Of a stretch of 64,000 nucleotides of DNA, positions 1 to 64,000 are shown in pieces. Source of the stretch: Chryseobacterium gleum (GTDB lineage: Bacteria; Bacteroidota; Bacteroidia; UBA10329); assembly GCA_945903645.1 (NCBI GenBank), contig CAMDOM010000006.1, positions 1 through 64,000 on the forward strand, given 5' to 3'. Both the position numbers and the translations under genes were made by a program. Within the stretch, counting starts at the first letter, position 1. The number at the start of each line of letters is the position of its first letter. Below the pieces are notes generated by a model. It saw only the letters and a program-made list of their open reading frames with translations, was not told the DNA's origin and made no database searches.

Positions 1-194
1 AATCCAGCTCCAAATTTCACCCTAACGGCTTCCAAATCCAAATCCTCGCTAGTGGTTTGAAACCAATCTACGGATGGAGAAACATTCAGTCCCATCCGAA
101 ATTTCTTGCGCTGTTGCGGGCCAACTTTTGCGTCTTGCGCGATGGCTGGTAACGTGAGTGAAGCGAGCAATAAGAGTGTAAGGGTCTTTTTCAT
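1..194 (-). CDS. Outer-membrane beta-barrel protein, PorT-like, 5' end only
   Basis: The gene reads leftwards out of the window; only its first 64 codons are present. The start is the ATG at 194. The product begins with a typical signal peptide (MKKTLTLLLL core, ending near Ala-Ile-Ala-Gln). After a short basic stretch comes a first strand of the type seen in PorT-like eight-stranded outer-membrane barrels (GLNVSPSVDWF, later VKFGAG). The family call is an inference from this N-terminus alone. The gene is divergent from gldB. Confidence 0.5.
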   Translation of the reverse strand, partial: MKKTLTLLLLASLTLPAIAQDAKVGPQQRKKFRMGLNVSPSVDWFQTTSEDLDLEAVRVKFGAG

Positions 195-247
195 CTGATG
201 GTGGTTTTATTCGTTGGATATGTAGCAAACAGTCAAAGCAGGTTTTC

Positions 248-254
248 TAATTTG
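248..254 (+). promoter_or_regulatory. Weak -7-like box for gldB
   Basis: TAATTTG lies 8 nt before the gldB ATG. It is one base shorter than the TAnnTTTG consensus and I see no clear -33 TTTG, so it is a weak candidate. Confidence 0.25.
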
Positions 255-262
255 GCCGCTCG

Positions 263-1342
263 ATGCAAAGAACGTTTATTGTCGCAAAAGTAGCCCATAT
301 TTTAGGCACAACAGCCACCGTTTTGCGAGGTGGTTTCGCTCAAAGTTTGCTTGTAGGAACAGCCTTTTTGGGCTTACATTCCTGTTCGTCAAATCCACAC
401 GAAATCAATCTCAAAGGCAAGGAAGTGGAAGTGAAATTGCTTCGTCTAGATGAAGATTTGTTTGAGTTAAGACCCGATAAGGTGGAATCGGCAATTCCCC
501 AACTCGAAAAGCAATACGGCACTTTTCTCACCGATTATACCAACGGTGTGCTGCGCATTGGCAGTCCAACAGACCCAGCTTTTGCCTTCAGCTTAGGACA
601 GTTTATAGCTGACGCAAGTATGCGCGAGTTGTACGATAAAAGCAGGAAGGAGTACACTGATGTAGCTGATATTCAAACCGAGCTCAATAAGGCGTTTAGC
701 TATTTCCACCACCATTTTCCAGATAGCACCGTGCCGAATGTTGTACTCAACATTTCGGGGCTCAACTTTGCTATCGTGGCCACCAAAACCACCCTTGCAA
801 TTGGGGTCGATATGTTTCTTGGAGCCGATTATCCTGTGTATCCCATGGTGGGTTTGCCGCAATACATGTTTCGCAATATGAAGCGCGACCAAGTAGTGCC
901 TCAAGCAATGACAGGCTGGTTGCAAAGCATGTATGAACAATCGGCACCCAACAGTAATTTGTTGGAGCAAATGGTGTTTCATGGCAAGCTGCTTTACGCC
1001 TTAGATGCCATATTGGTCAACTATCCCGATTCGGCTAAAATTGGCTATACCCAAGAAGAAATGGAATGGTGCACCACCAACGAGCAAGCGGTGTGGGCGC
1101 ACCTCAGCCAGCAGCAAATGCTCTATTCTACCGACCAATTGCTCATCAATAAATGGATAAACCAAGCACCGTTCATTTCGGGTATTCCCAAGCAATCACC
1201 AGGTCGATTGGGGCATGTGGTGGGTTGGAATATCGTGCGCAAATACATGCAGCTTCACCCCGAAACCACGCTTCAACAATTGATGTCCATTCAAAGCGCA
1301 CAAGAAATACTTTCGCGCAGCAAATACAAACCCAGCAAATAA
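263..1342 (+). CDS. gldB: Gliding motility lipoprotein GldB
   Basis: Product of 359 residues matching the GldB lipoprotein family, needed for gliding and linked to type IX secretion in Flavobacterium. The N-terminus has a hydrophobic stretch and a lipobox-like L-H-S-C at residues 38-41, so Cys41 is the likely lipidation site. The n-region is unusually long for a lipoprotein (about 27 residues), but no later ATG precedes the lipobox. The body has the family's Asp/Glu-rich start (LRLDEDLFEL) and the conserved GVDMFLGADYPVYP segment. The assignment is strengthened by gldC starting 3 bp downstream, the order seen in gliding Bacteroidota. The core gldK-N motor genes are not in this window. Confidence 0.88.
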   Translation: MQRTFIVAKVAHILGTTATVLRGGFAQSLLVGTAFLGLHSCSSNPHEINLKGKEVEVKLLRLDEDLFELRPDKVESAIPQLEKQYGTFLTDYTNGVLRIGSPTDPAFAFSLGQFIADASMRELYDKSRKEYTDVADIQTELNKAFSYFHHHFPDSTVPNVVLNISGLNFAIVATKTTLAIGVDMFLGADYPVYPMVGLPQYMFRNMKRDQVVPQAMTGWLQSMYEQSAPNSNLLEQMVFHGKLLYALDAILVNYPDSAKIGYTQEEMEWCTTNEQAVWAHLSQQQMLYSTDQLLINKWINQAPFISGIPKQSPGRLGHVVGWNIVRKYMQLHPETTLQQLMSIQSAQEILSRSKYKPSK

Positions 1343-1345
1343 CCT

Positions 1346-1681
1346 ATGGCCCATACCTCAACAATCACGTTTACTGTTACCCTTGATGAAAACAAAGTAG
1401 CCGAGAAAATACTTTGGCATGCCGAGGATGCAGGAATGGAAGCTCCCATGGACACCAAAGCCATCATGCTTTCTGTGTTTGACACAGCCAGCGAAGAAAC
1501 ACTGCGCATCGACCTATGGACAAAGGATATGCGGGTGGATGAAATGAGTCGGTTTTTTCACCAGACCATCGTTTCTATGGCCGAAACATTGCAGCGTGCC
1601 ACGAACGAAAACGCGATGGCTGCCGACATGCGCGACTTTGCAAAGCATTTTGCCACCAAAATGTTTGAAGAAAAGAAGTAG
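1346..1681 (+). CDS. gldC: Gliding motility protein GldC
   Basis: Product of 111 residues, the normal length for GldC. It has no signal peptide and is predicted soluble. The N-terminal strand-rich half (TITFTVTLDENKVAEKI) and the tryptophan-containing middle (ILWHAEDAG) fit the GldC family; the C-terminal half is helical (MADMRDFAKHFATKMF). It starts 3 bp after gldB and is surely co-transcribed with it. GldC is not essential for gliding in Flavobacterium but improves it, and is thought to stabilise GldB. Confidence 0.85.
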   Translation: MAHTSTITFTVTLDENKVAEKILWHAEDAGMEAPMDTKAIMLSVFDTASEETLRIDLWTKDMRVDEMSRFFHQTIVSMAETLQRATNENAMAADMRDFAKHFATKMFEEKK

Positions 1682-1793
1682 AATCATTTTGTGGAATTGA
1701 GAAGCAACATATTAACGGTGCTGAACGGACAGCCTCTCCCTTAATTTTTCGCACTATTTTCTTCTCAAGTATCAGCTATTTCAACAACCCTAT

Positions 1794-1801
1794 TATATTT
1801 G
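1794..1801 (+). promoter_or_regulatory. -7 promoter box (TATATTTG) for the adhesin at 1846
   Basis: An exact match to the Bacteroidota -7 consensus TAnnTTTG lies 44 nt before the ATG at 1846. The expected transcription start, near 1807, makes the in-frame TTG at 1810 unlikely as a start. No convincing -33 TTTG is seen. Confidence 0.45.
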
Positions 1802-1845
1802 TCAGTTCTTTGAAGTATCCCCGACTCAAATTCGATAATAGTCAA

Positions 1846-3753
1846 ATGAGCTTTACTACCCTTCTGAAGTCTTCTGTTTTGTGCGCAGCCCTTGCTGTCA
1901 CTGCGTTTTCTGATGTTAATGCACAAAACGACACACTCATTTTTAACAAAGGCGCCTTGTTTTTTGTCAATGGTGGCCCCAACGATTCGGCTCTTGTTTG
2001 GGTAGATGGCACAGTCATCAACCAAGATAGTGTCCTCATCAACAAAGGGAAATTCATCATTAACGGTGATTTTATAAATAATGCCCAATGTGGAGGTGAT
2101 TTAACTCCGCCATTGCTTCTTCCAGGAAATGATGGTTTGTTTGAAGTATCAGGCAGATGGGAGAACAACGGTGAATTTTTCGCTGGTTCGGGTCAAGTAA
2201 AGTTCATGCAAAACGATACTATTACGGGCACTTCCGTTACTCGATTCAACAAGCTTACCTTGGATTTTGATGTGGTTCGTGTGCAATTAAACATTGACGC
2301 TGAAATTGGCCCCAACGGTCGCCTAGAGTTGAATCGAGGCGAATTGGCTACGGATTACAACAGAATGTGGGTTCTTAATCCAAACGTTACAGCTATTACG
2401 CGCTTCAACAATTGCAACGATTGTGGCTTTGTTTCTAGTCTTGGCGATGGCACATTGGCTCGTGCTACAAATCAAAGTTCACAGTATCTTTTTCCAGTAG
2501 GTTCTAGCTACATTGCTGTTCCAGGAACATCAGAATTGCGCTATCGTCCTGTTGTGCTTACTCCAGAGACAAATGCTCCAGATACGTTTCTTGTTCGTTT
2601 TGCAAACGTGAATCCTGAACCATTCGGTATGCCGCTTAATCAGACGGACACCACCATTTGCTATGTAAATCCAAAGTGGTACCACCGCATTCACCAACAA
2701 GGAGGTTCTAATGCTACTGCTAGTGTAGGTATTGCTTATACTCTGTTTCCAGGTACTGATTTTGATGCCAATGCCATTGCGTATTGGAATGATATTGCAG
2801 GTCGTTGGGAAAACCTTCAGAATAACGTGCAAGGTCAGTTTGGAGATTTTAGCCAAGTGTCGCGCCCTGCTTGGAACGGATTTCTTTCTTATCCAGAAAA
2901 CAATTATGCATTGGCCTACACTTTTCCAGACGAACCTGAAGTGGAAGGAGATACCGCTCTTTGCGCAAGCGTAGCGCAAACCTATACAGTTCCAACAAAC
3001 GGGTCTAATTATGAGTTCATCGTAACTGGCGGTGTGATTACTGCTCAAACGCAGTACAGTGTGACGATTGTTTGGGACAACGTAGGTTTGGGAAATATTC
3101 AAGTGACCGAAACTGTTCCAAACACTATTAATGGAGGTTGTCCATCTCCTGTTCGTGCTGTGAACGTAACGATATTCCCGCTTCCAACTGCCGATTTCAC
3201 AATTACACCTGACCCAACATTGGCACAAAATGGTGGTGGCATTTTTATTAATGACATTATTGAAATGGCCGATACCAGCTTGCTTACTACTACTTGGGAG
3301 TGGGATTTTGGTGATGGAAATACATCTTCGCAATCAAATCCTTTTCATACCTACAGTGCTATTGGTGATTATGATGTAACGCTTATAGTGACCAGTGGAT
3401 TAGATTGTAAAGACACACTTGTTCAATCTTTAAGTGTGGTGGAAGGAATAATTATTCCGAACGTGTTTACGCCAAATGGTGATGGATTCAATGATGTGTT
3501 TGACACGCGTACAAGTGCAGTTGGACCTTTCCACATCCGTATTTACAATCGTTGGGGCAACGTGATATTTGAAACGGTAGCACCCGAAGTATCTTGGGAT
3601 GGCATGACCCGAGCTGGTGTTGCTGCTCCTGCTGGAACGTATTTCTTTGTAATCAACAAAGCTGAGATGAATTCAGGAACAGTTATCCCAACTGATGATT
3701 CGCAAGCTAATTTTAATTTCCGCGAAACAGGCTGGTTGCAGTTGATTCGTTAA
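1846..3753 (+). CDS. Secreted PKD-domain protein with gliding-motility (CHU_C, T9SS type B) C-terminus
   Basis: Product of 635 residues. A signal peptide ends near residue 26 (SDVNAQ). The N-terminal 120 residues contain repeated NKG/NGDF strand motifs suggestive of a beta-helix or jelly-roll surface module. A single PKD domain follows (core WEWDFGDG, then HTYSAIGDYDV), then a complete CHU_C domain of about 95 residues (FTPNGDGFNDVF, IYNRWGNVIFE, SWDG). CHU_C marks type IX secretion of the type B class, so the protein is probably exported and displayed on the surface. The start at 1846 is preferred over a TTG at 1810 because a -7 box ends at 1801 and the signal peptide begins naturally here. 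Ligand unknown. Confidence 0.85.
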   Translation: MSFTTLLKSSVLCAALAVTAFSDVNAQNDTLIFNKGALFFVNGGPNDSALVWVDGTVINQDSVLINKGKFIINGDFINNAQCGGDLTPPLLLPGNDGLFEVSGRWENNGEFFAGSGQVKFMQNDTITGTSVTRFNKLTLDFDVVRVQLNIDAEIGPNGRLELNRGELATDYNRMWVLNPNVTAITRFNNCNDCGFVSSLGDGTLARATNQSSQYLFPVGSSYIAVPGTSELRYRPVVLTPETNAPDTFLVRFANVNPEPFGMPLNQTDTTICYVNPKWYHRIHQQGGSNATASVGIAYTLFPGTDFDANAIAYWNDIAGRWENLQNNVQGQFGDFSQVSRPAWNGFLSYPENNYALAYTFPDEPEVEGDTALCASVAQTYTVPTNGSNYEFIVTGGVITAQTQYSVTIVWDNVGLGNIQVTETVPNTINGGCPSPVRAVNVTIFPLPTADFTITPDPTLAQNGGGIFINDIIEMADTSLLTTTWEWDFGDGNTSSQSNPFHTYSAIGDYDVTLIVTSGLDCKDTLVQSLSVVEGIIIPNVFTPNGDGFNDVFDTRTSAVGPFHIRIYNRWGNVIFETVAPEVSWDGMTRAGVAAPAGTYFFVINKAEMNSGTVIPTDDSQANFNFRETGWLQLIR

Positions 3754-3771
3754 ACCGAATTTTATAAGAAT

Positions 3772-3810
3772 AAAAAAGCGGCTAACTTCATGAGATAACC
3801 GCTTTTTTTA
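3772..3810. terminator. Bidirectional terminator between convergent genes
   Basis: AAAAAGCGG and CCGCTTTTT form a 9-bp stem with an A-tract on one side and a T-tract on the other. It sits between the adhesin ending at 3753 and engB ending at 3854 and could serve both strands. Confidence 0.75.
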
Positions 3811-3853
3811 TTGCAATTTCCTACCCAAATCTGGGGGGTTGAGACCCAACGAT

Positions 3854-4492
3854 TTACCTTTTTTTTCCGAAACGGCCTTTCAAATCTTTGTTCAGGCTAT
3901 CAATGTAGCCCATTACCTCTTCACGACCTTCTGCATTCTCTGCGGAGGTCAGAAACTGTATGGGAAGTTCAGACCAAGTTTCTAGCATTTTTTTGTTGTA
4001 GGTAGAAACCTTAGTTGTTCGTTCTGAATTCTTGAGTTTATCCATTTTGGTGAAAACCATAGAGAATGGAATGGATGAAGTTCCAAGCCATTCCATAAAC
4101 TCTAAATCAATTTGCTGCGGACTATGGCGAGCATCTATTAGTACAAATACGTTGACTAAATTTTCGCGCTGAAGCACGTAATCGGCAATCATCTTTTCCA
4201 ACTTTTGTCGCAAAGGCTTGGGCACTTTTGCAAAACCGTAGCCAGGTAAATCAACCAAATACCACGCGTCATCCACTCCAAAATGATTGATGAGCTGCGT
4301 TTTTCCAGGGGTCGAACTCGTTTTGGCTAATCCATGCCTTTGCATAAGCATATTGATTAGCGATGATTTCCCAACGTTGCTTCGGCCAATGAACGCGTAT
4401 TCTGGGCGGTCGGGCTTTGGGCATTTCACCAATTCAGCATTGCTCATTACAAAAGCAGCCTGAGGAAAATAGGTAGTGGAAGGTTGTTTCAT
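3854..4492 (-). CDS. engB: Ribosome biogenesis GTPase YihA/YsxC (EngB)
   Basis: Product of 212 residues, the family's normal length. All five G motifs are present: G1 GRSNVGKSS (36-44), G2 TPGKT (61-65), G3 DLPG (81-84), G4 TKMD (148-151) and G5 TSA (182-184). EngB is an essential TRAFAC-class GTPase acting in late assembly of the large ribosomal subunit. The short basic tail (KGRFGKKR) fits RNA or ribosome binding. The gene lies 58 bp downstream of the alpha/beta hydrolase on the same strand and may be co-transcribed with it. Confidence 0.95.
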   Translation of the reverse strand: MKQPSTTYFPQAAFVMSNAELVKCPKPDRPEYAFIGRSNVGKSSLINMLMQRHGLAKTSSTPGKTQLINHFGVDDAWYLVDLPGYGFAKVPKPLRQKLEKMIADYVLQRENLVNVFVLIDARHSPQQIDLEFMEWLGTSSIPFSMVFTKMDKLKNSERTTKVSTYNKKMLETWSELPIQFLTSAENAEGREEVMGYIDSLNKDLKGRFGKKR

Positions 4493-4550
4493 GGTATCTG
4501 GGAATAAACCCGATGTAATAGTGAGCTAAGGCAGAACTGCCGAAGTGATT

Positions 4551-5303
4551 TTACAGCACGTTAGCGCGCATCCACGGGTCTAAAATGGCATTGAACTCCA
4601 GTGGATGCTCCATCATTGGTGCGTGACCGCAGGCATTAATCCAAAATAGCGATGAATCGGGAAGCAATTCATTAAATTCTTCAGCAACTTCTGGCGGTGT
4701 CACGGTGTCGTTTCTTCCCCAAATAAGACATACAGGAATGGAAATTGAGGGCAATTCCTCACGCATATTGTGCCTTATTGCGGATTTGGCAATGGCTAAA
4801 ATGCGAAACAGTTTTGCCTTATCGTTTATTATTCCAAATACCTCGTCTATCAGTTCTTCCGTAGCATTGACTGGATCGAAAAACGTGGTTTCCACTTTTT
4901 TACGGATGTAATTGCGATCTTCTCTTCGTGGAAACGATCCTCCAAATGCATTCTCATAAAGTCCAGAACTACCTGTGAGTACTAAAGCCTTTACGTGTTT
5001 CGGATATTTCACCGTGTAGACCAATGAAACATGGCCACCAAGTGAGTTGCCCAAAAGGGTAATGCTCGTATATCCACGATCTTGTATAAACGAATGAATG
5101 TACTCTGCCAAAGAAGGCACATTTGTCTTTTTTAGCGGCAAATCATAAATAGGCATAAGTGGAATAACCACCTTATATTCCTTAGAGAAATGGTCTAAAA
5201 CATGCGTGAAGTTGCTAAGTGCTCCAAACAATCCGTGGAGCACTAGCAACACTGGACCTTGTCCTTGCTCTATAAACCTATGTTGTCCTACTTGCTGTAT
5301 CAC
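4551..5303 (-). CDS. Alpha/beta hydrolase
   Basis: Product of 250 residues from a GTG start at 5303. The fold's landmarks are clear: HGLFG oxyanion-hole segment (about 23-27), nucleophile elbow GNSLGG with Ser87, acid Asp199 in GRNDTVTP and His227 in CGHAPMMEHP. Substrate is unknown. A longer reading from TTG at 5324 is possible, but that codon lies inside a -7 box (TAACTTTG, 5322-5329). The GTG start gives the usual family N-terminus, running straight into HRFIEQGQGP before HGLFG. It precedes engB on the same strand. Confidence 0.85.
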   Translation of the reverse strand: MIQQVGQHRFIEQGQGPVLLVLHGLFGALSNFTHVLDHFSKEYKVVIPLMPIYDLPLKKTNVPSLAEYIHSFIQDRGYTSITLLGNSLGGHVSLVYTVKYPKHVKALVLTGSSGLYENAFGGSFPRREDRNYIRKKVETTFFDPVNATEELIDEVFGIINDKAKLFRILAIAKSAIRHNMREELPSISIPVCLIWGRNDTVTPPEVAEEFNELLPDSSLFWINACGHAPMMEHPLEFNAILDPWMRANVL

Positions 5304-5321
5304 GATTCGATATTCAAGGTC

Positions 5322-5329
5322 CAAAGTTA
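5322..5329 (-). promoter_or_regulatory. -7 promoter box (TAACTTTG) of the hydrolase-engB unit
   Basis: An exact TAnnTTTG on the minus strand, 18 nt before the GTG start at 5303. It overlaps the alternative TTG start and so argues against it. Confidence 0.45.
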
Positions 5330-5402
5330 CCTATACATTGATTAGAACCCTTGGCATTTATCAATGAAGACGGGCGAATCATCTCGCAATCTCCATTTCT
5401 AA

Positions 5403-7064
5403 TTAAAAACTGAAATGAACTCCCGCTATAAAGCTGAAGCGTTGAGATGGGTAACGCTCCCAAAGTTCGTAGCGCATTGCCCCTATGTTTCTAAAATCTA
5501 CAAAGGCTCCAAGCCATTTTCTGTAGCGGTATTCCACCTCAAGATTTACATCCGCAAAGCCTTTGAGTGTCACATTTGGATAGGAAACCCCTGTTGAATC
5601 ACTTGCATAACCACGAGCAATTCTATCTCCATTTGCAGTAATACTTGCTTTGAAAATGAACTTGTCTTTGATGTTGTAATTACCACCAAACGTGAATCGA
5701 AATGGTGCTTGATGCCAAGGTGCTATACTATCGCTAGGCATGGTAAAAAATCGATATTCTGCCATAGCAACCAATTGTAGCTTCTCTTTCAACTGGTAAC
5801 TCAACGAGCCTTTTAAGCTGGTTATCATCACATCATGATATTCAGGTGAGAAACGATTTCCAGTGCTATCTGCCCAATCGTTTACCCAGAATAGTTGTTG
5901 GCCTGTAATAATCTGTGCCACCGAAATATCATAACCAATCGTTCGTGTTATTGTTCCCTTAAAGCCTCCAAACACATTCAAGCGTTCCCATGTGTTGCTC
6001 AGCGTTAAATCGGTAAACGCATAGGGATTGGTTTGTGAATTGGTGCGTAATCCATTGCGTTGAACACCACCTTTTGCACCTGCATAGAACCGAAATATGT
6101 CTTGAACCAAGAAGTAGTGAAAGTCAAGCACGGGGAACACCAACACTTTAGTAGTGCTATCATTTATATCGAGCGACAGGTTTACTCCTAGGCCAATACT
6201 CCAACGTTTGCGCTCGGCTCTAAACTCTGGTTCAAACCCAATAATACCGTTGTTTAGACCTTGCTTGGGCATATCGTTGCGGTAATAATCTCCCGTAATT
6301 CGACCAAATAGTTTTTCCTTTTTGATGCGGAACACAGCTTCAACGTTGCCCGCCACATGATGCTCTTCACTCGAATAGCGGTCTGTGGTGTAGCTATAAC
6401 TTAGCCCAGCTTGGTTGATTACTTCTAGTTTAGAACCGTCTTGAATCGTTGTTAAATCTACCCCAACGCCAACATGATGAAATTGCTGTCTGATGTCATT
6501 CTTAGCAAAAGAGGTGTCTTCTTGGTTGTAACCATAGAAGTAATTCTCATCATGGTCGTAGCTCAATTTGGCGCCAAGAGTGTGGGCTTTTAGAAACTTT
6601 TTCCCAAATACATCTATTCCCGCATCGGTAAACCCAAATGGTCGATCATCCAACTTTGCAAACGAAGCGTGATAACGTGCAAAACCTCCAGCTTCATACG
6701 CTCGGCTTCTTAAACTTCCGAAGCTGGCTTCAAAAAATGGCATGGTATAATTACCAAATCCCACCTTGAGATGACCGCTGTTTAGTTTGGTTAAAGGTTC
6801 ATTAGAAAGCTGAGCGGCTTCAATGGTCGACACTTCATAACCTAGTTCTTGCCGCACTGGAAGCATCTTATAGCTCATGGCAGGCAGCATTGTTGAATCG
6901 GTTGGAATTTCGGGAGTAGGAATAATGCGTTTGGCATCGCGCGCTACTGGTCTATATTCCTTTCTGATGGTGAAACGCAAACTGTCAGGCAGCGTTTTTT
7001 GCTGAGCGAAGCCGTTTACTCCTATAAATGTGAGGAGAACTATGATATGAAGGAATTTTCTCAT
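5403..7064 (-). CDS. Outer-membrane beta-barrel protein, unknown function
   Basis: Product of 553 residues. A signal peptide (MRKFLHIIVLLTF, cleavage near residue 20) is followed by a Pro-rich linker and then many alternating strands with aromatic girdles. It ends in a strand terminating in Phe (GVHFSF), the classic outer-membrane barrel ending recognised by BAM. No TonB plug domain is visible, so it is a barrel of porin or transporter type rather than a full TonB receptor. Its ATG overlaps the stop of the large TPR gene by 4 nt (ATGA), so the two are translationally coupled and probably form one envelope complex. Confidence 0.75.
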   Translation of the reverse strand: MRKFLHIIVLLTFIGVNGFAQQKTLPDSLRFTIRKEYRPVARDAKRIIPTPEIPTDSTMLPAMSYKMLPVRQELGYEVSTIEAAQLSNEPLTKLNSGHLKVGFGNYTMPFFEASFGSLRSRAYEAGGFARYHASFAKLDDRPFGFTDAGIDVFGKKFLKAHTLGAKLSYDHDENYFYGYNQEDTSFAKNDIRQQFHHVGVGVDLTTIQDGSKLEVINQAGLSYSYTTDRYSSEEHHVAGNVEAVFRIKKEKLFGRITGDYYRNDMPKQGLNNGIIGFEPEFRAERKRWSIGLGVNLSLDINDSTTKVLVFPVLDFHYFLVQDIFRFYAGAKGGVQRNGLRTNSQTNPYAFTDLTLSNTWERLNVFGGFKGTITRTIGYDISVAQIITGQQLFWVNDWADSTGNRFSPEYHDVMITSLKGSLSYQLKEKLQLVAMAEYRFFTMPSDSIAPWHQAPFRFTFGGNYNIKDKFIFKASITANGDRIARGYASDSTGVSYPNVTLKGFADVNLEVEYRYRKWLGAFVDFRNIGAMRYELWERYPSQRFSFIAGVHFSF

Positions 7065-10000
7065 TCTTCTCTATCCTCTTCAAAAATTTCTGGATTAACC
7101 TTTCCGTCTTGTTCAAATTCTACCTCGAACGTGGCCGCATCTTGGCGCTGCAAAGGCTGCGGTTCATTCGATTTGATAACATCCAATTTTCGTTGAGCAT
7201 CATCACGTAAAACGCCTAAATAGTTGTCCACCACATTTTGTAGCGTTAACTTAGCTTGAAACAAGTCGCCTTGTTTTTCATAATTGTCGGCCAGCAAGAT
7301 GAACGCTTTGGCAATCCAAACTTTGTAACTTGGGAAAATATTGACCATTTCGAAAATCATGCGTTCTGTTTCAGCATAATTTCCATTTAAGAATTTAATG
7401 TAGGCCAAATTGTACATGGCTTCCGCGCCAATCTCACTGTTGGTGCGCAATAACGTTTCTTGAAACCGCGCTTCTGCCAGACGAAGGTCGTTTTGGGCAA
7501 GCGCACTTTTGGCCGAAATCAGATGTGCTTCGTTCACTAAATCTCCTGGCACTTTGTCTGCGCGAATTACCAGTTGGGCGTATTCGTCAGCTTTTGCGAA
7601 GGCATTAAGCGCAAAGTGGCATTGCATTAGTCCAATGCGAGATTCTAAAAGATTCTCTGCTCTTTCTGCTACTTTTTCCAGCTCAGTAAAACGATCAAGT
7701 GCTTCGTTATAATTCTGTTTTGACATATAAATCTGTCCTGCAGAAAGAAGTGATTTCTCGGTAAACGTAGTCTTGGCAAACTTCACAACGTGGTCGTAGT
7801 CCTGTAAAGCATCCTCAAACATTTTTAGCTGGAAAGACGATTCAGCGCGGTAGAAGTGCGCATTTATGGCAAAAAATCCATTCGGAAATTTTTCAAGATA
7901 ATTCCCAAATTCTTTAATCGCGTTGGATAAATCACCTCTCACATAACGCAATTCTGCGGCTTGATAATAGGATGTGTCTAATGCGCCCTTCGTTATGTCA
8001 GGGAAATTTTTGGACGCCATGTAGCGCTCAAAATCTCCCACATTTGTTTCCTCAATGTAGATTTTCTGAATTTTGAATAGCGCTTCTGTAGCTTCTGGTG
8101 TGGCAGGATAGGTTTCGGCTACTTCTTTGAAAATTGGCAATGCGCGTTGGTCTTCATTCAAATTGTAATACACCAAGCCTTTATTCAATTTGGCTTTTCT
8201 TACATAGTTTGAGTTTGGATGCTCGGTTATTACCTGATCAAAGTACTCGAGCGCCAAAGCTGTGTTGTCTGAGAAAAAATAACCTTCTGCAATTTCAAAT
8301 TTGGCATCTGCGGCAAAGCTTGTTTGCGGATAATTCTCAAGCATCGCTTTTAACGACTCTGTTTTGGATGCCGTATTTCCTTGAATGCCATAGCAAACAG
8401 CCAATTGGAAAATGGCATAGTCTGCGTCTGGCTGCTCTAATTTGATGGCCTTGTCGTAGAATTCGATAGCCATTCCAGTATTTCGCTGCAAATAATAGCT
8501 GTCGCCAATGCGCATATAGGCATCACTTAACCGCGCTTTGTCTTGCTTTTCTTGCTCCACATAGGTGCGAAACCAGGTGGCAGCTTCCGTATAATTTTCG
8601 CGATTGAAATGCACGTAGCCAATTCCATAATATGCCATGCCATATTCGGCCAAACGAATGGCTCCTGGCGATGAAATAAATGCCGTGTAGTATTCCAAAG
8701 CGGCAGCAGGGTTATTCATGCGCTCGTAAGCTTCGGCCCGCCAAAATTTGGCCTGTGCGCTAATGTGAGGATTCATGATGTACTTCTCAGAGAGTTGGAA
8801 GTAATGAATGGCTCGTTCAAATTTCAAATCTTGAAATTGCTCGGTGCCTTTAGTGTAGGCCACGCGTTGATACGTGGTTTTCAATTCCGGACTCTTTGTA
8901 GGAATGCGGTCTATAGCATTCAGAGCTGCTTCGTAGTTTTTGGTTACTAGATATATTTTTAGCAGAAAGCTATAGGATTCAGTAATGCGTTCGCTGTTGG
9001 GATGTGCTTCTATGTATTCGCTAAATGCCTGCACCGCCTCGTTGTAGGGGTCAAACGATAGTTCGTAGGCCAATTTTGCAAAGTTGAAAAGGGCATCTTC
9101 TTTCAAGGTTTCAATAAAGGACAACCGCGAAGCCGCTCGGAATGCATTGCGTGCCTCCATTTTTTCATTGGATTGAAGGTGGCAATCGCCCATGTGGTAG
9201 TAAGCCAATTGAGCCATGGTGTCTTCCTCCAAGACAACTTGTTCTAAGTAGCCAATCGCCTTTTTGAATTGCCCCGAACTATAGCAAGCATAACCAAGCT
9301 TGTAACGGTCATCACGATTTCCGCCCATAACGCTAACAGCTGGCTCAAAATGAATTACTGCGTTGTCAAATTTATTCAGGCGATAATACGATTCGCCTAA
9401 AATGCGATGCACTTCTGCCTCTTTGTCTTTCGAGTAATTCCTGGTAAGCAAAGGCTCACCGTAGGTCACAACTTCTTCGTAATGTTCTTGCCGATAAAGG
9501 ATTTGAAGAATGTAGAATGGAACTGTACTCCCAAAAAGGGCATCACTTTCTAATTCCTTAAATCCTTTTAAAGCCAAATCGTTCTTCCCTTGACTATATA
9601 AAATATATGAACTGTAGAATATACCAGGGGAGCGATATTTCTTGCCGCCTTTTACTACATGTAGAAAGGCACTTTGAGCCTCATCAAATTGCTTTTGTTG
9701 AAAATGGGCATATCCTTTTTTGAAGTAGAATTCCTCTAAGTAGGCCTCATCTAATTCGTGCGCATCCACCAATGCAAATTGGGCAGTTACTTCTTTGTAA
9801 TGCTTCCGTGTGAAATGATATTTACCTAGGTGAAAATGTGCCGCGCCAACTTTTGGGTGGTCGGAATGAACTTTCACAAATTCTTCCATTTCTACCTGCC
9901 CATCAGGATTAAAAAGTTCTAATCCACTCAGTGCTCCATAGTATTTGGCATTTTCAACATAAATAGATGGTAGGTCGTCTGCACGAAGCAAAGCAGCCTC

Positions 10001-10189
10001 AAACCGTTGTTGAGCAACGGCATACTTTCTTTTTTGAAAAAGCTCAAGTCCAACGCCATATTCACGTTGTGCATCTGTGTCTGCGGCCACGCGTTGGGCC
10101 ACTGCAAAAAATGAAAACAACAAGCATCCTACAGTTAGCACTGCGAGGGCGGCTAGTGGTGTGCCGGATGTAGTGCGAATCAATCCCAT
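7061..10189 (-). CDS. Large periplasmic TPR-repeat protein
   Basis: Product of 1042 residues. An N-terminal hydrophobic signal peptide ends near residue 32 (FAVAQ). The remainder is a long array of tetratricopeptide repeats, visible as repeated helical pairs with motifs such as YYRLNKFDNAVIHFEPAV, YHMGDCHLQSNEKMEA and LNKGLVYYNLNEDQRAL. It ends in an acidic tail (EEDREE). Such exported TPR solenoids usually scaffold envelope protein complexes. It lies immediately upstream of, and coupled to, the outer-membrane barrel gene, which suggests a periplasmic partner for that barrel. It is divergent from the ftsE-like gene. The specific role is unknown. Confidence 0.85.
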   Translation of the reverse strand: MGLIRTTSGTPLAALAVLTVGCLLFSFFAVAQRVAADTDAQREYGVGLELFQKRKYAVAQQRFEAALLRADDLPSIYVENAKYYGALSGLELFNPDGQVEMEEFVKVHSDHPKVGAAHFHLGKYHFTRKHYKEVTAQFALVDAHELDEAYLEEFYFKKGYAHFQQKQFDEAQSAFLHVVKGGKKYRSPGIFYSSYILYSQGKNDLALKGFKELESDALFGSTVPFYILQILYRQEHYEEVVTYGEPLLTRNYSKDKEAEVHRILGESYYRLNKFDNAVIHFEPAVSVMGGNRDDRYKLGYACYSSGQFKKAIGYLEQVVLEEDTMAQLAYYHMGDCHLQSNEKMEARNAFRAASRLSFIETLKEDALFNFAKLAYELSFDPYNEAVQAFSEYIEAHPNSERITESYSFLLKIYLVTKNYEAALNAIDRIPTKSPELKTTYQRVAYTKGTEQFQDLKFERAIHYFQLSEKYIMNPHISAQAKFWRAEAYERMNNPAAALEYYTAFISSPGAIRLAEYGMAYYGIGYVHFNRENYTEAATWFRTYVEQEKQDKARLSDAYMRIGDSYYLQRNTGMAIEFYDKAIKLEQPDADYAIFQLAVCYGIQGNTASKTESLKAMLENYPQTSFAADAKFEIAEGYFFSDNTALALEYFDQVITEHPNSNYVRKAKLNKGLVYYNLNEDQRALPIFKEVAETYPATPEATEALFKIQKIYIEETNVGDFERYMASKNFPDITKGALDTSYYQAAELRYVRGDLSNAIKEFGNYLEKFPNGFFAINAHFYRAESSFQLKMFEDALQDYDHVVKFAKTTFTEKSLLSAGQIYMSKQNYNEALDRFTELEKVAERAENLLESRIGLMQCHFALNAFAKADEYAQLVIRADKVPGDLVNEAHLISAKSALAQNDLRLAEARFQETLLRTNSEIGAEAMYNLAYIKFLNGNYAETERMIFEMVNIFPSYKVWIAKAFILLADNYEKQGDLFQAKLTLQNVVDNYLGVLRDDAQRKLDVIKSNEPQPLQRQDAATFEVEFEQDGKVNPEIFEEDREE

Positions 10190-10200
10190 GTTCTCATCCG

Positions 10201-10208
10201 CTAAATTA
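10201..10208 (-). promoter_or_regulatory. -7-like box (TAATTTAG) for the TPR-barrel operon
   Basis: One mismatch from TAnnTTTG, 11 nt before the ATG at 10189. A TTTA sequence 18 nt further upstream could serve as the -33 element. Confidence 0.35.
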
Positions 10209-10323
10209 GACCCACCATGTAGGGGCTAAATTTTGATTGTGATGTACTTATTAACGCGGAAGTGTTGAAATTATTGGATGGTATGATAAAGTTGTCAAAC
10301 ACTATCCCTAACTGAATAGCATA

Positions 10324-10331
10324 TATCTTTG
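10324..10331 (+). promoter_or_regulatory. -7 promoter box (TATCTTTG) for the FtsE-like ATPase
   Basis: Exact TAnnTTTG match 10 nt before the ATG at 10342, predicting a leader of only a few nucleotides. No -33 TTTG at normal spacing. Confidence 0.5.
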
Positions 10332-10341
10332 GGCCGAAGCA

Positions 10342-11055
10342 ATGAGCCACATGAGCGATAAGGAACACGTCATCAAGTTATCCGATGTTAGAATTTATGT
10401 TCGGGAGAATCTAGTTCTGGATAAAGTGTCGTTTGCGGTAGACCGTGGAGAGTTTATCTATTTAATAGGTCGCACTGGGAGCGGGAAAAGCAGCCTGATG
10501 CGCACGTTGTATGCAGACCTGCAGCTTCGTGAGGGTGAAGGTTCTGTTGCTGGGTACGAATTGAAAGATATTTCCCAAAATGATATTCCCTTCTTGAGAA
10601 GAAAATTGGGAATTGTTTTTCAAGATTTTCAATTGCTAACCGATCGTTCGTTGGAGGAGAATCTAAAGTTTGTGATGCGCGCTACTGGTTGGACGGACAA
10701 GCATAAAATGGATGAGCGCGTGGATGAATTGCTTAAGTTGGTACAGTTGTCTGTTGGGGTGAAAACTAAAATGGCCACCCAGCTTTCTGGTGGCGAGCAG
10801 CAAAGGGTGTCTATTGCGCGTGCATTGGTCAATCACCCGGAAGTCATTTTGGCCGATGAACCAACGGGAAATCTAGATCCCGAAACCTCTGATGGCATAT
10901 TGCAATTGATGATTGATATAACCGCGAAAGGAACGAGTGTGATTCTAGCCACGCACAATTATTCCTTTTTCGAAAAGCATCCTGCTCGCACGCTTAAATG
11001 TGAAAGCGGGTATTTGATAGATACCCTACAACGGGTGAGTAAAGAAGATTTTTAA
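10342..11055 (+). CDS. ftsE: FtsE-like ABC transporter ATP-binding protein
   Basis: Product of 237 residues with a full ABC ATPase set: Walker A GRTGSGKSS (43-51), Q-loop Gln94, signature LSGGEQQR (148-155), Walker B ILADEPTG (169-176) and switch His205. Size and the NLDPETS sequence fit the FtsE/LolD branch. FtsE with FtsX controls peptidoglycan hydrolases at division; LolD drives lipoprotein release. No ftsX lies adjacent, so the membrane partner must be elsewhere. An in-frame ATG at 10351 is an alternative start, just downstream of the predicted transcription start. Confidence 0.7.
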   Translation: MSHMSDKEHVIKLSDVRIYVRENLVLDKVSFAVDRGEFIYLIGRTGSGKSSLMRTLYADLQLREGEGSVAGYELKDISQNDIPFLRRKLGIVFQDFQLLTDRSLEENLKFVMRATGWTDKHKMDERVDELLKLVQLSVGVKTKMATQLSGGEQQRVSIARALVNHPEVILADEPTGNLDPETSDGILQLMIDITAKGTSVILATHNYSFFEKHPARTLKCESGYLIDTLQRVSKEDF

Positions 11056-11076
11056 GCGCTGATTTCCCCTTTCCTA

Positions 11077-11628
11077 TTAGCGAAAACTGCTAACTAGATA
11101 AACAACTATGGATATGCTCATGCATATTACACCAATCACCACAACGGGATGAATTTTTACCAAAGCTGTGGAGCCTAGTTTATCCGGTTTTACTGCTAGA
11201 ATAAAATCATCAAAGAGCCTGCTGTATAACGTGAGAAGATTTTCTCCGTTAATTTTACGGAAACGTTTATTGGCAAAATAGAGCGCCACTACACAGGCAA
11301 AAGCAAAAGTGCAGCACACGAGGGCAAACAAAGCAAGAAATTGCTCTTTGCTAGAGCGTCTGCGTTGTTGTTGGGTGAGTCTATTTATCGTCTCTTCGTA
11401 AGACGCGAGAATTAAACCATCTAACGCATTCAGCTCGGCATTCAACTGGCCCGTTTTTTCAGTTGAATTATCTAATGAATCTGATTTTAGTTGAGATAAC
11501 TGCGATACTAGTTTGGTTCGTTGGATGAGTAGTTCATGACGTGAACCCACATCGGCAAAGGCATCCTGACTTACGGATAGAACCAAAACAGAAATGCAAA
11601 CAACTAGCGAGCGAATAAAATGCATCAT
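11077..11628 (-). CDS. Hypothetical membrane protein with coiled coil
   Basis: Product of 183 residues that I do not recognise. An N-terminal signal peptide (cleavage near DAFA, residue 26) is followed by a charged helical stretch likely to form a coiled coil (residues 30-95, Leu/Ser-rich with QQQRRRSS at the end). There is a transmembrane helix at about 98-118 (LFALVCCTFAFACVVALYF) and another at the C-terminus (about 160-182). It converges on the ftsE-like gene with 21 bp between stops, and follows tRNA-Val on the same strand behind a hairpin. Function unknown. Confidence 0.65.
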   Translation of the reverse strand: MMHFIRSLVVCISVLVLSVSQDAFADVGSRHELLIQRTKLVSQLSQLKSDSLDNSTEKTGQLNAELNALDGLILASYEETINRLTQQQRRRSSKEQFLALFALVCCTFAFACVVALYFANKRFRKINGENLLTLYSRLFDDFILAVKPDKLGSTALVKIHPVVVIGVICMSISIVVYLVSSFR

Positions 11629-11629
11629 T

Positions 11630-11651
11630 CAAAACACGCCCTACAGGGCGT
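11630..11651 (-). terminator. Hairpin terminator after tRNA-Val
   Basis: On the minus strand ACGCCC-TGTA-GGGCGT forms a 6-bp GC-rich stem with a tetraloop, followed by TGTTTTG. It lies between the tRNA 3' end and the ATG at 11628, so it could end the tRNA transcript. Confidence 0.5.
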
Positions 11652-11669
11652 TGAGGAAGAAATTTATGT

Positions 11670-11743
11670 GAGCATTACTGGATTCGAACCAGTGACCCCC
11701 ACCTTGTCGAGGTGGTGCTCTAAACCAGCTGAGCTAAATGCCC
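11670..11743 (-). tRNA. tRNA-Val, anticodon GAC
   Basis: The minus strand folds into a complete cloverleaf. The acceptor stem GGGCATT/AATGCTC pairs over 7 bp with one G-U. The D arm is GCTC..GAGC, the anticodon stem CCACC/GGTGG has loop TCGACAA (anticodon GAC), and the T arm is ACTGG/CCAGT with loop TTCGAAT. The discriminator base is A at 11669. CCA is not encoded. Confidence 0.95.
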
Positions 11744-11754
11744 TAGGGCAAAGG

Positions 11755-11762
11755 CAAAAGTA
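11755..11762 (-). promoter_or_regulatory. -7 promoter box (TACTTTTG) for tRNA-Val
   Basis: Exact TAnnTTTG on the minus strand, 11 nt upstream of the mature tRNA 5' end. Confidence 0.5.
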
Positions 11763-11924
11763 ACCTTCTGTATCAAATGAAACGGGAGGTTATTTGGGCA
11801 AGTCGAGCCTCCATTTTTGGTGTAGAATCTTACTAAATTGATATAGGTCAATCCTTTGAAAAGTTGTAATTTCCGCCCCGAAAAATTAGCGTGTGTTGCG
11901 CTTCTAGTCTCAAAATAACGTTGG

Positions 11925-13727
11925 ATGAGATTCAAATCTTTTGCAAGTGCCCTAAGTGTGGTTTGCACACTTTTAGTGGTCTCTGTTTCTGCTCAAAATA
12001 ATGTGGGTGTAGGAACCACAACTCCCGATTTAAGCGCCATTATGGACATCTCTGCTACCGACAGAGGAGTGCTTGTGCCGCGCACAGATACCCTAAGTAT
12101 CACAGCTCCAGCTACTGGCCTACTGATTTACACACCGACAGATAGTGCGTTTTGGTATTTTGATGGTGTGTATTGGCGTTCGGCATTTGGCCCACAGAGT
12201 AATTTACCACTTCTGTTGCCCAACGGAACATTTGGTCAAACGTTATATTACGACACGATTACCAACGTGGGTTGGACAGCAACAAGTTTTCTGTGGAACA
12301 GTAGCAATCAAATTGGGGTAAATACCTCCAATCCAGATGGAAGCGCCATTATGGAAATTGTATCGCGTTCTCAGGGTTTCCTTCCTCCACGCATGACAGA
12401 GGCTGAGCGCGATGCTATCGCCAATCCAGCGCAAGGACTTGTAGTGTTCAATCTTTCTGACAGCACATTGGATATTTTCAATGGCAACTGTTGGTTGGCG
12501 TCTTATCAGCAAAATTGCACCGATTGTATTCTAACAGCTGTGCCAAGTGGCATTGCGGGCACCATAGCCCGCGTTGTGGTAGATTCTATCCAATTTCAAA
12601 TTGCTATTACCCAGATAAATGGGTCTCCTCAGAATATCGCATTGCAATTAATGTCTGCACTTCCTACCGGGGTAACGGCAAATTTTAGCGCCAATCCTAC
12701 GTTTTCTACTAGTACTGTGGATGTCACGTTTCAAGCTTCACCGTTTGCACCAGCTGGAATATTTCCCATCGTAATTCAAGTGTTGTGCGGTGGTAGCACG
12801 GTCAATATTATATATTCTTTAACCATTCTCCCTTGCTATGTGGTAGATGTGACCAACAGTACCGACAACTACAATCTAGGTGTCGAGCTTTATTTGGCGT
12901 ATCCAACTGCGCCAACAAATCAACCTGTATGTGTGGTAAATAATATCGCTTCGGGGGTCACGATAAGTAGTCCTGATGTGGCGGTTCCTGCTTACACTAC
13001 CGGTAATTTACCAGCGGGTTCTTTAATAGCTATTGTGAATGCAGGCAACATCATTGGCAAAGGTGGTGATGGAGGTGATGCCTACGACCCTGCTCTTGGT
13101 TGGACTGGCGATGGTATAAATGGTGGAACTGCTGTCGACCTTACGCAGGATGCTGACATTATCAACAATTTTAACATATTTGGTGGCGGTGGTGGTGGTA
13201 ATGCCATGGCATTCGCCATTAGTACAGGCAACTTGATTCCGCCTCCAGCTCCGGCATTTGGGTTCTTTGTAGGTTCAGGTGGTGGCGGTGGTGCAGGCGG
13301 TGGCCTTGGTGGCGACCAACCTCCTGGGCTTATTGGGCTCTCGTTTTATACGGGTGGTGCCGATGCTACAAGCGGTCAGTTTGGCGTAGCAGGAAATGGC
13401 GGCATTCTCAATTTCCCCATACCATTTACTGTAGGCCCTGCACAAGTGGTGCTCAACCCAAACACCATTGGTGGTAATGGCGGTGAATATGGATACCCAG
13501 GCACTTCTGGTGTTTTTCAGTTAACCATTACGGTGAATGTTATTGTGAACGTTCCGTTTATTGGAAACATCGTAATTCCTGTGGTTTCCAACCTAAATCT
13601 GCCAATACCAGTGCCGCCACCATTGGTTGGTGCAGCGGGCTATGCGGTGCAGCGCAATGGATTTGCTACAACTATTCCCGACAACCTTTACAACACATCT
13701 TTCTTAAGAGGACAAGTTGGACCTTAG
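11925..13727 (+). CDS. Secreted surface protein with VGxGT modules and Gly-rich C-terminal half
   Basis: Product of 600 residues. A signal peptide ends near residue 24 (SVSAQ). Two copies of a module follow, one starting NNVGVGTTTPDLSAIMDIS and one QIGVNTSNPDGSAIMEI. Each continues with G-x-L-x-PR and a short segment ending in a Trp-containing loop (YFDGVYW; FNGNCW). The same module opens the collagen-like protein at 27110. A Cys-containing Ig-like segment follows. The C-terminal half is glycine-rich, with runs such as GGGGGGN, SGGGGGAGGGLGG and GGNGGEYG, resembling Gly-rich tips of receptor-binding fibres. No type A or CHU_C sorting domain is present, so the export route beyond Sec is unclear. 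Function unknown; a surface fibre is an inference. Confidence 0.7.
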   Translation: MRFKSFASALSVVCTLLVVSVSAQNNVGVGTTTPDLSAIMDISATDRGVLVPRTDTLSITAPATGLLIYTPTDSAFWYFDGVYWRSAFGPQSNLPLLLPNGTFGQTLYYDTITNVGWTATSFLWNSSNQIGVNTSNPDGSAIMEIVSRSQGFLPPRMTEAERDAIANPAQGLVVFNLSDSTLDIFNGNCWLASYQQNCTDCILTAVPSGIAGTIARVVVDSIQFQIAITQINGSPQNIALQLMSALPTGVTANFSANPTFSTSTVDVTFQASPFAPAGIFPIVIQVLCGGSTVNIIYSLTILPCYVVDVTNSTDNYNLGVELYLAYPTAPTNQPVCVVNNIASGVTISSPDVAVPAYTTGNLPAGSLIAIVNAGNIIGKGGDGGDAYDPALGWTGDGINGGTAVDLTQDADIINNFNIFGGGGGGNAMAFAISTGNLIPPPAPAFGFFVGSGGGGGAGGGLGGDQPPGLIGLSFYTGGADATSGQFGVAGNGGILNFPIPFTVGPAQVVLNPNTIGGNGGEYGYPGTSGVFQLTITVNVIVNVPFIGNIVIPVVSNLNLPIPVPPPLVGAAGYAVQRNGFATTIPDNLYNTSFLRGQVGP

Positions 13728-13781
13728 GTAGGTACGAAGCAAGAAAAGGCAATTGATTTAATTATCTATAAGAAGGAAACA

Positions 13782-14375
13782 ATGAAGAGAGTCATAAAAA
13801 ATACTAGTGTTGCGTTTGGATTGATCTGGTTGGCTGTAGGTTCAGCGATGGCACAATCTGGGTTTGAGGGTGTGATTACTATGACCACTACCAATGCCGA
13901 AATAAAGGAAAAAGCAGAGTTGACATGGTATTTGAAAACGGAAAGCAGCCGCATGGATGTGCGTTCTAGTGCCGATGGTCATACATCGGAGTATTCCATT
14001 ATTTCGGATGCGAAAGGGATTGATATGGTTTCGAAAGGCCATGTAACGCCCATTGCAGCCAAGGATATGCGCACCACCAATGCAGCCATGTCCCTGCTAG
14101 ACGAAGCTAAAGGCCAAAAAGCGAATGGCTTCGATTGCATCAAGCGCACCTACACCGATGGCACCAACGATGTTACCTATTGGTTGGCCACAGGGCTTAA
14201 AGTAGGTTTCAGCGACCTCCCCCTATTCTTCCGCAGAAATATGCCTCGGTTGGAGGACAATCTTTTTCCCGTAAAAATGGAAAAGCGCGATGCAGAAGGC
14301 AAGGTACTGCTAACGCAGGATGTGCTTTCGGTGTCAGCCTCTACGGTGGATGCTGCTAAGTTTGATAGAAAATAA
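13782..14375 (+). CDS. DUF4412-type exported protein
   Basis: Product of 197 residues with a signal peptide (cleavage after SAMAQ, residue 25). The mature part starts SGFEGVITM and continues with strands such as AELTWYLKTESSRMDV and DCIKRTYTDGTNDVTYWLATGL. This pattern is typical of DUF4412 periplasmic proteins, which have a lipoprotein-carrier-like half-barrel. The gene is 54 bp after the Gly-rich surface protein with no terminator between them, so they may share a transcript; a strong terminator follows it. Function of the family is not known. Confidence 0.65.
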   Translation: MKRVIKNTSVAFGLIWLAVGSAMAQSGFEGVITMTTTNAEIKEKAELTWYLKTESSRMDVRSSADGHTSEYSIISDAKGIDMVSKGHVTPIAAKDMRTTNAAMSLLDEAKGQKANGFDCIKRTYTDGTNDVTYWLATGLKVGFSDLPLFFRRNMPRLEDNLFPVKMEKRDAEGKVLLTQDVLSVSASTVDAAKFDRK

Positions 14376-14396
14376 ACTACACCTATAAATATAATG

Positions 14397-14421
14397 AACG
14401 GCCTCCCAAGGGCCGTTTTTT
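14397..14421 (+). terminator. Rho-independent terminator
   Basis: AACGGCC and GGCCGTT form a 7-bp stem with a 7-nt loop, followed by a run of six T. It closes the unit ending with the DUF4412 gene. Confidence 0.85.
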
Positions 14422-14454
14422 ATATAAAGTCCTACCAACTTAATTCGCATTGCC

Positions 14455-15588
14455 ATGAAAATTGTTCTAAATAGTCTGAAAATTTTAGCGGTTGTGCTGC
14501 TCCTCGTAGTCGGTGGATTGTATGCCGCGGGCAATCAATTTTTGTTAAAAGGACTTTGGGCTACTTACCTCCATGGCGATGTGACGGCCACTATAGATGA
14601 TGCTTCTTATTTTGATACGCGAACTATTGAAGCTGGTGCGCCACAGCCGTGGCCATTAGCTGCCAACTACAATAAAATGACCTTGCCCGCTGCATTGCGC
14701 ACCAGTTTGGAGCGAACCGAATCTGTGGCATTTCTGATAGTGAAGGCAGGCGAAATTGAGTATGAAGAATACTGGGACGATTATAGTGATTCATCGCGTA
14801 GCAATTCCTTTAGTATGGCCAAAAGCATTACTACCATGTTGACCCAATGCGCCATACAAGATGGATACATAAAAGGATGGGACCAAAAGGTAATCGATTA
14901 TTTGCCCGAGCTAAAAGGGGAATTTGCCAGCCAACTTACCCTGCGCAACTTGAGCACCATGACTGCAGGATTAGATTTTAACGAGCACTACACCAATCCT
15001 TTCGATATTACTGCTAAGCTATACTACGGAAGCGATGCTGGAAAATTACTGTTCGATAATGTGCCCGTAGATACTGTACCCGGCACCTACGAGTATCAAA
15101 GCGGTGCCACCCAATTGCTTGGGCTTTGTGTGATGAAAGCCACGAGCAGTTCCTTAGCAAGTTACGCTTCCGAAAAACTTTGGAAACCGTTAGGCGCAGA
15201 ACATGATGCCCAATGGCATTTGGATAGCAAAGACGGAAAGGAGTTGGCATTTTGCTGTTTCAATACCAACGCCCGCGATTTTGCACGATTTGGGCAAATG
15301 ATGCTTCACCATGGCAAATGGAATGGAGCCCAAGTATTGGATAGCTCATTTACCGCTATGGCAACCGTTGGTTTTGATGTTCCCTATTATGGCCATAGCT
15401 TTTGGGTGTATGATGATGAAGGGACGCACATTTTCTATCAGCGCGGCATATTGGGTCAATATATTATTGTGATACCCGAACACGATCTTGTAATAGTGCG
15501 GTTGGGACATGCCAAAGAAGACCCAGTAAACAATCATTCCCAGGATTTTAGAGAGATTGTAAAAGAAGTGCTGGCATTGCAGCGGTAG
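14455..15588 (+). CDS. Membrane-anchored serine hydrolase, beta-lactamase (class C) fold
   Basis: Product of 377 residues. A single N-terminal hydrophobic helix (residues 8-25) acts as anchor or uncleaved signal. The S-x-x-K motif is SMAK at 120-123 (Ser120 nucleophile, Lys123 base), with a Tyr-x-Ser second motif in TYEYQSGATQ and a C-terminal GILGQY element in the place of the KTG box. This pattern fits the esterase/6-aminohexanoate-dimer-hydrolase branch of the beta-lactamase superfamily rather than a true beta-lactamase. Substrate unknown. A weak promoter box TAATTCG lies 7 nt before the ATG, just behind the preceding terminator. Confidence 0.85.
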   Translation: MKIVLNSLKILAVVLLLVVGGLYAAGNQFLLKGLWATYLHGDVTATIDDASYFDTRTIEAGAPQPWPLAANYNKMTLPAALRTSLERTESVAFLIVKAGEIEYEEYWDDYSDSSRSNSFSMAKSITTMLTQCAIQDGYIKGWDQKVIDYLPELKGEFASQLTLRNLSTMTAGLDFNEHYTNPFDITAKLYYGSDAGKLLFDNVPVDTVPGTYEYQSGATQLLGLCVMKATSSSLASYASEKLWKPLGAEHDAQWHLDSKDGKELAFCCFNTNARDFARFGQMMLHHGKWNGAQVLDSSFTAMATVGFDVPYYGHSFWVYDDEGTHIFYQRGILGQYIIVIPEHDLVIVRLGHAKEDPVNNHSQDFREIVKEVLALQR

Positions 15589-15726
15589 TTTTCATGGTCA
15601 CTCGGGTAAATTAGAGCCTGAGTCTTGATTGGACAAATGGCGCCAATGAGTTTGAACTCGTTTGGGCCCCATTATTCTTGCCCATTCGTTAAGAAACATT
15701 AAGATTGCATTATCAAAAAGTGAAAA

Positions 15727-15742
15727 CGCCCAGCGGAGGGCG
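15727..15742 (+). other. GC-rich hairpin in the leader of the ECF operon
   Basis: CGCCC-AGCGGA-GGGCG forms a 5-bp GC stem 35 nt before the GTG start of the sigma gene. There is no T-run, so it is not a terminator. It may affect translation or be incidental. The rest of 15589-15777 shows no other clear element and no TAnnTTTG box near the start. Confidence 0.3.
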
Positions 15743-15777
15743 GCAACCCTTAATGCTCACCCTCGTCAAACTATAGC

Positions 15778-16353
15778 GTGCAACCAAACAAAGACAACCA
15801 TGACCATCTGATTGCAGGTTGTTTGAACAACGACCGAAGAAGTCAGCAACGCATGTATGAATTATTCTATGGAAAAATGCTAAGTGTGTGCATGAGATAT
15901 ACCCGCAATGACGACCAAGCCCAAGATTTGGTGCAGGAAGGTTTCATTAAGGTATTTGCGCATTTGCACAAATACAAGAACGATGGTTCGTTTGAAGGCT
16001 GGGTGCGCAGAATTTTTGTAAACAACGCCATCGACTCGTTTCGTAGAAAAAAACAAGACCACATTTTACCCGATAACGATTTTCACCTGCTCAACCTATC
16101 GGACGATACGGACGAGCACGCCTTTATGGACGAAGAGGTGAAACACATACAACCCGAAGATGTGGTGGCCGCTATGCAGCAACTTTCGCCTGCATATCAA
16201 ATGGTGTTCAACTTATATGTGATGGAGAAATATTCGCATCAAGAAATAGCAGATAAGCTGGACATCAACATAGGCACCTCTAAGTCCAACCTCTCTAAGG
16301 CGAGAGTGAACATGAAAAAGATTTTAAGCAAACAATTCACCGATTTCACGTGA
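15778..16353 (+). CDS. ECF-type RNA polymerase sigma factor
   Basis: Product of 191 residues. Sigma region 2 spans about 22-93, with DQAQDLVQEGFIKVF and FEGWVRRIFVNNAIDSFRR. Region 4 spans about 128-183, with AMQQLSPAYQMVFNLYVMEKYSHQEIADKL in pieces and a GTSKSNLSKAR recognition helix. It starts at GTG 15778; the next in-frame ATG (residue 26) would remove part of region 2.1, so GTG is preferred. It is the first gene of a coupled operon: its TGA overlaps the GTG of the next gene by 4 nt. No housekeeping -7 box is seen near the start, compatible with self-regulation from a sigma-specific promoter (inference). Confidence 0.92.
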   Translation: MQPNKDNHDHLIAGCLNNDRRSQQRMYELFYGKMLSVCMRYTRNDDQAQDLVQEGFIKVFAHLHKYKNDGSFEGWVRRIFVNNAIDSFRRKKQDHILPDNDFHLLNLSDDTDEHAFMDEEVKHIQPEDVVAAMQQLSPAYQMVFNLYVMEKYSHQEIADKLDINIGTSKSNLSKARVNMKKILSKQFTDFT

Positions 16354-17627
16354 AAGACACAAATTCCAACCCATTTGACGACCAGATAAGACAAACCCTC
16401 GAAGGATTTGAAATGCCTTACGATGCTGCTGCATGGACTCAATTTGAAGCCATGCTACCCGTGCAACCCACACCATCGGTAGGCAATGTTGACGGGCTAA
16501 AAGGTGCTGCTGCCTTGGCACTTATAGCTGCTGCAGGCGCAGTAGTTTGCATACTTTGGCCCGCCCAACCCAATTCTAAGGTTGCTACAGTGGCTGCGCA
16601 GCAGGAAATTGTAATGGAAGAGGCTGTTGCCCCAACGCCAAGCACTACAAATTCAACTCTGTTAACCAGCGAAGCGGAGCAATCTGAACCAACTAAAGCT
16701 GTAACAAGCATTGGTGGTGTTGATGCGAAAATGGCAGCAAATCAGGAGGAGCCCACTATTTCGGCTGTATCGGCCAATCCGCCCATAGCTACTGAACGTA
16801 CTGGAACATCAGAACGGAGCAACTCACCAGCACCTCAAAGAACTGAGAGCGCTCCGCAAGCAGAGGTCAGTTTGACGCTAGAAATGAGTGAAATATCAGT
16901 GTGTGAAGGCGAGCAAGTGAGCTTCACACCTGGAGCTTCTATTGGTGGCATGCGCTATTCATGGAACTTTGGCGATGGCGAGCAAAGTATCAAAAGCGCA
17001 CCAGTGAAGGCATTTGAAAATGCGGGAACTTATGATGTGAAATTGACGGCTACCAAAGAGGGTCGCTCGTGGGAACGCACCGAGACCATCGAAGTGAAAC
17101 CTGCTCCTGTGGCGCGCATCATTGGAATAGAAACCATGAAAGGAAATCTTCCTCTTGTTACACTGAAAGCAGAATTGCAAGACGGGGAAAGCTCCACATG
17201 GGCATTTGGCGATGGCCGTTTGGTTGCCGAATCGGAGGTAAAGCATTTATTCCGGAAAAGAGATACTGCTGTGGTCATCCTCACTGTTGCGAATGCGCAA
17301 GGCTGCACATCAAGCGAAAAAATGAACTTGCCGATGGCTAAGGATTTTAATTTGTTTGCCAATTCGGCTTTTACACCCAATGGCGATATAACCAATGAGG
17401 TGTTTTTGCCAAAAGCATTAGAAGCAATGGACTGCGCATTTGAGATGACTATTCGCGATGCAAAAGGAACAGTTTTGTTCCGCACATCGAGTGCAGATAA
17501 GCCTTGGGATGGTCGCGACAATTCTGGCACATTGCAACCCAAAGGATTGTATTTTTGGACGGTTGTGTTGAAAGACCCGATTGTAGTTGACCGAGTTTTT
17601 ACTGGTGATATTACATTGCTTCAATGA
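16350..17627 (+). CDS. Membrane-anchored PKD/CHU_C protein, candidate anti-sigma or sensor partner of the ECF factor
   Basis: Product of 425 residues from a GTG start overlapping the sigma gene by 4 nt. It has no cleavable signal peptide. Residues 1-50 are a cytoplasmic segment with the motif MPYDAAAWTQFEAML, of a kind often found after ECF genes in Bacteroidota. One transmembrane helix spans about 50-70. A Ser/Thr/Pro/Glu-rich linker follows to about 170, then PKD domains at about 172-249 (YSWNFGDG) and 252-328 (STWAFGDG). A complete CHU_C-like domain fills 336-425 (FTPNGD, PWDGRD). The layout is that of a transmembrane anti-sigma factor whose sensory part resembles T9SS adhesins. Anti-sigma activity is an inference from position and topology; no known anti-sigma domain is recognised. 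Confidence 0.7.
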   Translation: MKDTNSNPFDDQIRQTLEGFEMPYDAAAWTQFEAMLPVQPTPSVGNVDGLKGAAALALIAAAGAVVCILWPAQPNSKVATVAAQQEIVMEEAVAPTPSTTNSTLLTSEAEQSEPTKAVTSIGGVDAKMAANQEEPTISAVSANPPIATERTGTSERSNSPAPQRTESAPQAEVSLTLEMSEISVCEGEQVSFTPGASIGGMRYSWNFGDGEQSIKSAPVKAFENAGTYDVKLTATKEGRSWERTETIEVKPAPVARIIGIETMKGNLPLVTLKAELQDGESSTWAFGDGRLVAESEVKHLFRKRDTAVVILTVANAQGCTSSEKMNLPMAKDFNLFANSAFTPNGDITNEVFLPKALEAMDCAFEMTIRDAKGTVLFRTSSADKPWDGRDNSGTLQPKGLYFWTVVLKDPIVVDRVFTGDITLLQ

Positions 17628-19897
17628 TGCTGAAACGCGGTAGTCGAAACCCCATTATAGATATGAAACAGCTTTATACTTTTTATTCGGACTGGCCTAC
17701 GATAAAACATGTTGCCTTGCTTTTAATAGCAATGATGTTTGGCGGGGTAGTGCAAGCGCAAACAGTGGATGTTGGTCCTGCCGATACCTCAGTTTGCAAC
17801 GGAACCCCAATTACGCTTACTGCTATTACTACGGGCGTGGGCACCAACCCAACGTTTACAAACTTGAATTTTAATACGGATGATTTCCATAGTGGAGTGA
17901 TAGATATTGGGTTCAATTTTGATTATTTCGGCAATACCTACAACCAATGCGTAGTATCTACCAATGGTTATATCACTTTCGATTTGGGAACAGCAGGCAC
18001 TGGCTCACCGTGGAGTATTAATGCCGCAAGCCCCACTCCTGGAGTGCCGGATAACGCCATTATGTTTCCGTGGCAGGACATTAATCCAGGAGTTGCATCT
18101 GGTGGAACAAACTCAGCCGATTGTGGCGATGGAACATTCATTGTCGATTTTATTGATATTGCCATGTTTAGCTGCACCGATTTGCTTTTTACCATGCAAG
18201 TTGTGCTTTTTGAGAATACGAATATTATTGAAACCTACATTACCGACAAGCCCATTTGCGCTACGTGGAATGCAGGTGCTGCTATTCATGGATTGGAAAA
18301 TGCTGGTGGTACTCAATCGGTTATTGTGCCGGGAAGAAATTTTCCAACACAATGGGCTACGAACAACGATGCCGTGCGGTTTACTCCCAATGGCTCAGGT
18401 AGCTATACGGTGGATACGTCTATTCCTTTTAATCCCATTCCTGTTGGAAGTGAAAATATTGTTTGGACAAATGCTGCTGGAACTGTTCTGGGCAACACAG
18501 CGTCTATCACTGTAACGCCTGTTTTGGCTACTTGGTACTATTGCACGTTTCAGTCGGCATGTTCGGCCATCACAGTGCGTGACTCCATTCTTGTTACGTT
18601 GGGTAATGTTGATATAACTACTCTGAAAGAAGATGTTTCTTGCTTTGGTTTTGCAGATGGAACTATTGGTGTGGATCCAGTTGGCAGTAATTTTCCAGTT
18701 ACGGTTGAGTTGCTAGATGGTAATGGAGCTGTAGTAGATATGATGACCAATGTGAATGGTGCCGTCACTTTTGCTGGCCTAGTGGCAGGAGATTATACCG
18801 CTACAGTAATTGATGCTGTGGGTTGCGAAACCAGTTTGAATGTCACGCTTACCCAACCGACTCAACTTGCAGTGACTGCTGGCCATATAGACATCCTTTG
18901 CACTGGAGATAATAATGGAATTGCGTATGCTTTGGCAAGTGGTGGAACTATACCGTATGCATTGCAGTGGAGCGACCAACTTTTGCAAAACACAGATACG
19001 ATTATCAACCTTGGCCCTGGGCCATATAGAATTACCGTTACCGACTTTTTGGGATGTGTGGTAGATACTACCATGCTAGTTGTTCAGCCGCTTCCTCTGA
19101 GCATCAGCTTTGTTGCTGGGGCGGATACCTGCCTTCGTCAAGATGGTGCAATACGCACGCAAACACAGGGCGGAACCAAGCCTTACACCTACATCTGGAA
19201 TTCGATTACGGATTCTGCATTTTATGAGGTAAACGACCTTGAAAACTGGAATTATATTTCGCAACTACCCACAGGTGATTATACCGTGGTTGTGGTAGAC
19301 TCGAATGCGTGCGAAATTGAACGAACGGCAAATGTGCCTATGATAGTGCCGCCCATGGCAGCTTTCAGCAGCAGGTCGAAACCTGAAGAACTCACCAATC
19401 CTGTGGTAGAGTTTTTTAACGAATCGCAAGCGTCAGAAACGTATGAATGGCACTTTGGCGATGGCGACATCAGCAATGCGTTGCATCCCGAACATGCCTA
19501 CGAATCGCCAGGAGCTTTCCTTGTAATGTTGATTGCGTACAACGAGCCACGTTACGGATGCAGCGATACTACTTTCCGCTATATGCAGGTGGATCCATTA
19601 TTCACTTTTTATGTACCAAACAGTTTTACGCCTGATGGCGATGGGTTGAATGATGAGTTTAAACCCGTTGGGGAAAACTTTGAATATGAGTCCTACAATC
19701 TTCAGATTTATGACCGTTGGGGTGGATTGCTGTGGCAAACCGACAACCCGAATCGTGGGTGGAATGGCACAGATCCAGGAAGTTTAGAAGAGGTGAAAAA
19801 CGGAAATTACATCTACATCTTCACCATGAAGAAGTTTAACACCTTCGAACCAAAGGTAATTACAGGTTCGGTAAACCTTTATCGCAACAGGGACTAA
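17624..19897 (+). CDS. SprB-repeat/PKD adhesin with CHU_C (T9SS type B) C-terminus
   Basis: Product of 757 residues. The ATG at 17624 overlaps the previous stop by 4 nt (ATGATG). An in-frame ATG at 17663 would give a more usual signal peptide, so the exact start is open. The signal peptide ends at VVQAQ (residue 46). Domains in order: a Cys-containing beta module of about 210 residues (FNFDYFGNTYNQ, VSTNGYITFD, then FENTNIIETYI) shared with the next gene; an Ig-like segment; three SprB-type repeats (each ending like GDYTATVIDAVGC); one PKD (YEWHFGDG); and CHU_C (FTPDGDGLNDEF, YDRWGGL). It is probably secreted by type IX secretion to the cell surface. The TAATG junction couples it to the next adhesin. 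Confidence 0.85.
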   Translation: MMLKRGSRNPIIDMKQLYTFYSDWPTIKHVALLLIAMMFGGVVQAQTVDVGPADTSVCNGTPITLTAITTGVGTNPTFTNLNFNTDDFHSGVIDIGFNFDYFGNTYNQCVVSTNGYITFDLGTAGTGSPWSINAASPTPGVPDNAIMFPWQDINPGVASGGTNSADCGDGTFIVDFIDIAMFSCTDLLFTMQVVLFENTNIIETYITDKPICATWNAGAAIHGLENAGGTQSVIVPGRNFPTQWATNNDAVRFTPNGSGSYTVDTSIPFNPIPVGSENIVWTNAAGTVLGNTASITVTPVLATWYYCTFQSACSAITVRDSILVTLGNVDITTLKEDVSCFGFADGTIGVDPVGSNFPVTVELLDGNGAVVDMMTNVNGAVTFAGLVAGDYTATVIDAVGCETSLNVTLTQPTQLAVTAGHIDILCTGDNNGIAYALASGGTIPYALQWSDQLLQNTDTIINLGPGPYRITVTDFLGCVVDTTMLVVQPLPLSISFVAGADTCLRQDGAIRTQTQGGTKPYTYIWNSITDSAFYEVNDLENWNYISQLPTGDYTVVVVDSNACEIERTANVPMIVPPMAAFSSRSKPEELTNPVVEFFNESQASETYEWHFGDGDISNALHPEHAYESPGAFLVMLIAYNEPRYGCSDTTFRYMQVDPLFTFYVPNSFTPDGDGLNDEFKPVGENFEYESYNLQIYDRWGGLLWQTDNPNRGWNGTDPGSLEEVKNGNYIYIFTMKKFNTFEPKVITGSVNLYRNRD

Positions 19898-22800
19898 TGA
19901 TTTTGAGGATAATAATATTTCAACTTGTTGTCTTTCTCGCAATTGCTACAATCCCAACAATTGGGTTTGCTCAGCCAGGGTGCCCATTCGTAGACGCTGG
20001 CAATAACCAAAGTGTCAATTGTAATGTGAACTGTGTGAATCTTCTGGCTGATTATTTAGAGACAGGGGCCACTACGAGCTACACAGTTGAGTCTGTACCA
20101 TACGCTCCACCAGTTCCATACACAGGCGGGACCCAGCAGTTTATTAATACGGATGACGTTTGGGGAAGTGTAATCAATTTGCCCTTCAATTTTTGTTTTT
20201 ATGGTACTCAATATAACCAAGTGGTTATTGGCGCAAATGGCCTAATAACCTTCGATGTTTCAGTTGCAGGAACGGGTTGTGCATGGGCCTATACTGCTTC
20301 CATACCATCGGCTACACTATATACAAACAGTATTATGGGCGCATACCATGATATTGACCCAACATTTGGGGGAACGATTAGTTACTTTATACAGGGAGCA
20401 GCACCATGTAGAATCTTTGGCGTGAGTTTTAATGATATTCCCCATTTTGATTGCAATTGTCAGGGCGGAATTTTTGGTGGAACTTGCAGTCGCACAACCC
20501 AGCAAATAGTAATATATGAAACTACTAACATTATTGAAGTATATCTCGCTCAAAAGGAAACATGCAGCAGCTGGAATAGTGGAAACGCTGTGGTTGGCAT
20601 ACAGAATGCAACCGGTTCTGCAGGCGTAACTCCACCAGGGCGTAATACTGGACCTTGGTCTGCTTCCAATGAAGGTTGGCGGTTTTTGCCAAGTGGTGTG
20701 CCTACTTATCAGATAAATTGGTACGAAGCTGGTGCACTTATTGGCACAGGCGCAACTATTAACGTTTGTCCAAGTGCCACTACCACATATACAAGTGAAG
20801 CCATTTATACAGCTTGCGATGGTAACGTTGTGACCGTGACCGATCAAGTAATGGTTACCCAGAATAGTTCAATGACTGCAAGTGTCACACCTTCTAGTTC
20901 CACCTTATGTCCAGGAGAATCGGTTGTGCTAACTGCTTCAAGTTCTAATGCGGGCGTAACGTATTCTTGGTCACCTGCGACAGGGCTTTCTGGAACAACG
21001 GGAGCAACTGTTACCGCCACACCATTGGTTCCTACCGTTTACACCGTTACTGCTGATGACGGTTTGTGCACAGCCAGTGCCAATGCAACGATTGACATGG
21101 GCACTATAAGCGTTAATACTTCGGTAACTCCGGTAGGTTGTGGTGGAAATAACGGGACGGCAACAGCCACCGCAGTAGGTGCCATAAACCCAATATCTTA
21201 TGCTTGGACAACAACACCAGTTCAAACTACTCAAACCGCTACAGGATTGTCGATTGGCAACTATGATGTCACTGTAACAGATGGTTCTGGGTGTTCCGCT
21301 ACCGAGACTGTGACCGTGGTAACAGGAAACAATTCAATTTCCGCGCCTACTATGACATCTACGGATGCAATTTGCACTGCTAGTAATGGAACTGCAACTG
21401 CTACTCCTGTTAATGGCGCAGCACCATTTGACTATGCTTGGAATACTGTTCCTGTTCAAACAGGACAAACAGCTACAGGCCTTACACCAGGCGTATATCA
21501 AGTTACTTTGACAGATGCGAGCGGTTGTGTAATTACCAATAACGTAACTGTGGGCCTTACGCAAACCGTTATCACCGCAACTATTACGGTATCAACTGAT
21601 GCATCATGTGCTGGTGTTTGCGATGGAACCGCGACCGTTTCTGCTCAAAATGGAACAGCGCCTTATCTTATTGTCTGGGATGACCCAACCAATCAAACCA
21701 CACTTTTTGCGAATGGCCTGTGTGCTGGAAATTATAATGTAGGCGTTATGGATGCCAATGGCTGTGTTGTTTCGGCACAAACAACTATAAATGAGCCATC
21801 TGCTGTGCAAGCAAATGCCACAATGACACGCCAATCTGATTGCGGGCAGCCCAATGGAGAAGCCGATGTAGCAGCCAACGGAGGTAATGTTGCTGCAGAT
21901 TACAGTTATTCGTGGGATTCAACACCGATTCAGAATAGTGCAGCTGCAATAGGGCTATTGCCGGGTAGTTATGATGTGACAGTAACCGATGATAATGGTT
22001 GTTCAGTGGTTGCTTCAGTATTAGTCACTTCAACACCAAGCTTTACAGCCGGGATTAATGTTTTTTCTAACGCCCTATGTTTTAATTCCTGTGATGGAAC
22101 CGCAAGTGTAAATGTGGACAACATTGCTGTTGCCCCTTTAGCGTATTCATGGAATACAGTTCCGCCTCAAAACACTGCCATAGCGTCCGCTCTTTGCGCA
22201 GGAGACTATGACGTTACGGTAACGGATGATTTGGGATGTGTAGCAACCACTGCGGTTACTATTAGCGAACCAACGCAACTTACTGTTGCAGCATCTGTCG
22301 ATTTATCACTAATCTGCATAGGCGGAACAGCACAATTGAGCGCTTCTGCCAATGGAGGAACAACACCAATTGCAGGCTATCAATGGAATGCGGTGCCTGC
22401 GGATGCATCGCTTGTGGCCTCGAATCAAAATCCTACTGTTATGCCCGTTTCCACAAATACTACCTATTCTGTGGTAGCAACGAATTCAAATGGTTGTATT
22501 TCTGCTGCATCGAATACTACGGTTGCCCTGCGCGCTCCGTTAACTTTGGATGTGATTCGTCCGTTGGCTGGGCCAGACACTAGCATTTGCTATGGTGATT
22601 TGGCAATATTGAATCTTGTTGCTACAGGCGGTGATGGAAATTACACCTTCTTGCAATCTCCAAATCCAACGCCATTAGCTTTACCGCTTACTGTTCAGCC
22701 TCTTGTTACCACGGTTTATGATTTTGTAGTGATTGACGGGTGCACTACTCCACCAGCCACAGCTACAAGCACCATCACGGTTAATCCGCTTCCAGTTGTC

Positions 22801-23577
22801 CAGTTTTCTGTAGATGACCCATTTGGTTGCGATGAGCACAGCGCAGTGTTTACTGATATGAGTATTCCTGCAGCGCAGCAATGGTTGTGGGATTTTGGCG
22901 ATGCTAATTCAGGAGCCAATTCTGCTACTCAATCTATTGCTAACCATACATTTTCAGGACCCGGTGTGTATGATATTGCATTACAGGTAATAACCGCAGC
23001 AGGTTGTATGGGCGATACAATTTTCCCTCAGTTTGTAGAGGTGTTTCAACTTCCACAAGCTAATTTCTCGGTTGATCCCACAATTACAAATTTGCTTGAT
23101 GCGACTTTTCATTTCACAGATTTATCCTCTGGAATGGTCAATTCTTGGGATTGGACATTTGGTGATGGCGCGCAAGATAATGTGATGAATCCAGTGCATA
23201 ACTATACTGACACTGGCACATTTGTTATAACGCTTATCGTTACCACGGATGATAATTGCTCTGACTTTGTAAGGCAGTCGGTGGAGGTTGAGCCCGATTT
23301 CATGTTTTATATTCCCAACACATTTACCCCGAACGAGGATGGAAAGAACGATTTCTTCCGTCCTTATGGCGAAGGTGTTCTATGGGAAACCTTATCGATG
23401 GTTATATACGATCGTTGGGGCGAGCAAATATTCTTTACTGCCAGTATCGACAATCCTTGGGACGGAAGCTACCAAGGAGCGCAAGTTGAGTCTGCAGTTT
23501 ACGTTTACACCATTACCATAGTAGACGCCAACTATGACAGCCATACCTATTATGGCAATGTCAATTTGGTGCGATAG
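19897..23577 (+). CDS. Large SprB-repeat/PKD adhesin with CHU_C (T9SS type B) C-terminus
   Basis: Product of 1226 residues; its ATG overlaps the previous TAA by one base. The signal peptide ends near residue 26 (IGFAQ). It shares the N-terminal Cys-containing module with the preceding adhesin (FNFCFYGTQYNQ, GANGLITFD, YETTNIIEVYL). About five SprB-like repeats follow, with recurring YDVTVTD.GC endings. Then come an Ig-like domain, an RPLAGPDTSIC module, two PKDs (LWDFGDA, DWTFGDG) and CHU_C (FTPNEDGKNDFF, YDRWGEQIFF). The last 400 residues closely parallel the adhesin at 23711, indicating duplication. Likely a surface adhesin for gliding or attachment; the ligand is unknown. Confidence 0.86.
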   Translation: MILRIIIFQLVVFLAIATIPTIGFAQPGCPFVDAGNNQSVNCNVNCVNLLADYLETGATTSYTVESVPYAPPVPYTGGTQQFINTDDVWGSVINLPFNFCFYGTQYNQVVIGANGLITFDVSVAGTGCAWAYTASIPSATLYTNSIMGAYHDIDPTFGGTISYFIQGAAPCRIFGVSFNDIPHFDCNCQGGIFGGTCSRTTQQIVIYETTNIIEVYLAQKETCSSWNSGNAVVGIQNATGSAGVTPPGRNTGPWSASNEGWRFLPSGVPTYQINWYEAGALIGTGATINVCPSATTTYTSEAIYTACDGNVVTVTDQVMVTQNSSMTASVTPSSSTLCPGESVVLTASSSNAGVTYSWSPATGLSGTTGATVTATPLVPTVYTVTADDGLCTASANATIDMGTISVNTSVTPVGCGGNNGTATATAVGAINPISYAWTTTPVQTTQTATGLSIGNYDVTVTDGSGCSATETVTVVTGNNSISAPTMTSTDAICTASNGTATATPVNGAAPFDYAWNTVPVQTGQTATGLTPGVYQVTLTDASGCVITNNVTVGLTQTVITATITVSTDASCAGVCDGTATVSAQNGTAPYLIVWDDPTNQTTLFANGLCAGNYNVGVMDANGCVVSAQTTINEPSAVQANATMTRQSDCGQPNGEADVAANGGNVAADYSYSWDSTPIQNSAAAIGLLPGSYDVTVTDDNGCSVVASVLVTSTPSFTAGINVFSNALCFNSCDGTASVNVDNIAVAPLAYSWNTVPPQNTAIASALCAGDYDVTVTDDLGCVATTAVTISEPTQLTVAASVDLSLICIGGTAQLSASANGGTTPIAGYQWNAVPADASLVASNQNPTVMPVSTNTTYSVVATNSNGCISAASNTTVALRAPLTLDVIRPLAGPDTSICYGDLAILNLVATGGDGNYTFLQSPNPTPLALPLTVQPLVTTVYDFVVIDGCTTPPATATSTITVNPLPVVQFSVDDPFGCDEHSAVFTDMSIPAAQQWLWDFGDANSGANSATQSIANHTFSGPGVYDIALQVITAAGCMGDTIFPQFVEVFQLPQANFSVDPTITNLLDATFHFTDLSSGMVNSWDWTFGDGAQDNVMNPVHNYTDTGTFVITLIVTTDDNCSDFVRQSVEVEPDFMFYIPNTFTPNEDGKNDFFRPYGEGVLWETLSMVIYDRWGEQIFFTASIDNPWDGSYQGAQVESAVYVYTITIVDANYDSHTYYGNVNLVR

Positions 23578-23597
23578 ATAACGCAAAACTGTAGAGC

Positions 23598-23714
23598 ATG
23601 AAGTATAGATTACTACTAATTTTCATGTCCTCTGGGATTTTTTCGGCAGGAGCGCAGAATGTGTTATCGCCTAATTTGACTTTACAAACTCAATTTGATT
23701 CTACAAAAAAATGA
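23598..23714 (+). CDS. Small secreted peptide, 38 residues
   Basis: A complete short ORF (ATG 23598, TGA 23712-23714) fits between two giant adhesins. It is 20 bp after the upstream stop, and its TGA overlaps the next ATG by 4 nt (ATGA). The product has a clear signal peptide (MKYRLLLIFMSSGIF, cleavage near AGAQ, residue 20), leaving a mature peptide of about 18 residues ending in Lys-Lys. The coupling at both ends and the signal peptide argue for a real gene. It could instead be the 5' remnant of a lost adhesin gene. The stop sits directly behind a run of seven A. Confidence 0.55.
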   Translation: MKYRLLLIFMSSGIFSAGAQNVLSPNLTLQTQFDSTKK

Positions 23715-26700
23715 GATTGAATCTCTTTTTTTTAGGCATAATTTTCTGGGCGGTTGTTGGTACAAATCAGGGTTGGGCACAATGTACCATCAGTTCCATG
23801 ACGGCAGCTATATCCAATTGCTACACATCGGCCCAAGGATTTCTGCAGTATGATGTAGACGGAACAATTACCTATTCCAGTGCACCGGTCACAGGGACGC
23901 TCACGGTCACCAATTGTTTTGGTCAGCAACAGATATTTAGTCCACCATTTGGAACGAGTCAGAATTTTTCATTTACTGGGTTACCCCAAGATGGTAACGA
24001 CTGCGATTTTGTGGCCGTGTTTAGTGCCGATGTGGTGTGTACGGAAACTGCAACCGTTAGCGCCCCGCCAACCATCACTTTTTTTAGTTCAGGATGTGTA
24101 ATAGGATCTGGAGAGGTAACGGGTACCATTGAGTTTTTAAATCCACCAACTACTGGAACGCTGGTGGTAAGTATAGACGATGGAACGAATACGGTTCAAA
24201 CCACCATTCTACCGCCATTTGTAAGTCCTGAAGCGTGGACTGTAACGGGCCTCGACCCAGCAGCAGCCACATATATTATCACGTTCTATTTCTCAGATTT
24301 TGCAGGCTGCTCTCAAACCCAATCGATGTTGTGTGGATGTGCTGCAGAGGCTGGTTCTACAACCGCAGCAGTTAATGGAGTCAATTCAACAGCTCCATTG
24401 CTTTGCGAGAACGATGTATTGACCGTAGTTACAAACAACAATTTTGTTTTTCCAGACGATGAAGGGCCAATAGGTGGATTTGCCTACCAACCCGCATTGG
24501 TGTACTTGGTGTTCAACTGTCCCCCAACACCAGGAGTATTCCCAGGAAGCGACCCATGTTTTGTTGGAGTAATTCCAATTGAGGAAAACGTGGGAGATAT
24601 TAACGACCCAAACTCACTTGTGGCGCAAGTTCCTCCAGGAACGTTTACCAACGGGCAGATATTTCTGGCACCGATTACGCTATACCACTTCGACCCTATA
24701 ACTCCCAATTATATTGTGAATTCCAACTGTTGGGATATTGGAACAGTAACTCCCGTCACCTATTTGCAACCCATCACTTCTACTGTTACTCCCGATTGTC
24801 AGGCCAACACAGTTACGGTTGATTTGGTGGGTGGAATGCCTGCCAATAATGGAAGCGTTTTCACAGGCTCGAATCTGTTGCCTGCAAACGCATCGTTTGT
24901 CAATACAACCGTTCCAAATAATGGTTCAATCGTGATTGACGGATTGGCAAATGGCGATATGTATTCCTTCGATGTTACAGATGCATCAGGCTGTACGCAT
25001 CAAATTTCAGGCGGTCCGTTTGTAGCACTTCCAATTGCTGATGAGGGCGTTGATGCCACAAGTTGTGCCCTATCTTTTGTACTTCAACCCACGCCAAGCT
25101 ACGGCATAGGAACGTGGTCTGGAGGTCCTATTGGCACCACCTTCACTCCAAATACCACTACCGCCAATGCTACGGTTACCGTGCCAGCAGATGGAGTTTA
25201 TACCTTTACATGGACGGAGAATAACGGAGCTGGATGCACGGCCACAAACACAGTAGATATTACCTTCTCGCAACTGAGCATTCCAGCTGTAGTTACAGGA
25301 GCTACCTGCGGTATAAGCGATGGACAAATTGTGGTAGCACCTCAAGGTGGCAGTGCACCTTATGATTACTTGTGGACTTCGGGAGGCACGAACCCTGTAG
25401 AATCAAATTTGCCAGCAGGGCCAGTTACAGTTACGGTTACCGATGCAACTGGATGTAGCCTCGACTCTACGTTTATGATTACTATGCCATCGGCATTCAC
25501 ATTTACCACCGCATTTACAGATGTAACATGCTTTGGTACCTGCGATGGAACAGCCTCTGTAACGGCTAATGGCGTGGGTCCATATACTTATGTATGGACA
25601 CCAAATTTGAGCAATATAGACGCAGCTGCAGGGCTTTGCGCTGGTGTGTATGAAGTGGAGATAACGGAGAATAATGATTGTGTTGAAATAGCTACGATTA
25701 CTGTTGGAAGCCCAACGCTGGTTAATGCACAACTGAGTACCGATTTAGCTACTGTTTGTATTGGGCAATCTGCCACACTCGATGCAGCTATAAGCGGAGG
25801 CACCCCGAACTACGGTAATTTCTCGTGGACAAGTGTTCCTGCAGACCCAACCCTTGTGGTCACAAACCAAAACCCAGTGGTTTCGCCATTAGTTACCACC
25901 ACCTACACCTTCACATCAGAAGACAGCAATGGATGTCCATCGGCTCCAAAGGACATTATTATCACCGTAAGACAACCATTAACGCTTGATGTAACTCGCC
26001 CATTGGCAGGTCCCGATACATCTATTTGCCCCTACGATTTTGCAACAATCGACCTTATTGCCGGAGGTGGAGATGGTAATTACTCCATTTTCCTTCTTCC
26101 CGACATGGTCAATCCAATAGCACTTCCATTGGATACCCAACCTGCGGTAACCACCACGTTTAATTTCATGGTTACTGATGGATGCACCACACCTGCCGCC
26201 TTTGCCAGTAGCACGGTTACAATTCTACCACTTCCATTAGTTGATTTTAGCGCAGATGACCAAGATGGATGCGATGTGCATACCGTGCAATTTACCGACC
26301 TAACTCAACCTGCGTCAACGCAATGGAGTTGGAACTTTGGAGATGCAAATTCGAATGCCAACACCGCTACTGTGGCCAATCCATTCCATGAGTTTTCAGG
26401 GTCAGGAGTCTATGATATTAGCCTAACCGCTTGGACGGCACAAGGCTGTACTAGCGACACCACCATGGTTGCGTTTATTGAGGTGTATCCATTACCTAGC
26501 GCCATATTTGATTTGGACCCAAGTTTAACCACACTACTTAATGCCAATGTGAAATTCACCGATGGTTCGTTTGCTGATATTGCCACTTGGGCTTGGAATT
26601 TTGGCGATGGAGCAACTGGGGCACAATCAAATCCACGGCATCAGTACAGCGATACAGGGACTTTTGTGATAACTTTAACAGTAACCACCATCAACGGCTG

Positions 26701-27019
26701 CACCGATGTAACCACCCGCGAATTGGTTATAGAACCTGACTTTACGTTCTACATTCCCAATGCATTTACGCCAAACAACGACCGCGACAACGAAGGCTTT
26801 ATACCTTACGGAGAAGGAGTAGATTGGTCTACTTTGCAGCTTTCCATTTATACCCGTTGGGGCGAGCTCATTTACTACACAGCTGATATAGATAGCCCTT
26901 GGGATGGATCATACAAAGGAGCGCAAGTTGACTCGGGTGTATTTGTTTATCGGATTGAAATTACTGACCTAAAAGGTGGACTTCATGAATATACTGGCCA
27001 CGTTACTTTGGTGAGATAG
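23711..27019 (+). CDS. Large SprB-repeat/PKD adhesin with CHU_C (T9SS type B) C-terminus
   Basis: Product of 1102 residues with a signal peptide ending near residue 24 (GWAQC). The N-terminal half has two related Ig-like segments (GTLTVTNCFG; GTLVVSIDDG) and Cys-rich linkers. Two SprB-like repeats follow (CGISDGQIVVAPQGGSAPYDY; CFGTCDGTASVTANGVGPY). It then carries the same C-terminal series as the adhesin ending at 23577: Ig-like, RPLAGPDTSIC module, two PKDs (SWNFGDA, AWNFGDG) and CHU_C (FTPNNDRDNEGF, YTRWGELIYY). It is the last gene of the ECF-led operon; no terminator is obvious after it, but a new promoter begins at 27055. Confidence 0.86.
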   Translation: MRLNLFFLGIIFWAVVGTNQGWAQCTISSMTAAISNCYTSAQGFLQYDVDGTITYSSAPVTGTLTVTNCFGQQQIFSPPFGTSQNFSFTGLPQDGNDCDFVAVFSADVVCTETATVSAPPTITFFSSGCVIGSGEVTGTIEFLNPPTTGTLVVSIDDGTNTVQTTILPPFVSPEAWTVTGLDPAAATYIITFYFSDFAGCSQTQSMLCGCAAEAGSTTAAVNGVNSTAPLLCENDVLTVVTNNNFVFPDDEGPIGGFAYQPALVYLVFNCPPTPGVFPGSDPCFVGVIPIEENVGDINDPNSLVAQVPPGTFTNGQIFLAPITLYHFDPITPNYIVNSNCWDIGTVTPVTYLQPITSTVTPDCQANTVTVDLVGGMPANNGSVFTGSNLLPANASFVNTTVPNNGSIVIDGLANGDMYSFDVTDASGCTHQISGGPFVALPIADEGVDATSCALSFVLQPTPSYGIGTWSGGPIGTTFTPNTTTANATVTVPADGVYTFTWTENNGAGCTATNTVDITFSQLSIPAVVTGATCGISDGQIVVAPQGGSAPYDYLWTSGGTNPVESNLPAGPVTVTVTDATGCSLDSTFMITMPSAFTFTTAFTDVTCFGTCDGTASVTANGVGPYTYVWTPNLSNIDAAAGLCAGVYEVEITENNDCVEIATITVGSPTLVNAQLSTDLATVCIGQSATLDAAISGGTPNYGNFSWTSVPADPTLVVTNQNPVVSPLVTTTYTFTSEDSNGCPSAPKDIIITVRQPLTLDVTRPLAGPDTSICPYDFATIDLIAGGGDGNYSIFLLPDMVNPIALPLDTQPAVTTTFNFMVTDGCTTPAAFASSTVTILPLPLVDFSADDQDGCDVHTVQFTDLTQPASTQWSWNFGDANSNANTATVANPFHEFSGSGVYDISLTAWTAQGCTSDTTMVAFIEVYPLPSAIFDLDPSLTTLLNANVKFTDGSFADIATWAWNFGDGATGAQSNPRHQYSDTGTFVITLTVTTINGCTDVTTRELVIEPDFTFYIPNAFTPNNDRDNEGFIPYGEGVDWSTLQLSIYTRWGELIYYTADIDSPWDGSYKGAQVDSGVFVYRIEITDLKGGLHEYTGHVTLVR

Positions 27020-27054
27020 AGCTTTTATTCACTTTTTAATTGGATTTTTTAGAA

Positions 27055-27087
27055 TTTGCTCAAATTCAATTCATTCTATTATCTTCG
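27055..27087 (+). promoter_or_regulatory. Bacteroidota promoter for the collagen-like gene
   Basis: TTTG at 27055-27058 and TATCTTCG at 27080-27087 are separated by 21 nt, a good -33/-7 arrangement. Transcription would start near 27093, 17 nt before the ATG at 27110, which excludes the longer reading frame from 27056. Confidence 0.6.
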
Positions 27088-27109
27088 ACCCCTTAACAAC
27101 CCGATTCAC

Positions 27110-28690
27110 ATGACCTTTAATTCACAATCAGCAAGTACAGCCGCTTTAACTGTCCTTCTTGCTACTGGTTCATTTTTCGCAAGTGCACAAACGGACAATG
27201 TCGGTATTGGTACTTCAACTCCGCATCCAAACGCAATTTTGGATGTTTCTTCATCATCTAAGGGTTTCTTGGCGCCACGTTTGAACACGTTGCAGCGTAC
27301 TTTGATGAATCCGTTAGCAACAGCGCAAGGTTTGTTGGTGTATGATACTGACCTTAGTGAGTTCTGCTATTGGGATGGTGCATTGTGGGTATGCTATCCT
27401 GCAAGTGGATTTGGAGGTGGTGGAACAACTGGCCCAACTGGCCCTGCTGGAGCTAATGGTCCTGCTGGAGCTAATGGTCCTGCTGGTCCAACCGGTGCTG
27501 CGGGAGTAGCTGGTCCTGCCGGACCTGCTGGCCCTGCTGGTGCTGCTGGCCCTACAGGTCCAAATGGAGCAAATGGATTACCTGGCCCTGCTGGAGCTGA
27601 TGGATTAAATGGAATTGATGGTGCTACAGGCCCAACGGGTCCTGCAGGAGGTCCAGTAGGGCCAACTGGGCCAACTGGAGCTGATGGTATTAATGGAATT
27701 GACGGAGTTGATGGTGCTGTAGGTCCCGCGGGTCCAGCAGGTGCAGCGGGTGCAACTGGCCCCGCAGGTGTGGCAGGTCCAGCTGGTGCTGCAGGGGCTA
27801 TTGGACCAACGGGTCCGACAGGAACTAACGGTACGAATGGCGCAAATGGTACTCCTGGTGCTGTTGGCCCTGCAGGTCCAACTGGTGCGACAGGCCCAGT
27901 GGGTTGTGGAACAGTGAATCTACTATTGAAATCAGCTGGTTCATCAGCAGTTTGCAGTCAGGTTTTTGATAACGGAACTAACGTAGGCATCTTCACAAAC
28001 ACGCCTGCATACCGTTTGCATGTGACCTCCAATTTCGCCAACGACTATCTTGGGGCCTTTGAGAACGGAGATGCTACTGGCTCGGCTCTTCTTGGAAGTG
28101 TGACGGGAACATTTAATGCATTAGGTGGAGCTACAACAAATGCCACAGGTTTGGGTGTGTATGGTGTTCATCTCTCCGCAACTGGTGCGGGGCTTGGTGT
28201 TTACGGGACCAGTAATAGCTCGGATGCTACTGGTGTTTTGGGTCAGGTGCCAACAACTGGAGCTTGGCTAGGTTATGGAGGTTATTTTACTGGTGGCTTG
28301 GGCTATGAAGATGGTCTGTATAATCTTTCGGACAGCCGTGTAAAAAAGAATGTATTGCCGCTAAATAGTGCATTGTCAAAATTGCTTCAGCTTAATGGTT
28401 ATACCTATCAGTATAGTGATGCTGCAGGAATGAATAAAAATGACAAGACGTACATTGGCTTCGTAGCTCAAGAGGTGAAATCAATTTTCCCAGAAGCTGT
28501 TGCTGAAAAATTGAGAAAAAGCACGAATGAAGTGGCTGGGAAATCTGGAGATGCAAGCGCATTTGGAAAAGAGACCTACAATGTTGTGGATTATGTTTCT
28601 TTGATTCCAGTGCTTGTGGAAGCCATAAAGGAACAGGAAGCCCGCATAAAAGGATTAGAGGCTACTGTGGAAGAACTAAAACGGAAATAG
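27110..28690 (+). CDS. Collagen-like surface protein with S74 intramolecular chaperone domain
   Basis: Product of 526 residues from ATG 27110. A signal peptide ends near SASAQ (residue 27). [18 protein letters not shown] module follows, related to the two copies in the 11925 protein. A collagen-like tract of about 52 Gly-X-Y triplets (residues 108-264) is rich in GPA, GPT and GAA, with a single one-residue interruption. A beta-rich stalk with LGVYG repeats leads to a C-terminal peptidase S74 domain (SDSRVKKNV with the expected cleavage Ser, then GFVAQEV and FPEAV). A charged helix closes the protein. S74 domains trimerise fibres and cut themselves off, so a trimeric collagen-like surface fibre is likely (inference). 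Confidence 0.88.
27431..27901 (+). repeat. Gly-X-Y coding repeat (collagen-like)
   Basis: Tandem 9-nt units code for Gly-X-Y triplets, about 24 before and 28 after a one-codon interruption near 27647. Local exact repeats, for example the duplicated unit coding for GPAGAN near 27440-27480, make the tract prone to slippage and copy-number change. Confidence 0.85.
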
Positions 28691-28711
28691 ATTTTACGTT
28701 CTATGTTAAAG

Positions 28712-28742
28712 AAAAGGCTGGGGATTTCCTCAGCCTTTTTTG
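28712..28742 (+). terminator. Terminator of the collagen-like gene
   Basis: AAAAGGCTGGGG pairs with CCTCAGCCTTTT (one G-T wobble) across a short loop and is followed by T6. Confidence 0.85.
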
Positions 28743-28819
28743 TTTGTATTATCTAGCGGAGCAGAATAATTCCAATAGCTTCTCATTGGTGGGAAGTATA
28801 GAGCGACCCAAGCTGACAA

Positions 28820-28856
28820 CAAAAAAACCGCATCAGTATTATGAAGCGGCTTTTTG
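28820..28856 (-). terminator. Terminator of gyrB
   Basis: On the minus strand CCGC and GCGG close a hairpin flanked by AAAAA upstream and T7 downstream, 20 bp after the gyrB stop. The GC stem is short, so this is moderately supported. Confidence 0.6.
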
Positions 28857-28875
28857 GTAATCTGGGATGAAGTAA

Positions 28876-30924
<2,049 letters not shown>

Positions 30925-31131
30925 TTATTAACAAAAGGTGAACAATAGAATTACGAATTGCGAATTACCTATAATGTTTCGAAGATAGGAGAAGACGTTC
31001 GAATGCATACATTGTGCCGGGATTTTGAAGATGGATACGGAAGTGGTGTTTGGATGAGAGAATACTCCATTTTTGCATTTCCAAGCTATGTTCAACCTAT
31101 TGTCCTCCTGAGGGCTAAACCATTGTGTCAA

Positions 31132-31161
31132 TTTCTAAAACAAATTCGATTGAGAAATTTG
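31132..31161 (+). promoter_or_regulatory. Candidate promoter for the FISUMP lipoprotein gene
   Basis: TTTC (31132-31135), an 18-nt spacer and GAAATTTG (31154-31161), one mismatch from TAnnTTTG, end 9 nt before the ATG at 31171. Confidence 0.35.
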
Positions 31162-31170
31162 GGTTTAAAA

Positions 31171-32046
31171 ATGGTTTGGTGTGCTGCAATTAGCATATTA
31201 CTGTGCGGCTGCGAAGGGCAGGGCAAGGACGATACAAATGTATGCGTGGAGTGTGTGATGGGAGGAATACAGCTTGTGGCATTGGGCGATAGCATGGCTA
31301 TGGTTCGGCAACAAGGGTCAGATTGCGGGCCTTTTGTTGTGAAATGGTCTAACGGGCAGGTGCACGAGATTTCCAAACCGTTTGATACGATTAGGCTGAA
31401 GGGCGAGCGCCAAATGGAAGTGGTATACACGGATGTCTGCGGAAACACTTCTAAGGCTGAGGCCCATTTTTGGCCCAAGGGCACCAAAGGCACGGTGACC
31501 GATATGCAAGGCAATTTGCATAGTACAGTTCAAATAGGTGGACAAACTTGGATGGCCGAAAATTTGCGTACTGAGTTGCCCCACAGTTGGTGTTTTGAAG
31601 AAAAAGAATTGCATTGCGAACTTTTTGGTCGGTTGTATCCGTGGTATGTTGCCCTAGAAGCCTGCCCTGAGGGATGGCATTTGCCAACTGATGATGATTG
31701 GAAACAGATGGAGCGGCAGTTGGGCATGGATACCACTGAACTTGATTTCGCCTATTTGCGGGGTGATGGTATAGGTGGGAAGCTAAAATCTGTAACCCAT
31801 CATTGGGATTATTTCAACGAGGGAGCAACGGATGAAAGCGGTTTTTCGGCCATGCCTGGTGGACCACGCTATCGCCTTGGCCAATATGGTATGGTGGGGC
31901 ATAATGCCACGTGGTGGACAGCCACTCAGGCCGATTCGGCTATGGCGTGGTTTCGCTATGTGGGCCATTCGCACAGCAAAGTGGGTAGGCTGTATAATGA
32001 AAAGATAGATGGCCACAGCGTGCGCTGCATCAAAAACAGCAACTAG
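31171..32046 (+). CDS. Lipoprotein with FISUMP (Fibrobacter major paralogous) domain
   Basis: Product of 291 residues. The start at 31171 (MVWCAAISILLCGC) gives a proper lipoprotein signal with lipobox L-C-G-C; longer in-frame starts give only an unlikely N-terminal extension. A Cys-containing Ig-like segment precedes the FISUMP domain, recognisable by the series VTDMQGN, TVQIGGQTWMAENL, LYPWYVALEACPEGWHLPTDDDW and SVRCIKN. The last part (SGFSAMPGGPRY, TWWTATQ) is also typical. The domain is widespread in surface lipoproteins of Bacteroidota and Fibrobacter, but its function is unknown. It converges on the DUF4369 gene with 3 bp between stops. Confidence 0.85.
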   Translation: MVWCAAISILLCGCEGQGKDDTNVCVECVMGGIQLVALGDSMAMVRQQGSDCGPFVVKWSNGQVHEISKPFDTIRLKGERQMEVVYTDVCGNTSKAEAHFWPKGTKGTVTDMQGNLHSTVQIGGQTWMAENLRTELPHSWCFEEKELHCELFGRLYPWYVALEACPEGWHLPTDDDWKQMERQLGMDTTELDFAYLRGDGIGGKLKSVTHHWDYFNEGATDESGFSAMPGGPRYRLGQYGMVGHNATWWTATQADSAMAWFRYVGHSHSKVGRLYNEKIDGHSVRCIKNSN

Positions 32047-32049
32047 CCT

Positions 32050-32787
32050 TTAATGACCAAGCTCATTTGGGGCAAATGTGGTGAGAATGCCTTGCGCTCG
32101 CTGCATCCGCTTGCCAAATTGGAGCATATAGATTGAGGTAGAATCTGCGGTGCGCAGGCGATAATATTGCGTGTTCATATATGCAAAGTCTTGCTGGGCG
32201 CTTAGCAAATGCAGTAAATACAGACCAATAATGGGGTCCGTGGTGGTGGTTACATATTGCTTCAGATTGGCGCGAAACAGTTGGTCGAGCGCTGCAAGTT
32301 GCCGGTGCATTGCAGCTACGGTCATGGTTGTATCTCCTTTGGTTATGCGTTGCTGCAGCTCTTTTTCGGTAGAGTTATATAGTTTAATACGATTTTTGTC
32401 TAATAGCACTGCTTTGTTGAAATGTTCGGCTCTTTGGTAGCCATCAATTTGCAAGGTGCTATGGTTGGTAAAAGTGTCCGATTGCAGCGTCATCTCCACA
32501 TTATCGAGCAGAAAAAGAAGGTCGTCTGTGCCAATGCGCAGTACACAGATGGAAGGTTCCGCCAAATTTCCTTCAAAACTAAAGCTGCCATCTGTGCTAA
32601 GGGTAGCCATGCCTATGGTGTCGGTAGCGTGAAACGTGCAGTAGAGTAAGGTCACTTTTTGGCTGGCCCTATCGGCAAAGCGGCCCGAAAGGGTAAAGCC
32701 ATTATGGGTATTGGAGCAACCCGCGAAGGTGGCCAAAAACAGGGCTGCCACACTGCCGCGAAGTATGTTTTTTACCAAGAAAGGCAT
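32050..32787 (-). CDS. DUF4369-type lipoprotein lacking a thioredoxin domain
   Basis: Product of 245 residues. A signal peptide ends in lipobox F-A-G-C (Cys23). The N-terminal part (FTLSGRFADRASQKVTLLY, then DGSFSFEGNLAEP) matches the DUF4369 beta domain that usually precedes a TlpA/thioredoxin-like domain. Here the second half is helical (IKLYNSTEKELQQRI and onwards) and ends without any CxxC, so the redox part is absent. It is last in a three-gene minus-strand operon, 11 bp after the 50-residue membrane protein. Role unknown. Confidence 0.65.
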   Translation of the reverse strand: MPFLVKNILRGSVAALFLATFAGCSNTHNGFTLSGRFADRASQKVTLLYCTFHATDTIGMATLSTDGSFSFEGNLAEPSICVLRIGTDDLLFLLDNVEMTLQSDTFTNHSTLQIDGYQRAEHFNKAVLLDKNRIKLYNSTEKELQQRITKGDTTMTVAAMHRQLAALDQLFRANLKQYVTTTTDPIIGLYLLHLLSAQQDFAYMNTQYYRLRTADSTSIYMLQFGKRMQRAQGILTTFAPNELGH

Positions 32788-32798
32788 GCAACAATGAG

Positions 32799-32951
32799 CT
32801 AATAGAGTTGATATTGAAAGGTGGTACCCACTTGGCCTCCTCTGTCAATCAGCACAATGATAAGTACTGCAAGCGCAACTAGAATGGGAATAGCGATGGC
32901 CATTATAGTCCACACGCTAAAGCGTTTGCGCGATTTTGTTGGTTTACTCAT
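32799..32951 (-). CDS. Small single-pass membrane protein, 50 residues
   Basis: The start at 32951 gives MSKPTKSRKRFSVWT followed by a strong transmembrane helix (about 16-37, IMAIAIPILVALAVLIIVL) and a short polar tail. The basic N-terminus predicts cytoplasmic-in topology. Its ATG overlaps the end of the SGNH gene by 8 nt (ATGAGTAA), and the DUF4369 gene starts 11 bp after its stop, so it is embedded in the operon. A longer frame from 33008 exists but overlaps the SGNH gene more and adds nothing plausible. Function unknown; it may assist its SGNH neighbour. Confidence 0.65.
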   Translation of the reverse strand: MSKPTKSRKRFSVWTIMAIAIPILVALAVLIIVLIDRGGQVGTTFQYQLY

Positions 32952-34083
32952 CGCGTGTGCGGTTTGGTTTGGGAGCCTTTTGGGGCCAATGGGCATGCAA
33001 ATGAGCACTTACCACATTGGCAATTGTAGAACATCCTTTGAGAGATGGATGTACTTGGTCTGCAAGCATTTCAGCATTGCCCGATAGGCCACGCAGATCT
33101 ATTATATGGCTTGAAGGCACAATGGTATCGGTAATGGCATGAAATGCATCCAGTACATCCATCACACATTTGGCACTAAGCGAGTGCCCGCTCCAATGAA
33201 AATTGCTGCTATCTATCTTGCTACGTACGAGCATGGTAGGCTGTTTCATTACAAACATCTCCATGCCGTTGCTTTGGCAAAAATCCTTTATAAGCCGCAT
33301 ATTGTCGGCATAAATGTGAAGCACATCTCGGTCAAAAGTGGTTTCAATGGGTTGGTTTCGTTCTTCTTCCACTATCACCACCCCTCGGCCAGGAGCAGCA
33401 TACAAGGCCAAGCGCAATCGAGATAGCAATTGCGACCACGCCACCCCTTTATCAAGTGCCATGGGGGCGAAGTGTTCCATATATTCTTTGTAGTGAAATC
33501 CGGTGCCACCATTTTTGTTGGAGCGCCAAAGGGTGGGCCATTCGTCAAGCCGATTTATGTAATAGCTATCGTTCCAGCCATGCACCACAACCACAATGTC
33601 GGGGCTAAAAAACCGAAGCCTACTCCAAAGCCTTCCGTACGATTCGAAGGTAGTGTAGCCACCCGCAGCACCGTTTATAAAATCGATGCGATGGCCTAAA
33701 GCCCGCAGTTGCGCAACAGTTTGCCACGGCCAAGTGATACTATCGGGCACATTAAAACCTGTGCCCGCGGTGCTCGACCCTCCCAAAAAAACAATGCGCA
33801 TAGTGCTGTCGGGTTTTTCGAAGCCAATTGGGGGCGTGCTGAAATGACCATGCTCGTTCACTGTTTTAGCTTCAGAAAATATGCCTGGCTTGGGCTGGTA
33901 GGCACAAAAGGCATCCTCATCTGCCCATTGATCTATGGGGCCTTGGCTCATGTTGATCCCCGTTAATGCTAGCAAATCTATGGGGGGCATCAATTCGCGC
34001 ACGGTTAACTCCGCCATCAGAAATACTATTATCGAAAGCACTGCGAATATGCCAACATCCGATGCGCGAAATTTTTCGTTCAT
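32944..34083 (-). CDS. Membrane-anchored SGNH/GDSL-type hydrolase
   Basis: Product of 379 residues with one N-terminal transmembrane helix (about 10-27). SGNH blocks are present: GGSSTAG (101-107, Ser103 the likely nucleophile), Gly in NGAAGGY (138-143), HGWNDSY with Asn171, and DQVHPS (Asp342 and His345). Family members are esterases or O-acyl/acetyl transferases acting on polysaccharides or lipids in the periplasm; the substrate is unknown. It is first of an operon with the 50-residue membrane protein and the DUF4369 lipoprotein. Its ATG lies 5 nt after a TAGGTTTG box. Confidence 0.85.
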   Translation of the reverse strand: MNEKFRASDVGIFAVLSIIVFLMAELTVRELMPPIDLLALTGINMSQGPIDQWADEDAFCAYQPKPGIFSEAKTVNEHGHFSTPPIGFEKPDSTMRIVFLGGSSTAGTGFNVPDSITWPWQTVAQLRALGHRIDFINGAAGGYTTFESYGRLWSRLRFFSPDIVVVVHGWNDSYYINRLDEWPTLWRSNKNGGTGFHYKEYMEHFAPMALDKGVAWSQLLSRLRLALYAAPGRGVVIVEEERNQPIETTFDRDVLHIYADNMRLIKDFCQSNGMEMFVMKQPTMLVRSKIDSSNFHWSGHSLSAKCVMDVLDAFHAITDTIVPSSHIIDLRGLSGNAEMLADQVHPSLKGCSTIANVVSAHLHAHWPQKAPKPNRTRDE

Positions 34084-34395
34084 GGTTTCAAACCTAATGA
34101 TTTATTGACGGAAGTGATGCGATTTATTTAATTTATCGAAAAATATTCAGCTTTAGTCGGCAATAATCTCTTATTTATCGAAACGGCTTCCACTTGCGCC
34201 CTGCACTTCTGCGGTTTGCACCCCGAAATTGGACTTGCAACTTTAATTTGGACAGATAGATAAGATACGAATCTGTTTGCCCTCTTTGAATTGAAAAGCA
34301 CATTATCCATCCTCAACGTCATCTGAATACTGACATATGATATCTGACCTTTAGCCCTCATCGACAAACATCAACCGAATTCCTATCTTGCCCGC
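34084..34395. other. Divergent intergenic region with an 11-bp direct repeat
   Basis: This 312-bp AT-rich region separates the SGNH operon and the AddB-like gene. It contains the SGNH -7 box, a weak box TATCTTG (34384-34390) 5 nt before the AddB-like ATG, and two exact copies of ATTTATCGAAA at 34131-34141 and 34173-34183. Apart from these I see no gene or RNA. Confidence 0.5.
34089..34096 (-). promoter_or_regulatory. -7 promoter box (TAGGTTTG) for the SGNH operon
   Basis: Exact TAnnTTTG on the minus strand, 5 nt before the ATG at 34083; predicts an almost leaderless mRNA. Confidence 0.5.
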
Positions 34396-37167
34396 ATGTC
34401 CAGCTTCCTCCATCAATTGGCCAACCGCTTGCTGCAAGCCCATGGCAACGATTTGAGTACTATTTGCGTGGTGATGCCCAGTCGCAGGGCAGGGGTGTTT
34501 TTTCGCAAGGCGCTGGCCGATAGTTCTACCCAAGCCATTTGGGCGCCAGCGGTGCAAAGCATCGAAGATTTTGTGATGGAGCGGTCGGGGCTTACGGCCA
34601 TAGACAAAACCACGTTGCTCTTTCGGTTCTATCAGGTGTATGAGCGCCATGCGCCCCATCCGCAACCCATTGCGCAGTTTGCCGCGTGGGCAGGCACGTA
34701 TTTGGCCGACATCAACGAAATAGACCTGAACCTGTTGGACGCCCAAGCGGTGTTTCACGAGCTCTATAGCGTGGAGCGCATTACGCGGTGGAACCCCGAT
34801 GGCAGCCCGCCCACAGATTTTCAGAAACGACACTTGGCTTTTGTGCAGCAGTTTGGGGTGTTTTACACCGCATTGCGTGCCGATTTATTGCAGCGCAAAG
34901 AGGCCTACCAAGGCATGGCGTTTCGCACCGTGGCCGAAAACATAGACCGCGACCTTGTCAGCCAGCCCTACAAGCAGGTGGTGTTTGCGGGTTTCAACGC
35001 CCTCACGGCTAGCGAAGAGCGCATTATGCAGGCATGGCAATTGAGCACTAGGGGCAGTATATTTTGGGATATGGATACCCACTATGTGGCCGACCCGATG
35101 CACGAAGCGGGGTACTACATGCGCAAATATTTGCGGGGCGATGGTGCGCTGAAACTGAACAAGGCGTGGGAGTGGCAGCATTCGCTCATAAGCGAAGCCC
35201 AGAAACAAATTTCGGTTATTGCGGTGCAACGCAAAGTGACGCAGGCCAAAGTGGCGGCCTCCATCCTAGCCCGAAAATTGACGGACAACCCAGAAGCAGA
35301 TTTAACCCGTACCGCCATAGTGCTCACCGATGAGCAATTGCTGATTCCCTTGCTGCACGCCCTGCCCACCCAGCTTCGGGGCGTAAACATTACGATGGGC
35401 TATGGCTTGCAATTTTCGCAAAGCGCAGTGTGCATTCAAAAGCTGTTTGACTTGTGGGAAAACACGGTGGCGCATGGGGGCAAGTTTTACCAACGCGACT
35501 TGGCCGAATTGTATCAAGACACGTTTTTTGCCGCCATCACGGGCCACGAACCTCAGCAGAAGCTGACGCAATTGCTCAAATCGCGTAAGGTGAGCCTACC
35601 TGTCAGTGCCATTGAAGCCACGAGTGCGGTGGAAATCCTTGTTTTTCAGCAGATGGATGCCGCGCCTGTGCCCTTTTTGCAGGGCTTGGGGCTGTTTTGC
35701 GCGGAGGTGCGCACAGCGCAAAGCACTAACCCAGCGCTGAAGTTGGAGATGGAATTTCTCTATCAGTTTGAAAAAATAGTGACCCGCCTAAGCGATTTGC
35801 TCATGGAGTTTGGCGCCATCAGTGACCTAAAAACCCTGCATGTGTTTTGGCGGCAATTGGTGCGCGGGGTGCAACTCGATTTCAAAGGAGAACCCCTTAG
35901 TGGGCTTCAAATTATGGGTATGCTCGAAACCCGAAATCTGGATTTTGATGAGGTGATTATGCTCGGGGTGAACGAAGGAAACCTGCCATCTACGGCTACT
36001 GCCAACTCGTACCTGACCCACGACATTCGCGGAGCATACGGCCTAGCACGGCAAAATGAGCGCGATGCGGTGACGGCCTACCACTTTTATAGATTGATGC
36101 AACGCGCCCAAAAAGTGACGCTCATCTACGACCAAGACACCGATGCCATGGGCAAAGGCGAAATGAGCCGCTATGTGCGTCAGCTGCAATTGGAAAAAGG
36201 GCCAAACGTAACGCTGAGCGAATTTCAGGTGGACCAGCAAGTGAAGGTGACCAAGTTTCGGCCTACCATCACCATAACCAAGGAGGACACCGAGCTGCAA
36301 AAGCTGCTCGCCCAAGCAGCAACGGGGTTTTCGCCTAGCGCGCTGAATACTTATCGCAATTGCGCGTTGCGGTTTTACTTTAGCTATGTGGCGGGATTTA
36401 AGGAGCAAAAGGAGTTTGCCGAACACATTGACCACGCCAATTTTGGCACAGCAGTGCACGATACACTGCATCACCTCTATCTTCCTTATATAAACATCCC
36501 GCTTACGGAAGAGAGGCTGCAAGCCATGTTGCCGTTAGTGAAGCCAGAATTGGACAAGCAGTTTCATGCCGTGTTGGCGTTGGACGAACCTTTGGAGGGA
36601 AGAAACTTGCTGGCCTATGAAGTAGCGGTTACCTATGTGGAACGGGTAATTCATCATGATATAGAAACCATAAAAGGTGGTCAAGTAATTACCATACTTA
36701 AGTTAGAAGACCCGCTAACCGGAACAATCAATGTTGATGGAACAGACATCCGTCTGAAAGGCATTGCCGATAGGGTAGACCAACTTTCTGACGGAACCGT
36801 GCGCATTGTGGATTATAAAACGGGTGGGCCATCTACCAAAACAAAAATTGCCGACCCTGAGGACTTGCTTAAAGATGGCTACGACCACTTTTTTCAATTG
36901 CTGATGTATCGCTTGATGTATGCCTCAGAAAGCGATGCGGAAAATGTTCGGCCTATGTTGTTTTATGTGCGGCAAAATGCCATGCCCAAGGAATTGGTGG
37001 TAGAAGAAGATGCAAAACGCCTGTTGGGCATGGATTTAAAGGAGTATGCCCATGCGCGCCTCACCGAACTTTTTGCTGAAATTTTAGACCCTGAAATTCC
37101 CTTTGCGCAAACGGAAGACGAAAAACGTTGTGCCTTTTGCGCCTTCACAGGCATCTGCCAGCGGTAG
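34396..37167 (+). CDS. addB: AddB-like PD-(D/E)XK nuclease/helicase-related protein
   Basis: Product of 923 residues, no signal peptide. The N-terminal and middle parts are degenerate UvrD-like helicase domains (VVMPSRRAGVFFRKAL in place of a Walker A). The C-terminal nuclease has GTAVHDTLH (His), ADRVD and IVDYKTG (Asp and Lys of the PD-(D/E)XK site). One Cys in YRNCALRFY and three in RCAFCAFTGIC form the four-cysteine iron-sulfur staple characteristic of AddB. With AddA it would resect double-strand DNA breaks. No addA lies in the window, so the partner must be elsewhere. The start at 34396 gives a good N-terminus. Confidence 0.8.
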   Translation: MSSFLHQLANRLLQAHGNDLSTICVVMPSRRAGVFFRKALADSSTQAIWAPAVQSIEDFVMERSGLTAIDKTTLLFRFYQVYERHAPHPQPIAQFAAWAGTYLADINEIDLNLLDAQAVFHELYSVERITRWNPDGSPPTDFQKRHLAFVQQFGVFYTALRADLLQRKEAYQGMAFRTVAENIDRDLVSQPYKQVVFAGFNALTASEERIMQAWQLSTRGSIFWDMDTHYVADPMHEAGYYMRKYLRGDGALKLNKAWEWQHSLISEAQKQISVIAVQRKVTQAKVAASILARKLTDNPEADLTRTAIVLTDEQLLIPLLHALPTQLRGVNITMGYGLQFSQSAVCIQKLFDLWENTVAHGGKFYQRDLAELYQDTFFAAITGHEPQQKLTQLLKSRKVSLPVSAIEATSAVEILVFQQMDAAPVPFLQGLGLFCAEVRTAQSTNPALKLEMEFLYQFEKIVTRLSDLLMEFGAISDLKTLHVFWRQLVRGVQLDFKGEPLSGLQIMGMLETRNLDFDEVIMLGVNEGNLPSTATANSYLTHDIRGAYGLARQNERDAVTAYHFYRLMQRAQKVTLIYDQDTDAMGKGEMSRYVRQLQLEKGPNVTLSEFQVDQQVKVTKFRPTITITKEDTELQKLLAQAATGFSPSALNTYRNCALRFYFSYVAGFKEQKEFAEHIDHANFGTAVHDTLHHLYLPYINIPLTEERLQAMLPLVKPELDKQFHAVLALDEPLEGRNLLAYEVAVTYVERVIHHDIETIKGGQVITILKLEDPLTGTINVDGTDIRLKGIADRVDQLSDGTVRIVDYKTGGPSTKTKIADPEDLLKDGYDHFFQLLMYRLMYASESDAENVRPMLFYVRQNAMPKELVVEEDAKRLLGMDLKEYAHARLTELFAEILDPEIPFAQTEDEKRCAFCAFTGICQR

Positions 37168-37237
37168 GTTACGTTTGAGATTCTGCTAGCATGCGATGCG
37201 ATAATTTTAGAAAAATGCGTTGCGTGGTAGGAAAAGT

Positions 37238-37245
37238 TAGATTTG
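37238..37245 (+). promoter_or_regulatory. -7 promoter box (TAGATTTG) for the type A substrate gene
   Basis: Exact TAnnTTTG, 19 nt before the ATG at 37265. A TTG at 37220-37222 lies 15 nt upstream of it. Confidence 0.45.
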
Positions 37246-37264
37246 TGCAACTAATTCACATCCA

Positions 37265-40183
37265 ATGAACATGAAAGTTACAGTTTGGAGCGCATTTACA
37301 GCGCTAACGTTGCTACTCGGAATTACCACAACCAACGCGCAATGTCCGGACTGCGTTATAGACGCCCAATGCGGGGTGGGCATCAACCCAATAGCCCCAA
37401 CCCTTTGCCCTGCGGCTTTGCCAAACGGCATCCAAGGCCAACCCTACGACCAAAACCTTACCTTCTTTATGCCGCGCGATTTTACAGATGCGGGCTCGGG
37501 TCAGTCGGTTACGCTCAATTCTATTACTGTGACCCAAATTACGGGAATGCCGCAAGGGCTTTCATTTACTTGCAACAACCCTGGTTGTGCATACACCGTA
37601 ACCAGCGACCCACTTACCCAGCGTGGCTGCGTGAAAATATGCGGCACTCCATTGGTGCCCGGCAACTACAACGTGTTGGTATCCGTTGTTGCTAACGTGA
37701 ATACGCCCATCGGCATCATCAATCAGCCCAGCGGATTTACCATTCCATTAACGATAGAGCCTGCACCAGGAGGCAACTGCTGTTTTAGCTACAACCCACC
37801 ATCGGCTTGCGGTGAAATGGATGTGACCTACAGCGCGCTATTCAATTTCGAGCCGTTGCAACCCACAGAATATTCATGGGATTTTGGTGGAGGTAATACT
37901 AGCACGGTACAAAACCCACCAGTGCAGAGCTATACCGCTGCTGGTGATTATATAACTGCGCTTACTACAACGGTTTACAATTATGTAGTTACCGATGCCA
38001 CCTTCACAGCCACAGGCGCAAACTGGTGTGGCGATATTGAAGAGATTTCGTTCATTGGTGTATGTCAAGGTGCTCCAGACCCCTATTTTACTTTTTCAAA
38101 TGGCAATCTAAACTCCACTTCGACAGTGGTGAGTAATAATCTGAACGCTACGTGGAGCAATCTCAATTTGGTGTTGGAGAATAACGTGTTTACCCTCCAG
38201 TTCTTTGATGACGATGGCACGTCTGCCGATGACAATCTTGGAATTATCTCGCAAAACGTTACCGCTCCGGGCACATTTAGCTTTAGCACTTTTGTGAATA
38301 ATGCTCAGGAGGGTTTTGGCACTGTAACCGTGGCTTTGGTGGTAGATACGGTGTATCAAACCCAAGATACGGTGTCTGTTTATCCAGTACCTGCAGTACC
38401 TGCAATCACCTTTACACCCGGCCCAGCAGTATGTACGGGAGATTCTATATTGGTTTCAGGACCTGTTGGCCCATATCAATACCAATGGCTGCGCAGCGAA
38501 ACGTTTGAATCTGATTCTATCGCCATCTGGGTAAATCAAACCGATTATTACAGCCTTCGCATCATCGACACTACGTATTTCTGTCAATCGCAAACAGACT
38601 CATTCCTAGTGCAGGTGTTGCCTTTCCCCAATCTTCCTGTCATTACCTACAATAATGCTACTGCAGAATTGGAGATTACCAACAACTCGTCAAACTATGA
38701 TGTAACATGGACAGAGGATGGCGTAATTCTTCCGAATGAAACAGGAAATACGCTCGGCAATTTGGCTTCTAGCGGCCCATTTGCCGCCACATTTACAAAC
38801 GATGGAGGTTGTTTTGCCACTTCGCTTCCGTTCTCGTTGTGCTTGCCCGGCAGCACCGATGCGTTTGAAACAGACACGGTATGTTGCGGAGACACGCTAA
38901 ACCTTAGCGCTTCTGGGTTTACATTGAACCCGTTCTCTACCATTGCATGGGCCATTACGCCTGAGGCAGATGGGCCAGTAACGAACCAGCAAGAAGTGGA
39001 TGCGGCAAATGCTGCAGGACATGTGTTGGGCATTAGCAGCTTAGGTGCTGCTACAACCTTTGTTCGGAGCTGTCCAACCTTGGCAGATAGCACTTTAAAC
39101 GGTGACTTTTGGGTAACTCCTTTTGCCATCGAAGACCCGAATGTTGTTCCATTTACCTACGATACTTTGGTGGGTTGCCGTCCGCGTGCAGAAATTTGTC
39201 CTGTGTTGAGTGCCGCAGATGATGGCTGGGAATTGTTTCCTATGATATTCACGTTCCCTGACGGCTCGCAGTTAAATGCAAACGATGCTATCGCATTTGG
39301 TCTTCCTATCAATCAACAATTGATTGATTTTGCGGGAGGTTTGCCTTGCATTAACCTTACTAGCCTTTTTGCAGGAAATCCAAATGGATTGTGGAGCGTT
39401 ACAATTACCAACACGGGCACCACCGCCTTGACTATGGTTGTGCCCGACTTTGTTGCCATCAACTATGCCGATACCTGCACGTTAATTACAGAAGATGAAG
39501 TGTACTTGATTACGGGGGTTACGCTAACAGCAAATCCGGGAGCAACAGTTTCCTACGATTTTTACATTCCACCATTGCCAAGTGGATTCCCATTGGTTAA
39601 TGATAATTGTGCAGCATTTGGAGACCCAAAGTTGATAACCTTCGCCAATTGCTATCCTGAACTTACCAGCAGCCTAACGGTTACCGGAACGGTGCAGAAC
39701 TCCACAAGTGGCATTTCACCCAATGTTTATATTGACGTGAGTGTAATTGGTGGAACAACGCCTTATAGCTACTTATGGGCAGATGGACCAACTACCGAAG
39801 ACCGCTTCAACCTAGCGCCAGGCACGTATTCCATTACTGTTACAGACGCGCTTGGATTGGTTGGAACAGGTTCTTGGACCGTTACTGGCCCGGGAGTTGG
39901 CATTGCTGACGACCTCGAATTGCACGGCTTTGGTTTGGGAAGTGCTATTCCAAATCCATTTAATCAAAGCACAACAATCGTGTTCGAAAGTGCTAAAACA
40001 GGCAACTATACCTTTGAAGTGCGGGACCTTGCTGGAAGGCAAGTAGCGAGCATGGAGGTGAAAGCAAGTGCTGGCGGCAATCGCATTTTGTTTGATGGAA
40101 CATCTCTTGGCTCTGGAGTGTATACCTACTCGTTGGGCAATGGCAAAACCACCTTGACCAGCCGAATGATGGTGAGTCATTGA
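37265..40183 (+). CDS. Secreted PKD-domain protein with T9SS type A sorting domain
   Basis: Product of 972 residues. A signal peptide ends near TTNAQ (residue 26). The N-terminal domain is Cys-rich (CPDCVIDAQCG) and followed by a putative Ig-like module (GLSFTCNNPGC) and a PKD (YSWDFGGGNTS). The middle contains further beta-sandwich segments, including a proprotein-convertase P-like stretch (CINLTSLFAGNPNGLWSVTITN). An SprB-like repeat (IGGTTPYSYLWADG) precedes the C-terminal type A sorting domain (IPNPFNQSTTIVF, YTFEVRDLAGRQV, GVYTYSL, ending RMMVSH). It is the only type A substrate here; the others carry CHU_C. Surface adhesin or matrix protein by inference. Confidence 0.85.
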   Translation: MNMKVTVWSAFTALTLLLGITTTNAQCPDCVIDAQCGVGINPIAPTLCPAALPNGIQGQPYDQNLTFFMPRDFTDAGSGQSVTLNSITVTQITGMPQGLSFTCNNPGCAYTVTSDPLTQRGCVKICGTPLVPGNYNVLVSVVANVNTPIGIINQPSGFTIPLTIEPAPGGNCCFSYNPPSACGEMDVTYSALFNFEPLQPTEYSWDFGGGNTSTVQNPPVQSYTAAGDYITALTTTVYNYVVTDATFTATGANWCGDIEEISFIGVCQGAPDPYFTFSNGNLNSTSTVVSNNLNATWSNLNLVLENNVFTLQFFDDDGTSADDNLGIISQNVTAPGTFSFSTFVNNAQEGFGTVTVALVVDTVYQTQDTVSVYPVPAVPAITFTPGPAVCTGDSILVSGPVGPYQYQWLRSETFESDSIAIWVNQTDYYSLRIIDTTYFCQSQTDSFLVQVLPFPNLPVITYNNATAELEITNNSSNYDVTWTEDGVILPNETGNTLGNLASSGPFAATFTNDGGCFATSLPFSLCLPGSTDAFETDTVCCGDTLNLSASGFTLNPFSTIAWAITPEADGPVTNQQEVDAANAAGHVLGISSLGAATTFVRSCPTLADSTLNGDFWVTPFAIEDPNVVPFTYDTLVGCRPRAEICPVLSAADDGWELFPMIFTFPDGSQLNANDAIAFGLPINQQLIDFAGGLPCINLTSLFAGNPNGLWSVTITNTGTTALTMVVPDFVAINYADTCTLITEDEVYLITGVTLTANPGATVSYDFYIPPLPSGFPLVNDNCAAFGDPKLITFANCYPELTSSLTVTGTVQNSTSGISPNVYIDVSVIGGTTPYSYLWADGPTTEDRFNLAPGTYSITVTDALGLVGTGSWTVTGPGVGIADDLELHGFGLGSAIPNPFNQSTTIVFESAKTGNYTFEVRDLAGRQVASMEVKASAGGNRILFDGTSLGSGVYTYSLGNGKTTLTSRMMVSH

Positions 40184-40197
40184 GGGAAATGGATAGA

Positions 40198-40238
40198 TAA
40201 AAAAAGGGAGGTCTGATTGTTCAGACCTCCCTTTTTTT
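40198..40238. terminator. Strong bidirectional terminator
   Basis: A perfect stem of GGGAGGTCTGA and TCAGACCTCCC with a TTGT loop, flanked by A7 and T7. It separates the convergent type A substrate gene and the response regulator gene. Confidence 0.95.
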
Positions 40239-40929
40239 ATGCTACAAATTTGTAGCCCACACTTCGAATGGAGATGAAATGGCGCGGTTCGCTGGGCTTT
40301 TCTTCGAAGTATTTGCGGAAGGCCAAAATGAAATTGTCGATGGTGCGTGAGGTGGGATAGCTATCGTAACCCCACACGTTTTCTAAAATGAAATCGCGCG
40401 AAAGGACTTCGTTTCTCCGCTCCACAAACAGTTTTAGCAATCCCATTTCGCGCTGGGTCAATTGATGTTCCTTCCCTTTTCGGTCCATAATAATAAACGA
40501 CCGGAAGTTGATGCTGCAATTTCCAAACGAAAACACATCGATGTTAACGCGCTGCTCGGTGCTAGAGCGCTTCAGCAAAGCCTGCACCCGAAGTAGGAAC
40601 TCTTCCAAATTAAATGGCTTCACTAAGTAGTCGTCACCACCCACTTTTAACCCAAAAACGCGATCTTCTACAGCATTTTTAGCGGTTAGAAACAGGATGG
40701 GAACCCGTGTATTTTCTAGGCGAATGGTTTGGCAAATGGTGAATCCATCCACTTCGGGCAACATTACATCAAGAATCACGAGGTCGAATTTTCGTTGGCC
40801 AAACTCTTGTAAGGCCAATCTGCCATTGCCCACAGCAACAACCTCATAGCCATCAAGCTCGAGATTGAGCTTGATGATATCCTGCAAACTCTCTTCGTCT
40901 TCTACTAAAAGGATGCGCTTGGCTGACAC
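40237..40929 (-). CDS. OmpR/PhoB-family response regulator, no adjacent kinase
   Basis: Product of 230 residues from GTG 40929 (reads MSAKRILLVEDEE). The receiver domain is complete: acidic pair Asp11/Glu12, phospho-acceptor Asp54 in VILDVMLPEVDG, Thr82 and Lys104 in LVKPF. The C-terminal winged-helix DNA-binding domain (about 130-229) shows TQREMGLLKLFVERRNEVLSR and RTIDNFILAFRKYF. A longer frame from GTG 41001 would include a promoter-like box (CAACTTTG, minus strand, 40955-40962), so 40929 is preferred. No histidine kinase gene is adjacent, hence an orphan locus. Targets unknown. Confidence 0.88.
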   Translation of the reverse strand: MSAKRILLVEDEESLQDIIKLNLELDGYEVVAVGNGRLALQEFGQRKFDLVILDVMLPEVDGFTICQTIRLENTRVPILFLTAKNAVEDRVFGLKVGGDDYLVKPFNLEEFLLRVQALLKRSSTEQRVNIDVFSFGNCSINFRSFIIMDRKGKEHQLTQREMGLLKLFVERRNEVLSRDFILENVWGYDSYPTSRTIDNFILAFRKYFEEKPSEPRHFISIRSVGYKFVA

Positions 40930-40954
40930 GTGTGGCGTTTTAATGAACCGCTTA

Positions 40955-40962
40955 CAAAGTTG
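40955..40962 (-). promoter_or_regulatory. Candidate -7 box (CAACTTTG) for the response regulator
   Basis: One mismatch from TAnnTTTG, with TTG 16 nt further upstream. It ends 25 nt before the GTG at 40929. Confidence 0.35.
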
Positions 40963-41001
40963 CCTATTCTTACCATACCAATGTTGCGAAATACGAAACA
41001 C

Positions 41002-41009
41002 TAATTTTG
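41002..41009 (+). promoter_or_regulatory. -7 promoter box (TAATTTTG) for the polytopic membrane protein
   Basis: Exact TAnnTTTG match, 6 nt before the ATG at 41016. Confidence 0.5.
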
Positions 41010-41015
41010 GCCCAT

Positions 41016-42575
41016 ATGATGCAGGGAAATATCAAAGGAAACTATTCTGCTTGGCTTTATGCTTTTGCAATAGCTGTGGTGTTTCTATTCATTCGCGGCT
41101 ACTCCTTTAATGTGGGCGATCAGTCGGAACATCTGCCGCAAGTTTATCAGGCACTAGACCCAGAACTCTACACCAACGATTACTTCGTTCCAACATCGCA
41201 AACCCAATTCACGGTTCGCCATTTCTACGAACAATTGGTGGTGGCGATTGCTCAAACTATCGGGATAGAGTGGGGCGTGTTTCTATTCACTTTGCTGTCA
41301 ATTACCGTTTCGGCCTTTGCGTTTTATCAAATAGCGTGGGTATTTTTCAAACAGCGTTGGGCAGCATGGCTTTCTCCAGTATTTGTTTTGTTTGTGTTTT
41401 ACGGATTTACAGTTGGGGGCAATTGCATTACTTATAATATGCTCATTTCAAGCACGCTTGCCAAAGCATTGGCCAGTTTGGCTTTGCTTCTAGTGCTGTA
41501 TCGCAGATGGGCAATTGCTGGAGTATTATTAGGTGCGGCCTCGTTTTTCCAAGTTTTGGTAGGGCTTCAACTTATGTTAGTGCTCACATTGGTAATTCCG
41601 GTTATCGCCCTTGAAAAGCGTTGGTTGTCGCTGATAACGTGTTGGCTTGGATATTTGGCACTTGCATTGTTTGTTCTTATTCCAACGTTTGGGCAACAGT
41701 TTGGAACCGCAGCGCCTTATGATGCCGAGTTGTATTACGAAATCCTTTATCGTTTTCGGAATTATCATCACTATTTGCCGTCACTTTTCCCAGTAAATCA
41801 TTACATCAAGTTCATTGGAATTGGAATTGCTGGAATGGTCTCATTTTGGATTGTTAAACCATCACACCGCAATTTTTGCCTGTCGTTTGTTGCCGTGGCA
41901 TTTTTAGGAATGCTTGTGTATACCGTTGGATTAGAAGTGCTGCACCTCTCTTTTCTTGGGAAAATACAGTGGTTCAAAACCACCATTTGGATTGTGGCGT
42001 TTTGCGCAATTATGGTAGCTGGGTTGGCAAGTTTGGTAATGCAAAGCCTCGTGCCTTCTGAGCGAATTGCGAGCAGAATGCCATGGGTAAGTGCCGCCAT
42101 CGCGTTGGTTTTGTTGGTGATAATGGTTAATTCTGCATGGCTTCCTGCCCGCTTTGATGGCCAATACATGATAGGGAACCGCAGACTGACCGATTTGGAG
42201 CGTATGCACCAATGGATTTCAGTAAACACGGAGAAAACTGCTATAGTTCTAGTGTCGCCAGAGAACAGTAGTTTTTCTTGCCAAGCCCAGCGGTCTATGC
42301 CTATTCATTTTCATGCCATAATCCACGAGCCCGAGTTTATGCTTCCGTGGTATATAAAAATCGAGGAGATTTATGGAGTGGGATTAGATGAAATTTCCGA
42401 AACCAACGCGCGCGATTTGGCCACGCAGTTGTTCGAAACTCGAAACTATAACGGATATACCTACGAAATAAACTACCGCTTGGACAACGCAACTACCTGT
42501 AAATTTCAAAATGAACTTGGCGCTATTGTGCATCAAGAAGGGCCTTGGATTTTTAGTCGGTTTAAAGCCGAATGA
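41016..42575 (+). CDS. Polytopic membrane protein, possibly DUF6798/GT-C-like
   Basis: Product of 519 residues from ATG 41016 (41019 is an equal alternative; a TTG at 41007 lies inside the -7 box). About ten to twelve hydrophobic helices cover residues 10-380. Early loops hold conserved-looking acidic motifs (GDQSEHLPQVYQ, DPELYTNDYF) as in GT-C-type glycosyltransferases and related proteins. The C-terminal 140 residues are soluble (LERMHQWISVNTEKTAIVLVSPE, then HFHAIIHEPEFMLPWY), resembling DUF6798-like ends. Substrate unknown; a role in polysaccharide or glycolipid assembly is only a guess. It is divergent from the response regulator. Confidence 0.6.
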   Translation: MMQGNIKGNYSAWLYAFAIAVVFLFIRGYSFNVGDQSEHLPQVYQALDPELYTNDYFVPTSQTQFTVRHFYEQLVVAIAQTIGIEWGVFLFTLLSITVSAFAFYQIAWVFFKQRWAAWLSPVFVLFVFYGFTVGGNCITYNMLISSTLAKALASLALLLVLYRRWAIAGVLLGAASFFQVLVGLQLMLVLTLVIPVIALEKRWLSLITCWLGYLALALFVLIPTFGQQFGTAAPYDAELYYEILYRFRNYHHYLPSLFPVNHYIKFIGIGIAGMVSFWIVKPSHRNFCLSFVAVAFLGMLVYTVGLEVLHLSFLGKIQWFKTTIWIVAFCAIMVAGLASLVMQSLVPSERIASRMPWVSAAIALVLLVIMVNSAWLPARFDGQYMIGNRRLTDLERMHQWISVNTEKTAIVLVSPENSSFSCQAQRSMPIHFHAIIHEPEFMLPWYIKIEEIYGVGLDEISETNARDLATQLFETRNYNGYTYEINYRLDNATTCKFQNELGAIVHQEGPWIFSRFKAE

Positions 42576-42668
42576 TTTCTAACATGATGGAATTACGTTT
42601 ATTAATTTAGCATAACTTGAAATAGAACGTTCAACTTTGCCTCATCAACCAACAAAAACCTATAACAA

Positions 42669-43304
42669 ATGAACATCAAGTAAAACATTTTTAGAATTGG
42701 TCGCTTAGCGCTTGTGGCAACGAAAACAGTCACAGTTATCGAAGTTGGATTTGGTATTCCTCATAAAGAAGTGATTTTTGGAGTAGGTGTTGCAGTGTTT
42801 TTTGACGGGGTTGATTTTACTACTCGCCTTGATGCTGGCACAGTAACTAGCGAAGATACCTTGCTTTCCAGATTTCTAGATGGAACATATAGCACCTAGA
42901 GCACTACAAGTGCTACTGGTCTTGAATTCTTAGGAAATGTTAACTGGGATGTTTCTGGCGAAGGTGAAATCCCTGCATTTTCGCATACAGTGGATTGTGG
43001 ATTTCCAAATGTTGGGGCTATAACAAGCGATGAAACGGTTATACGTGCTGATGGATATACCGTCACTTTGAATGGAGGTATTTCCAATCCCGATTCTATT
43101 CAGTGGGTTGTAGGCGGTGAATCTTTTGGAGTTACTGGCCCAATGAATTCACGCACATTTACCGCTGCCGAGCTAAGTGCATTGCAAGCAGGTCCGAGCA
43201 TTATTCAAGTTGCTCCGTACAATATTGATTCAGCTATGAAAAGTGGTAAAAAATTCCATTTCATTAACCAAATGGTTGTAACGAAATCGGTTACAGTAGA
43301 ATAA
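42669..43304 (+). pseudogene. Exported-protein pseudogene with two in-frame stop codons
   Basis: A single reading frame runs from ATG 42669 to TAA 43302-43304, interrupted only by TAA at 42681-42683 (after MNIK) and TAG at 42897-42899. The N-terminus around the first stop reads MNIK-stop-NIFRIGRLALVAT, the pattern of a signal peptide whose second Lys (AAA) became TAA. The part after the second stop is an Ig-like segment (ADGYTVTLNGGISNPDSIQW, AAELSALQAGPSIIQVAPYN). There is no frameshift, so decay looks recent. A degraded -33/-7 pair (TTTA, 22 nt, CAACTTTG at 42632-42639) and an intact terminator remain. Alternative: two independent short ORFs, which is less likely. Confidence 0.65.
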
Positions 43305-43325
43305 CTTTTTGGTTGACGCGATGAG

Positions 43326-43359
43326 GGCCGATTTTCGAAAGAGAATCGGCCTTTTTTGT
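43326..43359 (+). terminator. Terminator after the pseudogene
   Basis: GCCGATT and AATCGGC form a 7-bp stem followed by CTTTTTTG. Its T-run overlaps the -33 TTTG of the pdxH promoter. Confidence 0.8.
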
Positions 43360-43388
43360 TTTTAGGAGTTTCGGCTTGTCTATCTTTG
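43355..43388 (+). promoter_or_regulatory. Promoter of pdxH
   Basis: TTTG at 43355-43358 and TATCTTTG at 43381-43388 with a 22-nt spacer, the best -33/-7 pair in the window. An AGAGGA stretch at 43395-43400 could act as a ribosome-binding site for ATG 43408. Confidence 0.65.
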
Positions 43389-43407
43389 AGCATCAGAGGA
43401 ATGTGAA

Positions 43408-44064
43408 ATGAGCTTGGAAGAAGTACGTAATTACATCAACAGTATTCGAAGAGATTTCGCCAATAGACCATTGGACGAATCGGGTTTGCTTAGCGATCCT
43501 TTTAACCAATTTGCACAATGGATGGAAGAGGCCGTGAATAGCCAAATCTTGGATCCTTATGCCATGTGTGTTTCTACTGTTGGCAACGATTTATGGCCAT
43601 CATCGCGCATTGTTTATCTCCGTGATGTTGCCGAAGATGGTTTTGTGTTTTATACCAATTACGATAGCCACAAGGCAAAAGACATAGCCCAGAATCCATT
43701 TGCTGCCATCAATTTTCATTGGTCAGAATTGGAACGTCAAGTGAGGATAGAAGGTGGTGTTAGTAAGATTACGGAGGATAAAAGTGATGCCTATTGGGCC
43801 AGTCGTCCGCGCGAAAGTCAAGTAAGTGCGTGGATGAGCGAGCAAAGTCAATCTGTGGGTAGCCGCGAGGAACTCGAGTTACGAAAAAGTGCCATTCTAC
43901 AACGATTTGAAGGTGTTGAAATACCACGTCCTAACCATTGGGGAGGTTATGTTGTAGTGCCAGATCGGGTTGAGTTTTGGCAAGGAAGACCAAACAGATT
44001 GCACGATAGATTGGTCTATTTGAAGCAGACAAACCATTGGAAAATTATTCGGCTAAATCCGTAG
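43408..44064 (+). CDS. pdxH: Pyridoxamine/pyridoxine 5'-phosphate oxidase
   Basis: Product of 218 residues, normal for PdxH. FMN and substrate motifs are present: SSRIVYLRDV, FYTNYDSHKAKD, RQVRIEGG, SRPRESQVSAWMS, PRPNHWGGY and the C-terminal EFWQGRPNRLHDR. The enzyme oxidises pyridoxamine or pyridoxine 5'-phosphate to pyridoxal 5'-phosphate using FMN and O2, in the cytoplasm. It is a single-gene unit with its own promoter, converging on the tetR gene 11 bp downstream. Confidence 0.95.
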   Translation: MSLEEVRNYINSIRRDFANRPLDESGLLSDPFNQFAQWMEEAVNSQILDPYAMCVSTVGNDLWPSSRIVYLRDVAEDGFVFYTNYDSHKAKDIAQNPFAAINFHWSELERQVRIEGGVSKITEDKSDAYWASRPRESQVSAWMSEQSQSVGSREELELRKSAILQRFEGVEIPRPNHWGGYVVVPDRVEFWQGRPNRLHDRLVYLKQTNHWKIIRLNP

Positions 44065-44075
44065 TAACAGATAGT

Positions 44076-44687
44076 CTATTTTGCAGGTTGACGTGCTAGA
44101 ATTCCATAAAAGCGCATCTTGAAATAACTTTCGAAAGCATCTTTAAGATTGATGCCTTTTTTGGTTAGAAATTCAGGATTGGTAAGGGCGTCAAAAAAAA
44201 GTTCATCGCTAAGTACAAGAATATCCGTGTCCAAATCTTCGAAAACACCAACTGCAATGCCCTCGGTATAAAACCGCTTGAGTACGTGAAGCGCGAATTC
44301 TTTGAACCCATTAATGAGATGCCACAAGTCAGGGTAAATCTCCTTTAAGTCTGCCAGAAATAAATTGCTCACATCACCCAAATGACGTGATATAGAAGCG
44401 ACTGCAAGAACATAACGATCTATATAACTCTTTTCTTCGTCTACCAAAATTGTTTCAAAGTGCCGTAAATCGTCCAGTTTTTGGAGAATGGCAATCGAGA
44501 CAATTTCCTTGTGCGATTCGAAATGCTTGTATACCGTGGCTTTTGATTTCCCCAAAGCCTTGGCCATTTCATCCATAGAAACGGCTCTAATTCCTTGCTC
44601 TTGCAAAAGAGGATAGAGTGCCTTTGCCCAAGCTTGTCGCTTCTTAGGGTCTCGTATTCGTTCCTTCTCTAGTGATTGCCTTCCCAT
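44076..44687 (-). CDS. TetR-family transcriptional regulator
   Basis: Product of 203 residues from ATG 44687. The N-terminal helix-turn-helix (about 21-60) has the family pattern YPLLQEQGIRAVSMDEMAKALGKSKATVYKHF in pieces. The C-terminal ligand domain is all-helical and divergent. It is transcribed away from the alkane monooxygenase gene and an inverted repeat lies between them, so it probably represses that gene and itself. An alkane or fatty-acid-type inducer is a plausible guess. A TTG extension to 44696 lies inside the -7 box and is rejected. Confidence 0.88.
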   Translation of the reverse strand: MGRQSLEKERIRDPKKRQAWAKALYPLLQEQGIRAVSMDEMAKALGKSKATVYKHFESHKEIVSIAILQKLDDLRHFETILVDEEKSYIDRYVLAVASISRHLGDVSNLFLADLKEIYPDLWHLINGFKEFALHVLKRFYTEGIAVGVFEDLDTDILVLSDELFFDALTNPEFLTKKGINLKDAFESYFKMRFYGILARQPAK

Positions 44688-44693
44688 CGGCAA

Positions 44694-44701
44694 CAAATAT
44701 A
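44694..44701 (-). promoter_or_regulatory. -7 promoter box (TATATTTG) for the tetR-type gene
   Basis: Exact TAnnTTTG on the minus strand, 6 nt before the ATG at 44687 and 2 bp from one operator half-site. Confidence 0.5.
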
Positions 44702-44703
44702 GT

Positions 44704-44731
44704 GTAAACTTTTATTCAACATATAGTTTAC
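44704..44731. promoter_or_regulatory. Candidate operator for the TetR-type regulator
   Basis: GTAAACT (44704-44710) and AGTTTAC (44725-44731) are perfect inverted copies whose starts are 21 bp apart, two helical turns. One half-site abuts the tetR -7 box; the other overlaps the expected -33 region of the alkane monooxygenase promoter. Confidence 0.55.
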
Positions 44732-44747
44732 TTTTGAAAAACATTCC

Positions 44748-44755
44748 TACATTCG
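44748..44755 (+). promoter_or_regulatory. Candidate -7 box (TACATTCG) for the alkane monooxygenase
   Basis: TAnnTTCG-type box 30 nt before the ATG at 44786. TTTA at 44727-44730, inside the operator, lies 17 nt upstream and could be the -33 element. Confidence 0.4.
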
Positions 44756-44785
44756 CACCAAATTATTCACCAAAATCTCGTTGTC

Positions 44786-45856
44786 ATGAATTTCAGCGCT
44801 TTGCAATATCTTTTTGTTTATACGGTTCCTGTGGTTGGATTTCTGGGGTTTTTCAAGTTTGGAGCTTGGACATGGGCTGTCCCAATTTATGCCTACGGAA
44901 TTGTTCCTTTAGTAGAATTCTTAAGCAAAGGGTCTAAAGAGAACATGTCTAAGGCTGAGGAGGAAATTGCCAAGGATAGCCGAATTTACGATTGGATGGT
45001 ATACAGTATTGTCCCGTTGCAGTGGGCCATGTTTATCACCTTTATGTTTGTTATCCAAACTCCTGGATTGGCATGGTGGGAATACACCGGTCTCATAGTT
45101 TCTATGGGAATTGGTTGCGCAGCTTTTGGGATTAATGTGGCTCACGAACTTGGCCATAGACACAAATGGTATGAGCAATGGATGGCCAAGGCATTGCTAC
45201 TTACAGCCCAATACATGCATTTTTTTATCGAGCACAACAGAGGTCATCATAAAAATGTAAGCACCTCAGAAGATCCAGCGACATCTCGCTATGGCGAAGT
45301 TGTTTATACCTTTTGGTTCCGTTCCGTTATTATGGGATATATCTCTGCTTGGAAAATTGAACTAGAGCAATTGAAGCGCCAAGGCAAACCATGGTATCAC
45401 TACAGCAATGAAATGACGTTTTATGCTGTGGTCCAAGCTGGATTCTTGGTAGCTGTAGCTATGGTGTTTAATGTTCAGGTTATGGCTGCAGTTTTTGCAG
45501 CTTCGTGCATCGGTTTTCTTTTACTCGAAACGGTAAATTATATTGAGCACTACGGCTTAGCACGCCATAAGCGAGGCGACCGATATCAGCGCGTAATGCC
45601 TATTCACAGCTGGAATTCTGATCATCCCATGGGACGTTTGTTGTTATTTGAGCTTTCGCGCCATAGCGATCATCATTACATGGCAAGTCGCCCATATCAG
45701 GTGTTGCGTCATTTTGATGATTCTCCACAAATGCCGACCGGTTACCCAGGTATGATTGTATTAGCGCTTATTCCACCATTGTGGTTTGCGGTAATGAATC
45801 CGAGAGTGGATAAATTAAGGCAGCAGTATCCTGATGACTTGGCTGTTGCGGCCTGA
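44786..45856 (+). CDS. alkB: Alkane 1-monooxygenase, AlkB-type membrane diiron enzyme
   Basis: Product of 356 residues with about six membrane helices. The histidine boxes that bind the two irons are intact: HELGHRH (His120, His124), EHNRGHHKNV (His150, His154, His155), NYIEHYGL (His255 region) and SRHSDHH (His293, His296, His297). EDPATSRYGE and QMPTGYPGM are further AlkB landmarks. The family inserts oxygen at the terminal carbon of medium to long alkanes or related chains, with electrons from rubredoxin. No rubredoxin gene or fused rubredoxin domain is nearby. It is divergent from a TetR-type gene, its likely regulator. Confidence 0.88.
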   Translation: MNFSALQYLFVYTVPVVGFLGFFKFGAWTWAVPIYAYGIVPLVEFLSKGSKENMSKAEEEIAKDSRIYDWMVYSIVPLQWAMFITFMFVIQTPGLAWWEYTGLIVSMGIGCAAFGINVAHELGHRHKWYEQWMAKALLLTAQYMHFFIEHNRGHHKNVSTSEDPATSRYGEVVYTFWFRSVIMGYISAWKIELEQLKRQGKPWYHYSNEMTFYAVVQAGFLVAVAMVFNVQVMAAVFAASCIGFLLLETVNYIEHYGLARHKRGDRYQRVMPIHSWNSDHPMGRLLLFELSRHSDHHYMASRPYQVLRHFDDSPQMPTGYPGMIVLALIPPLWFAVMNPRVDKLRQQYPDDLAVAA

Positions 45857-45874
45857 ATTTGAAGGATAAATCCG

Positions 45875-46930
45875 CTAACGCGAGCGCGCTATTTCGGACT
45901 TATTGGCCAATTGCCCGCAGGCAGCATCAATGTCTTTTCCTCGGCTGCGTCTAATATTCACCACCAGATTTCGCCCTTCCAAGTAGTTCTTGAACGCATC
46001 AGTTTTTCGTTCATCTGCTTTTTCAAATTCCCCACCATCAATAGGATTGTATTCTATAATGTTGATTTTGGTTGGGAATTTCCTGCAGAAATCCGCCAAT
46101 TCTTTGGCATCAGCCAATGAATCGTTGAAGTCCTTGAAAATGATGTATTCCAAGGTCGGGCGTACATCTGTTTGTTGATGAAAATACCGCATTGCTTCGG
46201 CCAACTCTTTCAAGTTGTTGCTCTCGTTAATGGGCATGATGTGATTTCGTTTCTCTTCGTTGGCCGCGTGCAATGACAAAGCGAGGTGAAATTTTACTTT
46301 ATCATCTCCAAGCTTGCGAATCATTTTGGCAATGCCAGCGGTGGAAACCGTAATTCGTTTTGGTGACATGCCCAGTCCATCGGGCGAAGTAATTCGCTCA
46401 ATGCTTTGCATCACATTGCTGTAATTCAACAGCGGTTCGCCCATTCCCATATAGACGATATTGGTGAGCGGAATTCCATAATGCTCTTGCGACTGCCTTG
46501 ATATATGCACCACTTGGTCGAAAATTTCATCTGCATTAAGGTTGCGAAGCCGGTCTAATTTTCCCGTAGCACAAAACTTACAGGTTAAGCTGCAACCAAT
46601 TTGAGAACTGATGCATGCTGTCATTCGCGAAGCAGTGGGAATAAGAACTCCTTCTACCAACTTGCCGTCATGCGTTTGAAACGAACTCTTAATTGTTCGG
46701 TCGTTGCTCACCTGTTTTTCAGCTACTTGCACCGCATTTATAACGAAATGTTCCTTCAAAATCGCCCGAGTTGACGCGCTTAGATTGGTCATTTCCTCAA
46801 ACGTATGCGCAGCTTTTTTCCAAAGCCATTCGTCAATTTGTTTGGCACGAAAAGCTTGTTCGCCATGTTCTACCAAGAATGACTTTATTTGGTCCTGCGA
46901 GAAGGCTCTAATGTCCTGTTGTGTGGTCAT
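45875..46930 (-). CDS. rlmN: Dual-specificity RNA methyltransferase RlmN
   Basis: Product of 351 residues. The radical-SAM cluster motif CSLTCKFC supplies Cys113, Cys117 and Cys120. The methyl-carrying cysteine is Cys338 in DAACGQL. Also present are GMGEPLLNY, SLHAANEEKR and ITVSTAG. RlmN adds a methyl group at C2 of A2503 in 23S rRNA and A37 in some tRNAs, using two SAM molecules. The ATG at 46930 lies 4 nt after a TATCTTTG box, so the mRNA may have no leader. It is divergent from an amidohydrolase gene with only 27 bp between starts. Confidence 0.95.
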   Translation of the reverse strand: MTTQQDIRAFSQDQIKSFLVEHGEQAFRAKQIDEWLWKKAAHTFEEMTNLSASTRAILKEHFVINAVQVAEKQVSNDRTIKSSFQTHDGKLVEGVLIPTASRMTACISSQIGCSLTCKFCATGKLDRLRNLNADEIFDQVVHISRQSQEHYGIPLTNIVYMGMGEPLLNYSNVMQSIERITSPDGLGMSPKRITVSTAGIAKMIRKLGDDKVKFHLALSLHAANEEKRNHIMPINESNNLKELAEAMRYFHQQTDVRPTLEYIIFKDFNDSLADAKELADFCRKFPTKINIIEYNPIDGGEFEKADERKTDAFKNYLEGRNLVVNIRRSRGKDIDAACGQLANKSEIARSR

Positions 46931-46934
46931 GGGT

Positions 46935-46942
46935 CAAAGATA
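46935..46942 (-). promoter_or_regulatory. -7 promoter box (TATCTTTG) for rlmN
   Basis: Exact TAnnTTTG on the minus strand with 4 nt to the ATG at 46930; transcription should begin at or next to the start codon. Confidence 0.55.
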
Positions 46943-46957
46943 CGCTACTGCTGTGCC

Positions 46958-48139
46958 ATGCGATTCTTAAGTGCCAATTTGGTATATCCAATTTCATCTT
47001 CTCCGCTAATAAATGGCGTGGTAGTGGTTGATGGAAATAATCGAATTGCCGATGTGTTGCCTTCAAACGCACTTGATTTACCAGAAAGTGTAGAGAAATA
47101 CGAAGGCATAATTTGTCCAGGATTTGTGAATGCGCATTGCCATTTGGAATTATCGCACATGAAAGGAGTGCTGCCAGAGGGCACTGGGCTCGATGGATTT
47201 ATTGGAGGAATTGTAGCGCAAAGAGAAGCCGAATGGGACGCACTTCAACAAGCCCAAATAGCTGCTGATAATGCCATGTGGGAAGCTGGAATTCAGGCTG
47301 TGGGCGATATCTGTAATAATGATAGCACCATAGAAACAAAACGAAAAAGCCGCCTTCGCTATCACTCCTTCATAGAACTCCTTGGAATTAACCCAAGTAG
47401 TGCAGAACTTACAATGCAGCGGGGAATCGATTTGGCTGAAAGTTATCGCGAGAAAAATTTAGCGGCTTCCGTTGTGCCGCATGCATCCTATTCTGTTTCG
47501 GCCAAGTTGCTTAACTTAATCTCGGAGTATGCTTCTAGGAACGGAACTCCCATTTCTATTCACAATCAAGAGACGAAAAGCGAGGATGAAATGTTCGTGC
47601 AAGGAACGGGTTCCTTACTCGAAAAGCTGAGGAGTCTGGGCATTCCAATGCAATTTTTTGAACCTACAAAACAGACGGCATTAAGAAGCATCTTGCCATT
47701 ATTGCCGCAGTCGAAGCCTATCTTATTTGTTCACAACACATTTACAACCGTGGACGAGATGGCTTGGGCAAATGCTAATAACAATGCATTGCTCTGGTGT
47801 ACGTGCCCTTCGGCCAATCTCTACATCGAAGGCCTAGTTCCAGATGTTGCGAAATGGTTGAAATGCGGCAGTACTATTTGCATTGGAACCGATAGTTTGG
47901 CATCCAATCACCAACTTTCTATTTTGGAGGAATTGCGTCTACTAGCGCAGCACTGCCCTACTATTTCATTCGACAATCTTTTGCAAATCGCAACCTTAAA
48001 TGGTGCCCGAGCTTTGGGGTTGGAAAAAGAAACGGGCACTTTGGAAAAATCCAAAATGCCCGGTGTAGTTTTAATTCAAAATGTGGATTTAGAGAATCCA
48101 CGCATCAGCTCCACTACCACTGTGAATCGTCTGGTTTAA
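46958..48139 (+). CDS. Amidohydrolase-family deaminase/chlorohydrolase-like enzyme
   Basis: Product of 393 residues from ATG 46958. Metal-binding signatures of the amidohydrolase superfamily are clear: GFVNAHCHLE (HxH), VPHASYSVS, SIHNQET and IGTDSLASN (Asp), with CTCPSANLYIEG between them. This fits the nucleoside-deaminase/SAH-deaminase/SsnA branch; aminodeoxyfutalosine deaminase of the futalosine menaquinone route is one candidate, but I cannot decide. An upstream extension to 46889 overlaps rlmN and is rejected. The stop directly abuts that of the DUF4468 gene on the other strand. Confidence 0.75.
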   Translation: MRFLSANLVYPISSSPLINGVVVVDGNNRIADVLPSNALDLPESVEKYEGIICPGFVNAHCHLELSHMKGVLPEGTGLDGFIGGIVAQREAEWDALQQAQIAADNAMWEAGIQAVGDICNNDSTIETKRKSRLRYHSFIELLGINPSSAELTMQRGIDLAESYREKNLAASVVPHASYSVSAKLLNLISEYASRNGTPISIHNQETKSEDEMFVQGTGSLLEKLRSLGIPMQFFEPTKQTALRSILPLLPQSKPILFVHNTFTTVDEMAWANANNNALLWCTCPSANLYIEGLVPDVAKWLKCGSTICIGTDSLASNHQLSILEELRLLAQHCPTISFDNLLQIATLNGARALGLEKETGTLEKSKMPGVVLIQNVDLENPRISSTTTVNRLV

Positions 48140-48709
48140 TCACCAATCGTCTCCTTTGTCATCTGCTTTTGCGGCAATTTTACTCTTCATATCCTTAATC
48201 ATAGCTTTCAGTTCAAGGTCGATATCAGCAAGTTGATACGCATGATTGTCCGCATTCGGATCGTTTTCTTTATCCAATAACCAGCCATCGATAGGTTGGT
48301 AGCTTGGGGCTTTATAGTTCAACGAGCTTACCACATATTTGTAGCGACCATCTTTAAACTGCAACACCATAGTATACTGAATAAGCCCAGCATTACTAGT
48401 GGTTTTCACGCCTTTTTTGTCATAAGCAAAAATTGGAAACCGGGCGAAAACTTCAATTTCCCCGTTTTCTTCATCTTGCTTGCGTATTTTCTCCGTTGGA
48501 TTTTTGTGATAGGTTTTAATCCATTCCATGGCTCTACCATAAAGCTCTTTGGCAGAAACACCATCCAATTTACCCACGCCTTCGTAGGTAATTAGATTGG
48601 TTTTTTCGTCTACAGGCAAGTTTGGATAAACCAAGTCTTTGCTTTTTTGCGCATAACCAGACAGCGATGCCGCGGCAACAATTAGGAACAATATTGCTTT
48701 CATTTTCAT
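48140..48709 (-). CDS. DUF4468-type exported protein
   Basis: Product of 189 residues with a signal peptide (cleavage near SGYAQ, residue 21). The mature part has the DUF4468 pattern: NLITYEGVGKLDGVSAKELYGRAMEWI in pieces, then QYTMVLQFKDGRYKYVVSSL and a conserved Lys/Pro-rich loop. The domain has a TBP-like beta-sheet fold; its function is unknown. A short charged helix closes the protein. It lies 36 bp downstream of the D,D-carboxypeptidase gene on the same strand and may be co-transcribed with it. Confidence 0.7.
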   Translation of the reverse strand: MKMKAILFLIVAAASLSGYAQKSKDLVYPNLPVDEKTNLITYEGVGKLDGVSAKELYGRAMEWIKTYHKNPTEKIRKQDEENGEIEVFARFPIFAYDKKGVKTTSNAGLIQYTMVLQFKDGRYKYVVSSLNYKAPSYQPIDGWLLDKENDPNADNHAYQLADIDLELKAMIKDMKSKIAAKADDKGDDW

Positions 48710-48745
48710 GAGGATTGCGTGTTAAGAGTGAAAAAATGGAAACCC

Positions 48746-49738
48746 TTATTGGGCCTTGGCAGTCTCTATGTCAAATTTCTCGCCAAGAGTGCCCAAACCG
48801 ATGGAGCGGTAGTAATTATTGAAAAGATTTACGGCAATATCGTTACGCTGTTCTTTGGTAGCTACTCCTAAAATAATGGTAGTTACCCGATGTCCACAAC
48901 GCTGTGAAGTAGCCACTACGCAATAGCCTGCAGCTTTAGTAAATCCTGTTTTCAGTCCATCAATTTCATCAAATGACTTCACTAATGAATTGCGATTTTC
49001 GTAGGTAAAGATGCCGTTTCCGTTCTTGATTTTGTCGCTGCTTCTGCACGTGTAGTCCAATATGCAGTCAAACTTCACCGTTTCTCTAGCCAATAAAATC
49101 AAATCTGCTGGCGTAGAGCTATTGTCTTTTCCAGGTGCATTGGGCATTCCTGTGCTATTAAAAAACACCGTACTTTCCATTTTCATTTCGGCAGCCTTGT
49201 GATTCATCATTTTCACAAATTTCGCCTCCGTACCTCCAATGTGCTCCGCTATAGCATAGGCAGCATCGTTTCCGCTACGCACCATTGCAGCTCCCAACAA
49301 CTCTTCAAGCATAAGTTTTTGACCAGCTTTCAAGAACAGACTCGAACCACCAACGTAAGTGGCCTGTTTGCTAATGGTAACGGTGTCCGTTAAGCTAATT
49401 GTTCCAGCTTCGGTATGTTCCATAGCAATAAGGGCAACCATCATTTTGGTAAGAGATGCTACTGGAAAAGGCACGTTCATATTCTTTTCCCAAACAACTT
49501 TATTCTCTGTGTGGTCGAATACTAAACCAGCTTTCATCAAACCTGGCGAATACGCTATAGAACTGTCAATCGCCATAATAATGCGATTAGGGTCTGGGTC
49601 TGGCTGTGTGGCCTGTACGGATGCTTTTAACCCTTTGCCTACTTCACCAAAAAGATGGGTAGGGTCGGAAAAAAGTAACGTAGCGAAAAGAAGGGTTGGG
49701 CTTATAAGAAAAGCCAATCCTTGCAGTTTCTTTCTCAT
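48746..49738 (-). CDS. D-alanyl-D-alanine carboxypeptidase, S11 family
   Basis: Product of 330 residues. An N-terminal hydrophobic segment (about 8-23) exports it. All three active-site motifs are in place: SLTK (95-98, nucleophile Ser95), SGN (155-157) and KTG (263-265). It removes the terminal D-Ala from peptidoglycan pentapeptides in the periplasm and so controls cross-linking. The C-terminal membrane-anchor helix of E. coli PBP5 (DacA) is missing, so it may be soluble or held by its N-terminal helix. The 126-bp upstream region has no clear -7 box near the ATG. Confidence 0.9.
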   Translation of the reverse strand: MRKKLQGLAFLISPTLLFATLLFSDPTHLFGEVGKGLKASVQATQPDPDPNRIIMAIDSSIAYSPGLMKAGLVFDHTENKVVWEKNMNVPFPVASLTKMMVALIAMEHTEAGTISLTDTVTISKQATYVGGSSLFLKAGQKLMLEELLGAAMVRSGNDAAYAIAEHIGGTEAKFVKMMNHKAAEMKMESTVFFNSTGMPNAPGKDNSSTPADLILLARETVKFDCILDYTCRSSDKIKNGNGIFTYENRNSLVKSFDEIDGLKTGFTKAAGYCVVATSQRCGHRVTTIILGVATKEQRNDIAVNLFNNYYRSIGLGTLGEKFDIETAKAQ

Positions 49739-49864
49739 GTTCCTGACGTGTGGGTTATTGTAAGCATTGTGAAAGCAACAATTATACGACCGTAGGCTTA
49801 TAACGTAAAAATCAAGCGTTTATTCTATTAACACAAAGGTGTTCATTTCCAATGTACTAATTTG

Positions 49865-50527
49865 TCACACAATAAGCAGGCTCGCCAACTGCAAATCAAG
49901 TGGCGATGTTACTTTGATATTTTCAACATTTCCTTGCACCAAAGCAATGTCTTTTCCTGTTGCCTCTACCACGCTTGCATCATCCGTAAATTGATTATGC
50001 GCAGCTTTTGCATACGCGTCTTTTAGCTCGTTTGCCCTAAAACATTGCGGAGTTTGAACCGCATAGTATTCATCGCGATTTACGGCAATGCTGCCTGTTC
50101 CACTCATTTTGCGCAGCGATTGCACAATAGGAATCACAGGAACTGCCGCTCCAAATTGTTCGGAAGCTTCGAAACATCTTTCCACAACTTCTTTGGTCAC
50201 GAGTGGACGAACGCCATCGTGAACGCCTATTAAATCTGCACTCGAAACTGTATTGAGCGCATTTTTCACCGAATCGAATCGCGTTTCGCCACCTGCTACC
50301 ACAGTATGAGGTGTTGCGAAATTATGCGTTGTGCAAAGCTCCTTCCATGTAGAGAAATGCTGTTCTGGCAACGCTAAAACCAACTCCATTTCCATATCAA
50401 TGGTATGCATAGTTCGTAAGGTGTGCATAAGAAGCGGCTTGCCATTTATTAAAAGGAATTGCTTTGGAATAACTGCACCCATGCGAGTTCCGCTGCCACC
50501 CGCTACCAAAATCATTGCTCGCCTCAT
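49865..50527 (-). CDS. ispD: 2-C-methyl-D-erythritol 4-phosphate cytidylyltransferase
   Basis: Product of 220 residues, normal for IspD. The nucleotide-binding loop VAGGSGTRMG and the following PKQFLLINGKPLL are typical. VHDGVRPLV, QTPQCFR and DDASVVEATG are further IspD landmarks. It transfers CMP to MEP in the non-mevalonate isoprenoid pathway, in the cytoplasm. Its ATG overlaps the stop of a small lipoprotein gene by 4 nt, so translation is coupled. No ispF is adjacent. Confidence 0.93.
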   Translation of the reverse strand: MRRAMILVAGGSGTRMGAVIPKQFLLINGKPLLMHTLRTMHTIDMEMELVLALPEQHFSTWKELCTTHNFATPHTVVAGGETRFDSVKNALNTVSSADLIGVHDGVRPLVTKEVVERCFEASEQFGAAVPVIPIVQSLRKMSGTGSIAVNRDEYYAVQTPQCFRANELKDAYAKAAHNQFTDDASVVEATGKDIALVQGNVENIKVTSPLDLQLASLLIV

Positions 50528-50724
50528 AAATCTTGAGATGAAAACTGCGCTACTTCTCCGTTTTTGGGAGAATAATCGTACCCAAACGATGGGCAGTCAC
50601 AGCTATTATTTCCGCTGCCACCGCTTGGCCGTCTATGTGGTTTTCCTTTGCGTTTGGTAGTTGCGCAGGCTCCTAAACCGATGGCTAGGACAAGAATTAA
50701 GAAAAGGGCGATTGCATTTCTCAT
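50524..50724 (-). CDS. Small lipoprotein, 66 residues, coupled to ispD
   Basis: Product of 66 residues. The signal peptide (MRNAIALFLILVLAI) ends in lipobox L-G-A-C (Cys20). The mature part is short: a basic patch (TTKRKGKPHRRP), a Gly/Ser linker, a CDCPSFGYDY segment with two cysteines and a polar tail. It is first in a two-gene unit, its TGA overlapping the ispD ATG. The DCPSFG segment looks constrained, but I recognise no named family. Confidence 0.75.
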   Translation of the reverse strand: MRNAIALFLILVLAIGLGACATTKRKGKPHRRPSGGSGNNSCDCPSFGYDYSPKNGEVAQFSSQDL

Positions 50725-50730
50725 CTGTTA

Positions 50731-50738
50731 CAAAGGTA
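50731..50738 (-). promoter_or_regulatory. -7 promoter box (TACCTTTG) for the lipoprotein-ispD unit
   Basis: Exact TAnnTTTG on the minus strand, 6 nt before the ATG at 50724. Confidence 0.5.
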
Positions 50739-50789
50739 TAACGTCAGAACATCTAAAATATTTGAACTTCAATTTGTGGTCAAATCATC

Positions 50790-50797
50790 TAATTTTG
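50790..50797 (+). promoter_or_regulatory. -7 promoter box (TAATTTTG) for mlaE-mlaF
   Basis: Exact TAnnTTTG, 10 nt before the ATG at 50808. TTTG copies at 50761 and 50773 lie 25 and 13 nt upstream, neither at ideal spacing. Confidence 0.5.
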
Positions 50798-50807
50798 GCC
50801 GAAAGGA

Positions 50808-51551
50808 ATGGGACCACTAGCACACATAGGAAGATACGTTATTTGGATGGGTGGCGTGTTTCGCAAACCCGAGAAGTGGAATATTTATCGTAGACGAATT
50901 TTTGAGGAAGTTCAAAACGTAGGCTACAATTCAGTCGCCTTGGTTGCCATAGTTAGTTTATTCATGGGCGCTGTGCTCACCATTCAGTTGGCCTACAACT
51001 TAACTAGTCCGCTAATACCGCTTTACACTGTAGGTTTGGGTGTTCGGGATTCTATCTTATTGGAGTTTGCGCCCACCATTATCAGCATCATTTTGGCGGG
51101 CAAAGTGGGCAGTAGTATTGCTGGGGAAATAGGCACAATGCGCGTAACCGACCAAATAGACGCTTTGGACATTATGGGCGTAAACAGTACGGGTTATTTG
51201 GTTGGGCCAAAAATTATAGCTGCTATGATTAGCAATCCAATCATCGTGCTCATCAGTATGATATTAGGCATTACTGGAGGTTGGCTGGCGGGAATTTTTA
51301 CAGGTGAAGTTTCCTCAAGCACCTACATCTACGGAATTCAATACTGGTTTCAACCCTATTATATAACCTATGCACTAATCAAAACGGTGGTTTTTGCCGT
51401 AATAATCACCAGTATACCTGCCTATTTCGGGTATTACACTAAGGGTGGAGCGCTGGAAGTTGGTCGTGCCAGCACCGTTTCGGTGGTGTATAGCATTATG
51501 GTTATTTTGATTTTCAATCTTTTACTTACCCAGATGCTTTTGCATAAATGA
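50808..51551 (+). CDS. mlaE: MlaE-family ABC lipid transporter permease
   Basis: Product of 247 residues with an amphipathic N-terminal segment and about five membrane helices. The MlaE signature is clear: FEEVQNVGYNSV, GAVLTIQ, LLEFAPTIISIILAGKVGSSIAGEIGTMRVTDQIDAL (in pieces) and the conserved LDIMGVN. It forms the inner-membrane channel of a phospholipid transporter that maintains outer-membrane asymmetry. It overlaps the ATPase gene by 4 nt (ATGA). No MCE-domain gene (mlaD) follows. Confidence 0.92.
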   Translation: MGPLAHIGRYVIWMGGVFRKPEKWNIYRRRIFEEVQNVGYNSVALVAIVSLFMGAVLTIQLAYNLTSPLIPLYTVGLGVRDSILLEFAPTIISIILAGKVGSSIAGEIGTMRVTDQIDALDIMGVNSTGYLVGPKIIAAMISNPIIVLISMILGITGGWLAGIFTGEVSSSTYIYGIQYWFQPYYITYALIKTVVFAVIITSIPAYFGYYTKGGALEVGRASTVSVVYSIMVILIFNLLLTQMLLHK

Positions 51552-52306
51552 TAGAGGTAAAAGGACTGAACAAGAGTTTTGGCGAAAATCATGTGCTGCA
51601 GGACATCAACGCCAAGTTCCACAAGGGAAAAGTCAACATTATTATTGGTCAAAGTGGTTCAGGAAAAACGGTGCTCACAAAATGTATGGTAGGTCTGCAT
51701 GATGTGGATAGCGGCACTATCGAATATGACGGAGTAGATTTCGCATCTCTCGATTTTCAGGATAAAACTAAGATTCGAAAAGATATTGGAATGCTTTTTC
51801 AAGCAGGCGCGCTTTTCGATTCTATGACGGTGGAGGAGAACGTAATGTTTCCATTGTCCATGTTTACCGATCAATCGCTTGCAGAACGCAGAGAACGCGC
51901 CAACTTTTGCTTGCAACGCGTAACGCTTCCTAATGCCAATGGGCTTTATCCATCAGAACTTAGCGGTGGAATGAAAAAACGGGTAGCTATTGCTCGTGCC
52001 ATAGCTATGAATCCCAAGTATCTGTATTGCGATGAGCCCAACAGCGGTCTCGACCCAAAAACAGGGTTAGTAATAGATAAATTGATTCAAGAAATAACCG
52101 AGGAATACAATATCACCACTATCGTCATCACCCACGATATGAATTCGGTAATTGAAATTGGCGACAATATCCATTTCATTTACAAAGGCAAGAAATGGTG
52201 GGAGGGAAGCAAAGAGGAAATTTTACGCACCGAAAACAAAGAAGTAAACGACTTTGTGTACGCTTCCGAGTTCATGAAGATGGTGAAAAAGGACTTGGCG
52301 AAGTAG
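51548..52306 (+). CDS. mlaF: MlaF-family ABC lipid transporter ATPase
   Basis: Product of 252 residues. Walker A GQSGSGKT (34-41), signature LSGGMKKR, Walker B LYCDEPNSGLDP and switch His in VITHDM are complete. The LSGGMKKR and DEPNSGLDP variants are typical of MlaF. It powers lipid transport by the MlaE channel encoded just upstream, to which it is translationally coupled. The substrate-binding MlaD and periplasmic MlaC are not in this window. Confidence 0.92.
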   Translation: MIEVKGLNKSFGENHVLQDINAKFHKGKVNIIIGQSGSGKTVLTKCMVGLHDVDSGTIEYDGVDFASLDFQDKTKIRKDIGMLFQAGALFDSMTVEENVMFPLSMFTDQSLAERRERANFCLQRVTLPNANGLYPSELSGGMKKRVAIARAIAMNPKYLYCDEPNSGLDPKTGLVIDKLIQEITEEYNITTIVITHDMNSVIEIGDNIHFIYKGKKWWEGSKEEILRTENKEVNDFVYASEFMKMVKKDLAK

Positions 52307-52422
52307 ATAGCCTTCTAGATTCCTTCGTTCTAAGTTTATTCTGTTTTGCTAAGAGTACAGATTAGGCCAATTTATGGTAGATGAAGGCCTAAATTCCTCG
52401 TCATTCTGTCCCTCAAAACCCT

Positions 52423-52430
52423 TACTTTCG
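52423..52430 (+). promoter_or_regulatory. -7 promoter box (TACTTTCG) for the secA transcript
   Basis: TAnnTTCG-type box. Transcription would begin near 52436, giving secA a leader of about 85 nt that contains the short ORF at 52440. The rest of 52307-52422 shows no clear element. Confidence 0.45.
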
Positions 52431-52439
52431 CGCCCCCGC

Positions 52440-52523
52440 ATGTCAGGCTGTCACACGTTCGCTAAGGGAACGGAAATTGACTGGCAAGCGGCTATTGCAG
52501 AACCCAGTTTTACTATCACATGA
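52440..52523 (+). CDS. Possible 27-residue leader peptide overlapping secA
   Basis: ATG 52440 opens a frame of 27 codons closed by TGA 52521-52523, which overlaps the secA ATG (52520) in an ATGA junction. The ATG lies 9 nt after the -7 box, the same spacing seen for real starts in this window. The product (starts MSGCHTFAKG, ends PSFTIT) is polar with no signal peptide, unlike E. coli SecM. Translation and any regulatory role are inferences; chance is possible for such a short frame. Confidence 0.35.
   Translation: MSGCHTFAKGTEIDWQAAIAEPSFTIT
52441..52453 (+). repeat. Short direct repeat TGTCA-N3-TGTCA in the secA leader
   Basis: Two TGTCA copies start 8 bp apart at 52441 and 52449, just after the predicted transcription start. 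Possibly a regulator site, possibly chance. Confidence 0.3.
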
Positions 52524-55500
52524 TTGAATTTATCAACTCCCTTGTGCGCAAATTTTTTGGCACCAAGGCTGACAAAGATCTTCAAGAGGCGACTCCATTT
52601 GTAGACAACATTAAAATTGAGTTCGAAAAGCTTCAAGGCTTATCCAACGACCAACTTCGGGCCAAAACAGCTGAGTTTCGTAAGCGGATTTCCACATCAC
52701 TTCAATCCGAATATTCAGAGATAGCTCAGCTAAAGGCAAAAGCGGAAGCCGATGATACCAGCATGGAGGATAAAGAACATCTCTATGACCAAGTGGATGC
52801 CATCGAGAAAAAGGTGACTGAAAAGATTGCTGAGGTGCTTTTGCAAATCCTTCCCGAAGCATACGCGGTGGTAAAAGAAACCTCAAGGCGCTATGCTCAA
52901 AACGATACGCTTGAGGTAACCGCAACAGACCTTGATCGTGAATTGGCTGTGAAATGGGAACACATCACTATTCAAGGCGATAAGGCCATTTTCAATACCC
53001 AATGGACTGCCGGTGGTACTCAAGTGAAATGGGATATGGTGCATTATGATGTGCAACTTATTGGTGGCTATTTTCTTCACAAAGGCACCATAACGGAAAT
53101 GGCAACGGGAGAGGGAAAAACCCTTGTAGCAACCCTTCCAGTATATCTAAATGCGCTGCCCGAACGTGGTGTTCACGTAGTAACAGTGAATGATTATCTC
53201 GCAAAACGCGATAGCGAATGGATGGGTCCATTGTACCAGTTTCACGGTATGGAGGTGGATTGCATAGACAAGCATCAACCCAATTCGGAAGAGCGTAGAA
53301 AGGCCTATCGTGCGGATATTACGTTTGGCACGAACAATGAATTTGGCTTCGATTATTTGCGCGATAACATGGCGCGCAGCCCCGAAGATTTGGTGCAACG
53401 CAAGCACAACTTTGCCATTGTGGACGAGGTGGACAGCGTATTTATTGATGATGCGCGTACACCACTCATTATTTCCGGACCAGTGCCACAGGGCGATCAG
53501 CACGAATTTCAAGAGCTAAAACCCAAAGTGGAGCAGCTTTTAAAAGTGCAGCGCGAATACTTAACGCGCACCTTGGCAGATGCCAAGAAGTTGATTGGCG
53601 AGAAAAACGAGAAAGATGGAGGAATGGCGCTTTTGCGCTGCCATCGTGGATTGCCAAAGAGCAAGCCGCTTATTAAATACCTCAGCGAACCCGGTGTGAA
53701 GCAGATTTTGCAGAAGACCGAGAACTACTACATGCAAGACCAAAACAAGGAAATGCATTTGGTTGATGCCGAGTTGTATTTCGTTATCGAAGAAAAGCAC
53801 AATACCATCGAGCTAACCGAAAAAGGGCTGGAATTGGTGACACGTAATATGGAAGACGACCAGTTTTTCGTGCTTACCGATGTAGGTTCGGCAATGGCCA
53901 TTATCGAAAACGAGAATATTTCTGCGGAAGAAAAAGCGAAGAAAAAAGATGTTGTGATGCGCGATTTTGCTATTAAAAGTCAGCGCGTGCATAGCATGAA
54001 TCAGCTTTTTAAAGCCTACACACTTTTTGAAAAAGATGTGGAGTATGTGGTCATTGACAATAAGGTGAAAATTGTGGACGAGCAAACCGGTCGCGTGATG
54101 GAGGGCAGGCGCTATTCCGATGGATTGCATCAAGCCATTGAAGCAAAAGAAAGTTTGCGGGTTGAGGCGAGCACACAAACTTGGGCCACGGTGACGCTTC
54201 AAAATTATTTCCGTCTCTACAACAAATTGGCGGGTATGACCGGAACAGCTGAGACGGAAGCCAAAGAATTGTGGGATATCTACAAATTGGACGTGGTGGT
54301 TATTCCAACAAATCGCCCAATTACGCGGGAAGACAAAGAGGATTTAGTTTATAAAACAACCCGCGAAAAGTACAATGCGGTGATTGAGGAAGTGGTCAAT
54401 TTGACCCAGAAAGGTCGCCCAGTTTTGGTGGGAACAACCTCGGTAGAGATTTCTGAATTGCTGAGCCGAATGTTGAAGCTGCGCAAAATTGAGCACAATG
54501 TGTTGAACGCAAAATTGCATGCCCGTGAGGCGGATATTGTGGCAGAGGCGGGTCGTCCGGGTGCGGTTACTATTGCCACAAACATGGCAGGTCGTGGTAC
54601 GGATATTAAGTTACGCGAGGGCGTGAAGAATTCGGGTGGTTTGGCCATTATTGGCACCGAGCGTCACGAAAGTAGAAGGGTTGACCGTCAGTTGCGCGGT
54701 CGTGCTGGTCGTCAAGGCGATCCTGGGTCATCGCAATTCTACGTGTCGCTCGAAGATAATTTGATGCGCTTGTTTGGATCCGACCGTATAGCCAAACTCA
54801 TGGACCGCATGGGCTACGAAGATGGCGAGGTTATCCAACACAGTATGGTTACCAAAAGCATCGAACGGGCGCAGAAAAAAGTGGAGGAAAACAACTTCGG
54901 TACCCGTAAACGCTTACTGGAATATGACGATGTGATGAATTCGCAGCGCGAGGTTATCTACAAGCGCAGACGCCATGCGTTGCAGGGCGAACGCCTTTCG
55001 GTGGACGTGTTCAACATGATTCACGACACCACAGCTGCATTGGTGGCCGAAGGTTTGGAGTCAAAAGACTTCGAGCAGTTCAAGCTTAATATGATTATCA
55101 CGTTTGGAGCCGATATTCCAGTTACGCAACAGGAGTTTTTTAGCAGTAAAAATGATGCGGTAACTGAAAATTTGGTGCATCACCTTAGTCAGAGTTATGT
55201 GCGCAAAAAAGCATCTGTTGCAGAGCGTGCTTTCCCGGTTATTTCTAATGTATTTGAAACGCAAGGCGAGAAATTTACCAATATCGTTATTCCATTTACC
55301 GATGGAATAAAGAACCTCAATGTGGTGGTTAATCTGCGAAATACCTACGAACGAAAAGGGCAAGATTTGCCTTTGGAGTTTGAGAAAAACATCGTTCTGG
55401 CAATCATCGATCAGCAATGGAAAGACCATTTGCGCGATATGGATGAGTTGAAAACATCGGTTCAAAACGCTTCGTACGAGCAAAAAGACCCGCTTTTGGT

Positions 55501-55843
55501 CTACAAGTTCGAATCGTATGAACTGTTTAAACAAATGCTTGATCGCGTGAATCGTGAAGCAATTTCATTCCTATTCAAGGGAGATTTGCCTAATGCAGAA
55601 AACACTCAAGTTCGTCAGGCACCTCAGCAACGGCAGCAAGTAACTACAGCCACGAAGGCCGAGTTGCCATCGCGCACTAGTTCATCCGCGCCAGCCCAAG
55701 CACAGCAAGGTCGTCCAGGATTGCCACCGCCTCCAGTAGAAAAACCACAGCCTGTGCATGTGGAAGAGAAAACCAATCGCAACGACCCATGCCCATGTGG
55801 AAGCGGGAAGAAGTATAAGCAGTGCCATGGGGTGGGAGCATAG
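52520..55843 (+). CDS. secA: Preprotein translocase ATPase SecA
   Basis: Product of 1107 residues, the large form usual in Bacteroidota. The DEAD motor has MATGEGKT (Walker A), LRDNMARSPEDL, VDEVDSVFIDDARTPLIISG (in pieces), MTGTAETEAKE, TNMAGRGTDIKL and QLRGRAGRQGDPG. The C-terminus has the zinc-binding DPCPCGSGKKYKQCHG motif for SecB/lipid contact, behind a Gln/Pro-rich linker. SecA pushes unfolded precursors through SecYEG, and all the signal-peptide adhesins here depend on it. Its ATG overlaps the stop of a 27-codon ORF by 4 nt. The DinB-like gene begins 3 bp after its stop. Confidence 0.97.
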   Translation: MIEFINSLVRKFFGTKADKDLQEATPFVDNIKIEFEKLQGLSNDQLRAKTAEFRKRISTSLQSEYSEIAQLKAKAEADDTSMEDKEHLYDQVDAIEKKVTEKIAEVLLQILPEAYAVVKETSRRYAQNDTLEVTATDLDRELAVKWEHITIQGDKAIFNTQWTAGGTQVKWDMVHYDVQLIGGYFLHKGTITEMATGEGKTLVATLPVYLNALPERGVHVVTVNDYLAKRDSEWMGPLYQFHGMEVDCIDKHQPNSEERRKAYRADITFGTNNEFGFDYLRDNMARSPEDLVQRKHNFAIVDEVDSVFIDDARTPLIISGPVPQGDQHEFQELKPKVEQLLKVQREYLTRTLADAKKLIGEKNEKDGGMALLRCHRGLPKSKPLIKYLSEPGVKQILQKTENYYMQDQNKEMHLVDAELYFVIEEKHNTIELTEKGLELVTRNMEDDQFFVLTDVGSAMAIIENENISAEEKAKKKDVVMRDFAIKSQRVHSMNQLFKAYTLFEKDVEYVVIDNKVKIVDEQTGRVMEGRRYSDGLHQAIEAKESLRVEASTQTWATVTLQNYFRLYNKLAGMTGTAETEAKELWDIYKLDVVVIPTNRPITREDKEDLVYKTTREKYNAVIEEVVNLTQKGRPVLVGTTSVEISELLSRMLKLRKIEHNVLNAKLHAREADIVAEAGRPGAVTIATNMAGRGTDIKLREGVKNSGGLAIIGTERHESRRVDRQLRGRAGRQGDPGSSQFYVSLEDNLMRLFGSDRIAKLMDRMGYEDGEVIQHSMVTKSIERAQKKVEENNFGTRKRLLEYDDVMNSQREVIYKRRRHALQGERLSVDVFNMIHDTTAALVAEGLESKDFEQFKLNMIITFGADIPVTQQEFFSSKNDAVTENLVHHLSQSYVRKKASVAERAFPVISNVFETQGEKFTNIVIPFTDGIKNLNVVVNLRNTYERKGQDLPLEFEKNIVLAIIDQQWKDHLRDMDELKTSVQNASYEQKDPLLVYKFESYELFKQMLDRVNREAISFLFKGDLPNAENTQVRQAPQQRQQVTTATKAELPSRTSSSAPAQAQQGRPGLPPPPVEKPQPVHVEEKTNRNDPCPCGSGKKYKQCHGVGA

Positions 55844-55846
55844 AAA

Positions 55847-56338
55847 ATGTCAGTAGAAGCAAACCTCTTAGCAGAAACAATGGACGAAACGCGCAGCTTA
55901 ACGCGTTTCTATCTTGGAAAATTGAAAGGTGAGGACATGACTCGAACCTTTGCAGTTGGAGATTATGCTACCAACAGCCCATATTGGATTATTGCCCATC
56001 TCACATGGGCTGAGCACATGCTTCTTGTGGAATCTATGGGGCATCCAAAATTGGATATTCCATGGCTGGCCAAATTTGCCATTGGGACAATGCCAGCATC
56101 TCAAGATTTGCCATCGTTTGAGGAAGTGCTTACGCAGTTCAAGGCAGTACACGAATATGCGTTGACCCATCTGCGCAGCATGACAGATGCTCAATTGGGA
56201 GAAGAAAATGTTCTGGGCATCAACTTTGGAGGCAAAACCACCAAGCGTTTCATTGCTATGCATTCCATTCGGCACGAGGGAACACATACAGGCCAATTGA
56301 GCCTTATCGCTCAGTTTTACGGCAAAAGGACGATTTGA
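55847..56338 (+). CDS. DinB-like four-helix metal-binding protein
   Basis: Product of 163 residues, all-helical. The three DinB-superfamily metal-binding histidines are present: His51 (IIAHLTWAEH) and His143/His147 (IRHEGTHTGQL). Members include bacillithiol/mycothiol-type thiol transferases and many unknowns; no substrate can be assigned. It follows secA by 3 bp and is probably read from the secA transcript. Its stop is 4 bp from the end of a convergent hydrolase gene. Confidence 0.75.
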   Translation: MSVEANLLAETMDETRSLTRFYLGKLKGEDMTRTFAVGDYATNSPYWIIAHLTWAEHMLLVESMGHPKLDIPWLAKFAIGTMPASQDLPSFEEVLTQFKAVHEYALTHLRSMTDAQLGEENVLGINFGGKTTKRFIAMHSIRHEGTHTGQLSLIAQFYGKRTI

Positions 56339-56342
56339 ATTT

Positions 56343-56999
56343 CTATCTAGAAGCAACGTGGAGGAGCGTTTCTGCGTGCATCACATGTTTTCCATCGAAC
56401 CAATGCACATGCAGTTGAGGGAAGAATTTCTTTAGCTCTTCCATCCGTTCTTCCACTTGTGATGGAGTAATAAACTCATCTTGAGTTCCGATACAAAAAT
56501 CAATTTTAGTGTTGGTAAGCAGCGGTTGTATTTCGTGCAGAGCCAAATCATGCGGCCATTGACCAGCCCAAATAACCAGTTTTTTTGCTCTTATGTGATG
56601 TTTTGCCATCCATCGAATCGCAGTGGCTGTGCCTTGCGAAAAACCCAATACAACCAATCGCTGGTCAGTATTGTCAATACCACAATCCTGAAGCACAGCA
56701 TTGATGTAGCCCCATTGGTCGTTCACTTCTTCTTCTCTATCTTCTTTCGTCATCCACGATGCGCCCACTCTTCCGCTCAATCCTTCCACATAAAATCGTG
56801 AAAGACCTTCTAGGGCAATAATTGCGTTTTCATTCGGATTCAAAGAATTGAAATGCCGAATAAAATACTCGGCCAATTGTCCATAACCGTGAAATACAAT
56901 CCAGATTTTCTTGGTTTGCGGAGTAATGCTGTTAAGGGTGAAATAGCGTGCCGTTCGGGCTACGGATATCAAATGTTTTGAAACGTGATTTTCTGCCAT
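56343..56999 (-). CDS. Phospholipase/carboxylesterase-like alpha/beta hydrolase
   Basis: Product of 218 residues, no signal peptide. HGYGQ (37-41) forms the oxyanion hole, GFSQG holds nucleophile Ser121, Asp in GTQDEFITP and His in DGKHVMH complete the triad. The order and spacing resemble the YpfH/carboxylesterase 2 group. The alcohol or acyl partner is unknown. Its ATG lies 7 nt after a TAGCTTTG box. It is divergent from the Rossmann-fold gene at 57055. Confidence 0.82.
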   Translation of the reverse strand: MAENHVSKHLISVARTARYFTLNSITPQTKKIWIVFHGYGQLAEYFIRHFNSLNPNENAIIALEGLSRFYVEGLSGRVGASWMTKEDREEEVNDQWGYINAVLQDCGIDNTDQRLVVLGFSQGTATAIRWMAKHHIRAKKLVIWAGQWPHDLALHEIQPLLTNTKIDFCIGTQDEFITPSQVEERMEELKKFFPQLHVHWFDGKHVMHAETLLHVASR

Positions 57000-57006
57000 A
57001 GTGGAG

Positions 57007-57014
57007 CAAAGCTA
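57007..57014 (-). promoter_or_regulatory. -7 promoter box (TAGCTTTG) for the 56343-56999 hydrolase
   Basis: Exact TAnnTTTG on the minus strand, 7 nt before the ATG at 56999. Confidence 0.5.
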
Positions 57015-57022
57015 AGACCTCT

Positions 57023-57050
57023 TTTGAGTTGCCAATTCTGTTCATCTTTG
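57023..57050 (+). promoter_or_regulatory. Promoter of the Rossmann-fold oxidoreductase gene
   Basis: TTTG at 57023-57026 and CATCTTTG at 57043-57050 (one mismatch) with a 16-nt spacer. Only 4 nt separate it from the ATG at 57055. Confidence 0.45.
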
Positions 57051-57054
57051 TTTC

Positions 57055-57693
57055 ATGAAAGCAGCAATTGTTGGAGCCACCGGATTTATTGGAAATCACC
57101 TTATTGATTTATTGAAAGATGACGCAGCCGTTGAAAGCGTTCAAGTACTTGCGCGCAAGGCGCTACAACTCCCATCCAAGTTTGATGTTGTGGTAGCCGA
57201 TATGGCAAATCCGCAGCTTTCAACACCAGTTGATGTGGCATTTTGTGCCTTGGGCACTACCATGGCCGTGGCAGGTTCTAAGGCTGCATTTTATCATGTA
57301 GACCATGATTTAGTGCTAGCATTTGCCAAAGAGGCAAAAGCCAAAGGCGCGCAAACGTTCATGTTGGTGTCCTCACTTGGTGCCGATACTTCGTCCTCTA
57401 ATTATTACTTAAAAGTGAAGGGTGAAGTAGAGCGAGACGTATCTAATTTGGGCTTTCGCTCGGTTATTATTGTTCGCCCATCGTTGTTGTTGGGCGAGCG
57501 AAAAGATGTGCGCGTTGGCGAATTGATTGGCAAAGGAGCCATGGCACTTTTGAGCCCATTAATGGTAGGTCCTTTGCTAAAATATCGCGGAATTCAAGGG
57601 AGCACTGTGGCAAAATCCATGCTTCGGCTAAGTAAAGAAAACTTGGAAGGCATTCATATTTTGGACTCCGATAAGTTGCAAGCGTTTGGCTAA
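57055..57693 (+). CDS. NAD(P)-binding Rossmann-fold protein, HTATIP2-like
   Basis: Product of 212 residues. The dinucleotide-binding loop GATGFIG (7-13) opens an atypical short-chain dehydrogenase fold. CALGTTMAVAGSKAAF and VSSLGADTSSSNYYLKVKGE (in pieces, with Tyr and Lys near the usual catalytic positions) match the HTATIP2/oxidoreductase group. Substrate unknown. The gene is monocistronic, converging on the LolE-like gene 15 bp downstream. Confidence 0.8.
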   Translation: MKAAIVGATGFIGNHLIDLLKDDAAVESVQVLARKALQLPSKFDVVVADMANPQLSTPVDVAFCALGTTMAVAGSKAAFYHVDHDLVLAFAKEAKAKGAQTFMLVSSLGADTSSSNYYLKVKGEVERDVSNLGFRSVIIVRPSLLLGERKDVRVGELIGKGAMALLSPLMVGPLLKYRGIQGSTVAKSMLRLSKENLEGIHILDSDKLQAFG

Positions 57694-57708
57694 TCAGACA
57701 ATCGTAAA

Positions 57709-58947
57709 TCAATCAAATCGAATTGCCTTTAGTGGACTAATGCGCGCTACAATAAAAGAAGGCAGCAGCAACATTAGAAAGCAGAAAAATAGGGTTCCTA
57801 CATTCAGTAATATGATGTGCCAAACGTTTAGATTAATGGGTACAACTTTCACGTAATAGCTGGCTTCGTCCAGCGTTATTATGCCGAAGTGTTGTTGCAG
57901 TAGGCACAAGCCAATGCCCACCACATTCCCCCAAAACATGCCAACGCCCGTTAGGTAGAGCGCTTGATACAGAAAGATATTGCGGATTTTTCCATCAGCC
58001 ATTCCCAGAGCTTTCAATATGCCAATCATGTTTACTCGTTCAATTATCATGATGAGCAATGCCGAAATCATGTTGAATCCAGCCACAATAAGCATCAGGA
58101 GAATAATGACCTTTACATTCACGTTTTGCAGTTCGAGCCAATCAAACATTTGGGGTTGCAGTTCTTTCACCGTAGCCGAGTAGAGCTCGGTGCCAATTGC
58201 ATCAAACACCTTGGCGTCTAATTCGTCAACGCGGTCAAAATCGTCTACAAAAACCTCGAAGCCAGCTACTTCGTCTGGTTTCCATTCGTTTAACCGCTGA
58301 ATATGTGTGATGTCGGCAATCACAAATCGCTTGTCGAACTCTTCTAGACCTGTGCGATAAATACCCGAAACATTGAAAATTCGTGCCCGCTGTTGTTCGC
58401 CTTGAATGAAAAAAATCTCCATTCTACTGCCCACATTCAGCTTCAACTTCTTAGCAATGGGTTCGGAGATGAGAATGTTGCGCGAACGAGACGTGTCTGA
58501 AGTGGCAAACACGTTTCCTTCCACCAAATGTTTTTGAAAAAAAGCCCAATCGAAATCGCTGCCAACGCCTTTCACCACAACGCCTTCAATTTCATCCTCG
58601 GTTTTTATGATGCCCGCCTTTGAGGCAAATACTTGAACGTGCCGAATGCCATCTATGTCAAGCAGTGGCGGTGAAAAGTGCTGATTTTTAGAAATAGGTG
58701 ATGGCTCTAACGCATTGAGATTTCCAAAGCTGGTTACAATAATGTCCGCACTAAAACTGACTACTTTATCTTTTATCTGCTCGTGAAAACCAGTGACGAT
58801 AGCCAAAGCCATAATCATAACCGCTATGCCCAACGCGATACCTCCAATGGCAATGCGCACAATAGGCCGAGTGCCCGAAATAGCTGTATTTTCGGCACCT
58901 GCTTCAGCGCGAATTAGTCTTTTAGCGATAAGAAATGAAGTGTTCAA
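57709..58947 (-). CDS. LolC/LolE/FtsX-like ABC transporter permease
   Basis: Product of 412 residues from TTG 58947 (reads MNTSFLIAKRL). The topology is the four-helix type with a large periplasmic domain: TM1 at about 30-55 (IAIGGIALGIAVMIMALAIV), a soluble domain to about 280, then three C-terminal helices around the FtsX core (NMISALLIMIIERVNMIGILKALGM in pieces). The length and N-terminus fit the LolE/LolC lipoprotein-release branch. An upstream frame to 59241 overlaps namZ and is not plausible. The ATPase partner is not adjacent; the FtsE/LolD-like protein at 10342 is one candidate. Confidence 0.8.
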   Translation of the reverse strand: MNTSFLIAKRLIRAEAGAENTAISGTRPIVRIAIGGIALGIAVMIMALAIVTGFHEQIKDKVVSFSADIIVTSFGNLNALEPSPISKNQHFSPPLLDIDGIRHVQVFASKAGIIKTEDEIEGVVVKGVGSDFDWAFFQKHLVEGNVFATSDTSRSRNILISEPIAKKLKLNVGSRMEIFFIQGEQQRARIFNVSGIYRTGLEEFDKRFVIADITHIQRLNEWKPDEVAGFEVFVDDFDRVDELDAKVFDAIGTELYSATVKELQPQMFDWLELQNVNVKVIILLMLIVAGFNMISALLIMIIERVNMIGILKALGMADGKIRNIFLYQALYLTGVGMFWGNVVGIGLCLLQQHFGIITLDEASYYVKVVPINLNVWHIILLNVGTLFFCFLMLLLPSFIVARISPLKAIRFD

Positions 58948-59026
58948 CCGATGAGAATAGTTGTGCAAAGTAAGGTGGCAAAGGGGCGAGTGATGGCGGT
59001 GAACAGTGAAAAGTTTATGATTTAAG

Positions 59027-60268
59027 GTGAAGCAGCTCAATTTTAGATTTCCATTGGGTTTTGTTTTCGTTTGTGTTGTGCTGTCGGGTGCGTTGGTTTC
59101 ATGTGCCCAAACTGCAGTTGCACCAGCACTGCAGGCCAGTAAAGTGGCGATTGAGGCATCAAATGCATCGTTGCCAGCCGCAAACACTACCGAAAAGTAC
59201 ATCTCTAAATTGAGGGGAAAAACGGTTGGAATCGTTGCCAATCAAACCTCCATGGTAGGCAAGAAGCATTTGGTGGACACCCTACTTTCCCTAGGAGTTA
59301 CCATAAAAGCGGTGTTTGCGCCCGAACATGGATTTAGGGGCAATGCCGATGCTGGCGAAAAGGTGAAAGACGCCAAAGACCCACAAACGGGCTTGCCTAT
59401 TATATCACTGTATGGGAAAAACATGAAACCTAGCGACAATCAGCTAGAAGGTATTGATGTTGTGGTGTTCGATATTCAGGATGTGGGCGCGCGATTTTAC
59501 ACCTACATCAGCACCATGAGTTATATGATGGAGGCATGTGCAGAGCAAAAAATTCAGTTTATCGTTTTAGACCGGCCGAATCCCAACGGGTATTATATAG
59601 ATGGTCCAATACTCGATACCAGTTTCCGCTCTTTTGTGGGAATGCATCCTGTGCCTGTGGTGCACGGACTTACTATGGGCGAATATGCCCAAATGGTGAA
59701 TGACGAAGGTTGGCTAAAAGGTGGTGTGAAATGCAACTTAGAGGTGGTGAAAATGGAGGGTTACAACCGCTCCATGCCCTACATTTTGCCCGAAAAACCC
59801 TCTCCAAATTTGCCCAATATGCGTTCCATTTATCTTTATCCAAGCACGTGTTTTTTTGAAGGAACTATGGTGAGTGAAGGGCGGGGTACACCGTTTCCAT
59901 TTCAATTGTTTGGCTATCCGAATATGCGTGGAGGCGATACTGTGTTTACGCCTATTGCCATTGCGGGCGCATCGTCCGACCCAAAGTTTAAGAATGTGAA
60001 ATGCAATGGTGTTAGCCTAGCCACGGTGTCTGCTGACGGCATTCGTTTAGCGGGTAAAATTCAGCTTGAATGGTTGCTTAAGGCTTACAGCGGTTATCCT
60101 GAGAAAGAGAAGTTTTTTAATGCCAATTTTTTCGACTTGTTGGCAGGATCATCCCAATTGCGCAAGCAAATAGAAGCTGGAAAAACCGAAGCTGAGATTC
60201 GAGAATCTTGGAAATTGGGATTGGAAAAATTCCAAACCATGCGGGTGAAATACTTGCTTTATCCTTAA
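59027..60268 (+). CDS. namZ: Exo-beta-N-acetylmuramidase NamZ (DUF1343, GH171) lipoprotein
   Basis: Product of 413 residues from GTG 59027. A signal peptide ends in lipobox L-V-S-C (Cys26), so it is a lipoprotein. The DUF1343 core shows VGIVANQTSMVG, FAPEHGFRG, FDIQDVGARFYTYISTM, DRPNPNGYYIDGP and STCFFEGTMVSEGRGT. Characterised members (Bacillus NamZ, Tannerella) release MurNAc from the non-reducing ends of glycan chains during cell-wall recycling. The acidic residue in the EHG segment is presumably part of the active site. It is divergent from the LolE-like gene across 79 bp. Confidence 0.85.
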   Translation: MKQLNFRFPLGFVFVCVVLSGALVSCAQTAVAPALQASKVAIEASNASLPAANTTEKYISKLRGKTVGIVANQTSMVGKKHLVDTLLSLGVTIKAVFAPEHGFRGNADAGEKVKDAKDPQTGLPIISLYGKNMKPSDNQLEGIDVVVFDIQDVGARFYTYISTMSYMMEACAEQKIQFIVLDRPNPNGYYIDGPILDTSFRSFVGMHPVPVVHGLTMGEYAQMVNDEGWLKGGVKCNLEVVKMEGYNRSMPYILPEKPSPNLPNMRSIYLYPSTCFFEGTMVSEGRGTPFPFQLFGYPNMRGGDTVFTPIAIAGASSDPKFKNVKCNGVSLATVSADGIRLAGKIQLEWLLKAYSGYPEKEKFFNANFFDLLAGSSQLRKQIEAGKTEAEIRESWKLGLEKFQTMRVKYLLYP

Positions 60269-60309
60269 GGATTAAAGCGCAACCATAGTATTTCAATTGT
60301 AGCTCAAGT

Positions 60310-60339
60310 CGCTCTGTGATGTCGGTCACCAACAGAGCG
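60310..60339 (+). other. Hairpin between namZ and the 76-residue membrane protein gene
   Basis: CGCTCTGT (60310-60317) and ACAGAGCG (60332-60339) are perfect 8-nt inverted copies around a 14-nt loop. No T-run follows. It may end or stabilise the namZ mRNA. Confidence 0.4.
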
Positions 60340-60351
60340 CTGCAAATCGGG

Positions 60352-60359
60352 CATTTTTG
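60352..60359 (+). promoter_or_regulatory. Candidate -7 box (CATTTTTG) before the 76-residue gene
   Basis: One mismatch from TAnnTTTG and 4 nt before the ATG at 60364. The same bases form a GGGCA/TGCCC hairpin, so the site could act in either way. Confidence 0.3.
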
Positions 60360-60363
60360 CCCC

Positions 60364-60594
60364 ATGCAATCCAACATCAAAAAGCAGCTTCTTCTCTGGT
60401 CGTTTGCATCCGTTACTTTGGGCTTAGCCCCGTTTGTTCCCGAACCGCATATCGTTGGTAAAATTCGATGGGTTGCCGGTGGCGCCATAGGAATGACTGG
60501 CATGGATTGGTTCGACCTAGTATTCCATGGTTTTCCTTGGGTATTTCTCGCCTATTGGGCTATTCGTGGGCTCGTGGGGCTCAAGAAGAACTAA
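60364..60594 (+). CDS. Small conserved membrane protein, 76 residues
   Basis: Product of 76 residues from ATG 60364. It has two hydrophobic segments: about 9-24 (LLLWSFASVTLGLAPF) and about 52-68 (FHGFPWVFLAYWAIRGL). The PEPHIVGKIRWVAGGAIGM segment between them looks strongly conserved and matches my memory of a family of short Bacteroidota proteins sometimes mislabelled as RND transporters. A longer frame from 60316 starts inside a hairpin and is not preferred. Function unknown. Confidence 0.65.
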   Translation: MQSNIKKQLLLWSFASVTLGLAPFVPEPHIVGKIRWVAGGAIGMTGMDWFDLVFHGFPWVFLAYWAIRGLVGLKKN

Positions 60595-60624
60595 TCCTTC
60601 AAAAAGTTTCAACTAGTTAGAGGT

Positions 60625-61824
60625 TTATACCGTCCTTCCCGGATAGACTTTCAGTCCTTCTGCAAGGCATTTCGCGGCTTTCCGAAGGTCATTTACTTTT
60701 AGCACATACGCCATACGAACTTGGTTGGTACCTTCTCCTGCGGTGCTGTAAAATCCTGTTCCTGGAGCCATCATCACGGTTTCGTTGTCCAAAGCGAACT
60801 CTTCCAATATCCATTGGCAAAACCTATCGGCATTGTCAATCGGCAATTTTGCCATGGCATAAAATGCACCAGCTGGCTTGGGGCACATCACTCCAGGAAT
60901 GGCATTCAGCCCATCAACCAATACATTGCGTCTTTCCACATACTCTGATACCACAGCATCGAAATACGATTGTGGAGTTTGCAACGCGGCTTCACCGGCT
61001 ATTTGGCCCAAGGTGGGTGGGCTAAGCCTTGCTTGCGCAAACTTCATGGCGTTGGCCATAAAAGCTCTGTTTCTCGTAATCAAAGCGCCAATACGCGCGC
61101 CACACATGCTATAGCGCTTGCTCACCGAATCTACCATAATCACATGTTGCTCGGCACCCTTTAAGTTCATGCACGAATAGGGCGTAGCGCCATCGTAGCA
61201 AAACTCGCGATACACCTCATCGGCAAATAGAAACAAATCGTGTTTCACCGCCAATGCTGCCAATCGCGTCAAATCTTCTTTCGAATACAACGAACCTGTG
61301 GGATTGCCGGGGTTGCAAATAAGTATAGCTTTGGTTTTGGGCGTAATCTGTTTTTCAAATTCCTCAACTGGCGGCAATGCAAACCCATCTTCAATATGTG
61401 CGGTAATTGGTTTTACCACCGCTCCTCCCATAGTGGCAAAACCATTGTAATTGGCGTAAAATGGTTCGGGAATGATTACTTCATCACCAGCATCCATTGC
61501 GGTCATAAATCCAATAATCAACGCTTCTGAACCCCCTGTGGTCACCATAATATCGGCCACATCCATTGGAATGCCAACAGTCGAGTAATACGCTGCAAGG
61601 CCTTTTCTATAGCTTAGAAACCCATCCGAATCGCTGTATTCAATAAGCTTTCGATTTATGGAGCGCATTGCATCCAAAGCGCTTTGAGGCGATGCAATGT
61701 CGGGTTGACCAATATTTAAATGATACACATGCTTGCCGGTAGCCTTTGCGGCATTGGAATAGGGCACCAACTTGCGAATTGGGCTCGATGGCATTTGGGC
61801 ACCTTTGGAAGATAACTTCGGCAT
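60625..61824 (-). CDS. Class I/II pyridoxal-phosphate aminotransferase
   Basis: Product of 399 residues of fold-type I. NIGQPDIASP at the start, NPGNPTGSLYS, FADEVYREFCYDG and the PLP-binding lysine in DSVSKRYSMCGARIG (Schiff-base Lys) are typical of the aspartate aminotransferase I-gamma group. C-terminal substrate-binding Arg lies in GTNQVRMAY. It likely transfers amino groups from aspartate or an aromatic/branched amino acid to 2-oxoglutarate. It is separated from the DUF1573 gene by a terminator and has its own weak -7 box (TACCTTCG). Confidence 0.88.
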   Translation of the reverse strand: MPKLSSKGAQMPSSPIRKLVPYSNAAKATGKHVYHLNIGQPDIASPQSALDAMRSINRKLIEYSDSDGFLSYRKGLAAYYSTVGIPMDVADIMVTTGGSEALIIGFMTAMDAGDEVIIPEPFYANYNGFATMGGAVVKPITAHIEDGFALPPVEEFEKQITPKTKAILICNPGNPTGSLYSKEDLTRLAALAVKHDLFLFADEVYREFCYDGATPYSCMNLKGAEQHVIMVDSVSKRYSMCGARIGALITRNRAFMANAMKFAQARLSPPTLGQIAGEAALQTPQSYFDAVVSEYVERRNVLVDGLNAIPGVMCPKPAGAFYAMAKLPIDNADRFCQWILEEFALDNETVMMAPGTGFYSTAGEGTNQVRMAYVLKVNDLRKAAKCLAEGLKVYPGRTV

Positions 61825-61854
61825 TGTTCAATTTGCGTAATGTGGCTTGGCGGA

Positions 61855-61862
61855 CGAAGGTA
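61855..61862 (-). promoter_or_regulatory. Candidate -7 box (TACCTTCG) for the aminotransferase
   Basis: TAnnTTCG-type box on the minus strand, 30 nt before the ATG at 61824. Confidence 0.35.
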
Positions 61863-61879
61863 AGCGGAGTTTGCTCCAA

Positions 61880-61913
61880 AGAAAAAGCCCTCCAGACATT
61901 ACGTCTAGAAGGC
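61880..61913 (-). terminator. Terminator of the DUF1573 gene
   Basis: On the minus strand GCCTTCTAGAC pairs with GTCTGGAGGGC over 11 bp (two G-U) with a 5-nt loop and is followed by T5. Confidence 0.85.
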
Positions 61914-61935
61914 CATTTCAACGAATCAAACCAAA

Positions 61936-62379
61936 TTATTTTTCTACCGGAGTAGCACCTTCAATCGACTTGTTTTCAAGAAGAGACTCGTCTGTAGCAA
62001 CTGCATTTACAGTGCCTTTAATTTTTAGCAACGCAGATGGATTGTCAACAGCATTAGAAGTGATGGTAACTGTTTTGCTGATTGGGCCAACACGCTTTGT
62101 GTCGTATTTCACTTTAATAGAGCTTGAAGCACCTGGAGCTATTGGTTCTTTTGGCCATTCAGGAACCGTACAACCGCATGATCCTTTAGCGTTAGAAATG
62201 ATAAGCGGTTCCGTTCCAGTATTGGTAAACTTGAATTCGGTAGCACCATTGGCACCTTGGTCAATTGTTCCGTAATCGTGCTCTAATTTGTCGAAGTCTA
62301 GTTTTGCGCCAGCCACTTGAGCCGAAGCGAAGGTGAATGAACCAACCGTCATTACCAGTAACAGCATTGCTTTTTTCAT
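61936..62379 (-). CDS. DUF1573 exported protein
   Basis: Product of 147 residues from ATG 62379 with a signal peptide (MKKAMLLLVMTVGS, cleavage near SAQ, residue 21). One DUF1573 domain of Ig/MSP-like fold follows: KLEHDYGTIDQGANGATEF and EFKFTNTGTEPL, a conserved CGCT, then GASSSIKVKYDT and SKTVTITSNA. The Cys pair in GSCGCTVPEWP is the family signature. A short Glu-rich tail ends the protein. The family is very common in Bacteroidota and of unknown function. A longer frame to 62415 contains the -7 box and is rejected. Confidence 0.9.
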   Translation of the reverse strand: MKKAMLLLVMTVGSFTFASAQVAGAKLDFDKLEHDYGTIDQGANGATEFKFTNTGTEPLIISNAKGSCGCTVPEWPKEPIAPGASSSIKVKYDTKRVGPISKTVTITSNAVDNPSALLKIKGTVNAVATDESLLENKSIEGATPVEK

Positions 62380-62412
62380 TGTCTTAAATTTTAATTGGTT
62401 AGTGAACAGATG

Positions 62413-62420
62413 CAAAAGTA
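62413..62420 (-). promoter_or_regulatory. -7 promoter box (TACTTTTG) for the DUF1573 gene
   Basis: Exact TAnnTTTG on the minus strand, 33 nt before the ATG at 62379; TTG lies 15 nt further upstream. Confidence 0.5.
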
Positions 62421-62555
62421 TAGCGCCTTTTCGCCCAATGGTGTTAATGAAATGTTAAAGGCAATTTGGAGCGATTGGCCGAATAGGGGGTGAAGGTTGA
62501 CCAGCTCAAATTATGTGGACTTAAATGCAAACGTTAATGAATATCGGTATTTCAA

Positions 62556-64000
62556 CTAGCGTCTTTCCTTTGAACAAATAATTCGAATCTCTGCATCATT
62601 GTTCAAATAATCGGGTAGCGGCTGGCCATGGTCTATAATGGCAATGGGAACATTGGGATATTCTCTTTTTGCTTTCATTACATCTTCGGGCGCAGGAAGG
62701 CCGCCAAAGGCAATGTGATTGCTAAAAAACAGAAAGGTGATGTCGCCACCAGGCATCAAGCCCGCATTAAACAGCACGTGTGGTTTGGACTGCAATACGC
62801 TATCCACAATCTGAACAAGTTTTCGTTCTTGTATTTTTTTGATGCGATACTCATTGAGTTGGCCCTTGTAGGCCAAAGCACGGTGCTGATGAATGAGGTG
62901 CATATCCATCAGTAAAAAACAAACGGCAAAGCAGGCGGAAAACTTCACAATGCGATATGCAAGCCGATTGGTGTAGTTGCGCAAAAAGCCAAACACACCA
63001 TCGGTAAGAGCTCCAAGTCCGAGAAAAAGAAATGGAGCCACTATAAGCGGGAAAGCTATCATTTTGGTGGCCGCCAAGGTGTAAAATCCATACACCCCAA
63101 CTACGGCTACGCCAATGGCAGCCCTAAAGAGCAATGAATTTGCGCGAAACATTAGCGTTACACTTCCCATGAGCAAAAGCCAAGCAACGCCCTGCCCCGA
63201 GCCATATATTTGTTTCAATCCATAGTCGAAGTGAAACCACATATCGCCACCATGGCCTTCTACGGCCTTGCCGAAATGCTCGTGCATCATGGTATATTCA
63301 TAGGCTGCTTCTTGTGGGAATTGGGTATGGATATGCACCTGCCATGGAATAGCTACCAAGCAGCACATGGAGAATGCCAGCAGCATGGGGCGCAGGGTTT
63401 GCCATGGGCTAAATTTTGGTAAACGCTCTATCGTTTCGGCTGCGGGCCAAAGGGCAAATACCAACAGACCAGCCAGCCATTTTACCAAAATGGCCGCACC
63501 AGAAAACACCCCAATCAAAACTACCCAGTACAATTGTTTTGATTTCTGATATTCGAACCATGCCCAGCAACTGGCGCATACATAGAACAGAAATGCCACA
63601 TCGTTGTGGTCGGTGGGATAAAAACCAGAAATGAGTTCTAACGGAAAACTGGCTACTGCAGAAAACAATGCGCCATAGTAGCCAACATTGGCATTCACCG
63701 CTATCTTACCTATACGATAAATGAACAGAGGAACTATGGCGTGCATGATGATGCTGGGAAGGCGCACCGCAATTTCATTTGTGCCAAACAGTTTGATGCT
63801 GAGGGCCATTTGCCACAAAAACAACGGTTGTTTGTGCAGCCAAACATGGTTGTAGGTCCAAATATGATAATCGAGGCCTCCAAGCGAATGTTGAATTAAA
63901 ACGGGCTTTAGCGGGTTGATAGCTAAGTTTTTTGCAACGAGCGCATGATATTGTTCGTCCCAATGAAAAAGAAATGGGTCGAGCATTGCCATGAAAAACC
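62556..64000 (-). CDS. GT39/ArnT-like membrane glycosyltransferase, 5' end outside the window
   Basis: At least 478 residues, with about ten membrane helices and a soluble C-terminal tail. The first visible loop has the GT-C acidic motif in FHWDEQYHALVAKNL, followed by HKQPLFLWQMALSIKLFG and NEIAVRLPS, typical of dolichyl-phosphate-mannose/ArnT-type transferases. An ATG at 63992 is possible, but family members have a membrane helix before the WDE motif and the frame is still open to 64000, so the gene probably starts beyond the window. Such enzymes move a sugar from a polyprenyl-phosphate carrier to lipid or protein; the acceptor is unknown. Confidence 0.8.
   Translation of the reverse strand, partial: FFMAMLDPFLFHWDEQYHALVAKNLAINPLKPVLIQHSLGGLDYHIWTYNHVWLHKQPLFLWQMALSIKLFGTNEIAVRLPSIIMHAIVPLFIYRIGKIAVNANVGYYGALFSAVASFPLELISGFYPTDHNDVAFLFYVCASCWAWFEYQKSKQLYWVVLIGVFSGAAILVKWLAGLLVFALWPAAETIERLPKFSPWQTLRPMLLAFSMCCLVAIPWQVHIHTQFPQEAAYEYTMMHEHFGKAVEGHGGDMWFHFDYGLKQIYGSGQGVAWLLLMGSVTLMFRANSLLFRAAIGVAVVGVYGFYTLAATKMIAFPLIVAPFLFLGLGALTDGVFGFLRNYTNRLAYRIVKFSACFAVCFLLMDMHLIHQHRALAYKGQLNEYRIKKIQERKLVQIVDSVLQSKPHVLFNAGLMPGGDITFLFFSNHIAFGGLPAPEDVMKAKREYPNVPIAIIDHGQPLPDYLNNDAEIRIICSKERR

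Follow-up and report, generated by a model that had tools for sequence, protein, structure and literature searches.

A predicted membrane-anchored anti-sigma factor with a type-B T9SS sorting domain in an ECF sigma factor operon of Chryseobacterium gleum

The export state of a secretion apparatus can be coupled to transcription through an anti-sigma factor, as exemplified by FlgM, a soluble anti-sigma factor that is itself exported via the flagellar apparatus. The protein analyzed here would share that coupling with FlgM, but it differs in being membrane-anchored and in carrying the sorting domain of another secretion system. Several described systems come closer to it in one respect or another. 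Dma proteins are presented as trans-envelope anti-sigma factors with an outer-membrane barrel (PMC13088901). The PorA / PorXY-SigP system of Porphyromonas gingivalis controls T9SS genes through an ECF sigma factor, with a T9SS-CTD protein acting upstream of it, but PorA, which is restricted to Porphyromonas, is exported with a signal peptide, acts through a proposed two-component route and has neither an anti-sigma module nor a TM anchor (PMC7712824). The SM6 promoters of F. psychrophilum are ECF-type, have a CGT -10 element and drive T9SS genes together with one ECF/anti-sigma pair, but no sigma factor was assigned to them (PMC9723704). Finally, SprB-SprF and other type-B CTD and PorP-SprF pairs involve the same CTD and receptor families, and type-B CTDs need their cognate PorP/SprF shuttle for export and for holding at the surface; in those pairs the CTD is found on exported adhesins, whereas here it is found on a predicted inner-membrane regulator (PMC12618676, PMC9143113).

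In this work we analyze an operon of Chryseobacterium gleum in which an ECF sigma factor is followed by such a regulator and by three adhesins. The system may bear on the matching of adhesin synthesis to type IX export in gliding and adhesive Bacteroidota, for which it would offer a link from machinery to sigma factor within one protein. It would also add a secretion signal to the barrels newly described as ends of trans-envelope anti-sigma factors, and it predicts a function for PorP/SprF contacts. A literature search, with most subscription papers outside its reach, returned no anti-sigma factor with a type-B CTD, a PorP barrel or a PorP-like peptide.

Operon organization and architecture of the second protein

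The window is a stretch of 64,000 nucleotides (contig CAMDOM010000006.1 of assembly GCA_945903645.1); the features of the operon are collected in Table 1. A preliminary description, based on the sequence alone, had reported a tight run of six genes ending at position 27019, and re-checking of the open reading frames (ORF) and their junctions reproduced it. The sigma gene and the second gene overlap by 4 nt (GTGA), the second and third by 4 nt (ATGA), and the third and fourth have 1 nt in common (TAATG); a 20-bp gap then leads to a 38-codon ORF whose stop overlaps the ATG of the last adhesin gene by 4 nt (ATGA). Some details of that description require adjustment. The ORFs do number six, but the fifth is likely to be merely a remnant, since an intact exported protein of ~146 aa occupies its position in three relatives (L078, L079 and L082). 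The three CHU_C adhesins are present (CHU_C at 3e-15, 3e-14 and 2e-11, plus SprB and PKD repeats; Pfam/NCBIfam), although "giant" is a generous term for proteins of their length. The run is real, but the operon probably extends beyond its reported end, because the collagen-like gene follows after 36 bp and a similar gene lies 3′ of the adhesins in L079, making it a probable seventh member.

Table 1. Predicted features of the sigma factor operon, in window coordinates
Feature	Position	Strand	Details
Predicted autoregulatory sigma-type promoter	15742..15768	+	-35 GGCAACC 15742-15748; -10 CGTCA 15764-15768
ECF sigma factor	15778..16353	+	191 aa, GTG start; Sigma70_r2 1.5e-16, r4_2 3.5e-13 (Pfam)
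Putative membrane anti-sigma factor with type-B T9SS sorting domain	16350..17627	+	425 aa
Putative anti-sigma module, residues 1-40	16350..16469	+	Short helices 8-17, 26-35; near-invariant Trp29
Single TM helix, residues ~52-70	16503..16559	+	Hydropathy 2.3; N-in by charge
Disordered periplasmic tether, residues 71-175	16560..16874	+	pLDDT 35-57
Two PKD domains, residues 176-328	16875..17333	+	PKD_4 1.7e-20, two stretches; pLDDT mostly above 90
CHU_C (type-B CTD), residues 336-425	17355..17624	+	Pfam CHU_C 5.7e-9
CHU_C adhesin 1	17624..19897	+	757 aa; SprB repeats, PKD, type-B CTD
CHU_C adhesin 2	19897..23577	+	1226 aa
38-aa ORF	23598..23714	+	Signal peptide plus 18 aa; likely remnant
CHU_C adhesin 3	23711..27019	+	1102 aa
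Collagen-like exported protein, endosialidase-chaperone domain	27056..28690	+	Collagen 4e-20, Peptidase_S74 4e-16 (Pfam)

The sigma factor has regions 2 and 4 only, as befits an ECF-type protein. An Rfam scan of 14-29 kb of the window gave no match, and scans of the operon for consensus sigma-70 promoters and terminators stayed near chance level. No PorP/SprF gene was seen adjoining the operon; the source genome encodes six of them, plus SprA.

For the second protein, domain searches, charge distribution and AlphaFold2 modeling all agree with the topology given in the preliminary description, namely a cytoplasmic N-terminus, one membrane helix, two PKD domains and a CHU_C domain. The N-terminus is hydrophilic over ~50 aa and, across 56 homologues, K+R is more frequent before the TM helix (2.45) than after it (1.07), which suggests that the N-terminus lies in the cytoplasm. 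In the AlphaFold2 model built on these homologues, pLDDT remains below 60 for residues ~41-170 and is mostly 92-98 from residue 175 to the end. The terminal domain scores 36.4 bits against a Pfam CHU_C cut-off of 27 and carries the FTPNGDG motif with DG replaced by DI; its TIGR04131 score of 30 bits falls just under the cut-off of 35, while that model matches 25 of 26 homologues (E<=0.01). The protein thus ends as a type-B substrate does, but it lacks the Sec signal peptide with which such a substrate begins, which sets it apart from ordinary T9SS substrates. The sequence contradicts an exported adhesin of the usual kind, with its signal peptide cleaved off, which the preliminary description had named as refuting its proposal, and this alternative can be excluded.

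The C-terminal domain appears to be a dedicated, length-constrained part of the protein, as judged from its own branch in the CTD tree and from its near-constant distance to the membrane. Among the 56 homologues the linker sequence varies freely, yet the distance from TM helix to CTD has a median of 269.5 aa (sd 12, range 220-296). Such a fixed reach fits a domain whose contact lies a defined distance away, presumably at the outer membrane. In a tree based on only 91 columns, with some long rows, a branch with a value of 98 separates the 56 anti-sigma CTDs from 47 adhesin and three class-d CTDs (see below); capture of the CTD from neighboring adhesins is ruled out by this arrangement.

The preliminary description had also proposed a structure prediction of the N-terminus together with the sigma factor. 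It was carried out on a relative (L080) in which sigma factor and partner are in frame, so that reading through the natural stop yields a fusion (AlphaFold2, 143 rows). The module helices were modeled with confidence (pLDDT ~91-95, pTM 0.74), and the best Foldseek match of the fusion was the sigma factor of SigW-RsiW (TMt 0.64), RNAP-bound sigma factors scoring lower (~0.33-0.44). The model lends modest support to a contact between sigma factor and module, because the helices already reach pLDDT ~87 without the sigma factor, the linker itself forces proximity and the model carries no interface score. A Class I (ASDI) anti-sigma domain was considered and rejected, since this class has a four-helix domain (PMC7406223) and two short helices precede the TM helix here. 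Taken with the homology described below, the second protein is well supported, by inference, as an anti-sigma factor.

Distribution of the pair, sister systems and promoter motif

A profile of the second protein was searched over 295 relatives, yielding counts that are lower bounds. Full-length matches were obtained in at least 56 of them, in 14 families, with one per genome among the matches listed. In the 30 loci found by this profile alone, which are those of the 56 left out of profile building, a sigma gene lies immediately upstream in every case. Conversely, a search started from the sigma factor recovered the pair in each of the eight remaining genus genomes and in many from other families; eight of the nine genus genomes have this type of sigma factor as one copy, and the ninth gives two matches. 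Among the 56 loci, 28 have a CHU_C gene among the three that come next; in some of the remainder, the contig stops at this point. The recurrence of the same pair in so many genomes and families excludes chance, and the comparison indicates that the joining of a sorting-type end to an anti-sigma topology is a genuine, ancient and widespread feature. In a phylum-wide sample of 395 genomes, only three gave a full-length match, so the pair appears to be confined to certain lineages.

In other relatives, the gene 3′ of the sigma factor encodes a protein with the same layout and a different C-terminus, and four classes can be told apart. Class a partners end in an outer-membrane barrel (OMP_b-brl_2 in 23 of 32), and class b partners, the type present in the window, in PKD-PKD-CHU_C. 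Class c partners are short proteins with an FGDMIDPKKGFIKKTxED-like peptide. Class d partners, seen in eight genomes, all of family f11, consist of four or five tandem N-terminal modules, a TM helix and a PorP/SprF barrel (PF11751 at 2.8e-23, 1.9e-19 and 1.7e-16); their gene is followed at -4 or -1 nt by one for a CHU_C protein of ~216 aa, and the one example read to its end has a lipoprotein-type N-terminus. With residues 1-48 of class b as its sole input, an HMM (threshold E<=0.01) matched the N-termini of 27 of 30 class a partners, of all 13 short partners (eight of class c and five others) and of all three class d partners, against one of 712 decoys and one of 920 shuffled sequences. These matches indicate homology of the N-terminal module among partners whose C-termini are unrelated, Dma-like barrel proteins included.

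Classes c and d point to a tie between this module and type-B export. The gene following class c encodes PorP/SprF in six of the first eight loci, and in ten loci of a larger set, some of which are the same places again. A PorP segment, LTFGDMIDPRRGFVYxTxE, is mirrored by the class c peptide (FGDMIDP..GF), with three anti-sigma C-termini among the matches of a PorP HMM (4e-7, 9e-6 and 5e-4). In a tree of the sigma factors, those of class b (55 of 56), class c and class d form one group (branch value 96) with no barrel-type sigma factor inside it. On this evidence, a single sigma clade appears to be served by three kinds of anti-sigma factor, ending in a CHU_C signal, in the receptor or in a partial copy of the receptor. 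Because the sister systems carry PorP/SprF or a PorP-like peptide where the window type carries CHU_C, a link to type-B T9SS export becomes much more likely. No CHU_C or PorP gene was found near class-a loci; this contrast is weaker than it appears, as such genes may just be scarcer in those lineages.

The same comparison defines the relation to Dma. The window system shares with Dma (PMC13088901) an adjoining ECF sigma factor, an N-terminal anti-sigma region, one TM helix, a long disordered tether and a C-terminal domain destined for the outer membrane; it differs in ending in PKD-PKD-CHU_C, whereas Dma ends in a beta-barrel. The likeness of the module is drawn through the barrel-type relatives analyzed here. 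A partner sigma factor of group ECF21 is a further trait of the Dma family. We rejected identity with Dma: the second protein would work like a trans-envelope anti-sigma factor, but the defining barrel is absent. Furthermore, sigma factors of the window type form a clade apart from most barrel-type ones and have their own promoter motif.

This motif, RGCAACCY-N14-CGTYA, is found at a fixed distance before the sigma GTG in nine of nine genus genomes. Only 9 nt lie between the end of the predicted -10 element and the GTG, which makes a leaderless or nearly leaderless operon mRNA probable. The window contains a single match, and the operon holds the only occurrence of the strict motif in the source genome. 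A looser version (CAACC-type -35, spacing of 13-17 nt, and CGTTA, CGTCA or CGTCT) precedes the sigma gene in 48 of 56 class b loci (0.7 expected), eight of eight true class c, two of three class d and none of 30 class a loci. It also precedes four of six class c PorP genes (0.03 expected) and six genes downstream of class-b pairs (0.12 expected), and none of 44 genes downstream in class a. Since the motif was derived in the genus and then loosened, the class-b rows of the genus are not independent of its derivation; those of other families, the downstream genes and the absence from class a are. A wider regulon was sought with the strict motif and set aside: totals in the genus were near those of a reversed control pattern, and the claim is limited to the operon.

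Candidate mechanism and alternative explanations

We favor, at somewhat better than even probability, a reading in which the second protein is an anti-sigma factor, anchored in the membrane, and mimics an export partner so as to gauge export by the type-B T9SS route. Its cytoplasmic N-terminus of ~40 residues would bind and occlude the sigma factor, as homology and the fusion model suggest, while the single helix would anchor it in the inner membrane. The tether and the two PKD domains would carry the type-B CTD across the periplasm to the export machinery of the outer membrane, where its partner would most likely be a PorP/SprF shuttle or the SprA translocon. Because its end imitates the sorting domain of the operon's own adhesins, anti-sigma factor and adhesins would compete for one partner, and sigma activity would follow free type-B export capacity. 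Released by proteolysis or pull, the sigma factor would transcribe its own operon (sigma factor, anti-sigma factor and adhesins) from the CAACC-N-CGTYA promoter. This gives shape to the secretion checkpoint of the preliminary description, of which the anti-sigma topology with a sorting-type end has held and gained sister variants built on PorP/SprF, while T9SS contact and sigma release are still conjectural. Sensing of the T9SS by the second protein is, in sum, likely but unproven. Against it, an anchored CTD could jam the translocon or escape recognition, and we know of no precedent for a type-B CTD anchored in the inner membrane. The weak TIGR04131 score of the window's CTD, the roughly half of class b loci in which no CHU_C adhesin follows, and the lack of a PorP/SprF gene adjoining the operon also weigh against it.

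A broader generalization, which we put forward tentatively and at slightly less than even probability, is that the anti-sigma factors of this clade end in one half of the pair formed by type-B CTD and PorP/SprF, the signal and peptide variants providing secretion-capacity feedback by product mimicry, with the free binding site setting sigma activity. In classes b and c the C-terminus would imitate a product of its own operon (the adhesin CTD and PorP, respectively) and feed back through competition, and class d would pair the receptor with what may be its ligand. Given the defined promoter motif and the three natural variants, the matching of adhesin synthesis to export is testable in any cultivable carrier.

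Three other explanations were weighed. The protein may instead be a surface receptor akin to Dma, its CTD passing through SprA to rest on a PorP/SprF barrel at the cell surface; an anti-sigma factor so placed would extend across both membranes and signal something external (adhesion, ligand or force) in place of export load. The near-constant tether length would suit this arrangement, which nevertheless needs translocation while the N-terminus stays in the inner membrane; to our knowledge there is no precedent for a translocated protein so retained. Its N-terminal module and layout are also those of barrel-type anti-sigma factors, described as reaching from outer membrane to cytosol (PMC13088901), and type-B CTDs do remain surface-anchored via PorP/SprF (PMC9143113). 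On balance we regard this explanation as unlikely, though deserving of consideration.

It is quite improbable, in our assessment, that the PKD and CHU_C domains are simply sturdy periplasmic beta-domains of a general envelope sensor, responding to stress, glycans or force without T9SS contact. PKD domains are common in surface proteins (the best Foldseek matches of those studied here are fragments of the Aureispira grappling-hook protein) and the CTD in the window is a borderline TIGR04131 match, but sister systems make independent use of the CHU_C receptor or of its peptide, and adhesin and PorP genes either belong to the operon or follow the same promoter motif. That the protein is no anti-sigma factor at all, but an adhesin-like or scaffold protein with an uncleaved signal anchor that happens to share an operon with the sigma factor, is very hard to credit: operon neighbors need not interact and sigma binding is itself deduced, but the ~40-aa module with its near-invariant Trp is common to partners of this sigma family with unrelated ends, is encoded adjoining a sigma factor wherever looked for, and in family f11 occurs as four or five tandem copies.

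Anti-sigma-like partners carrying PorP/SprF sequence

In three loci of relatives (L089, L091 and L095), the N-terminal module, a putative anti-sigma segment of about 40 residues, is repeated four or five times in tandem and followed by a transmembrane segment and a barrel of the PorP/SprF family, the receptor of CHU_C-type T9SS signals; a small CHU_C protein is encoded after each. The peptide FGDMIDPxxGFVxxTxE of the short anti-sigma-like proteins, which extend beyond the three tabulated, is a copy of a conserved PorP/SprF segment. Their genes usually have PorP/SprF as downstream neighbour, often with the same sigma-type promoter motif.

Genes following related sigma factors at L054:6547-7413 and L055:3161-4021 also begin with this module, which is fused there to an apparent FecR/STN-type periplasmic domain, judging the sequence by eye.

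Features of the window and of related loci
Feature	Location	Strand	Character
Tandem-module anti-sigma-like protein	L089:9121-11046	minus	PorP/SprF barrel end
Tandem-module anti-sigma-like protein	L091:12647-14539	minus	PorP/SprF barrel end
Tandem-module anti-sigma-like protein	L095:11507-13270	minus	PorP/SprF barrel end
Short anti-sigma-like protein	L093:2550-3266		PorP/SprF-like peptide
Short anti-sigma-like protein	L105:2717-3460		PorP/SprF-like peptide
Short anti-sigma-like protein	L104:14507-15250	minus	PorP/SprF-like peptide
38-aa ORF	window 23598-23714		between two adhesin genes
Exported protein	window 27056-28690		collagen-like repeats, endosialidase-chaperone (Peptidase_S74) end
Additional T9SS cargo	window 1810-3753		type-B CTD
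Additional T9SS cargo	window 37265-40183		type-A CTD

Start of the sigma mRNA

At window 15764-15778 the predicted -10 element ends 9 nt upstream of the GTG start of the sigma gene, a spacing constant throughout the genus, so the sigma transcript probably has little or no leader.

Genes among and beyond the adhesins

The 38-aa ORF looks like a remnant of an exported protein of about 146 aa, of which L078, L079 and L082 have an intact copy. The collagen-like gene lies 36 bp beyond the adhesin genes, and a related one is likewise downstream of adhesins in L079.
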